Source of the DNA: a virus
Length of the DNA: 33,665 bases
Virus record (IMG/VR): IMGVR_UViG_3300043446_001059
Span: 1 to 33,665 of that record
Reading direction: 5' to 3' (one strand)
The notes beneath the pieces are model-generated. The model was not told the origin of the DNA and did not search any database. It saw only the letters and a list, made by a program, of their open reading frames with translations. Positions 1 to 33,665 of the stretch are shown here, in pieces (within the stretch, counting starts at the first letter, position 1; the number at the start of each line of letters is the position of its first letter). The position numbers and the translations under genes were made by a program.

Positions 1-24
1 TCCAACATCGACCCGGATCCCTGA
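1..24 (+). CDS. Possible 3' end of an upstream gene (partial)
   Basis: The first reading frame is open from the window edge to a TGA at 22-24 and would encode a tail ending in SNIDPDP. It fits the tight gene packing, and a 39-base gap with a Shine-Dalgarno site follows before the next start. Seven codons carry no family signal, so this is only a placement guess. Confidence 0.2.
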   Translation, partial: SNIDPDP

Positions 25-63
25 CGTTATCTGCCTGCCCTTTTCACCAGAGGAGCTTTGATC

Positions 64-240
64 ATGGAGACCATCTTCTATCTGTGCGGATTCTTTGTGC
101 TGTGCTGCATCGGTACATGGCTAGCTGAACGGCGTGAGGGAAAAAATCTCATGCCACCACCTGACCGTAGCGTGAAGCGCAACATCGAGATCGCCGACGA
201 TATGAATCGTCTGAACAACAAACATTGGAGGCAGGTATGA
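64..240 (+). CDS. Small single-pass membrane protein, unknown function
   Basis: This encodes a 58-residue protein beginning METIFYLCGF. Residues 3-20 form one hydrophobic membrane segment (IFYLCGFFVLCCIGTWL), followed by a charged tail, so it is probably a small inner-membrane protein with a cytoplasmic C-terminus. The ATG at 64 is preferred over the in-frame TTG at 58 because AGAGGAG at 50-56 is correctly spaced for the ATG and too close to the TTG. Its stop overlaps the start of the next gene, so the two are probably translationally coupled. I recognise no family. Small membrane proteins are common in early phage regions; its role is unknown. Confidence 0.6.
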   Translation: METIFYLCGFFVLCCIGTWLAERREGKNLMPPPDRSVKRNIEIADDMNRLNNKHWRQV

Positions 241-482
241 GTAGGGAAGCTATAGAAAAAATTGATGCCGACCCACACCTGAGAGCCGCGTTCCAGTTGG
301 GTTACCGGCAAGGGACAGAATCTGGGTTTAAAAATGTACTACTACATGTAAGTGTTGAGGCATACCTGCTTGGTGCTGGTTATGTCACGGAGGAAGAGTT
401 AGCAGAGGCCCATGCCTACGCTAGTGAAAGGCAGGAAGAAGAAAGCTTCCCGCGTACCAAACCCCCGCGTACCAAGACCTGA
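237..482 (+). CDS. Hypothetical protein, 81 aa
   Basis: The ATG at 237 overlaps the TGA of the previous gene (ATGA) and has GGAGG about six bases upstream, which makes it a better start than the in-frame TTG at 225. The protein begins MSREAIEKIDADP, is mostly helical and charged, and ends in a basic, proline-containing tail. That tail is encoded by a 12-base direct repeat (CCCGCGTACCAA at 449-460 and 464-475), giving the repeated residues PRTK. No family is recognised. It is the last gene before the 67-base promoter-bearing gap, so it may end the upstream transcription unit. Confidence 0.6.
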   Translation: MSREAIEKIDADPHLRAAFQLGYRQGTESGFKNVLLHVSVEAYLLGAGYVTEEELAEAHAYASERQEEESFPRTKPPRTKT

Positions 483-483
483 T

Positions 484-512
484 TTGCTTTTGTGTTTTTG
501 ATTTTGTATAAT
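484..512 (+). promoter_or_regulatory. Sigma70-like promoter before the DUF3150/MoxR/VWA cassette
   Basis: A perfect -10 hexamer TATAAT lies at 507-512, 17 bases after TTGCTT at 484-489 (first three bases match the -35 consensus). The surrounding 483-520 stretch is strongly AT-rich compared with its neighbours. Transcription would start near 519, leaving a leader of about 30 bases before the ATG at 550, whose Shine-Dalgarno site GAGGA is at 537-541. This is the best host-type promoter in the window and suggests host RNA polymerase transcribes the cassette. Confidence 0.65.
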
Positions 513-549
513 TCTTCTGTCGATAAACCAAAACCTTGAGGAACAAAAC

Positions 550-1440
550 ATGGCTACGAATCTTTCGGCTCCGAAGAGCCAGACCACCCTTGCATCGAGC
601 GGCGTTCTTGTCACGGTCAAGATGACCACAACGACTTTGAGCGTCAGCAACAAGGCAGTCTCCGACGAGATCTGCGCGCAGAAGCGGGCCGACAACGATG
701 CGGGCAACTTCATCCAGAAGCTGATCGGCAAGAACGAATATCATCAGGCTGTCATGTCCTACCGTGCCACGATTGATGCGTGGATGAACGGGCTGGGCTA
801 TGAGTGGGGTGGCCGCTGGTACATCGTGCCGACGATCAACTATCCGCGACTGCAAGCGGAGTTCAATGCCCATAAACTTGAGTTTACAAAGCGGGTGAAT
901 GAGTTCCTTGGTGAGTACCAGAATGTGCTGGGCAATATCGCCTTCAAGCAGGGGGATATGTTCGACCGCACCAAGTACCCGACCGTGGATGAACTGCGTG
1001 ACAAGTTCAGCCTGACTCTCTCGACCATGCCTGTACCTGACAATGACTGGCGCGTTAAGGTGTCCGCTGACATAGCGCAGGATCTGCACGATCACTACCA
1101 GCACCAGCACAACGAGACGCTGATCGAGATCGGACGGAAGCAGTCTGACAAGCTCAGGGAGTTCATCACGCGCCTGATCAAGGCGTGTACGGTGGATGTC
1201 GATCAGGATGGCAAGGTCAAGCGCGGTCGATTGTATGACTCCACCATCGAGCAGGCTCTGGAGTTGTGCGATCACATTGCACAGTTCAATCCGATACAGG
1301 ATGCCAAGCTCGATCAGATCCGCGTGGAGTTGTCGAACCTGCTCCGCAACGTGAGCGTCCCTGCCTTGAAGGAGTCCGACTCCTTGCGTACCTCGACCAA
1401 ACAGAACCTCGACAGCATCCTGTCCGCTTTCGGTCGATAA
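550..1440 (+). CDS. DUF3150-like protein, partner of the MoxR/VWA pair
   Basis: This encodes a 296-residue soluble protein with no signal peptide or membrane segment. The body is predominantly helical, with conserved-looking stretches GYEWGGRWYIVP (about residues 82-93) and KLREFITRLI (about 200-209). Size, composition and position directly before a MoxR-type AAA+ ATPase and a VWA-like protein match DUF3150 proteins of phages and proteobacterial mobile DNA. I assign the family by sequence resemblance and context; a profile search would settle it. The biochemical function of DUF3150 is unknown, and here it may be an adaptor or substrate of the ATPase. It is the first gene after the promoter at 484-512 and has a good Shine-Dalgarno site. 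Its codons strongly favour C or G in third position, unlike the lower-GC genes from 3829 on. A hairpin and a second promoter-like element follow the stop codon. Confidence 0.7.
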   Translation: MATNLSAPKSQTTLASSGVLVTVKMTTTTLSVSNKAVSDEICAQKRADNDAGNFIQKLIGKNEYHQAVMSYRATIDAWMNGLGYEWGGRWYIVPTINYPRLQAEFNAHKLEFTKRVNEFLGEYQNVLGNIAFKQGDMFDRTKYPTVDELRDKFSLTLSTMPVPDNDWRVKVSADIAQDLHDHYQHQHNETLIEIGRKQSDKLREFITRLIKACTVDVDQDGKVKRGRLYDSTIEQALELCDHIAQFNPIQDAKLDQIRVELSNLLRNVSVPALKESDSLRTSTKQNLDSILSAFGR

Positions 1441-1441
1441 C

Positions 1442-1469
1442 TTGACATTGCCCCTGTGGGGAGTAGGAT
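1442..1469 (+). promoter_or_regulatory. Possible second sigma70-like promoter before the MoxR gene
   Basis: A perfect -35 TTGACA occurs at 1442-1447, one base after the stop of the preceding gene. TAGGAT at 1464-1469 (four of six bases match the -10 consensus) follows at 16-base spacing. Transcription would begin near 1476, inside the 3' half of the hairpin at 1458-1480, so the new transcript would not carry the full hairpin. The weak -10 keeps confidence modest. Confidence 0.4.
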
Positions 1470-1486
1470 TGCTGCTCCCCCGTTTT
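1458..1486 (+). terminator. Hairpin followed by T-run between DUF3150-like and MoxR genes
   Basis: GGGGAGTAG at 1458-1466 pairs with CTGCTCCCC at 1472-1480, giving nine base pairs including one G-U, around a five-base loop. CGTTTTCTC follows. The stem is strong and the T-run short, so termination is probably partial and would lower MoxR/VWA expression relative to the first gene. Confidence 0.5.
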
Positions 1487-1526
1487 CTCAATCGTTTTCA
1501 ATCATCACTTCAGAGGATAAAACATC

Positions 1527-2615
1527 ATGTCCACGTATCCCCGTGTTTCGATTTCCGACCTGCGCCGCATGATCCCCGTCATCGGCACAACCATCACTCC
1601 GCTGATCCTGTCTGAACCGGGCTGCGGCAAGACCTCGCTGCTGAACCTGATCATGCAGGACATAGGGTCTGGCTATGACGGCATCTATGTAGACGGTGGC
1701 TCGCTGAACTATGGCGACATCGGCAGCTATATCCCGGTGCATGAGACCAAGACTCTTGAGTTCTATGTAGCCAAGCTGTTCAACCTGTCCGACCCGCGCC
1801 CCAAGGTGATCATGATCGATGAGTTCACCAAGGTGCCCAAGGTGCTGCGCCCGACCATCACCCGCCTGATCCTTGAGCGTTGCGTCGGTGATATCAAGCT
1901 GCCTGATGGTTCGATTGTCATTGCCAATGGCAACCTTTCGAGCGACGGCGTGGGCGACTTCCTCGCAGCGCATGAGGGCAACCGTGTCGCTGTGTTTGAG
2001 ATGGAGAAGCCCCGTGCGCTTGATGATGCTGGCAATCCGTCTGACTGGTTGATCTGGGCTGCAGAGAACGGTGTTTCGTCTATCACCCGCACGTTCGCTG
2101 CCATGACGCCGACTGCGTTCGCCTCTTATCGTGACGATAAGAACAACACCAACCCCATGATCTTCAATCCACGTACCAACAACGTGACATTCCTGTCGCT
2201 GCGTTCGCTGACCAAGGCAGACAAAGCGTTCGTTCAGAACCGTCATATCCTTGGTGAGAAGATCCTGTTCGCAGGTCTCGCCGGTACGATTGGGGAGGCA
2301 GCAGCGCGCGCTCTGATGAACTACATCGCCATCGGGTCTAACTTGATCTCGACCGCTGATGTTGTGAAGGATCCCGACGGGGTCAAGGTGCCGACCAATA
2401 TCGGTGCGCTGTATATGATGATCTTCAACGCTGTGGAGCAGCTTGCCACGCAGGATCAGTTGACTGCGTTCATGAAGTTTGTCAGCCGCACCGGGTCGAA
2501 CGAGATCGAGGCTGTGTTCTTCTCAATGCTGGCAGCCAATGCCAAGACCGCTCGCATGGCACGAGGCAATCCCACGATCAACAAGTGGCTGCTCGACAAC
2601 CACCAGATCGTCTGA
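1527..2615 (+). CDS. MoxR-type AAA+ ATPase
   Basis: This encodes a 362-residue cytoplasmic ATPase. Walker A is EPGCGKTS at residues 30-37, Walker B is VIMIDE at 94-99, and a sensor-1-like IANGN lies at 132-136. The overall architecture fits MoxR/RavA-type AAA+ proteins, which act as ring-shaped chaperones that remodel or activate client complexes together with a VWA-domain partner. The adjacent genes supply that partner (2643-3818) and a DUF3150-like protein (550-1440). The ATG at 1527 has AGAGGA at 1511-1516. The gap to the next gene is 27 bases with its own ribosome site, consistent with cotranscription. MoxR proteins are usually about 300-350 residues, so the length is normal and all visible ATPase motifs are intact. 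The client protein is not known. Confidence 0.85.
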   Translation: MSTYPRVSISDLRRMIPVIGTTITPLILSEPGCGKTSLLNLIMQDIGSGYDGIYVDGGSLNYGDIGSYIPVHETKTLEFYVAKLFNLSDPRPKVIMIDEFTKVPKVLRPTITRLILERCVGDIKLPDGSIVIANGNLSSDGVGDFLAAHEGNRVAVFEMEKPRALDDAGNPSDWLIWAAENGVSSITRTFAAMTPTAFASYRDDKNNTNPMIFNPRTNNVTFLSLRSLTKADKAFVQNRHILGEKILFAGLAGTIGEAAARALMNYIAIGSNLISTADVVKDPDGVKVPTNIGALYMMIFNAVEQLATQDQLTAFMKFVSRTGSNEIEAVFFSMLAANAKTARMARGNPTINKWLLDNHQIV

Positions 2616-2642
2616 TCCCGACAATCTCACGAGGACTACAAC

Positions 2643-3818
2643 ATGAACGAGAATATCCACAAGGCAGATACCCTGCTCAAGCGGGCGAATGTCACGCTGG
2701 TGAATCACAAGGCGACTCGCATGTTCGCTCCCTTCATCGTGGCTGGGTCATGGAAGGTCGAGGCAGATCCTGCCAAGTGCCCGACCGCATACACGGATGG
2801 ACGGCGCGAGGTGTACGGTGCTGACTTTGTCTGCCGTCTGCCCAACGAGAAGCAGGTGCGGTTCCTTGTCATGCACGAGAACGGTCATGAGTTCCTGCTG
2901 CACATGCAGCGTCGCACCCCGGACATGAAGGCCGATCCGCAGCTTGCCAACATAGCGATGGACTATGCGATCAACGGCATGCTGGTCAAGATTGCCAATG
3001 AGTATCCCGATCTGTTGGAGATGATCCCGTCCGCGCTGTACGACGCCAAGTACGATGGCTGGTCTGTCCTGCAGATCTTCCGTGACCTCAAGCAGAACGG
3101 GGGCGGAGGGGGTGGGCAGTCTCTTGACCAGCACGATGCGTCTGATGCTGACAATGCCACGCCAGAGCAACAGGCTGTACGTGAGAAAGAGATACTCGAT
3201 GGACTGCAGCAGGGTGCGCTGATGGCAGGGCTTCTGAACGACACCATTCCGCAGCAGGTTGGTGATGCGCTCTCGCCTGTCGTTGACTGGGAGAAAGAGA
3301 CAGAAGAGTTCCTGTCCGAGGTAAGCAATGGCCGGGATGACCTGACGCTGCGACGCTATGACCGCAGGCGCGTAGCAGATGATCTGTACTACCCGGACGT
3401 AGAGTCTGAGACTCTCGGCGAGATCGTTCTCGCGCCTGATGTTTCGGCATCAACGTGCGGCGAGGTGCTGGACAAACTGATAGCTACGATGCAGGACTTC
3501 TGCCAGCGCACCAAGCCATCCAAGCTGCGTGTTCTGTGGTGGGACACTCAGGTCAACTCTGAGCAGATATTCGATGCGTCATCCTACGACACGATCAAGG
3601 ACATGCTGCGTCCGACAGGTGGCGGCGGTACGCGGGTGGGCTGCGTGTCTGACTACATCACTAAGCGTGGCATCAAGGCAGACGCTGTGCTGGTGTTCAC
3701 CGACGGGTACGTCGAGTCTCAGATTGACTGGCGCGTGACTGCGCCATCGTTGTGGCTGGTAACTGAGCGTGAATCATTCACCCCGCCAAGCGGCAGGCTT
3801 GTGCGGATCAAGCAATAA
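2643..3818 (+). CDS. VWA-like protein with N-terminal metallopeptidase-like domain (DUF2201 type)
   Basis: This encodes 391 residues in two domains. The N-terminal part carries HENGH at 78-82, an intact HExxH zinc motif of the putative metallopeptidase domain found with DUF2201 proteins. A Gly-rich linker (about 149-158) and an acidic helical region follow. The C-terminal part is VWA-like, with a MIDAS pattern of DVSAS at 266-270, a threonine at 330 after a Gly-rich turn, and TDG at 353-355. VWA proteins paired with MoxR ATPases usually bind a metal-dependent ligand and deliver clients to the ATPase. With the preceding ATPase and DUF3150-like gene this forms a complete-looking MoxR/VWA module. 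Whether the zinc site is catalytic cannot be told from sequence alone. The gene starts with CGAGGA upstream and ends 10 bases before the next gene. Confidence 0.8.
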   Translation: MNENIHKADTLLKRANVTLVNHKATRMFAPFIVAGSWKVEADPAKCPTAYTDGRREVYGADFVCRLPNEKQVRFLVMHENGHEFLLHMQRRTPDMKADPQLANIAMDYAINGMLVKIANEYPDLLEMIPSALYDAKYDGWSVLQIFRDLKQNGGGGGGQSLDQHDASDADNATPEQQAVREKEILDGLQQGALMAGLLNDTIPQQVGDALSPVVDWEKETEEFLSEVSNGRDDLTLRRYDRRRVADDLYYPDVESETLGEIVLAPDVSASTCGEVLDKLIATMQDFCQRTKPSKLRVLWWDTQVNSEQIFDASSYDTIKDMLRPTGGGGTRVGCVSDYITKRGIKADAVLVFTDGYVESQIDWRVTAPSLWLVTERESFTPPSGRLVRIKQ

Positions 3819-3828
3819 GGAGATCAAC

Positions 3829-4899
3829 ATGGACTACGAGAATCTTTTCCATCCGCACCTTTCCACGCAACAGATGCGGGAGGGTCTGATTAAATCCAAG
3901 CTGTGGCCGTTAGTGACTGGCATCGTCTCTCTGTCGGCCAATCGGCTCAAGGTGTCTAAAGTTTATTTGAACTACCAAAGCGATACAGGCGATGTGCAGC
4001 CCGTCGCGCTGCTTACTGATTCAAACGGCATCCACGCCTTCCAGTTAAAGATCAAGGACAGCCAGTTTGAACTCAACACGCCGCTATATGGCAGCGGCTT
4101 TGGTATAGCCGCATTTAATCCGGCTCTGCGAAGCAGGAATGTAAATCAGATTCTGTCGCGTGTTGCTGAAGATAGGTCTAGCCGTACCTATGGAAGAGGC
4201 CCGCGAAGAAAGGGCGACATACGGCATATCGGCGATAATCTGGATGAGTTCTTAAACCGCAACCAACGTGTATTCATCCATAATTTCTCTGTGCTTGGTG
4301 GAAAATTAGCCAGAGAAGTTAGGAGAGCAATTCCTAGCAACTCCTATAGCTATCATGAATACGAGATGATGGACTTAATTGATCTGGTAATGGCAAATGG
4401 AACGCTGACTAGCGACATGCAGCGTACAAAAGATAAGCTGGTCAACATGCGTCCGACGCTGGAGAAAAACATACGTGAGCGTGAAGAACTGAGAATGGCT
4501 GCGCTTCACAATGACAAGTGGGCAATGTATATATCAGGCTCAGGCTTTGTTTCAGTTGGCAAGATCAACCTCAAGGACTGGGTAGCCGCTTCTTTTTTCG
4601 GGGAGCGCACTGATAATGACGATGTGTATAAGTCTATAAATATCATTCGCCCATTCCAGATTTATAGATCTCTGAACGCACTCGACCCGGAGATTGCTCA
4701 CGAGATAAACGCGCGGCTCACGATGGACAAGGCTGTGCTGCAGCACAATCACCCGGACGTATTCCGTAACTCCTACCCCGAGGTCAACCCGAACAACCTG
4801 CTTCCATTTGATGATTTAGTAGACGCCACGATTGGGTATTCGACATGGACACAGGGCTGGTCACAGGAGCATCCGAAGTGGGTGATGTTCGATGCGTAA
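3829..4899 (+). CDS. Hypothetical protein, 356 aa
   Basis: The ATG at 3829 follows AAGGAGAT by about six bases and is chosen over an upstream in-frame ATG at 3769 that lies inside the VWA gene. The protein begins MDYENLFHPHLS and is soluble. It has a basic patch RSSRTYGRGPRRKG near residues 117-130 and a tryptophan-containing stretch KWAMYISGSG in the last third. A weakly similar stretch (RYAMYVDNK) occurs in the next protein, so the two may share a small domain. No family is recognised. Third-position GC is clearly lower than in the preceding cassette, which suggests a different origin. It overlaps the next gene by eight bases and could be expressed with the MoxR/VWA genes. Confidence 0.7.
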   Translation: MDYENLFHPHLSTQQMREGLIKSKLWPLVTGIVSLSANRLKVSKVYLNYQSDTGDVQPVALLTDSNGIHAFQLKIKDSQFELNTPLYGSGFGIAAFNPALRSRNVNQILSRVAEDRSSRTYGRGPRRKGDIRHIGDNLDEFLNRNQRVFIHNFSVLGGKLAREVRRAIPSNSYSYHEYEMMDLIDLVMANGTLTSDMQRTKDKLVNMRPTLEKNIREREELRMAALHNDKWAMYISGSGFVSVGKINLKDWVAASFFGERTDNDDVYKSINIIRPFQIYRSLNALDPEIAHEINARLTMDKAVLQHNHPDVFRNSYPEVNPNNLLPFDDLVDATIGYSTWTQGWSQEHPKWVMFDA

Positions 4900-5383
4900 C
4901 AAAAAACGTATTAAAAATACCGCAGTCGAAGTGGCTGGAGTCGAAGTGGCTGGAGCGGTAATGCAGAAGGCTTTTCAGCGGGACGAGAACTACCTAGATC
5001 AGATAGGCAGGCTGTCGCCCATAAGGCTTGATGCGAATCCTGACGATCAGGTTTTGTATATCAGCATCTTGGCATTACCAGATAACAGGTACGCTATGTA
5101 TGTTGATAATAAAGTTCTGTACTACACGTTGGATGAAATGCCGGACTGGGCGCGGACAAGTTTGCTTTTGGTCAAAAGTAGGAGCAGTATTGGCTACACA
5201 AGCAAGACCTATGAAGACATGTCGTTGGGTGAGTATCAAAAGCTGGTAACAGAAGTGTTCCGACCGTTCTATTCATCAGATAGCTTTGTTGACGTAGGGT
5301 TCATGCCTATACCGGGTGTTTACTGTATCGCTGTTAACGCAGACAAACTTTCACTGGAGACGAATCATGAATGGGTTCTTTGA
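4892..5383 (+). CDS. Hypothetical protein, 163 aa, with tandem VEVAG repeat
   Basis: The protein begins MRNKKRIKNT and then has VEVAG twice in tandem, encoded by a perfect 15-base duplication. The rest is a compact soluble domain containing RYAMYVDNK and PDWARTS, resembling KWAMYISG and KDWVAAS in the preceding protein. Start overlaps the previous stop, and the stop lies inside the next gene, so it sits in a tightly coupled run. The family is unknown and no catalytic motif is visible. Confidence 0.65.
   Translation: MRNKKRIKNTAVEVAGVEVAGAVMQKAFQRDENYLDQIGRLSPIRLDANPDDQVLYISILALPDNRYAMYVDNKVLYYTLDEMPDWARTSLLLVKSRSSIGYTSKTYEDMSLGEYQKLVTEVFRPFYSSDSFVDVGFMPIPGVYCIAVNADKLSLETNHEWVL
4924..4953 (+). 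repeat. Perfect 15-bp tandem duplication, in frame
   Basis: AGTCGAAGTGGCTGG occurs at 4924-4938 and again at 4939-4953. It lies near the 5' end of the 163-residue gene and duplicates five residues without breaking the frame, so it looks like a recent slippage event. Confidence 0.85.
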
Positions 5384-5540
5384 AATTCTTGACCGACTGT
5401 TGATCTGTTTTTCTTTCTTCTGCATGGGGTATTGCTTGAGTACGCTTGTCACTATTTCACAAGAACAGAAGTGGCGCGAGAAGCGTTGGCAGGAAGAAGA
5501 ACAGAGACTCAAGGAGTTATTCCGTGAGACCAAAGTCTAA
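5367..5540 (+). CDS. Small membrane protein with charged helical tail
   Basis: This encodes 57 residues beginning MNGFFEILDR. A hydrophobic segment at about residues 9-28 (LICFSFFCMGYCLSTLV) is followed by a strongly charged helix rich in Glu, Arg, Lys and Trp. The topology recalls spanin or anchor-type phage proteins, but no lysis gene is nearby on this strand, so I assign no function. The ATG at 5367 has GGAGA six bases upstream, a better start than the in-frame ATG at 5316 inside the previous gene. It overlaps genes on both sides. Confidence 0.6.
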   Translation: MNGFFEILDRLLICFSFFCMGYCLSTLVTISQEQKWREKRWQEEEQRLKELFRETKV

Positions 5541-5709
5541 TAAAGTTCTTGAGATCGCTGTGTCTGATGGTGTAGAGCGGGGCTGGCACCGCGCGCATAA
5601 GCACAACGACACTCCGACTCCAGAAAATATTTGCGATCATATATGCCAAGCCGTGTTAGAAGAGATCGATGAGTGGTTCGACATGCAGGAGAATGGCATG
5701 CATGATTGA
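5524..5709 (+). CDS. Hypothetical protein, 61 aa, GTG start
   Basis: GTG at 5524 is preceded by AAGGAG at 5511-5516 with seven-base spacing, much better than the in-frame ATG at 5446 that lies deep inside the neighbouring gene. The product reads MRPKSNKVLEIAVSD and continues as an acidic helical protein with His and Trp residues (WHRAHKHND, EIDEWFDMQ). The start overlaps the previous stop by 17 bases, and the ATG of the next gene lies just before this stop. The family is not recognised. Confidence 0.6.
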   Translation: MRPKSNKVLEIAVSDGVERGWHRAHKHNDTPTPENICDHICQAVLEEIDEWFDMQENGMHD

Positions 5710-5902
5710 CGAAGAGATCATCAAGAAGGCCGGATCTGTTTGGCAGCGAACGCGAGGCACGATGGACACGTATCTCAAATTGGTAGTGCAGTTTGCCCGT
5801 GAGGATGAGCGCGAGGTCTGCGCCAAAGTTGTAGACCGTAAGATGAACGGCTGGACTCTGGGCAAGGAAGTCTCTGACGCAATCCGTGGAGGTGAGAAAT
5901 GA
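5702..5902 (+). CDS. Hypothetical protein, 66 aa
   Basis: It begins MIDEEIIKKAGSVWQ and is a small charged helical protein without Cys pairs needed for a zinc site. The ATG at 5702 overlaps the previous stop. An alternative ATG at 5693 is closer to AGGAG (about 5684-5689) and would add three residues. The stop overlaps the next ATG in the form ATGA. No family is recognised. Confidence 0.55.
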   Translation: MIDEEIIKKAGSVWQRTRGTMDTYLKLVVQFAREDEREVCAKVVDRKMNGWTLGKEVSDAIRGGEK

Positions 5903-5961
5903 AGATCGGAGCCTTCATCCTGTTCATAGCAATCGTCTTAATGTGGAGGGCAGAGCGGTGA
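5899..5961 (+). CDS. 20-residue transmembrane micropeptide
   Basis: ATG at 5899 overlaps the preceding stop (ATGA) and has a near-ideal Shine-Dalgarno GGAGG at 5888-5892 with six-base spacing. The peptide MKIGAFILFIAIVLMWRAER is one hydrophobic helix with a positively charged end, enough to cross a membrane once. Its stop overlaps the GTG start of the next gene (GTGA). The quality of the ribosome site and the overlaps on both sides argue that it is translated. Its role is unknown; it could also be only a leader that couples translation to the next gene. Confidence 0.5.
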   Translation: MKIGAFILFIAIVLMWRAER

Positions 5962-6200
5962 AGACTTGGGTAGCTGCAGCAATAGGCGGCACGTTGGGTG
6001 CTTTCATAGGCAATGCCTTTAACGAACAACTTAAAGATAAACCTGAGTTTACAAAGACCACGCTCGCCAAGATCCATGAGTGCCATGACAAGGGCCGACT
6101 GGCTGTCATCACGCATGACGAGAATGGTGAGTACGTTGTCTGCAACAAGACCAGCAAAGAATGGAACGAAATCTTCAAAGGTAAGAAGCGTGAAAGTTAA
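5958..6200 (+). CDS. Small membrane-associated or exported protein, 80 aa
   Basis: GTG at 5958 overlaps the stop of the micropeptide and follows GGAGGG at 5945-5950 by seven bases. The product starts MKTWVAAAIGGTLGAFIG, a glycine-zipper-like hydrophobic segment over residues 3-20 that could be a membrane anchor or a signal sequence. A soluble domain of about 55 residues with two cysteines (C47, C68) follows. If exported, the cysteines could form a disulphide. The end overlaps the next gene by 11 bases. The family is unknown. Confidence 0.6.
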   Translation: MKTWVAAAIGGTLGAFIGNAFNEQLKDKPEFTKTTLAKIHECHDKGRLAVITHDENGEYVVCNKTSKEWNEIFKGKKRES

Positions 6201-6402
6201 GCTGTTCAATGCGCCGATAAACAGTACGATAAAGGTTGACGGACAGGTTCTTGATTTCCGTCATGTCGATGGCATGTATAGTCTGTGTTTCGATTCACAG
6301 GGTAGACCTGTGCATATCGCGGCGTGGGCTGAAGTGGAGGTGCTAGATGGCGACAACGCCGGAAGCGAAAGTAAAAACGAAAGTGAAGTCGATACTGAGT
6401 AA
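6190..6402 (+). CDS. Hypothetical protein, 70 aa
   Basis: The GTG at 6190 is the likely start, within the end of the preceding gene and after a weak AAAGGT ribosome site. The in-frame upstream sequence is antisense-like low-complexity Arg/Ser and unlikely to be real. The protein MKVKLFNAPINSTIKVDGQ looks like a small beta-rich fold with an acidic tail (SESKNESEVDTE). It overlaps the nuclease gene by 56 bases. No family is recognised. Confidence 0.55.
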   Translation: MKVKLFNAPINSTIKVDGQVLDFRHVDGMYSLCFDSQGRPVHIAAWAEVEVLDGDNAGSESKNESEVDTE

Positions 6403-6658
6403 GCTAGGTGCTTACTATGCAATGCCCATCGGTACAGGATATGGACACTCTGGAGTGCCGGACTTCCTTGTCTGTCTGCAGGGCCGCTTCATAGGTATCG
6501 AATGTAAAGCAGGTAAGGGTAAGACCACCGCACTACAAGACAAACATCTTGAACAGATAGTAAGTGCTGGCGGTATTACCTATGTCATCAACGAAGAGAA
6601 TGTTAGTTGGTTGGAAAGTTGGTTAGTAAATTCACTACTGGAGAAAGACAGTGATTAA
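6347..6658 (+). CDS. VRR-NUC domain nuclease
   Basis: This encodes a 103-residue single-domain protein of the VRR-NUC branch of PD-(D/E)XK nucleases. Visible active-site residues are E6, D39 in SGVPDFLV, and E52-x-K54 in IGIECKAG, followed by the expected TALQDKHLEQI helix with its conserved Gln. The length matches stand-alone phage VRR-NUC proteins, some of which cut Holliday junctions or other branched DNA. It sits at the head of the replication and recombination module and fits a role in resolving replication or recombination intermediates. The start overlaps the previous gene by 56 bases; the stop overlaps the next GTG by eight bases. Confidence 0.9.
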   Translation: MATTPEAKVKTKVKSILSKLGAYYAMPIGTGYGHSGVPDFLVCLQGRFIGIECKAGKGKTTALQDKHLEQIVSAGGITYVINEENVSWLESWLVNSLLEKDSD

Positions 6659-7178
6659 GTCGAAGAAGACAAAGTCGAAGAAGTCAAACAAGGTCGAGCA
6701 GGGCAACAAGGCGGCACAGATCCGTGTTCTGTTGGCTGAAGGTTTGTCAGTCGAAGAGATCGCCAAGAAGCTCAAGTTTGCCAAGCCCTACGTCCAGCAG
6801 GTTCGCTGGCATTGGAAAAAGGATGCCAAGAAGACCAAGGCCAAGATCAAGGCTGCAGAAAAGAAGAAGGTCGCGATTTCGTCCCGGCTGGAGAAGCCGG
6901 AGAGAAAGACTCTGGCCGACCTGCTGGCAGGCTCTAACCTTTTCAGGGACGAGAAAGATATGGTCAACTCGCCCGCTCACTATACGGTGGGTGGCATTGA
7001 AACGATTGACTTTATCGAGGCCAAGGACTTGAGTTATCATCTGGGTAACGCAGTCAAGTACATTAGCCGCGCCCCGCACAAGGGTCGCCAGATCGAGGAT
7101 CTGAAGAAGGCTCGATGGTATCTCGACCGCGAGATTAGCCTGATCGGGGAGGGTAATCATGGTCAGTCCTGCGGATGA
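6651..7178 (+). CDS. HTH protein with C-terminal DUF3310 domain
   Basis: This encodes 175 residues in three parts. A Lys-rich start is followed by a helix-turn-helix (about 20-57, GLSVEEIAKKLKFAKPYVQQ), then a basic linker, then a DUF3310 domain (about 104-165). The last is recognised from the pattern HYTVGGIETIDFIEA, LGNAVKYISRA and DLKKARWYLDREI. DUF3310 is widespread in phages, often as a stand-alone protein called a nucleotide kinase-like protein, with no proven function known to me. The HTH suggests DNA binding. GTG at 6651 follows GGAGA. The gene lies between a nuclease and the polymerase region. Confidence 0.8.
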   Translation: MIKSKKTKSKKSNKVEQGNKAAQIRVLLAEGLSVEEIAKKLKFAKPYVQQVRWHWKKDAKKTKAKIKAAEKKKVAISSRLEKPERKTLADLLAGSNLFRDEKDMVNSPAHYTVGGIETIDFIEAKDLSYHLGNAVKYISRAPHKGRQIEDLKKARWYLDREISLIGEGNHGQSCG

Positions 7179-7407
7179 CGAGTTCAGTGCCGAGGTCAAC
7201 GGCATCTCGCTGAAGGTTCTGGATCTTTTTAACGAGCTAGAACTGGATGTCACGGCTTGCATGGCCGTGCTGTCTGTCCTGATAGTGTCAGGAGCAGCGT
7301 CTGTACAAATGCCCAAGGAGGTTTTCCTGTCTACGCTGGGGAGGCTGTATGACACGCGGAAAGCCCATGAACAGATGATGAGGGGATCCTCTAGCATCCT
7401 TCAGTAA
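7159..7407 (+). CDS. Hypothetical protein, 82 aa
   Basis: ATG at 7159 lies within the end of the preceding gene and is preceded by GGGAGGG at good spacing. The product is acidic and helical (MVSPADDEFSAEVNG), with a hydrophobic central stretch ACMAVLSVLIVSGAASV (about 33-49) that is probably a buried amphipathic helix but could be a weak membrane segment. No family is recognised. It is the last gene before the promoter-like and terminator elements at 7412-7471. Confidence 0.6.
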   Translation: MVSPADDEFSAEVNGISLKVLDLFNELELDVTACMAVLSVLIVSGAASVQMPKEVFLSTLGRLYDTRKAHEQMMRGSSSILQ

Positions 7408-7411
7408 TCCT

Positions 7412-7420
7412 TGGTATAGT
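7412..7420 (+). promoter_or_regulatory. Possible extended -10 promoter
   Basis: TGG at 7412-7414 followed by TATAGT at 7415-7420 matches the extended -10 pattern (TGnTATAAT with one mismatch). There is no convincing -35. Transcription would begin near 7427, only about 15 bases before the terminator hairpin. The call is weak. Confidence 0.3.
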
Positions 7421-7432
7421 CAGCCCGCATCC

Positions 7433-7663
7433 ATGAGCTTGGGGCAGGGAGAAATCCCTGCCTCCTTTTTTGAGGGCGGGTACTTGGCTGACATTGCCGA
7501 CATTGCACAAGAACAACAGGAACGCGAAGAAGAGTGGCGCAAAGTCTCTCCCTACGTGTTGCCTCAAGGAATGCCGGGTGACTGTCGGGTATGCGAAGAG
7601 TTCTCACCGCGACTAATCAAGGGAGTCTGCGCTCCATGCCGCGACAAGTATGGACTAGGTTGA
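7433..7663 (+). CDS. Zinc-ribbon protein, start uncertain
   Basis: The ORF from ATG 7433 encodes up to 76 residues. The C-terminal half has two CxxC pairs (C51/C54 and C66/C69), the signature of a small zinc ribbon, preceded by an acidic helix rich in Gln and Glu. The ATG at 7433 has no Shine-Dalgarno site and the first 13 codons coincide with an intrinsic terminator (7441-7471). A better-supported start may be TTG at 7484, with GAGGG at 7472-7476 upstream, giving 59 residues; ATG at 7571 is a third option. The zinc ribbon is kept in all cases. It probably binds nucleic acid or protein. The stop overlaps the next start as TGATG. Confidence 0.6.
   Translation: MSLGQGEIPASFFEGGYLADIADIAQEQQEREEEWRKVSPYVLPQGMPGDCRVCEEFSPRLIKGVCAPCRDKYGLG
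7441..7471 (+). terminator. Intrinsic terminator (GAAA-loop hairpin plus T-run)
   Basis: GGCAGGGA at 7443-7450 and TCCCTGCC at 7455-7462 form a perfect eight-base-pair stem closed by a GAAA tetraloop. Two outer pairs (G7442-T7463, G7441-C7464) can extend it. A run of six T follows at 7466-7471. This is a textbook rho-independent terminator, although it lies inside the longest version of the following ORF. Confidence 0.65.
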
Positions 7664-7851
7664 TGCAGTTCTTTGACAAAGAACATAAAGACGAGGTCGA
7701 GCATCTGAAGGATCTGCTGCGTGAGGCGCAGGCATTCATACTACAGCGTGGTGTCTATTATTACGCCGACAACAGACGCGGGCCTGCTTCAGACTTGTCC
7801 AAGCGCATCGATGACGCACTCGCAAACAACAGTTTCTTTGGTGATAAATGA
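7663..7851 (+). CDS. Hypothetical protein, 62 aa
   Basis: ATG 7663 shares one base with the previous stop (TGATG), a coupling arrangement used repeatedly here; in-frame ATGs at 7591 and 7636 lie inside the upstream gene. The protein MQFFDKEHKDEVEHLKDLL is a charged helix followed by a Tyr/Arg-rich part (GVYYYADNRRGPASDL). No family or catalytic motif is recognised. Confidence 0.55.
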   Translation: MQFFDKEHKDEVEHLKDLLREAQAFILQRGVYYYADNRRGPASDLSKRIDDALANNSFFGDK

Positions 7852-8201
7852 GCGTTACAGATCTTAGTGAGTTCAATGGATGCCGGGCGCTATGGGCGTC
7901 CGTTTTGTTGCAGGCCATCAAGGACATTGATAGCGCAAGCGAATCACGCGCTGCGAAGACATGGATGTATAGAAGCCTGAATAAAGGGGCAGGATCTTTT
8001 CATTGGATCTGCAACATGCTAGAGCTAGATGAGCAGCAGATCGCTACAACGTGCCTCACTAGGGAAGGACGCTGGAGAATTCTTGGGCCACAACACATTG
8101 GGTTGAGAGCCTACAGACAACTTGTACAGGAAAAATTATGTCAGCAAAAAAGGGAAAGACTGCGGATACCAAAAATGGTATGGAAGACTCGCAAGAGTTA
8201 G
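7848..8201 (+). CDS. Conserved phage-type hypothetical protein, 117 aa
   Basis: This begins MSVTDLSEFNGCRALWAS and shows a pattern I associate with small phage and proteobacterial proteins of unnamed family: hydrophobic LLQAIKDI, then AAKTWMYR, GSFHWICNMLELD and a C-terminal basic tail. The GSFxWIC-LxLD part suggests an all-helical, possibly DNA-binding fold related to small HTH proteins; this is inference. The start overlaps the previous stop (ATGA) and has GGTGAT upstream. The end overlaps the coiled-coil gene by 64 bases. Confidence 0.6.
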   Translation: MSVTDLSEFNGCRALWASVLLQAIKDIDSASESRAAKTWMYRSLNKGAGSFHWICNMLELDEQQIATTCLTREGRWRILGPQHIGLRAYRQLVQEKLCQQKRERLRIPKMVWKTRKS

Positions 8202-8356
8202 AGTTTTACTTGATAAATGACGATACATTTGCTGATCTTGTTCAGCAGATCGGCAACCTGTCAAACGAAGTAGATCAGTTAAAGGAAGAAAATGAATCCC
8301 TCTCCGAAAGAGTCGCCGACCTCGAAAGACGCATCACAGCCGCCCGTTACAGTTAA
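8138..8356 (+). CDS. Small coiled-coil protein, 72 aa
   Basis: The product MSAKKGKTADTKNG has a basic start and then a clear heptad pattern over about residues 35-66 (IGNLSNEVDQLKEENESL, then RVADLERRI), predicting a short parallel coiled coil. It has AGGAAA upstream of ATG 8138 and overlaps both neighbours. Such proteins often act as oligomerisation or scaffold elements; no specific role can be given. Confidence 0.55.
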   Translation: MSAKKGKTADTKNGMEDSQELEFYLINDDTFADLVQQIGNLSNEVDQLKEENESLSERVADLERRITAARYS

Positions 8357-8474
8357 ACGCTGTCAGTATTGCTGGAAGACCGGGGCCACCAAGCTGGTTC
8401 GTACCAGTAGCGGAGTGCGTCGCTGGAAGTGTGAGCATTGCATTGCCCGCAAGAATCTCAAGGGTATGTACTAG
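8292..8474 (+). CDS. Small zinc-ribbon protein, 60 aa
   Basis: Two CxxC pairs (C24/C27 in CQYC and C47/C50 in CEHC), 19 residues apart with basic residues between, form a probable zinc ribbon. The N-terminal 20 residues are Pro/Ser-rich and disordered. AAAGGAAG precedes ATG 8292. The gene overlaps the coiled-coil gene by 65 bases and ends nine bases before the polymerase start, so it may bind DNA or aid replication. Confidence 0.6.
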   Translation: MNPSPKESPTSKDASQPPVTVKRCQYCWKTGATKLVRTSSGVRRWKCEHCIARKNLKGMY

Positions 8475-8483
8475 GGGCAGGCC

Positions 8484-10337
8484 GTGAGCTTTATAACTCT
8501 GGACTGGGAAACCTATTACTCCAAAGAGTTTTCGTTGTCTAATAAAATGACGACGGAAGAATACATCCGTGATCCTCGCTTTGAGGTTATTGGTGTAGGC
8601 ATCAAGGTCGATGACGAAGAGTCTCGCTGGTTTAGTGGCAGCCATGAAGAGATCAAGCAATGGCTCAACCAATTTAATTGGAGCGAGTCCGCTGTCCTTT
8701 GCCACAATACTTTATTCGATGCGCCGATCCTTGAGTGGATCTTTGATTTCCATCCGGCGTATTACTACGACACGCTCAGTATGGCGAGAGCCGTACACGG
8801 GCTTGAAGCAGGCGGGTCTTTAGCCGCGCTTGTTGAACGATACAATCTTGGTAAAAAAGGTACGGAGGTACAGAATGCGCTTGGTAAAAATCGTAGGCAG
8901 TTCAGCAGTGGTGATCTTCATGATTACGGTCGCTACTGCTGTAATGATGTGGATCTCACTTATCGACTCTTCCGTGTCCTGTCGGTAGATTTTCCACAGC
9001 TAGAGTTCGACTTAATCGATCTGACGATCAAGATGTTCACGCGCCCGCAGTTGATGGTGGATGACTTCCTCCTGACGCAGCGACTCGATGATGTCAAACG
9101 TGAGAAGGTCGAACTCCTAGCAACGCTTAAGAGCAAGCTGAGTTGTGAGACTGAGGAAGAAGTCCGCAAGTTACTTGCCAGCAACAAGAAGTTTGCGGAG
9201 GTTCTAGGGGCTTGGGGTGTAGATCCACCCCTCAAGATTAGCCCCACTACGGGTAAGGAGACGTTCGCATTCTCCAAAACTGACGAAGGGTTCTTGAATC
9301 TTCAAGCTCATGAAGATCCCTTCATTCAACAGTTGTGCGCTGTCCGTCTGGGTACTAAATCAACCATCGAGGAGAGCCGCATTGAACGATTCATTGACAT
9401 CGGTAACCGTAATGGAGGCTGGCTTCCTATTCCTCTACGTTATTACGGCGCCCATACTGGTCGTTGGTCTGGGCTGGATTCGGTCAACCTACAAAATCTA
9501 CCGAGCCGAGATAAAAAGAAGAAAGCTCTTAAGAATTCAATCATTACGCCGCCGGGTCATGTAATCATCAACTGTGACTCCAGCCAGATTGAAGCCCGCG
9601 TCTTGGCATGGTTGGCTGGACAGGAAGATGTAAATTCCCAATTCGCAAATGGCGAAGATGTGTACTCGATCTTTGCCAGCAAGATCTACAAGAAGACAAT
9701 CTCCAAGGCTAATCCCATCGAACGCTTTGTCGGCAAGACATGCGTGTTGGGTCTGGGTTACGGAACAGGCGCAGAGAAACTCAGGCATACCCTGAAGACG
9801 CAGCCACCCGGTGCCGATCTCAAGCTCGATGAATGCAAGAACATTGTCAGCATCTACAGATCGACAAACTATAAGATTCCCGAGCTATGGTCAGAGTGCG
9901 ACAAAGCACTTGATGCTATGCTTAACAATCGGGATCACGGATTCATCGACGCCAATGACACTGTCTGGGTAGGACGGCAGGGTATTCGGTTACCCAACGG
10001 ACTCTATATCCGCTATGCGAATCTGCGGTTAGACGACAACAAGATGCTATATGACTCTCGCCGTGGCCCGGTCAACATCTGGGGCGGGGCTATGGTTGAG
10101 AATATCGTACAGGCTCTGGCACGGATCATCGTGGGTCAGCAGCTTCTGTGGGTACAGGACGCAGGATATCGCGCTGCCCTGACGGTGCATGACGCAGGTG
10201 TCTGGGTTGTCCCCGAAGCAGAGAAAGATATTGCTATGGGCAGAATCACAGAGATCATGTCTCGCCCGTTGGATTGGTGTCCAACACTCCCTGTTTCCTG
10301 TGAAGCAAAGACAGGATTGCGATACGGAGATTGCTGA
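8484..10337 (+). CDS. Family A DNA polymerase with 3'-5' exonuclease
   Basis: This encodes a 617-residue replicative polymerase. The N-terminal DEDD exonuclease has D7-x-E9 (motif I), D79 in HNTLFD (motif II) and YCCND ending at D155 (motif III). The polymerase domain has motif A with D365 in CDSSQIEAR, motif B with R414, K418 and Y426 in RFVGKTCVLGLGYG, and motif C H569-D570. Motif C reads HDA where many family members have HDE. There is no 5'-3' exonuclease domain, as in T7-like phages, and the length is slightly below T7 polymerase. GTG 8484 follows AGGGGCAGG. The stop overlaps the next ATG (TGATG). It probably replicates the phage genome with the primase-helicase at 15130-17976. Confidence 0.93.
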   Translation: MSFITLDWETYYSKEFSLSNKMTTEEYIRDPRFEVIGVGIKVDDEESRWFSGSHEEIKQWLNQFNWSESAVLCHNTLFDAPILEWIFDFHPAYYYDTLSMARAVHGLEAGGSLAALVERYNLGKKGTEVQNALGKNRRQFSSGDLHDYGRYCCNDVDLTYRLFRVLSVDFPQLEFDLIDLTIKMFTRPQLMVDDFLLTQRLDDVKREKVELLATLKSKLSCETEEEVRKLLASNKKFAEVLGAWGVDPPLKISPTTGKETFAFSKTDEGFLNLQAHEDPFIQQLCAVRLGTKSTIEESRIERFIDIGNRNGGWLPIPLRYYGAHTGRWSGLDSVNLQNLPSRDKKKKALKNSIITPPGHVIINCDSSQIEARVLAWLAGQEDVNSQFANGEDVYSIFASKIYKKTISKANPIERFVGKTCVLGLGYGTGAEKLRHTLKTQPPGADLKLDECKNIVSIYRSTNYKIPELWSECDKALDAMLNNRDHGFIDANDTVWVGRQGIRLPNGLYIRYANLRLDDNKMLYDSRRGPVNIWGGAMVENIVQALARIIVGQQLLWVQDAGYRAALTVHDAGVWVVPEAEKDIAMGRITEIMSRPLDWCPTLPVSCEAKTGLRYGDC

Positions 10338-10825
10338 TGGATCTCGATATCAATACCCCGAAAGGACAGGAGTCCTTGGCGCAGGAGCGAAAGCTCCTTG
10401 AAGCGTTTAGCAGCAGCATGGGTTGGCAAATCATCGAGACTGACAAGGAACAGCCTGCTCAGGTTGATGGGTTCCTTGTTGAGAACAAGACGATTGTCGG
10501 GGTATTTGAGGCCAAGTGTCGTAAGGCAACCATCAAGCAGATGGAGAACTGGGGATCTGAATGGCTCCTCACTCACCAGAAATTGTTAGATGGGATTGAG
10601 ATAAGCAGGCGGCTGCGTGTACCGTTTTATGGCTTGATCTATCTGCTCAATGATGGGGTAGGTGTATACATAAAGCTGACTGATAACACCGGCACGTTGC
10701 TTCCTGAAGTAAAGATTCGGGTGGAGAACACCGAGACGCAGGCCACCATAAACGGTGGAAAGGTAGTCCGGGCTAATGCTTACATTGATCTGTCCACTAG
10801 CTATATCTTTGCGGTGCGTGAATAA
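10337..10825 (+). CDS. PD-(D/E)XK-like nuclease, 162 aa
   Basis: The protein shows a restriction-endonuclease-like core: E17 in the first helix, D44 in QVDGFLV, and E58-x-K60 in FEAKCRK, followed by a helix and further beta strands. This spacing fits a PD-(D/E)XK active site, so cleavage or processing of DNA is likely, but I cannot name the subfamily. ATG 10337 overlaps the polymerase stop and has CGGAGA upstream, preferred over TTG 10331. Translation is coupled to polymerase on one side and to the Cas4/RecB-like nuclease on the other, suggesting joint action in replication-linked recombination or host DNA degradation. Confidence 0.7.
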   Translation: MDLDINTPKGQESLAQERKLLEAFSSSMGWQIIETDKEQPAQVDGFLVENKTIVGVFEAKCRKATIKQMENWGSEWLLTHQKLLDGIEISRRLRVPFYGLIYLLNDGVGVYIKLTDNTGTLLPEVKIRVENTETQATINGGKVVRANAYIDLSTSYIFAVRE

Positions 10826-11490
10826 TGATTAAATGGTCTTTCAGCGGGCTGAAGCAATACGTCAACTGCCCGAAGCAGTATCATGAAGTAAAGATACTGA
10901 ATAACTATACTGTCACGGTAACCGAGCAGATGCTATACGGCTCTGCCGTACATAAGGCATTAGAGGATTACGTTCGGGACGGCGTCCCGCTTGCCAAGAA
11001 CTACGAGCGATTCAAGCCCGCTGTCGATGCGCTGCTTGAGGTTCCCGGCATGAAATACCCTGAGCTTCAGATGGCTCTGAAAGCTGATCGAGTAACTCCT
11101 TGCGCGTTCGATGATCCTGAGTATTGGGTTCGGGGCATAGCAGACTTACTGTCCATCGACCGTGATACTGCCTACATTATCGATTACAAGACCGGCAGTG
11201 CGAGATACCCGGATCCGAAGCAGCTAAAGCTCATGGCCCTGATGGTGTTCGCCAAGTTCCCCGGAGTCGATTTCATCAAAGCTGGGTTATTGTTTGTCAT
11301 GCATGATGTGTTCATTGATGAGCAGTATCACCGCAGGGAGATCCCCAAGCTCTGGGAGGCGTTCGATCCCAGCCTAGCCCGCTTGACAGTTTCGCACGAA
11401 CAGGGTACATGGAATGCTAATCCGTCCCCGCTATGCGGGTGGTGTCCTGTTACGTCCTGTGACTTCTACAAACCCAAACGTCATAAATAG
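10825..11490 (+). CDS. Cas4/RecB-like exonuclease with probable Fe-S cluster
   Basis: This encodes 221 residues of the PD-(D/E)XK superfamily. RecB-type motifs are H43 in GSAVHKALE, D107 in GIADLL, and D120-x-K122 in IIDYKTG. One cysteine near the start (C15 in YVNCPKQY) and three at the end (C204, C207, C212) match the four-cysteine arrangement that holds a 4Fe-4S cluster in Cas4 and AddB-type nucleases. No CRISPR array or other cas gene is present, so it is a phage recombination or end-processing nuclease, not part of a CRISPR locus. ATG 10825 overlaps the previous stop (TAATG). Confidence 0.85.
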   Translation: MIKWSFSGLKQYVNCPKQYHEVKILNNYTVTVTEQMLYGSAVHKALEDYVRDGVPLAKNYERFKPAVDALLEVPGMKYPELQMALKADRVTPCAFDDPEYWVRGIADLLSIDRDTAYIIDYKTGSARYPDPKQLKLMALMVFAKFPGVDFIKAGLLFVMHDVFIDEQYHRREIPKLWEAFDPSLARLTVSHEQGTWNANPSPLCGWCPVTSCDFYKPKRHK

Positions 11491-11498
11491 GAACGAGC

Positions 11499-11753
11499 AT
11501 GCCGTATGTAAATAAAGCGCGACCCTACAAGAAAGAGTACAAGCAGCAGGTCGCCCGTGGTGAACACGAAGATCGGATGGAGCGGCAACGCGCTCGCCGT
11601 GCCTATGACAAGAAGGGCATTAGTCGCAAGGCCAAGGATGTTGCTCATGTCAAAGCTCTGTCCAAGGGCGGTACCAATCGTGATGGAACAAGACTAGAAT
11701 CCCCCCACAAGAATCGTTCATTTCGGCGTAAGTCGGACGGTTCGATGAAGTAG
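11499..11753 (+). CDS. Small basic HNH-like protein
   Basis: The 84-residue protein is very rich in Lys and Arg. Its second half, DVAHVKALSKGGTNRDGT then SPHKNRSF, resembles the His, Gly-Gly-Thr-Asn and Asn-Arg elements of small phage HNH proteins. The usual D-H pair preceding the loop is DVAH here, and no zinc-binding cysteines are present, so activity is uncertain. It may instead be a DNA-binding relative. AGGAACGAGC precedes ATG 11499. It is the last gene before the structured intergenic region. Confidence 0.5.
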   Translation: MPYVNKARPYKKEYKQQVARGEHEDRMERQRARRAYDKKGISRKAKDVAHVKALSKGGTNRDGTRLESPHKNRSFRRKSDGSMK

Positions 11754-11917
11754 CCCCATAAGGCATGAGTGGGGGCAAAGCGGAGTTTGTTCATGTTCTC
11801 CGCAAACCATGCCAGTCTGAGCTTGGGTTTACGTCTAAATGCCTCGCATTAGATTCCTCCCCGAGTGATCAGGCCGACTAACCCCCGTAAGGGGTATTCG
11901 TTTTAACTGAGTGAGTT
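11754..11917 (+). ncRNA. Structured intergenic region, possible leader or small RNA
   Basis: This 164-base gap has no ORF but several complementary blocks. GGCATG 11762-11767 pairs with CATGCC 11808-11813 around an inner stem of GCGGAG 11780-11785 with CTCCGC 11798-11803. TCTAAATGC 11834-11842 pairs with GCATTAGA 11846-11853 with one bulged A. GCCCCA 11753-11758 can pair with TGGGGGC 11770-11776, which would trap the GGCATG arm in its loop and so competes with the first stem. The last hairpin is described separately as a weak terminator. No known RNA family is recognised, and a tRNA is excluded by the lack of its conserved arms. It may be an untranslated leader for the helicase gene or a processed small RNA. 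Confidence 0.4.
11881..11904 (+). terminator. Weak hairpin before the SNF2-type helicase
   Basis: ACCCC at 11881-11885 pairs with GGGGT at 11891-11895 around CGTAA, followed by ATTCGTTTT. The short stem and interrupted T-run suggest at most partial termination. It lies 13 bases before the helicase ATG. Confidence 0.35.
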
Positions 11918-13501
11918 ATGCAGATAGTTGAAGACACTGCTCTACAAGTGCGATTGCCAGAAGATTTGTCAAACAAAGTTCTGCAGCACGTTGAGCGAAG
12001 CGAAGTAGTTAGTAGGACTCCGTCTCACCAAGACTTGTTGGTGTACTGGGGATACAGGGAGAGTTCCTATCTTGCTTACTTGCTCGATGAAGAGCAGCCC
12101 AACGATGCTATTCCAGATATACCGTCGCCCATCCTGCGGGATTACAAGTGGCCCGGAATACATCAGCCCTTCAACCACCAGAAAACAACCGCGTCTTTCT
12201 TAAGTCTGCGTCAGAGAGCATTCTGCTTTAACGAAGCCGGAACGGGTAAGACTTCAGCCGCGATCTGGGCGGCAGATTACCTGATGGACATTGGCGTAAT
12301 TAAGAAGGTCTTAATCGTCTGCCCGCTATCGATCATGTATACAGCGTGGCAGGCTGACGTATTCAAAACAGCTATGCATCGTACATGCGGCGTAGCCCAC
12401 GGCGAACGTGAGAAGCGGGTCAAAGTCCTTAACGCCAACTACGATTTCGTAGTTATAAACTTTGATGGAGTCGGTACAGTATTCGATGAGCTAGTCGCGC
12501 AACAGTTTGACCTAATCATTATCGATGAGGCCAACGGCTATAAGAATCCTCAGACGCGGCGATGGAAGACTCTAGCTAAACTTATCACCGCATCCACCCG
12601 GCTATGGATGATGACAGGCACCCCTGCAAGCCAAGGGCCGCTAGATGCATTCGGGCTGGCTAGGCTGGTCTCTCCGCACCGCGTACCGAAGTACATCACC
12701 GCATGGCGACACGCTGTCTTGATTCAGCGTAGCAAGTTTGTATGGCAACCCAAGCCAGACTCAAAGGATAGGGTGCATTACGCGCTGCAGCCTGCCGTGA
12801 GATTCACCAAGAAAGAATGCTTGGATCTGCCCGAGGTTGTGTATCAAACCCGCGACGTTCCCATGACGCCACAAGTTCATCAGTATTATAAAAAGCTGAA
12901 GGACGAGTTCTTGATAGAAGCGGCAGGAGAAGAGGTTACTGCAATCAATGCAGCCGCGAGACTTAACAAGCTACTGCAGCTTTCTGGCGGCGCGGTATAT
13001 ACAGATAACCGAGATGTTATTGAATTCGATATCTCGCCGAGGCTAAATGCCTTGATGGAAACACTTGACGAAACGTCAAACAAAGTGCTAGTGTTCGTAC
13101 CTTATCACCATACAATTCAAGTAGTTACAGAGTTCCTTTCAAAACACGGAGTTACAAATGAAGTTATCAGTGGTGACGTATCAGCTAGTGCGCGGTCGCG
13201 CCTCATAGACAAATTCCAACAGCAAGCTGATCCGAAAGTACTTGTAATCCAACCTCAAGCAGCCTCGCACGGCGTGACGCTTACTGCCGCAGACACAGTT
13301 GTGTTCTGGAGTCCTGTCATGAGTGTGGAGACGTACATACAGTGTATCGGTCGTATCGACCGCGTCGGTCAGAAGAACAGCATGACAGTCGTGCATCTTC
13401 AGGGATCTGACGTAGAGCGCCGTGTGTACAAGATGCTTCAAGGCAAAGTCGATTCACATCAACAACTAGTAGATTTGTATAAGCAGGAGTTGAACTCATG
13501 A
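11918..13501 (+). CDS. SNF2-family helicase/translocase
   Basis: This encodes 527 residues with two RecA-like domains. Visible motifs are a Q-like FNHQ near residues 86-89, Walker A EAGTGKT at 106-112, motif II DEAN at 203-206, motif III MMTGTPAS, and motif VI QCIGRIDRVGQ at 475-485. The RVGQ ending is typical of SNF2/RapA-like enzymes, which translocate on double-stranded DNA and remodel protein-DNA complexes without always unwinding. Similar proteins are common in phage replication modules. Motif II has Asn where DEAH or DESH is usual. The start has a weak GAGTGAG ribosome site after the structured intergenic region, and the stop overlaps the next ATG (ATGA). Confidence 0.88.
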   Translation: MQIVEDTALQVRLPEDLSNKVLQHVERSEVVSRTPSHQDLLVYWGYRESSYLAYLLDEEQPNDAIPDIPSPILRDYKWPGIHQPFNHQKTTASFLSLRQRAFCFNEAGTGKTSAAIWAADYLMDIGVIKKVLIVCPLSIMYTAWQADVFKTAMHRTCGVAHGEREKRVKVLNANYDFVVINFDGVGTVFDELVAQQFDLIIIDEANGYKNPQTRRWKTLAKLITASTRLWMMTGTPASQGPLDAFGLARLVSPHRVPKYITAWRHAVLIQRSKFVWQPKPDSKDRVHYALQPAVRFTKKECLDLPEVVYQTRDVPMTPQVHQYYKKLKDEFLIEAAGEEVTAINAAARLNKLLQLSGGAVYTDNRDVIEFDISPRLNALMETLDETSNKVLVFVPYHHTIQVVTEFLSKHGVTNEVISGDVSASARSRLIDKFQQQADPKVLVIQPQAASHGVTLTAADTVVFWSPVMSVETYIQCIGRIDRVGQKNSMTVVHLQGSDVERRVYKMLQGKVDSHQQLVDLYKQELNS

Positions 13502-13896
13502 GTGTCAATACAGATGAACTGACGGAAGCGTATCTCGCTATCCGTACGGAACGAGAGAAGTTGCTCAGGGACTACGAAGAAAAAGACGGGCAGTTAAAGA
13601 CCCAGCTTTCAGTTCTTGAACAAGAGCTTCTTTCAGTATGCAACAGCGTCAATGCAGATAGTCTCCGCACCAAGCATGGCACGATCATGCGTAAGCTGAA
13701 CGAGCGGTTTTTCTGCAGCGACTACGACAGCTTCAAGAAGTTCGTAATGGACAACAACGCTGTCGATCTCTTGGAACGCCGGATCCACCAAGGTAATTTC
13801 CGGCAATTCATGGCCGAACACGCTGACGATGGTCTGCCTCCGGGCGTCAATGTTTTGCGTGAATATGGCGTATCAGTACGTAGAGCTACCAAGTAG
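13498..13896 (+). CDS. Coiled-coil hypothetical protein, 132 aa
   Basis: The N-terminal half (about residues 8-50) is a charged heptad-type helix (AIRTEREKLLRDYEEKDG). The C-terminal half contains RRIHQGNFRQFMAEH and LPPGVNVLREYGVSVRR, a pattern I have seen in replication-region proteins of podovirus-like phages without a named function. ATG 13498 overlaps the helicase stop and follows AGGAG. It lies between the helicase and the probable ssDNA-binding protein, so a role in replication is a reasonable inference. Confidence 0.65.
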   Translation: MSVNTDELTEAYLAIRTEREKLLRDYEEKDGQLKTQLSVLEQELLSVCNSVNADSLRTKHGTIMRKLNERFFCSDYDSFKKFVMDNNAVDLLERRIHQGNFRQFMAEHADDGLPPGVNVLREYGVSVRRATK

Positions 13897-13907
13897 GAGT
13901 CATCACA

Positions 13908-14753
13908 GTGTCTAACGAACTTTCTGTAATCAAGAACGCGCTTGCTCAACTTCAACTGGGAGTCGATGAGGACACCCTTGCAGTCGCTGGCGGTCCTAGT
14001 AGCAACAAGCGCATCAGCATCAAGGGCGGTGTATTCCGTAAATTCGCTGGCGGTAAGGAAGTTGCCGCTGTTGAGGATCGGCACCTGAACGTAGTCTTTG
14101 TAAAGATGGCTCACAATCCGAGCCGCATGTATTACGAAGAGCTTTACACCGAAGGAGCGCGGATCTCGCCTTCCTGCTGGTCTACGGATTCCAAGACGCC
14201 GGATCCTGACGTTAAGAACCCCAAGGCTTCTGCCTGCGACAAGTGTCAGTTCAGCGTCAAGGGATCTGCTGCTAATGGCAAATCATCTGCATGCCGTCTG
14301 TCTTGGCGTACTGCTGTCGTTCTGCCGAATGATCCCAGCGGCGATGTCATGCAGCTTGTCATTCCGGGTGGCTCGATCTGGGGCGATGAGGATAGCGGTC
14401 GGTGGCCGTTCCGAACCTACATCAAGATGCTTGCCAGCAATAATATCAGCGCCACTCGCGTTGTAACCAAGATGCAGTTTGACACCAAGTCGCCTGCACC
14501 GAAGTTGCTGTTCTCGCCAGTCGCGGCAGTTGATGCGGATACACTCACATCCATTGTGGATCAAGGTAAATCGCAGGCTGCTGAGCTTGCGGTCAAGCTG
14601 ACCGTGTTCCATATGGACGATGAAAAGAACGCAACTAGCGAAGAGCCTCAGACTCCTGCTGCTCCCAAGGTCGCAGAGCCGGTTCTCCGCAAGACAGAAT
14701 CCGCCCAACCCGCTGATTCTGCTGACATCATTAAGCGCTGGTCGAAGAAATAA
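13908..14753 (+). CDS. Probable single-stranded DNA-binding protein
   Basis: The protein is 281 residues, starting at GTG 13908 after AGGAG. Four cysteines (C90, C110, C113, C129) could hold a zinc ion, as in the core of T4 gp32-type proteins. The centre is beta-rich with aromatic residues (SGRWPFRTYIKM). The last 50 residues are a disordered Pro/Ala/Glu region ending ADIIKRWSKK, like the flexible tails that recruit partners in phage SSBs. Position among helicase, polymerase and primase genes supports this. Homology is not proven by a motif, so treat it as a context-supported call; a zinc-bearing DNA-binding protein of another fold is the alternative. The stop overlaps the next ATG. Confidence 0.6.
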   Translation: MSNELSVIKNALAQLQLGVDEDTLAVAGGPSSNKRISIKGGVFRKFAGGKEVAAVEDRHLNVVFVKMAHNPSRMYYEELYTEGARISPSCWSTDSKTPDPDVKNPKASACDKCQFSVKGSAANGKSSACRLSWRTAVVLPNDPSGDVMQLVIPGGSIWGDEDSGRWPFRTYIKMLASNNISATRVVTKMQFDTKSPAPKLLFSPVAAVDADTLTSIVDQGKSQAAELAVKLTVFHMDDEKNATSEEPQTPAAPKVAEPVLRKTESAQPADSADIIKRWSKK

Positions 14754-15064
14754 TGTCACGTTCTTACAGCCAGAAGTTCTTGCTGGCGCTTAACAAGAAC
14801 GACAAAACAGGTCCGGGCGTGGACTTAGGTAAGTTGTGCGTAGAGTATAACTTGCCTGCCAGCTACGTCGCTAAAGTTCTGGATGTCACCCGGATGACGG
14901 TCTATAGTTGGTTCCACGGACGCGCGATCCGCGTTAGTCTGCTTCCCAAGGTAGAGGCTCTCTCAAAGCTCCTACGCGAAGATGCAGCGGCTGGCAAGCT
15001 GCCCGCCAAGAATAACGTCGATGCGAAGCTGTATTTGGAATCAATGATCGGGACGTCTCTTTGA
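14753..15064 (+). CDS. HTH transcriptional regulator, 103 aa
   Basis: A helix-turn-helix spans about residues 36-58 (YVAKVLDVTRMTVYSWFHGR), with the typical pattern of an XRE- or Cro-like recognition helix. The rest is a helical tail rich in Lys and Ala. It is translated from ATG 14753, which overlaps the previous stop (TAATG). Immediately after it comes a strong terminator, so it closes this transcription unit. It may regulate phage genes in trans; no operator can be identified in the window. Confidence 0.7.
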   Translation: MSRSYSQKFLLALNKNDKTGPGVDLGKLCVEYNLPASYVAKVLDVTRMTVYSWFHGRAIRVSLLPKVEALSKLLREDAAAGKLPAKNNVDAKLYLESMIGTSL

Positions 15065-15090
15065 TTTAACCCGAGGTGTAGGTCAATAGC

Positions 15091-15120
15091 TGGCGGGGCT
15101 AATAACCCCGCCATTTCGTC
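15091..15120 (+). terminator. Intrinsic terminator between the HTH regulator and primase
   Basis: TGGCGGGG at 15091-15098 and CCCCGCCA at 15106-15113 form a perfect eight-base-pair GC-rich stem with loop CTAATAA, followed by TTTCGTC. The T-run is short and broken, so termination may be incomplete. The primase ATG is only nine bases after the end of this element. Confidence 0.6.
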
Positions 15121-15129
15121 TCTGCGAAC

Positions 15130-17976
15130 ATGAACAACTTCTACAAAAACATACTGCCATCGCAGGGCATCTATTGCGTCACCAGCATTGGGAGAAACGG
15201 GTTCGCCCGTAATCTTTTTGCCGAGTCAATCGATGCCTTGCTATCCATAATCGAATCAGCAAGTCAAGGAGGCAATAATGTATTTTTCGCAGTAAGCAGC
15301 TTTAAGGGTCATAGCCGCAAGGCTGACAATGCCGCCTATACCCGGTCGTTCTTTATCGATCTGGATGTGGGTGATGGCAAGGGCTACTCCTCCAAAGACG
15401 AGGCGCTGTCGGCCCTAGATACGTTCATCACAGCGAACGAGTTACCCCCACCAGTCGTGGTGGATTCGGGTAATGGTGTTCATGCTTACTGGGCCTTTGA
15501 TGATGATATAGCTACACCTGAATGGAAGGTGTACGCCGAGAAGTTCAAAAAGTTCTGTCTGGACAAGGGGTTACATATAGACCCCGCCGTGACGGCTGAT
15601 GCGGCCCGGGTACTGCGCTGCCCGGATACGTATAATCATAAGAACACGCCGCCGACACCGACCCAGATCTTAAGCCAATTCGATTCCGCTTATTCGTTTG
15701 ATTCATTTGTAGAATATCTAGGCAAAGAGGAGCCGACTGGGCTTGCTGCCCTTGGCATTCTGCCCGGGCTTGACGCGGATACGTCCGCTATCGCTCGCAA
15801 GGAAGACGATAATTTTGAGTATGTTTTCGCCGAGCTTGCTGTCAATAGCTTGCACGGCAGCGGGTGCAACCAGATTAAGTACATTCTGGAGAACGCTCGC
15901 ACTCTACCTGAGCCTTTGTGGTATGCGGGGCTTTCGGTAGCAAGCCGCTGTGTCGATGCCGATACGGCTATCCATGACATGTCAATCGATTACGAGGGAT
16001 ACTCGCGTGAAGAAACTATTCGCAAGTCTGAACAATCTCTTAGGGAAGCTACTTGGGCGCACGGATGTGACGCCTTCAACCGGCTCAACCCCGGAGCCTG
16101 CCAAACCTGTCCATTTCGGGGTCAAGTCACTTCTCCTATCAGACTCGCCCGCAAGCTCAAAGAAGCCTACGCCCAAGAAAGTTGTGAAGCGGACGAAGTA
16201 CGGGAAGAAGCGAATTCCGAGAAAATACCGGAATCCCTAAAGCTGCCAGCGGACTTGTTCCCGTTCGTACGTGCGGCGGGCGGGAGCATCTTTTACGTGC
16301 CTCCTCCTAAAGAAGATAAGGACGGCAACAAAAAGCAGGACGATCCTATCTGTGTGTTCCCGCACGATGTCTACCCGCTCAAGCGGGTTAAGGGGGGACA
16401 GGATGGCGACTGCCTAATCGTCCGGGCAGTTACTCCCAAGGATCCGTTGCAGGAATTCGTCCTGCCAATCCGCAGCATCTACATACAAGACGAGATGAAG
16501 AAGCGCCTGCCGGACAACGGCGTGTATCCAACAACCTACGCAGTTAGGCAAGGATATGTATCGGACTACTTCCTCAAGTGGGCGACGTACCTACAGAACA
16601 AGGAGACAGCAGACATCATGCGCGGACAAATGGGATGGACTGAAGATAAGAGTACATTCGTAATCGGTAACAGCGAGATACTTGAGGACGGCACCCTACG
16701 CGCCACTGCCGCTGCGCCGAGTATCAGGAATGTATCAAAGCTGGTACACACTGCTGGTACATACGAGACTTGGAAAAAGCAAGCTGCTTATCTAAATACA
16801 CCGGGCTGGGAGATACATGCGTTCGGCATGCTCTGCGGATTCGGCTCTCCCCTCATGTCCTTTACTCCGATCAGCGGCCTGACTGTCTGCTTCATGAGTC
16901 CTGAGTCTGGCACGGGTAAGTCCGGCACCCTGTACGCTGGCTTGAGCCTCTTTTCCAAGCCCCATGAATCTAGCGTACTAGAGGGAGCCTCGACGGATAA
17001 CGCCTACGTGGGCCGCTATCTGGCTTTCAAGAACCTAATGTTCGGCGTTGACGAGGTCTCCAACATCGGGCCTGAGAAACTCTCTACCCTTATCCATAGA
17101 ATCTCACAGGGTAAGGCCAAGCTGCGTATGCAGTCCTCAATCAATTCCGAGCGTGAGATCGAGCAGTCTGCTGCCATGATCGCGTTCTTTACATCGAACA
17201 AAGATCTATACGAACTACTGCGTACCTTCAAAGGCAGCCCGGATGGCGAGATGGCGCGACTGATGCAGTTCAACATCAGGAAGCCTCATGAGATGAACCT
17301 CGATTCAGCTTTTGGCCGCGCTGTATTTGATCCGTTCAATCATAACTACGGACACGCTGGTCCGCTGTTTATTCGCTACCTGTATTCGCGTGGTCTTAGC
17401 CATGTCAAGTCGGTAGTGGACAGGTGGTTGATACGGGTCGAGAAGGATATGGGTGGCGACTCAGCGTATCGCCATTACGTGGCAGGCATAGCGGCTTCAT
17501 TCGCTGGCGGGGAACTTGCTGCTGAGGGTGACATTATCCACTACGATCTTGAGCGCATTTATAACGCGCTGATGGTGGAGGTGATGCAGCTTAGGGATAG
17601 CACGGTCAAGCTTAACCAGATTGACTACAAGAGCCTGCTGTCTGACTTTGTTCACGAATACCACTCTGGGTTTCTGGTGCTGGACAATGACCGGGTCGTA
17701 TCAGAGCCGCGCAACACCGCGCTGGTAGGGCGTATCGAGGTGCATAACAGCGTCCAGTACATCTCCAAGAAGGAGTTCAAGTCTTTCCTAGCCAAGCTGC
17801 AGATTAGTGCGGCAGAGTTTGAGAAGGCTATGAAGCGGGATGGGCTGCTTGTAGAGAGCAAGAAGTGCAGGCTCTCGACAGGTTGGAAGGAGGGCATGAT
17901 CACGCCGCCTATCGCCGTATACGCCTTCAAGGCAGATAGTCTTGATGAAGTGCTGGCAAAGGTAAATGTCGCTTGA
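15130..17976 (+). CDS. Primase-helicase (PrimPol-like N-terminus, P-loop ATPase C-terminus)
   Basis: This encodes a 948-residue multidomain replication protein. Residues about 70-175 look like an archaeo-eukaryotic-type primase core: D77-x-D79 in FFIDLDVG, then VVDSGNGVHAYW (residues 110-121) and RVLRCPDTYNHK (160-171). Cysteines C313, C324 and C327 suggest a small zinc or metal site after it. A P-loop ATPase follows, with Walker A ESGTGKS at 592-598 and Walker B D641-E642 in GVDEVSN, fitting a replicative helicase of superfamily 3/AAA+ type. One protein would thus both prime and unwind for the family A polymerase. ATG 15130 has no visible Shine-Dalgarno site and sits just after a terminator-like hairpin, so expression may be low or controlled. 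The N-terminal sequence still looks native, and I keep this start. The exact subfamily is not assigned. Confidence 0.85.
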   Translation: MNNFYKNILPSQGIYCVTSIGRNGFARNLFAESIDALLSIIESASQGGNNVFFAVSSFKGHSRKADNAAYTRSFFIDLDVGDGKGYSSKDEALSALDTFITANELPPPVVVDSGNGVHAYWAFDDDIATPEWKVYAEKFKKFCLDKGLHIDPAVTADAARVLRCPDTYNHKNTPPTPTQILSQFDSAYSFDSFVEYLGKEEPTGLAALGILPGLDADTSAIARKEDDNFEYVFAELAVNSLHGSGCNQIKYILENARTLPEPLWYAGLSVASRCVDADTAIHDMSIDYEGYSREETIRKSEQSLREATWAHGCDAFNRLNPGACQTCPFRGQVTSPIRLARKLKEAYAQESCEADEVREEANSEKIPESLKLPADLFPFVRAAGGSIFYVPPPKEDKDGNKKQDDPICVFPHDVYPLKRVKGGQDGDCLIVRAVTPKDPLQEFVLPIRSIYIQDEMKKRLPDNGVYPTTYAVRQGYVSDYFLKWATYLQNKETADIMRGQMGWTEDKSTFVIGNSEILEDGTLRATAAAPSIRNVSKLVHTAGTYETWKKQAAYLNTPGWEIHAFGMLCGFGSPLMSFTPISGLTVCFMSPESGTGKSGTLYAGLSLFSKPHESSVLEGASTDNAYVGRYLAFKNLMFGVDEVSNIGPEKLSTLIHRISQGKAKLRMQSSINSEREIEQSAAMIAFFTSNKDLYELLRTFKGSPDGEMARLMQFNIRKPHEMNLDSAFGRAVFDPFNHNYGHAGPLFIRYLYSRGLSHVKSVVDRWLIRVEKDMGGDSAYRHYVAGIAASFAGGELAAEGDIIHYDLERIYNALMVEVMQLRDSTVKLNQIDYKSLLSDFVHEYHSGFLVLDNDRVVSEPRNTALVGRIEVHNSVQYISKKEFKSFLAKLQISAAEFEKAMKRDGLLVESKKCRLSTGWKEGMITPPIAVYAFKADSLDEVLAKVNVA

Positions 17977-18172
17977 CGCCTACGAGGAGCCGGAATGGCT
18001 CCTGCCCTTTGAGGATATGAGGGTCGGGGATAGTTTCTTTGTCCCCACTCTCCGCCCTGCCCAGTTAGTTTACGTAATGAATACGCGAGCCAAAGTCGCT
18101 GGGGTTAAGGTATCTGCCCGTCCCGCTTGTAAAGACGGCAACCTTGGCGTCCGCGTCTGGCGTATTCGTTAA
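17966..18172 (+). CDS. Hypothetical protein, 68 aa, last gene of the left arm
   Basis: It starts inside the end of the primase gene and reads MSLDAYEEPEWLLPFEDMRV, followed by a beta-rich basic part containing GDSFFVPTLRP and a C-terminus GVRVWRIR. Small phage proteins with this GDSFFVP-type pattern occur near replication genes; the function is unknown. Its TAA overlaps the stop of the opposing 1607-residue gene in the shared bases TTAA. Confidence 0.65.
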   Translation: MSLDAYEEPEWLLPFEDMRVGDSFFVPTLRPAQLVYVMNTRAKVAGVKVSARPACKDGNLGVRVWRIR

Positions 18173-21100
18173 TCTTCGTCTTCGTCTTCTTCGCCAGCAT
18201 TAGGATCGTAGTTCTGAATCAGATACTGACGTAACTTCGGATCCAGTCGTACGCCATTGACAGACTCAAGTCCTTTCTTTACACGCTGACGGACTGACTG
18301 CGCCAGATCATCTCCACTAATAGCTTTAGTGGGGAACTTCATATTAAACCGCCGAATATTATTTATAGCATCCTGCATACCTTCAGGATCGCCAGCAGAC
18401 CTAGCGGCATAGAACTGTTCGTATAGATTAGTCTTACGCTCATTGATAGCTTTATCCGCCATCTTCTGCGCCCCGGCAGTTGCACGAGCTTCTGCAATTT
18501 TCGTGGGATTGAATCCCATAATCTGCATGAAAGACTCATACGCATTTACATCCTTTACAATCGGGACGCCGTCTTTAGTCGTAGCCCCCTCAATACCGTA
18601 GCGGATTCCCTTCATTAAATTGCGGGCGGTGACTGGCATCGCAGATTCAAAAGCCCGCTCATAATCCCCACTACCAAAATATTTAGCGGCTTGCTGATAG
18701 TTTTTGGTAAGACCATACGACGGCCCCATAAGCTGTTCCATGACAAACATTGGCAAACCGACTTCGGAAATACGCTTGGGGTCGTCCTTCCACAACAATC
18801 CACTAAAACCAGTACGAGAAGCGACATCAACCATAAATGCCTTATTCACGGCACCCTTGTATCCAAGATCTCTGAATGTCATGCGAACCCATGTGTCTGG
18901 ATCAAACGGTTCGTCATCATCGCCGAACATATCAGCCATAAGCCGCGCCAATACCATAGCCGCTCCAGCAAGCGGCAGTCCCTGAATACCGGCAAATACA
19001 CCACTCATGAGATAAACACCAGCAAGCTGCTTGCGGGCAATGTCACGAGTATCCTTATCTTCGTTCGCAAACGCGGCTTTGTACAAGCGCGAAACAAGAT
19101 AAAGCTGGTTCAGCGCAAACCTCTTGTATAGGCCAATCACCCGACCAAAGCCGGATTGGAACAGCGTGGGGCCAAGGGCGGCATGACCAACACCGTGAGC
19201 GTCCTTAACCGAATCAACAGCGTATTGGATTGCTTTGCCTGTCTCCATCCCACTTTCTTTAGCCAGATTGAACGCGGCAATCGCAGTAATCTCTCGGTTA
19301 GCCCGCTCCGAATTGGTGAAGATCCAGCTAAGGCCATGCATGAGCTTGGCCTTCTTACCCGTATAATCAGAAGTCTGCGTCCTTTGCCTTTCACCAAGAT
19401 CCACATTGCTTGCTGGAACCAAGGCACCACGATCCTTGAGTTCTTTATAAAGCAGCGCAAGTTCTCGCTGCTGCGGCGACAGGCCAGCAACTGGGTTACC
19501 GTTTTGATCAAGCAACGGCTTGCCATTAGGTCCAATAAAGGCCGTACGATCTGGAAGCGATACGCTGTTATTGTCGCGTCCACCACGGCGGAAATAATCA
19601 CCATTAGCTTTGAGGAGCGCGGTATATGCCTTAGCCGCGCCAAACTTACCGGCTAGCATTGGATATACAACAATCGGGATCTGCGTCATATTGATAAGCG
19701 CAGACGATGGGTTAGCGACTAGTGTATTGAAATACGTGAATGTATTAAGCGCACCAGCAACCTTACTGAACGATGGATTGGTTACAGCCTCAATAGACTT
19801 TATGGTATTGGCTACAACAGAGGCAGCCATATTCGTGCCATCCTGCGTGGCCTCAGCGTCAAGATCTTGTTTAGCCTTATCAAGCTCAGACATGTGCGAC
19901 AGTCTGGCAATCGAATTATTGAGTCTCGGCGCTACGTTTGAATATACCGTAAGCGCATCTTCCTCTGCGCCCAGTATGCCGAACAAACCTCCATCTCTCT
20001 TACGCGCACGGAACTGCTGACGAATAGAGTTAGACGGAAGGAACTTAAGGTACGCTTCGTAGACAGAATCGATTGTTGCCTTTGAAGCACCTTCTTTTTC
20101 TAGGGTCTTGATAATCTCTGCATACGCACCGACCGGCGGGATACCTTTTCGCAGATCGCTCAGTTTGGAATAATTCTGGAAATCAGTACCGCCTAGCTGC
20201 CTAGCTTGCGCCTGAGCAATATCTCTATCTCTCGGATTCTGGAATGCACGTACGACTAACTGACCGCTACTGTTAATATATTTGAGCCAGTAATCTCCCT
20301 TGCGGAAAAGAGGGAAGTAGACCCCCAGCTTCTCAGCTTCAAATGTTTTACGCAGCGCATCGAATGCACTCTTAGACATATTCTTACTAAGAGCTTTAAG
20401 GTATTCGTCGTGATACCTAGAATATTCATTACGCAATTCCCGATAGACCTGCCTAACAGGTTCGGGCAATGAATTCCATGAAGCAACCATTCTGTTCTTC
20501 ACAGCGTTGATTTCTGCTTCGTCTGCCGGATCTACTTGAACAAGTATTTTCCCCGTCTCAGGATCGATCTGGAACAACGTGGAATTCATGACGAGCTTAT
20601 TAAAAGTATCCAAGTGCTTTGAATACTTAGGATCCCGCATCACGTTATCCCATCGATTTATATTGTCTTCGATGCGGATCTTGCCCACGTTCGCCATAAA
20701 GATAAGATCTTCAAGAGATCGCTCAACTGTGGCTAATGAGGGCAACCTCTCCTTAAACGTCTGTACCTTCTGATGAATTGACATCAAAGGAAGAATCAGT
20801 TTTACAGCCCAATCAGGCATCTGGGAATAGATACCTAACAGCTTGTTGGCCGTCTGCGTATTTAAGACAGGCGACTTCTCAACCATATCCTTTACGCCAC
20901 TAAGAATGCTCTTTGATTCTTGTGGAGCCGCAGTTCCCCCAACAGGAGGCTGCTCTGTTGGTTCTGGTGCCGCCGCTGCCTTAGCTTCTTGACGTAACTG
21001 CTCAAATCGAGCAACGCTTTCCGGAGCAGGCTCTGCACCGGGCTGGGTAACGGTAGTAGGCGGAACGGCAGGTGCCGCAGGTATTTCAGGAGCCGCAGTC

Positions 21101-22992
21101 TCTGCAGCCGGAGCGGCGCTTACAGGTGTTTCTACAGGTGTTTCTACAGGTGTTTCTACAGGCGGCGCTGCTTCTTCAACTTGCGGGGCCTGATTAGCCC
21201 GAGCAACAGCTTCCCGAATCCGCGCCACAGTATCCATCGGCTTAGCGGACTTCTTTACTTCAAGCCCCAGATCTCTAGCGACCTTATTGATCTTGTTGGG
21301 GAACATAGCAACGCCGCCCTTATCGACCGAGGCGATAAGATCCTCAGCCGCACGGAGTTCAGCAGGCTTCTCCGACTCCATAGGCTTAGCGGCCTGCGGG
21401 GCTTCGCGGATGACTTCTTCCGGAACAGTAGGCGTCGCAGCGGGAGTCTTTCGTTCGTTATAATCTGACAACCACTTGTTGAACTCTATTTTACCTTCTT
21501 CAGTAGCACGAGAAGGGATGCCGAGCGTGGCGCGAACTTGCGTTACCCAAGCATTGCGCTCATCGGACGGGATGAACTTGATATCCTGCTTTATCTGCTG
21601 GGCAACTTGATTGACCGTAGCGCCAGTGGCAAACAGATCTTCGATCTTATTAGTGATTCCAGCCTTGTCGGCTTGGTCCCGTGAAATCTGCGCGTTGCTA
21701 TTTACCCAGCTATTAGGATCCGTGCCTACCTGTACGCGCGGGGCTTGATAAATTTCAGGAGCCGCTTCCGTCTCAGCAGGTTTAGGCGTTTCAGCAATCG
21801 GCGCAGCGGGTGTCGGAGCAACTTCTGCTTGTGCAGGCTTAGTGACTTCTTCCGGTTGGGCCGCTGTCTCAACTGGTGCTGGAGCAACACCTTCAGTAGG
21901 CGCAGGGGCGGCGGCACGGGCCGCTTCTTCAACGGGAGCAGCGGGTGCAGTTGGGGCTGCCTCTTCAGACGGAGGAGCTTCGGTTACCGATTTACCGGCT
22001 TCCTGCTCTGACATCTCAGTCCGAGTCTTGGCAAGCCTTGCGTATGCTTTATCAGACGCATTCTGAATGATGCCCTGCACACTACCGGCAGCACCACCAA
22101 GTACGAGCGCACCGATTGCGGCGCTCTTATATTCCTGCATCGCATCATCGTCAGTCAGGGATAGGCCAGCCTGCCAACGCTCTAACGCTTGCTGAGCAAC
22201 TTCCTGCGGAACTTCAAACCCGGCACCTTTTACAAAGCCTATACCGGCTCGCTTACCGTAAGTAAGCTTCCCTTCTTCTGCTGCCTTTACAAGCTTAGCT
22301 GTGGCCTGCTCAGAAGCCTTAGCTCCCTCGTCACCAACAAACTTGCCCATTCCGGGGAAAAACTTAAACAGCTTCTTAAATACGCCGACTTCAAGGACAT
22401 CAAGGCCAGACTCAGCGGCAGAAGCAATAGCAAGCTTGCCGAGATCTACGGGGTTGGGTTTCTCGCCCCGAGCAATAGCAGCTTTCTGTTCTTCGGCAAG
22501 ACGAATAGCGTTCTGTGCCGCGTATTGAGCAGCACCCACCGTACCCGCAGCAGCAATGGCCGCGAACGGCGCAACAGGAGCCGCAACAAGAGCTTCAGAT
22601 CCTGCTACTGCGCCAGCAGTTAGCGGCGCAACCATCTGGCCTAATGAGCCGCCAGCTAGTTCTTTAGTAGCTTCCCAGTAGTCCGCAAGAGACTTAGCCT
22701 TGTCATAGTCCATCCGAGCATACTTAGACTCATCAGCCTTAAGTAATGCTTCTCCAGCTTCGGGAGTCTTTTCTTTTAGAAATTTAGCAGCAGGTGCAGC
22801 AGTGCGGGCAAGCTGTGTAACCGCCTCTCCGAATGCTCCAGTAAACCCGGCCTTTTCCTTTTCAGGCTCCGGATACGGAGTCATGTAATAGCGCCGCTTT
22901 ACATAGTCAACAGCATCATCTTGTGATGCCCCAGCGGGAGTGTCTACGTCAAAAACGCGACCATCCGGGCCGGTTACCGTAAATTTTGGCAT
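18169..22992 (-). CDS. Giant polyvalent virion protein (LPD38-like), probably ejected
   Basis: This 1607-residue protein is the last gene of the structural arm. The N-terminus MPKFTVTGPDGRVFDVDTP is a small conserved domain found at the start of many such phage proteins. An Ala-rich hydrophobic stretch (about 115-160), long disordered Ala/Pro/Glu linkers (about 325-420 and 560-700) and PVET repeats follow. About 1095-1120 there is NPSSALINMTQIPIVVYP, the hallmark I use to place an LPD38-type large polyvalent domain, with two hydrophobic helices near 1320-1355. The C-terminus is acidic (NAGEEDEDED). These giant proteins are typically packaged and injected with the DNA, where they may protect it or modify the host. 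No enzymatic motif is seen. AAGG lies upstream of its ATG. Confidence 0.8.
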   Translation of the reverse strand: MPKFTVTGPDGRVFDVDTPAGASQDDAVDYVKRRYYMTPYPEPEKEKAGFTGAFGEAVTQLARTAAPAAKFLKEKTPEAGEALLKADESKYARMDYDKAKSLADYWEATKELAGGSLGQMVAPLTAGAVAGSEALVAAPVAPFAAIAAAGTVGAAQYAAQNAIRLAEEQKAAIARGEKPNPVDLGKLAIASAAESGLDVLEVGVFKKLFKFFPGMGKFVGDEGAKASEQATAKLVKAAEEGKLTYGKRAGIGFVKGAGFEVPQEVAQQALERWQAGLSLTDDDAMQEYKSAAIGALVLGGAAGSVQGIIQNASDKAYARLAKTRTEMSEQEAGKSVTEAPPSEEAAPTAPAAPVEEAARAAAPAPTEGVAPAPVETAAQPEEVTKPAQAEVAPTPAAPIAETPKPAETEAAPEIYQAPRVQVGTDPNSWVNSNAQISRDQADKAGITNKIEDLFATGATVNQVAQQIKQDIKFIPSDERNAWVTQVRATLGIPSRATEEGKIEFNKWLSDYNERKTPAATPTVPEEVIREAPQAAKPMESEKPAELRAAEDLIASVDKGGVAMFPNKINKVARDLGLEVKKSAKPMDTVARIREAVARANQAPQVEEAAPPVETPVETPVETPVSAAPAAETAAPEIPAAPAVPPTTVTQPGAEPAPESVARFEQLRQEAKAAAAPEPTEQPPVGGTAAPQESKSILSGVKDMVEKSPVLNTQTANKLLGIYSQMPDWAVKLILPLMSIHQKVQTFKERLPSLATVERSLEDLIFMANVGKIRIEDNINRWDNVMRDPKYSKHLDTFNKLVMNSTLFQIDPETGKILVQVDPADEAEINAVKNRMVASWNSLPEPVRQVYRELRNEYSRYHDEYLKALSKNMSKSAFDALRKTFEAEKLGVYFPLFRKGDYWLKYINSSGQLVVRAFQNPRDRDIAQAQARQLGGTDFQNYSKLSDLRKGIPPVGAYAEIIKTLEKEGASKATIDSVYEAYLKFLPSNSIRQQFRARKRDGGLFGILGAEEDALTVYSNVAPRLNNSIARLSHMSELDKAKQDLDAEATQDGTNMAASVVANTIKSIEAVTNPSFSKVAGALNTFTYFNTLVANPSSALINMTQIPIVVYPMLAGKFGAAKAYTALLKANGDYFRRGGRDNNSVSLPDRTAFIGPNGKPLLDQNGNPVAGLSPQQRELALLYKELKDRGALVPASNVDLGERQRTQTSDYTGKKAKLMHGLSWIFTNSERANREITAIAAFNLAKESGMETGKAIQYAVDSVKDAHGVGHAALGPTLFQSGFGRVIGLYKRFALNQLYLVSRLYKAAFANEDKDTRDIARKQLAGVYLMSGVFAGIQGLPLAGAAMVLARLMADMFGDDDEPFDPDTWVRMTFRDLGYKGAVNKAFMVDVASRTGFSGLLWKDDPKRISEVGLPMFVMEQLMGPSYGLTKNYQQAAKYFGSGDYERAFESAMPVTARNLMKGIRYGIEGATTKDGVPIVKDVNAYESFMQIMGFNPTKIAEARATAGAQKMADKAINERKTNLYEQFYAARSAGDPEGMQDAINNIRRFNMKFPTKAISGDDLAQSVRQRVKKGLESVNGVRLDPKLRQYLIQNYDPNAGEEDEDED
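21121..21162 (-). repeat. Tandem 12-bp repeat encoding PVET units
   Basis: TACAGGTGTTTC occurs three times in perfect tandem at 21121-21156 (plus strand), followed by a partial fourth unit. On the coding minus strand it gives repeated Pro-Val-Glu-Thr in a disordered linker of the giant virion protein. Units are identical at DNA level, indicating recent slippage. Confidence 0.85.
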
Positions 22993-22998
22993 TAACTA

Positions 22999-24621
22999 CT
23001 ACCTTCCGGTGACTGTAAATCCTGCGCCTGTTGGCATTCTGGCTAATGCTCTATCCATCTCAGCATTAAAATACTGCTCCCGCGCTTCTGGGCTTTTTAG
23101 ATTATTGTAAGCGGCATCAAGCTCAAGTGATTTTCTGACAGCCTTTTCCGCATCCGAATATTGCTTAGCAGAAATTCTAGCCTGATTAACCGCCAAGGCC
23201 GGTGCGCCATGAGCCATCTGAAGATTACGGATTGAGTTCTCGGTCTTCTCAATTTCCGGAAGTAGTCGCGGGTCTTTGGTAAGATTATAAGCGCGTGAAA
23301 GATTCGCGTAGTCTCTTTCCAACCCCTTAACGCCTTCGTCTTCCCTCCGCATCTGAGCCTGAAACCGTAGATCAGCAGCCTGCTCACCACGCTTAGCTTG
23401 CGCCTCACCTATCACCAGCGCACGGACGTTATTATTTAGGTTATTGTACATTTCCGTATGGCGCTGCAGTTCCGCACGAGAATCGCGGTCAAGCTCCACA
23501 TCTTCATCACGACGAGCCTTGGCGATATTAAGCTGGTCATTGCGGATCTGCTTACGGAGTTCGGCTTCCTTATCCTTGATAGCCGGAATAGCTTTCTGAT
23601 ATGCCGCACTTGTTTCGCCCAGAGCAGCAAGCAACTGATTAAAGGCACTCCCCGCCTGACCGGGACGGCTTACCGCCTGAAGACCTGTAGCCCAAGCAGC
23701 GCCCTTTGCGGCAGCCCTACGCTCTTCAATATCAGCCGCATTAGCTGTGCGATCTTCTTCTATACTCTTTTCATAGGCTTCAAGATACTTATTCGGCCCA
23801 CGAGACTCCGAAATATCTTTTCTATATGCAGCCAAATCTTTAGGTTCAGCCTTTTCTCTAGCTGTGCGAAGGTTCTCCAATTCAGACTGAATAGTACTGT
23901 CGTAGGCCGACGTACCGGCTCCGCCATACGAGGGAGCGCTGCCCCGACCTAAGATTCGATTAAGTTCAGCCGCAGTAAGTGCAGATGCTTGTGGAGCAGT
24001 GGGTTGTCCGGCAGCAGATGTGGGCGCGGCTTCTCCAGCCACAGCGGGGAGACCGAATCTAGAACGATACTCACCCAGACGACCAGACTGCTGCACAGCC
24101 TGCTTACGCCTCCTGAGAGCAGAAACCTTATCCTGTAGTTCTCGCTGCACCATCTTAAGCTGCGGGTCAGCGTAGCTAACGCCGCCATACGGGCCAAGCG
24201 CATACTGCTCAGACATCGCCTTCTTAAGATTATCCTCCGCTGCGCCCAACTCATTCTCATCCTCGTCCGTCCACTGCGGCGTATCAGCCTTAACTTCAGA
24301 CCCAGTTGGACCCGCGAACGCAACAATCCCGCCCGTGGCGTAGGCCCGCTCATTACCTACATTCTCTGCAGGCAGCGAACTAATCCCACCTTCTATCTGA
24401 CCAAGCTGTCGCTCCATATCCTGAGCAACGGTGCCCTGCGGAGGCTGAGCCGGGGGTAATTTGCTCTTCAGATAATTAATCTGCGCCTGCATCTTAAGAA
24501 GGCTATCAAGAGAAACAAGCCCAGCACTCTGCGCGGGAGACGGCTGCTGCATAGGATTCGGAAACCTATTCTGCTCTGCCATCATGGCGCGGCCACTATC
24601 GCTGAAGATAGGATTATACAT
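22999..24621 (-). CDS. Virion structural protein, coiled-coil rich, 540 aa
   Basis: The protein has an N-terminal Gln/Pro-rich part, a glycine motif YATGGIVAFAGP (about 91-102), and then a long, strongly charged helical body rich in Arg, Glu and Ala with heptad patterns (about 230-500). No catalytic residues are visible. Similar proteins precede giant polyvalent proteins in environmental podovirus-like phages, where they are considered internal or tail-associated virion proteins; that role is inferred here from context and composition. AGGA lies six bases before the ATG at 24621. The gene is separated from its neighbours by six and 14 bases, so it belongs to the same transcript. Confidence 0.7.
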   Translation of the reverse strand: MYNPIFSDSGRAMMAEQNRFPNPMQQPSPAQSAGLVSLDSLLKMQAQINYLKSKLPPAQPPQGTVAQDMERQLGQIEGGISSLPAENVGNERAYATGGIVAFAGPTGSEVKADTPQWTDEDENELGAAEDNLKKAMSEQYALGPYGGVSYADPQLKMVQRELQDKVSALRRRKQAVQQSGRLGEYRSRFGLPAVAGEAAPTSAAGQPTAPQASALTAAELNRILGRGSAPSYGGAGTSAYDSTIQSELENLRTAREKAEPKDLAAYRKDISESRGPNKYLEAYEKSIEEDRTANAADIEERRAAAKGAAWATGLQAVSRPGQAGSAFNQLLAALGETSAAYQKAIPAIKDKEAELRKQIRNDQLNIAKARRDEDVELDRDSRAELQRHTEMYNNLNNNVRALVIGEAQAKRGEQAADLRFQAQMRREDEGVKGLERDYANLSRAYNLTKDPRLLPEIEKTENSIRNLQMAHGAPALAVNQARISAKQYSDAEKAVRKSLELDAAYNNLKSPEAREQYFNAEMDRALARMPTGAGFTVTGR

Positions 24622-24635
24622 AAGCGTTCCTGACC

Positions 24636-25547
24636 TTACTTAAAGATCGAACCAAGACCGCCAAACATCGCGCTGCCACCAAGCATAGCAAGCTGATTAA
24701 GCGTACTAGGAGGAGCCTCATAGGTAGACCGCGCTCCAGATCCCGCCAACGGAGTTCCTCGCAGAATATCCGACATAAATCCAAGCTGCTTGTACGGCAT
24801 ATTAAGCTCATCCAGATACTGCTGGTACTGCGCCGAAAGGGGCTGCTGCTCAATCGCCCGGATATCCGCACCCGCAGCCTGCTGGAGCTTATTGATATCA
24901 ACGCCCTGCTGGAACTGCTGCTGCCCCAGACCGCCGACTACATTGGCCCCGCTAATAGCTTGTCCCAGACCCTGCAATCCAAGATTGGCCCCAAACTGCA
25001 TGTTCTGCAGCGCATTCTGGTAGGCGTTCTGCAAGCCCGTCGCCTGAATACCTTGAAGCTGATTGCCAAGATTACGCTGGGCTTCGGACTGCATCAGGGC
25101 CGACCGGGTACCACCAAGTCCACCAACCCGTGCCGCACCGGCACCGAGCGTAGGAAGCGCCCGACCATAATCCGAGATCGCCTGTTGCTTCTGAACATCC
25201 ACTACGTTCTGCATATACGGAGACATATATGCCTGTGTAGCAAGCGGATTAGTAGCCATTCCGGCGTATTCCTGTCCTGCTCCCAACCCTGTCGCACCGG
25301 CCAATCCAGCAATTCCGGCGGCTTGCGTAGTAAGCCCAGAGGGGCGCATACCATACAAGGTATCCCAAGCCTGTTGCTGCATCGGGTTAATACCCGCATA
25401 CATCTGGCCGCCATAAGGCTGATAACGGTCAAAAGATGTGTTATATGCCCTTTGCAAAAGGGACGCCATGTATGGCGCAGCATACTCAGGAATAGTTGTC
25501 TGAGTTATCTCTGTTTTAGTCGGAGAAGCGGTAGTTGGGTCAGCCAT
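24636..25547 (-). CDS. Virion structural protein, Gln/Ala/Gly-rich, 303 aa
   Basis: The second of two adjacent ATGs (25547) is preferred because AGGAGG at 25552-25557 is four bases away; the first (25550) would be one base away. The protein MADPTTASPTK continues with EYAAPYMASLLQRAYN, then repeats of Gln-Asn-Ala and Gly-Leu-Gly blocks (about 155-210), and a Gly/Leu-rich end. Low cysteine content, high Gln/Ala and many short amphipathic helices fit an internal virion or tail-tip protein. The upstream stop overlaps its ribosome site, showing strong coupling to the 856-residue gene. Confidence 0.7.
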   Translation of the reverse strand: MADPTTASPTKTEITQTTIPEYAAPYMASLLQRAYNTSFDRYQPYGGQMYAGINPMQQQAWDTLYGMRPSGLTTQAAGIAGLAGATGLGAGQEYAGMATNPLATQAYMSPYMQNVVDVQKQQAISDYGRALPTLGAGAARVGGLGGTRSALMQSEAQRNLGNQLQGIQATGLQNAYQNALQNMQFGANLGLQGLGQAISGANVVGGLGQQQFQQGVDINKLQQAAGADIRAIEQQPLSAQYQQYLDELNMPYKQLGFMSDILRGTPLAGSGARSTYEAPPSTLNQLAMLGGSAMFGGLGSIFK

Positions 25548-25555
25548 CATGCCTC

Positions 25556-28126
25556 CTAAACGGGCAGGAACTTGCCGGGATTAATTTTCCGGCCTTGTTG
25601 CTTTGAGCCAGTACGGGCTTTACGAACCCGGTCCATCATGTTGTAAAGATGCTTCGCCCCTGCCTTGGTAGACCCATTTCCGAGATGGGATACTACATCA
25701 GCCGGAACCACGAATTCGCCATCTGCCAGCGCGGCCCGCTGAGGCTTCGCCCCCTTAATCACGGCAGGGATAGAGTCGGACATGCCGTCTCCCGGCCCAT
25801 CGAGCAGATGCCCACCCGCCCTGTATTCTGGCAGCGAGGCAATCCCACCACTAGCCATTTTCGCGGGCTGGGTTATTCCTACCGGCTGCTGCGAACCCGC
25901 TGTCCACAAGCGACGATAGTAATCCTTCATTTCATCCAAAGATGCGGGCTGGAATGACCGTATATCTGCACCAGCGGCTGGGGTGCCGGGTTTCCAAACA
26001 AGACTTTGCGTAATGCCCGGAGTAACGGGGGCTGTAGTAGTAGGAGGAGGCAATCCGCCGCCCGGAATTCCACCAATCGTAGTTCCGCCACCACCAATCG
26101 TAGTTCCGCCACCACCAATCGTAGTTCCGCCACCGTCACTACCGTCACCACCGTCATCAATATTACCAGTAAAAGTCGTCGGAAGAGGCGGAACAGGAGG
26201 CAGCGGGTTATACGGCGGCAGAATAATCGGAACCTTCTTGCCACCATCTCCAGTTACTGTAACCGTCTGCATACTATCGTCACTACCGTCACCACCGTCA
26301 TCAATATTACCAGTAAAAGTCGTCGGGAGATTAACAGGAGTCAGCGGGTTATACGGCGGCAGAGTAATCGGAACCTTCTTGCCACCATCTCCAGTTACTG
26401 TAACCGTCTGCATACCATTATCTTCAATAACATTCCCTTCGTCATCAAAAATAATACTAGGAGTCGTCGGGAGAGACGGAGCAGGAGTCAGCGGGTTATA
26501 CGGCGGCAGAGTAATCGGAACCTTCCTGCCATCCGTTCCAGTTACCATAATTGTCTGCATTCCCCCAGTATTAGTTACGTCGGGTTGTGCAGTAGTAGCG
26601 GTGCTGGGCACCGTGCCTTTTCCGCTGGGATCCCATACCCATTCACCATTTTCATCAAAATATCCTTGGGAATATTCCGGAGCCAAGCTTTCACCGGTCG
26701 ATTTCGGCCTATAATTGCTTAAATAATCGTAGACAGTCTTACCCAAAAACGGATTTATAGCTCCGGCAAGGATTCCTGCTGCAACCGGATGCCTGCTTCC
26801 CGTAATAGCAAGAGTCTGAAGGTCGGGATGCGCGTCTATAAAATCGCTAACTTTGTTCCCAACATATTCTTTAGCGCCAGTATAGGCGTCTGTTACATAA
26901 TCAAGCGGGTATTTATAACTAGCAGCGCCCTCCGTAGGAAGCCCCATAGCCTTTAGAGTGCTTTCTGGAGTCCCCATTTCTGAAAGTGGAATACTGGTTG
27001 CGCCGTCTAAAGCACTCGCATCCCAAGCAATATTAGAAGGATTTTCGACTTGTTTTCCAGTAACTGGATCAACATAGACAGTCCAATTAAAATTAAGAAA
27101 ATCAGGCGACATGCCCATATAAGGATCTGCAGCGGCATTAGCTACGGCATCATATGAACCCCAGCTACCTCGCTGTGTTCTTACATCTTGATTACCTTCT
27201 GGAGCGCCGATGTAACCCTTACTCACAAAGTGCTGAACTCGCCCGCCCTCTTTAAATCCACGATCTTCTTCATCTCTATAGTCGTAAGGATTAATTGGCG
27301 TAGCAAGCACGGCAGAAGGTGTCTGTTGAACAGTCTGCGTAGGCTGAACATTTTGCTGAGCCATAGTGAGGCCCGGAAAAGTGGTCGTATAAGGTCCGGG
27401 GATAAACCCGCGATTTAAGAAATACGGTTGGCCCGGTTCGCCAAATCGGGGATTACGAACGCCGGGGCTAAACACATCCCCAGAGAACTTCCAATTTCCC
27501 GCAGTGCCGGCAGTCGGAAGAGGTTTGGCGGGTTCTGCAGCCTGTGCGGCAGAGATCGGGGCTGTAGCCGCCATGATGCCCATCGGCCCGAGAGTGTTAT
27601 ATGCAGCCTTAACACCTTTCTCAAGGCCCATATTATAGAGCGCCTTAAGTCCTCCACCGATATTCTCAAAGCTAACTTTACCTAATCCCTGCCTAAGTAC
27701 GTCCCTACCGCCTTCTCTAGATGCAGCAAGCGTATCAGTCACGCCTTGCTTAGCGCCTTCTCCTAATCCAGCCAGACCCTGAGTAAGCGTCGCCCCGCCA
27801 TATGCACCAAGACCTGCCATCAAACCCTTTTCCAAACTTCCGCCGAGAATAGCGGTTCCGCCACCAATAGCAAAAGCGGACTGAAGTGGGCTAAATCCAA
27901 GATATGATCCAACGGCACCGAGCGCGGTGGGGGCAATCGCCTTCAAGAACTTACCCAGACTAAACGCCTCCGGCAGCCCAGTATGCGGATTAATGGTCAG
28001 AGTATGCCCGTTAGCTTCGGCAAGGCGCTGAAGGGACTGCACCTCATCCGGGGACATATGGACAAGCGTGGTATCCCCATGCCGACCAAGGGAGGCCAGA
28101 CCGTGTGCCGTTATATAATTCTGCAT
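25556..28126 (-). CDS. Virion structural protein with internal repeats and conserved C-terminal domain
   Basis: ATG 28126 is chosen because GTGAGGGA sits just upstream; an in-frame TTG at 28144 has its AAGGG too close. The 856-residue protein has a Gly/Ala-rich hydrophobic N-terminal region (about 45-130), a middle with KEGGRVQHF (about 291-299), and three repeats of 47-49 residues containing MQTVTVTGDGGKKVPI and LPPYNPL (about 523-665). Three GGGTTIG units follow, then a C-terminal module (about 770-856) with GDGMSDSIPAVIKG, LADGEFVVPADVVSHLGNG and NMMDRVRKARTG. The last module is common in large phage virion proteins, though its function is unknown to me. It is probably a tail- or capsid-internal component. 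Confidence 0.75.
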   Translation of the reverse strand: MQNYITAHGLASLGRHGDTTLVHMSPDEVQSLQRLAEANGHTLTINPHTGLPEAFSLGKFLKAIAPTALGAVGSYLGFSPLQSAFAIGGGTAILGGSLEKGLMAGLGAYGGATLTQGLAGLGEGAKQGVTDTLAASREGGRDVLRQGLGKVSFENIGGGLKALYNMGLEKGVKAAYNTLGPMGIMAATAPISAAQAAEPAKPLPTAGTAGNWKFSGDVFSPGVRNPRFGEPGQPYFLNRGFIPGPYTTTFPGLTMAQQNVQPTQTVQQTPSAVLATPINPYDYRDEEDRGFKEGGRVQHFVSKGYIGAPEGNQDVRTQRGSWGSYDAVANAAADPYMGMSPDFLNFNWTVYVDPVTGKQVENPSNIAWDASALDGATSIPLSEMGTPESTLKAMGLPTEGAASYKYPLDYVTDAYTGAKEYVGNKVSDFIDAHPDLQTLAITGSRHPVAAGILAGAINPFLGKTVYDYLSNYRPKSTGESLAPEYSQGYFDENGEWVWDPSGKGTVPSTATTAQPDVTNTGGMQTIMVTGTDGRKVPITLPPYNPLTPAPSLPTTPSIIFDDEGNVIEDNGMQTVTVTGDGGKKVPITLPPYNPLTPVNLPTTFTGNIDDGGDGSDDSMQTVTVTGDGGKKVPIILPPYNPLPPVPPLPTTFTGNIDDGGDGSDGGGTTIGGGGTTIGGGGTTIGGIPGGGLPPPTTTAPVTPGITQSLVWKPGTPAAGADIRSFQPASLDEMKDYYRRLWTAGSQQPVGITQPAKMASGGIASLPEYRAGGHLLDGPGDGMSDSIPAVIKGAKPQRAALADGEFVVPADVVSHLGNGSTKAGAKHLYNMMDRVRKARTGSKQQGRKINPGKFLPV
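26071..26133 (-). repeat. Three tandem 21-bp repeats encoding GGGTTIG
   Basis: The plus-strand core CACCAATCGTAGTTCCG recurs with 21-base period (cores at 26074, 26095 and 26116). It encodes a Gly/Thr-rich flexible linker on the minus strand. The copies are almost identical, suggesting recent expansion. Confidence 0.85.
26135..26560 (-). repeat. Three in-frame repeats of about 141-147 bp
   Basis: The blocks share AACCTTCTTGCCACCATCTC (starting at 26231 and 26372), with a diverged third copy near 26519; spacings are 141 and 147 bases, both multiples of three. The two copies nearest the C-terminal side of the protein are nearly identical at DNA level, while the third has drifted. Each encodes a unit with VTVTGDGGKKVPI and LPPYNPL. 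Confidence 0.85.
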
Positions 28127-28162
28127 ACTTCCCTCACCGAGCAAAGCCCTTGGATAATACCA

Positions 28163-29419
28163 CTATTGCGTCAAATCATAAAAGCTGATACAGCCAACCC
28201 CGTCCCCTTTGGTGGCACCGGATATGGTCCGAACCCCTAGGGTGTAGATATCGCTGACTCCGGCCAAAGATGCGCCAAGCTGCAGGTCCCAATTATATCC
28301 TGCTGGGGAAACCGTGCTGGCCTGTCCACCGCCGCCGCTGTTGGAAATATACCCAATCTGGCATATCGTGCCAGCAGCCGAAATAGCCGTGGCGGTTACG
28401 TCATACTCTACATTGGCGTCGGATCCCACCGCTCCCCACGAAGCCCCAGTCAGGGTCGGGTTCTTAATCAGCGCGATCTCGTAATTCTGCAGCGTCGTCG
28501 GCTGGAATTGTATCTGGCTTGGAATAACCACCGCTCCTAGGGCACCCGAGGCCAACCGTATAGATACAATAGGATAAAAATTAGCCGTCGTGTCAATATT
28601 ATTAAAGGCCGTAGTACGCCGCGCAATATGGCTAATTGACTCCTGCTGGTACCCGCCTTCCGATATGACCGTCGAACAGATCTGCTTCAGCGAAGCCGCC
28701 ATAGCCGAAACAGACGTAATCTCGTAACGCATCGGCAGAGTCGCCGTGGTCATATATACCGAGGTTATATCGTTCGCATTATTAAACGTGTGGCATACAT
28801 AAAATACGCCGTTAATAACAAACCCACAGCGAACCGAGCCTACGCCCAGCCACTCAAAGTCCATCCACAGAATCTGCGCCTTGGTTGGGTCAAGAGTTAT
28901 ACCGCTGGGGCCGGTACCGTTTAGCTTGTCCCCATTCCAGTCCGCCTGATTAACCGTACGGGCATCACTCACCGAACCCGTCACGTAGGAACGAAGTACG
29001 AACGAGAACGTGCCGTCTACACGCTGAAAGAAGACACCGTTCTGACTGTTGAAGTAACCAACGCGCTGTGTGAGATCGAGGCTGTTGTTGCTATCCATCA
29101 CGAACGTAGCAAGAACCAGAAGGCTTTTACCCGGCTGATACGGCATTGAGCGATAGGACTGCCGAACAACAGATCCCGCACCGCCGGAGGTGACCTCCAT
29201 CTTCACAGCCGCTTCATTGGTCAGGAACGATGTCGTGCCTGTGCCGGTCGTAGCCGTGTTGAACTGATTATCCGCTGCGTAACGGTTCTGGCTGTCAAAC
29301 AGGGTATATGGCTGGGAAATCTGCAGCCGTCCGAACGCATCCGTTGAAGTAGGCGGGAATTGTACATAGATCGGGTTATTCGACCCAGACCCATACGGCG
29401 GATAAACTGTGATCGTCAT
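28163..29419 (-). CDS. Tail or neck structural protein, beta-rich, 418 aa
   Basis: It begins MTITVYPPYGSGSNNPIYVQ and has DAFGRLQISQPYTLFDSQN (about 28-46), a pattern I recognise from structural proteins of marine and freshwater tailed phages. The remainder is rich in Ser, Thr, Gly, Val and aromatic residues in alternating strands, consistent with a lectin-like or beta-sandwich virion component that may take part in receptor contact. There is no helix-rich tape-measure character. The start overlaps the preceding gene by four bases (ATGA). Confidence 0.7.
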   Translation of the reverse strand: MTITVYPPYGSGSNNPIYVQFPPTSTDAFGRLQISQPYTLFDSQNRYAADNQFNTATTGTGTTSFLTNEAAVKMEVTSGGAGSVVRQSYRSMPYQPGKSLLVLATFVMDSNNSLDLTQRVGYFNSQNGVFFQRVDGTFSFVLRSYVTGSVSDARTVNQADWNGDKLNGTGPSGITLDPTKAQILWMDFEWLGVGSVRCGFVINGVFYVCHTFNNANDITSVYMTTATLPMRYEITSVSAMAASLKQICSTVISEGGYQQESISHIARRTTAFNNIDTTANFYPIVSIRLASGALGAVVIPSQIQFQPTTLQNYEIALIKNPTLTGASWGAVGSDANVEYDVTATAISAAGTICQIGYISNSGGGGQASTVSPAGYNWDLQLGASLAGVSDIYTLGVRTISGATKGDGVGCISFYDLTQ

Positions 29420-29751
29420 GTAGCGATACCGCCCGTGATGCTGATTGCGCCTCCGGCAGCGGAAGCCTTGACCTGAATCGTGTCGCCCTCGTTAAGAATC
29501 TGCGAGCCTGTCCACTGCACCGTCGTGTAGGCCGGGACATTCACGTTGTAAAACAGCGCGTTGGCTGTAGTGGGCGAGTTCGTGGCCGGAACAAGATTGA
29601 CGTAGACGGTAAAGGCAGAGCTAGTGGTGTTGCACAGATCAATGTCCTTCACGTAGACGCGGCTGTTTGCCGGAGCCGTATAAATAATTACGTATGCCGT
29701 CGTGAACGGCGCTTGTGTCAGCTTGGCACCAACGATGCTTTGGAATGCCAT
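29416..29751 (-). CDS. Small beta-rich structural protein, 111 aa
   Basis: The protein MAFQSIVGAKLTQAPFTTAY contains short beta strands with Asn/Thr/Ser turns (RVYVKDIDLCNTTSSAFTVY) and ends AISITGGIAT. The composition resembles jelly-roll or Ig-like decoration and tail proteins. It is cotranslated with genes on both sides: ATG overlaps the previous stop by one base and its own stop overlaps the next ATG. Virion location is inferred from the operon. Confidence 0.65.
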   Translation of the reverse strand: MAFQSIVGAKLTQAPFTTAYVIIYTAPANSRVYVKDIDLCNTTSSAFTVYVNLVPATNSPTTANALFYNVNVPAYTTVQWTGSQILNEGDTIQVKASAAGGAISITGGIAT

Positions 29752-29942
29752 TAGAAGCTACCCTCGCTCAGCCAGTTCATAACCGAGGCCGAGTACGCCG
29801 TCTGAATAAGCGCAGCGTTGGCGTTATCCACCTGAGTGAAGTACAGACGAAGCTGGTTGGTCATCATGTCGAAATACTGCTTGTCGTAGTCGGCGGGGGA
29901 AAGCCGGATGTTAGGACCTTTGGAAGGAGCGATGTTATCCAT
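29751..29942 (-). CDS. Short structural-operon protein, 63 aa
   Basis: It begins MDNIAPSKGPNIRLSPADYD and forms one amphipathic helix (YFDMMTNQLRLYFTQVDNAN) followed by a short tail. Overlaps of one base with both neighbours show translational coupling. It may be a small tail-joining component or an assembly factor; no homolog is recognised. Confidence 0.6.
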   Translation of the reverse strand: MDNIAPSKGPNIRLSPADYDKQYFDMMTNQLRLYFTQVDNANAALIQTAYSASVMNWLSEGSF

Positions 29943-32281
29943 TACCGTCTCCCATCCGGGCGAATATCAAGGCGCATCGCACCCATCTGCCACATCACGC
30001 CAACATCTGCCGAAGCCATGCGGAAGGCCATCTGCCGTCCTCGAATACGGGTATAAACAATCGGAGTGTACGCCGTATTATCCTGAGAGTTAGTCACACC
30101 GGTTACGGTCGGAGAGGGAGCGACTTTGTACGTGCTTCCTGAAGCATCTCTTGGGCGAACCGTAATATAAGCAACCGGATTGATAGACTCCGTTGACCCA
30201 GTAAAGGTCAAGTCAGGCACTACACGCCAGACAAACGCAAAGTGGTCGCCATCTCCAATGTCGAAGTCCGAGGACTCAATAAAAGCGGCAATCGCCTGCG
30301 TACCGGTCGAAGCAGTATTATCATCTACCCCATACTCATGGTAGATAACTTGGTTCGGTACGTAGTAAGAGACGGTCGAATACGCAATATGGCTCGCCGC
30401 CGTCGTACCATTAATACCACGAGATAGTCCGGTCAGCGTGTTCCCTGTAACGCCGGAATAAGCTATCTGCTCCGAGTCGATAATAATCACGCCTGAGTTT
30501 GGATAGGACGTAGCATTAAGCAGAGTAATCGTCGCATCGGTGCTACCAATCGCGTCTGTCAAATACGAAGTCTCCACACCAAACGCGGCCATCGGATAGG
30601 GCCGAAGCGGAGAGTCCAGCCACGCCGTACGGTTCAGCGAGCCGTAGTACCACAGATTCTCGACGTAGTTATAAATAATATAGCTATCGTTCGCATTGCT
30701 GCCCGCCGACGGATAATGCCACCAGACTTCATTGAAGCCCTCGTTGGATCCGCAGGTTACCTGATAAAGCTGTGATTGATTAATATTATCGAACACCCAT
30801 CGGCGCAGGGAGCAGGGCAGTGTATTAACCGTACCGTTATACGTAAAGAACTTATCCATGCCCATCCAGAACGCCATGTTGTTCACGGTCACGGCAGCAT
30901 TCGGACCAGCAATCGTCACGTTGTCCATGAGCAGGGTGAAGCCCCAGACATACGGAGGACCAAGATACTGCATGGAGAACAGCGCGGCGTCGGACCAGAC
31001 TAGGATTTCCTGACGCATATTCTTGGCACAGACAAGATATGACCCGTTAGCCAGATGCTGCTCGCCTGACTGGTTGAACGTAGTCGGTACAAAATCCCAC
31101 GGGTTATCCTGATCGGACCAGCGAACCAGCATAGGATCGAACGTGCTGCTGGAATTGGTCGGGTCGTAGGGATTAGCGCCAAGGCAGATATTAAAATGCT
31201 GCGCGTTGGATGCCGTTATTGAGTTGGCGTTGTTGGGTACAAACTTACCGGCGTAGCTGAAATTAACCGTCGTGCCAGAAGTAATATTGCCAGTCAGGTT
31301 GGCAGACAGCGTAATCGTAGATCCAATAACTGACGTAACTGTGGTGTTTGCCGGAATACTACCGCCGTCCGTTACTACTGACCCGATATCTATATAATCC
31401 GTGTTGTCCGAAATGGTCAGCGTATTAGTGCCGCTTGTCCCGACCACCAGCGTAGAACTGAACTTGGTTGTGGTGTTGGCCTTGGCGTTGAGCGTAACTG
31501 CACGGTTAAAGGTCGCAGGATCAACGTACGTCCAGTAATAGACCGGACCACCGCGCGGATTAAAAACTAGATCCTGCTGGTAATTATCGGCAGACCACAA
31601 CCGAAGCTGCTGGTTATAAGTAATGGTGCCAAGACCAGAACCGCCCCAGCCTCCGCTACTCCAGCTACCACCACCCCATCCGCTTCCAGCGACATAAGTA
31701 GGCGCACCGGCAGCAAGCTCATAAGAAGCCGTTACACCCGTGCCTCCCGTAGCCGTACTGGTTGCAATACTTGGCGCTAAGACCTGATAGGTGTTGACAT
31801 CAACAATATTAATAATTTCAAACTGTTCGCCTGCAACGGAAGCAATCGTAACGCCGCCTACCGTAACTGTTCCAGAATAGGTGTAATTAACAAGCGTACC
31901 AACCGTCTGCCCATGTAATGTATGGGTTACCGTAACAAGCAGGCTATTTATATTCGTAGAAAAGGGAGTAGCGCCTAGCGTCGTCGTGCTGGCAATCGGC
32001 GTGATGTCATTATATGAAGAACCAGCAGAGTTCTGGATGTAATACTCTTGGTTCGTGCCAACACCTAGCAGGTTCTGGGAATCGAAGGTTACCCAGTTAA
32101 ATAGGCTACGCGGTACTCCATAAAACGAATAATTAGGGGCTTGGTTAGTCCAGCCACCAAGCTTTTCCGGAGAGCCAGAGCGGAAACGGATCTTATTGCA
32201 ATTATAAAATCCACCCTCGTTCATATACGAGGTGGTCTCCTTGTCGATCCCCGGCTTGAATACGATCTTTTGTAAAGGCAT
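29942..32281 (-). CDS. Large tail/virion protein, 779 aa
   Basis: The N-terminus MPLQKIVFKPGIDKETTSYM, then NCNKIRFRSGSPEKLGGW and LFNWVTFDSQNLLGVGTN, matches a family of tail proteins widespread in podovirus-like phages. Later a hub-type motif occurs around residues 601-632: IDSEQIAYSGVTGNTL followed by LSRGINGTTAASH. The middle is beta-rich with many Gly, Ser, Thr and Asn residues. It is likely part of the tail hub, stabilisation ring or receptor-binding apparatus. I do not assign a precise position. The start overlaps the HExxH gene's stop by one base. Confidence 0.75.
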   Translation of the reverse strand: MPLQKIVFKPGIDKETTSYMNEGGFYNCNKIRFRSGSPEKLGGWTNQAPNYSFYGVPRSLFNWVTFDSQNLLGVGTNQEYYIQNSAGSSYNDITPIASTTTLGATPFSTNINSLLVTVTHTLHGQTVGTLVNYTYSGTVTVGGVTIASVAGEQFEIINIVDVNTYQVLAPSIATSTATGGTGVTASYELAAGAPTYVAGSGWGGGSWSSGGWGGSGLGTITYNQQLRLWSADNYQQDLVFNPRGGPVYYWTYVDPATFNRAVTLNAKANTTTKFSSTLVVGTSGTNTLTISDNTDYIDIGSVVTDGGSIPANTTVTSVIGSTITLSANLTGNITSGTTVNFSYAGKFVPNNANSITASNAQHFNICLGANPYDPTNSSSTFDPMLVRWSDQDNPWDFVPTTFNQSGEQHLANGSYLVCAKNMRQEILVWSDAALFSMQYLGPPYVWGFTLLMDNVTIAGPNAAVTVNNMAFWMGMDKFFTYNGTVNTLPCSLRRWVFDNINQSQLYQVTCGSNEGFNEVWWHYPSAGSNANDSYIIYNYVENLWYYGSLNRTAWLDSPLRPYPMAAFGVETSYLTDAIGSTDATITLLNATSYPNSGVIIIDSEQIAYSGVTGNTLTGLSRGINGTTAASHIAYSTVSYYVPNQVIYHEYGVDDNTASTGTQAIAAFIESSDFDIGDGDHFAFVWRVVPDLTFTGSTESINPVAYITVRPRDASGSTYKVAPSPTVTGVTNSQDNTAYTPIVYTRIRGRQMAFRMASADVGVMWQMGAMRLDIRPDGRR

Positions 32282-32565
32282 TAGAATTCCGCCGTGTCCA
32301 TAATCTGAGCCAGCAGCCCGCCGATCTGGTCCACAAACTGCTCATCTCTGGCAAGCCTGTGCGACATTGTATCCAGCATTGCATGCATGGCCTCGTGCCA
32401 GAAGGTATGGCGGAGTTGGGTGCGAGGCTGACGCATTAACCAGATTTCGTTCTTATCTGGGTCCCAAAAAGCTAGATCATCTTTATACTTCCAGTCCTTT
32501 TTGTCAATAATCCGTACAGATACGGTATGCGAGAGCAGTTTAAACGACTTTGGTACACGGCGCAT
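32281..32565 (-). CDS. Small HExxH metallopeptidase-like protein
   Basis: This encodes 94 residues. HEAMH at 57-61 is an intact HExxH zinc motif, and D65 sits at the expected distance for a third ligand (HExxHxxxD). The surrounding IWLMRQPRTQLRHTFWHE gives a strand before the zinc helix, as in ImmA/SprT-like minimal metallopeptidases. It lies two bases after the lysozyme gene and overlaps the tail protein gene by one base, so it belongs to the lysis/tail operon. It could process a virion protein or act on host protein; no substrate is evident. Confidence 0.75.
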   Translation of the reverse strand: MRRVPKSFKLLSHTVSVRIIDKKDWKYKDDLAFWDPDKNEIWLMRQPRTQLRHTFWHEAMHAMLDTMSHRLARDEQFVDQIGGLLAQIMDTAEF

Positions 32566-32567
32566 AA

Positions 32568-33053
32568 TTACACCTTTGCCAAGAATAATGCCCGTTCGTC
32601 CCCCCGTCGCTTGACCAAACCGGGAAGGACTTTACCCCCTCCCCGCACGTATTTTAAGAACTCCTCCGCCGCGTCTTCGATTTCGCCCCGATTATACTTG
32701 GCCCGGAGGGTGGAGCGCTGGAGGGTGCCTAGCCCCACATTGAAGCTAAAGCTGACCAGTGCATCGAATTGACCTTGATGATTAACAGCAGCAGGGCAAT
32801 ATCGGGCCACGCCCTGCTCAAACCGACCAAGATCTTTAGCAAGTAGAGCATCGACTTCTTCCATCGTAAACGGACGGGCATCCTCTGGCTGGATCGGAAA
32901 CGCAGCACGTTCTTCCAGCTTCATACGACCCTGCCCCGGATACATTACGTGCCCAACACCAACCGTCCATAGCAATGCGGGGCAACGATAAGGCCGGAGC
33001 CTAACGCCCTCGTGATGCTTGATCATGTCGATGGCAGCGGGGGAGGCTTTCAC
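32568..33053 (-). CDS. Endolysin, GH24 T4-type lysozyme
   Basis: This encodes a 161-residue muramidase that cuts peptidoglycan at cell lysis. E15 in KHHEGVRLR is the acid catalyst; C24 and T30 complete the E-8x-D/C-5x-T triad, so the Asp position is Cys here, a known natural variant. WTVGVGH (29-35) is the usual follow-up, and LVSFSFNVGLGTL and GLVKRRGDER belong to the C-terminal lobe. There is no signal peptide or SAR helix, so a holin is needed for release; the two membrane-protein genes upstream supply candidates. The start overlaps the previous gene by four bases. Confidence 0.92.
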   Translation of the reverse strand: MKASPAAIDMIKHHEGVRLRPYRCPALLWTVGVGHVMYPGQGRMKLEERAAFPIQPEDARPFTMEEVDALLAKDLGRFEQGVARYCPAAVNHQGQFDALVSFSFNVGLGTLQRSTLRAKYNRGEIEDAAEEFLKYVRGGGKVLPGLVKRRGDERALFLAKV

Positions 33054-33364
33054 CGCTTTCGCCTGCGATTTTTGGCTGTCACAACTGTGAATGTCAGGGA
33101 AATGATGGATAGGCAGATATTAAGCGCCGTCTCACCTACTACCCCCAAATTAGCGTAAGACAGCGGAAATTCATTTCCAAAAGCGTATCCAAGAAGGATC
33201 GTAATTGCGGTCAGCAAGCAGGACAGTCCAGCGTACCAAAGCGGTGTGATGTGCCACCTTGGTAATTTGGTGCTATGCAGAACAACATATAACGCACCCG
33301 TGAATATGCATAGGTGGCAAAGCAAATTCAAAAACAATGCGTACTCATTGATCGTGTGAGTCAT
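33050..33364 (-). CDS. Membrane protein, holin candidate, three predicted helices
   Basis: The 104-residue product has three hydrophobic segments (about 9-29, 42-61 and 76-96) and a very basic end KNRRRKR, the layout of a class I holin. It precedes the lysozyme gene with a four-base overlap, the usual order in lysis cassettes. Whether this protein or the upstream one is the holin cannot be decided; they could also act as holin and antiholin. Confidence 0.65.
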   Translation of the reverse strand: MTHTINEYALFLNLLCHLCIFTGALYVVLHSTKLPRWHITPLWYAGLSCLLTAITILLGYAFGNEFPLSYANLGVVGETALNICLSIISLTFTVVTAKNRRRKR

Positions 33365-33665
33365 TTGCGCTTGCCTTTTACCTTGTTGACCAAGGTTACG
33401 ATGTCTGTTTTTTCGTTTTGCTTAAAAAAGTTGGCAACAGCCCCCAAGAGACTGTAAGCAACGAACCCGACTATCCCTCCGCTCATCAGTTGCATTTCCC
33501 AATCAACTTCAAGCCCAACAACCCGCAAAACGGGATCTGCAAATATGATGGCGCTGCCAGTACTCATCGCGCCACGCATAAATGCCTCAGAGATACTTCG
33601 TGGCTTAATAAACGACATCATGCCTGCGCCGCCAAAAAACCCGCCTATTGCGCTGGCAATCTTGA
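33361..33665 (-). CDS. Membrane protein, possible holin or partner, 5' end outside window
   Basis: From ATG 33621 the product is 86 residues (MMSFIKPRSISEAFMRGAMS), with hydrophobic segments at about 16-32 and 47-65 and a Lys-rich tail. No good Shine-Dalgarno site precedes this ATG. The same frame stays open to the window edge and adds 14 plausible codons (KIASAIGGFFGGAG), so the gene probably starts outside the window and I list it as partial. It overlaps the next gene by four bases and belongs to the lysis cassette, as holin, antiholin or other membrane factor. Confidence 0.55.
   Translation of the reverse strand, partial: KIASAIGGFFGGAGMMSFIKPRSISEAFMRGAMSTGSAIIFADPVLRVVGLEVDWEMQLMSGGIVGFVAYSLLGAVANFFKQNEKTDIVTLVNKVKGKRK

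Follow-up and report, generated by a model that had tools for sequence, protein, structure and literature searches.

Introduction

Machines built from a MoxR-type ATPase and a VWA protein are widespread, yet few have known clients. In RavA-ViaA, NorQ-NorD and midasin, a MoxR-clade AAA+ module works together with a VWA domain carrying a MIDAS site. The MoxR and metallopeptidase-vWA pair of jumbo phages has been proposed to act in virion assembly, by analogy with Acidianus two-tailed virus (PMC7824862), the pair has been noted as homologous to N4 gp24/gp25 (PMC2784036), and comparable viral AAA/VWA pairs have been interpreted as CobST (PMC8651126). The original prediction for the locus described here stated that the role of such genes in a phage is not established, which is true for experiments but passes over these published proposals.

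Here we analyse a stretch of 33,665 nt, the IMG/VR virus record IMGVR_UViG_3300043446_001059 (hereafter the window; coordinates are window positions). Its cassette follows the same working principle as RavA-ViaA, NorQ-NorD and midasin and, unlike them, has a metallopeptidase domain on the VWA protein as well as a third partner.

Results

The cassette consists of three neighbouring + strand open reading frames that encode, in this order, a DUF3150-like protein (P0001), a MoxR/midasin-type AAA+ ATPase (P0002) and a DUF2201 protein (P0003) (Table 1). The 79 related viral loci include 64 of sufficient length; each of these contains the complete trio and encodes the VWA/MIDAS protein beside the ATPase gene, and most relatives share the gene order third component - MoxR - vWA. 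One scan of genome contigs yielded a single relative, a 7.6-kb contig of an actinobacterial MAG, on which we base no host assignment. The three adjacent genes of the original prediction are real. The cassette and its components hold up, as does the conservation of the gene neighbourhood among related phages, so that two of the outcomes named as refuting, a missing DUF3150 resemblance and a missing conserved neighbourhood, did not arise, although the DUF3150 match proves remote. A host-type promoter of its own is not supported in the window.

Table 1. Positions of the cassette genes, their motifs, candidate signals and downstream genes in the window
Feature	Position	Strand	Remarks
Promoter-like TTGCTT-17-TATAAT	484..512	+	candidate from the original prediction; within chance
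P0001, DUF3150-like	550..1440	+	296 aa; two long helices; 78 IMG/VR relatives
Promoter-like TTGACA-16-TAGGAT	1442..1480	+	DUF3150-MoxR gap; overlaps terminator-like hairpin 1458-1480
P0002, MoxR/midasin-type AAA+ ATPase	1527..2615	+	362 aa; PF00004, phrog_1297
P0002 Walker A	1611..1637	+	SEPGCGKTS
P0002 Walker B	1803..1826	+	KVIMIDEF
P0003, DUF2201 protein	2643..3818	+	391 aa; N-terminal HExxH metallopeptidase-like and C-terminal VWA/MIDAS domain
P0003 HExxH motif	2874..2888	+	HENGH
P0003 MIDAS motif	3438..3452	+	DVSAS; invariant in alignment; site completed by T330, D354
p4, conserved companion	3829..4899	+	356 aa; hhalign to family downstream of VWA gene in 51-52 relatives
p163, second conserved companion	4892..5383	+	163 aa; hhalign to family of 47 relatives
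VRR-NUC-like nuclease	6347..6658	+	homologue in 52 relatives, median 2.2 kb past VWA gene
Family A DNA polymerase	8484..10337	+	phrog_17, 6.7e-86; in 36 relatives; first large downstream replication gene
Primase-type replication protein	15130..17976	+	948 aa; phrog_8841/2478/10514

P0002 matches Pfam AAA (PF00004, E=1.2e-4) and the phrog_1297 ATPase (4.1e-39), and both Walker motifs named in the original prediction are in place. Invariant positions in the family alignment are G32, G34 and K35 of Walker A, D98 of Walker B, and N136, R153 and R226, which include the sensor-1 Asn and arginines; PGxGK is conserved throughout. Walker A departs from the usual GxxGxGKT by a Ser in place of its first Gly. 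A profile combining P0002 with plasmid, MinM2 and N4 homologues (A5) finds the midasin AAA+ as its best solved-structure match (3.9e-27), and a profile built from viral sequences only (A2) matches no chain in the PDB at E<=0.01. With AAA+ core motifs and a VWA/MIDAS gene neighbour, P0002 is assigned by sequence to the MoxR/midasin clade.

Two Pfam domains, both above their gathering scores, place P0003 in DUF2201 by sequence: the DUF2201_N putative metallopeptidase (PF13203; 5.6e-20, 72.5 bits, cut-off 23.2) and the DUF2201 VWA domain (PF09967; 1.5e-10, 41.7 bits, cut-off 26.4). It also matches phrog_1314 (3e-67). Its AF2 model has a pLDDT of 82.6, and VWA folds at Z of about 11-12 filled the list of structure matches; the N-terminal domain gives a marginal M48 peptidase match (0.0084). 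The combination of HExxH with a MIDAS-type VWA domain, as originally described, is kept: HExxH and the full MIDAS (DxSxS, T, D) are each present in 58/58 full-length relatives. HExxH is lost in one plasmid homologue (Variovorax WDL1). Downstream of HExxH, D107 is invariant over the viral, plasmid, MinM2 and N4 sequences and may be the third metal ligand. The protein ends at the VWA domain, and no variable effector domain follows at its C-terminus.

Searched singly, P0001 matches nothing in Pfam. Among 32 of its relatives, 18 match Pfam DUF3150 (best E 5.9e-5), and the PF11348 gathering score of 24.9 bits is exceeded by no viral, Burkholderiales or MinM2 record tested; the positive control, pRA1 DUF3150, scores 299 bits. 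Profile comparison of the P0001 family with the NCBI-named DUF3150 set of plasmids and phages gives full-length homology (hhalign E=2.6e-40, 281 columns), and P0001 by itself reaches E=3.3e-21. The AF2 model (pLDDT 90.6) has a BFVD best match named 'DUF3150' (E=1.2e-15). Foldseek gave no PDB fold at E<=0.001, and the best VIA-align match to the PDB (Z 8.6) is inside the chance range for helical bundles. We therefore regard P0001 as a remote DUF3150 member by sequence: the likeness first proposed stands as homology to NCBI-named proteins, but it lies below the PF11348 cut-off. Weak matches of 4-5/32 relatives to phage major capsid models (best 6.7e-5) were taken as helical-sequence noise. A literature search on DUF3150 found no paper.

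The promoter-like site ahead of P0001 is present but not above chance in the window. Its -35 box matches 3/6 and the site as a whole falls under the scan threshold. An equal score is reached by 12% of first-order-resampled versions of the stretch, and the window has 15 copies of TATAAT over its two strands. Among 31 non-redundant relatives, 5 have promoter-like sites of at least 10/12 against 1.1 expected, four of them being one related motif; in four related relatives a stronger sigma70-like site stands 92-127 nt upstream. Signals in the DUF3150-MoxR gap are at or below the counts expected from shuffles, and a conserved terminator there was rejected, a terminator-like site being found in just 4/74 relatives.

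The predicted shift to GC-ending codons is clear: GC3 of the trio is 0.71-0.76, against 0.44-0.61 in the window's other long genes. In 50/50 relatives spanning a wide GC range, GC3, C-ending NNY and G-ending NNR codons are all higher in the trio than in long flanking genes. The bias is thus maintained and is no mark of recent transfer, which rules out recent horizontal acquisition as its explanation; it suggests strong translation.

The conserved block is longer than the trio, as the next two genes (3829-5383) have same-place homologues in 52 and 47 relatives. By hhalign, p4 matches its family with a probability of 88% (E about 3e-6, 251 columns; other window ORFs <=0.9%) and p163 with 94% (E about 1e-7, 104 columns; controls <=0.5%). 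A member of the VRR-NUC-like family matches the phrog_93 endonuclease. The trio heads a replication gene cluster, with VRR-NUC, DNA polymerase, exonuclease and helicase genes as neighbours.

Related sets occur in other mobile elements. N4 gp24/gp25 and the jumbo-phage pair combine the same ATPase family with a metallopeptidase-VWA fusion; gp25 matches PF13203/PF09967 at 3.1e-87/1.4e-46, and the N4 pair, like the window cassette, lies in the early region. It is distant (ATPase 21%, VWA 25% identical), lacks the codon bias of the window trio and has no DUF3150 partner; RHph_TM3_14A likewise lacks one. A search for a hidden DUF3150 in N4, RHph_TM3_14A, KPP25 and DSL-LC04 gave a best hhalign probability of 5.5%. 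All three homologues stand together in Burkholderiales/Rhodovastum plasmids and in cyanophages MinM2, Pag-Yong1 and Pra-JY27, where the order is MoxR-DUF3150-VWA, unlike the window, and MoxR and VWA are 19-28% identical to the window's. Homologues of p4 and p163 were not found in these clusters. IncA plasmid pRA1 has a distant, architecturally parallel AAA - DUF3150 - VWA set beside bet/exo, with bet and exo between the cassette genes. It comprises a bona fide DUF3150, an ATPase with Walker A/B and a 593-aa VWA protein with HEAAH and DMSSS; its DUF3150 link to the window family is marginal (hhalign 43%, E=2.5e-4), and its VWA protein has no significant match to the window VWA profile.

Discussion

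The cassette is predicted to encode an ATP-powered protein-remodelling machine, parts of which are already known. The reading that we favour, at a little short of an even chance, is an early-expressed ternary AAA+ remodelling, possibly proteolytic, machine with its client in genome replication/recombination or in the host, and not in the virion. The ATPase would form a ring on which the VWA domain would dock, so that the metal of the MIDAS would be presented to an acidic client residue, and ATP hydrolysis would twist or pull that client, as in NorQD and midasin (for the MIDAS-client mechanism see PMC9976466, PMC13036017). The client may afterwards be cut by the HExxH domain, a putative protease. 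The DUF3150-like protein, present in every member of this lineage, is likely a dedicated adaptor or the immediate client, and a possible outcome is the freeing of a replisome or recombination complex.

The jumbo-phage proposal would make the cassette a chaperone-protease of virion assembly or maturation (PMC7824862), in keeping with the frequent use of proteases in phage head and tail maturation, but the cassette lies inside the early/replication cluster, and the virion genes are encoded by the other strand. Moreover, among 22 trio-bearing records the window's primase is found in 21 and its 418-aa virion protein in full in 3; the trio is missing from five long records with this virion protein but without the primase, and is present in both long records found by the primase. 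Homologous sets also occur on plasmids, which make no virion, and DNA-metabolism genes stand near comparable sets: a primase (MinM2), a toprim-domain gene (RHOApc) and Bet/Exo (pRA1). This distribution ties the cassette to the replication module rather than to that of the virion; it counts against the virion-assembly idea, which we consider improbable, and makes genome replication/recombination or a host counterpart the most likely final target. Replication does not strictly need the trio, since Pseudomonas phage Rollin shows no match to the ATPase profile despite its related primase and DNA polymerase, and one fragment has the primase with 13 kb upstream and no trio. Distance correlations within the trio (0.87-0.94) are equally high with the DNA polymerase, so the co-occurrence with replication may only reflect shared descent; trio-specific coevolution was dropped as evidence for the same reason.

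Counter-defence or host takeover, in which a host complex (a defence system, RNA polymerase or a nucleoid protein) would be taken apart or cut by the machine, would agree with the early position, the codon use of high-translation type, the retained HExxH protease domain and the presence of the cassette on plasmids, likewise exposed to the defences of the host. We hold it to be somewhat unlikely, as PADLOC gave nothing for the three proteins except a weak P-loop-region match and all three are strongly conserved, unlike fast-evolving anti-defence genes. A conflict system, exclusion or abortive, directed against competing elements shares the gene order of VMAP-MoxR-vWA ternary systems (PMC7159879) and carriage by mobile elements; it is very unlikely, given a VWA protein devoid of a variable effector domain, conservation across the whole of one phage lineage instead of a patchy occurrence, and the absence of any Pfam match, and so of a VMAP match, in P0001. 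Hardly credible is a role as the cobaltochelatase subunits CobS/CobT, which would take over CobN of the host and so increase cobalamin: the AAA+ and VWA/MIDAS layout is identical and viral cobT is often labelled peptidase (PMC8651126), but P0003 matches DUF2201_N/DUF2201 and no CobT model in Pfam at E<=1, its HExxH is intact, and a DUF3150-like protein always accompanies the pair. RavA/ViaA-specific Pfam domains are likewise absent from P0002 and P0003, which have just AAA-type and DUF2201 domains.

Extending the favoured remodelling machine to other elements, DUF3150 - MoxR - metallopeptidase-VWA could be one undescribed ternary remodelling/proteolysis system kept by mobile elements to run DNA replication/recombination, a generalization that we regard as possible but doubtful. 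The elements meant are this phage lineage, cyanophages and Burkholderiales plasmids, with a divergent form on IncA plasmids. Because the phage and plasmid copies are compact, host-dispensable and open to clean knockout, they offer a direct route to the client and to metallopeptidase cleavage. If the replication link is true, the labels HNH endonuclease (PHROG/RefSeq), CobT and virion-maturation chaperone would need correction, and the cassette would point to an undescribed step of ATP-driven remodelling when mobile elements replicate or recombine.

The gene trio

The 33.7-kb window, from one virus record, carries, as the original prediction claimed, three adjacent genes on the plus strand. They encode a DUF3150-like protein (P0001), a MoxR-type ATPase (P0002) and a metallopeptidase-VWA protein (P0003).

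Coordinates of the features discussed
Feature	Position	Strand	Description
P0001	550-1440	+	DUF3150-like gene, first of three adjacent
DUF3150-MoxR gap	1442-1480		perfect TTGACA overlapping a 9-pair terminator-like hairpin; hairpin seldom conserved
P0002	1527-2615	+	AAA+ ATPase; PF00004 1.2e-4, phrog_1297 4.1e-39
P0003	2643-3818	+	DUF2201 protein; metallopeptidase domain PF13203 5.6e-20, then VWA domain PF09967 1.5e-10
p4	3829-4899		profile match to family of 52: probability 88%, E about 3e-6, 251 columns
p163	4892-5383		profile match to family of 47: probability 94%, E about 1e-7
164-aa protein	10331-10825	+	PDDEXK_14 phage endonuclease score 24.5, just short of the Pfam cut-off of 25 bits
1607-aa protein	18169-22992	-	phrog_10089 match (8.9e-69) to the C-terminal portions of giant phage proteins of the 'DarB-like antirestriction' and similar types; likely a virion protein that is ejected
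418-aa virion protein	28163-29419	-	69% identical to DSL-LC04, about 45-48% to HMO-2011 and cyanomyovirus proteins

Walker A (SEPGCGKTS, with Ser in place of the first Gly) and Walker B (KVIMIDEF) of P0002 are intact, and P0003 joins an intact HExxH (HENGH) to an intact MIDAS (DVSAS, T330, D354), both as predicted. Among solved structures, midasin is closest to the ATPase profile. All four motifs are kept across viral, plasmid and N4 homologues with one exception, a Variovorax plasmid VWA protein (L088:7962-9260) that has lost HExxH and retained MIDAS; proteolysis may therefore be dispensable in some copies. The name 'HNH endonuclease', given to the P0003 family by PHROG (phrog_1314) and RefSeq, looks wrong, because its domains are DUF2201 metallopeptidase and VWA and no HNH match was found.

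A search with the single P0001 sequence gives no family match. PF11348 is matched by 18 of 32 aligned relatives (best 5.9e-5), and none of those tested reaches its gathering score, which the IncA plasmid DUF3150 protein passes with 299 bits. Over the full length, the viral family profile matches proteins encoded by Burkholderiales plasmids and by phage MinM2, some of them named DUF3150 by NCBI (E=2.6e-40; P0001 alone, E=3.3e-21). The top viral structure match of the P0001 AF2 model (pLDDT 90.6) is likewise named DUF3150 (E=1.2e-15); a PDB search with the model returned no matching fold. Thus the predicted homology stands and membership by gathering score does not: P0001 is 'DUF3150-like', homologous to proteins that bear the name but distant from the Pfam core.

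Conservation, neighbourhood and codon use

Querying IMG/VR with P0001 yields 78 relatives (31-41% identity), to which P0003 adds one. The ATPase is present in 73 of these 79 loci and the VWA protein in 64; loci without one or the other stop at or near the gene, so the trio, and with it the neighbourhood expected of related phages, is present in every locus of sufficient length. The order is DUF3150-MoxR-VWA, with DUF3150 last in five loci (L063, L064, L068, L069, L070).

Recurrent gene families follow the trio in the relatives. Those of p4 and p163, for which Pfam and PHROG offer no name, occupy the same relative position in the window and relatives, and the remaining window genes, as control, score below 1% in the same profile comparison. 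Beyond them, 52 loci have a VRR-NUC-like nuclease, 34 a helix-turn-helix/kinase-type gene and 36 the DNA polymerase. Given these replication genes downstream and, in many relatives, a large terminase upstream on the opposite strand, the trio heads the early/replication transcription unit, 'early' being judged from the neighbouring genes.

Codon use of the trio is, as predicted, more GC-ending (GC3 0.71-0.76, against 0.44-0.61 in other long window genes). Measured against flanking genes 200 aa or longer, the trio is higher in GC3, C-ending NNY and G-ending NNR codons in all 50 relatives examined, and in CGY arginine in 44 of them. MinM2 (0.93-0.95 versus 0.74) and RHph_TM3_14A share the bias; N4 does not. 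The most plausible reason is selection for strong translation. Recent transfer was rejected as its source, the bias being kept in all 50 relatives. The host-type promoter originally assigned to the cassette scores no better than chance. A better promoter-like site, TTGACT-17-TATACT, is shared by four related loci (L018, L020, L027, L053), where it lies 92-127 nt ahead of DUF3150; in some copies an inverted repeat, TTGAC/GTCAA, overlaps its -35 in the manner of an operator.

Link to replication and possible function

We find that the cassette goes with the replication module and shows no dependence on the tested virion module. The 948-aa primase is present in 21 of 22 longer trio-bearing records, the exception being a 31-kb fragment, whereas the full virion protein occurs in only 3 of the 22, several of which span 50-64 kb. 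Reciprocal queries agree. With the virion protein as query, the three records above 40 kb (G042, G045, G046) carry neither primase nor trio, nor do phages DSL-LC04 (61.5 kb, virion protein 69% identical) and HMO-2011 (55 kb); the window's virion module is common to unrelated replication modules. With the primase as query, both long records carry the trio and most others are truncated upstream. One record, L107, has the primase and 13 kb of upstream sequence and lacks the trio, and in Pseudomonas phage Rollin (primase 26% identical) the ATPase profile finds no match. Shared descent can account for the link, because distances between trio proteins follow those of the DNA polymerase as closely as they follow one another.

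Domain content, intact motifs, co-conservation, location and codon bias are established by our analysis; what the proteins do may be modelled on known systems. MoxR rings and VWA partners remodel clients via MIDAS, with an acidic client residue as ligand and a VWA finger occupying the ring pore (NorQD: PMC9976466, PMC13036017). P0002 would form such a ring, the VWA protein would dock on it, and the DUF3150 protein may act as adaptor or client, with optional HExxH cleavage of the client, which would belong to genome replication/recombination or host machinery. An earlier proposal, virion assembly with proteolytic processing (PMC7824862), fits gene location and linkage poorly, and the swapping of virion modules around a constant trio speaks against at least the tested virion protein as client. 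A second earlier proposal, CobST-driven cobalamin production (PMC8651126), fits the domain content poorly.

MoxR, DUF3150 and DUF2201 genes also occur together on plasmids of Simplicispira, Rhodovastum, Burkholderia, Cupriavidus and Variovorax, and a DUF3150 homologue in 44 plasmid records. A tblastn search of 50,697 phage records detects DUF3150 in just three, MinM2, Pag-Yong1 and Pra-JY27; N4 and RHph_TM3_14A have the MoxR/VWA pair but lack DUF3150. IncA plasmid pRA1 carries an AAA ATPase, bet, exo, a true DUF3150 and a VWA protein of 593 aa that contains HEAAH and DMSSS; the architecture is the same as the window's, although sequence similarity is marginal. The operon that begins at s089 of the related ICE SXT encodes a RecA-independent recombination system (PMC4344509), and deleting bet, exo, s067, s068 or s070 reduces transfer at most 10-fold (PMC2791158). 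We infer that certain of these s-genes correspond to the DUF3150/VWA genes.

The MoxR/VWA pair is already known and the trio already visible in annotated records; we found no paper on DUF3150 in the open-licence literature. Our analysis adds that the trio is constant in a large uncultured phage lineage, extends to five genes, is linked to the replication module, maintains its codon bias and has a parallel in plasmids.
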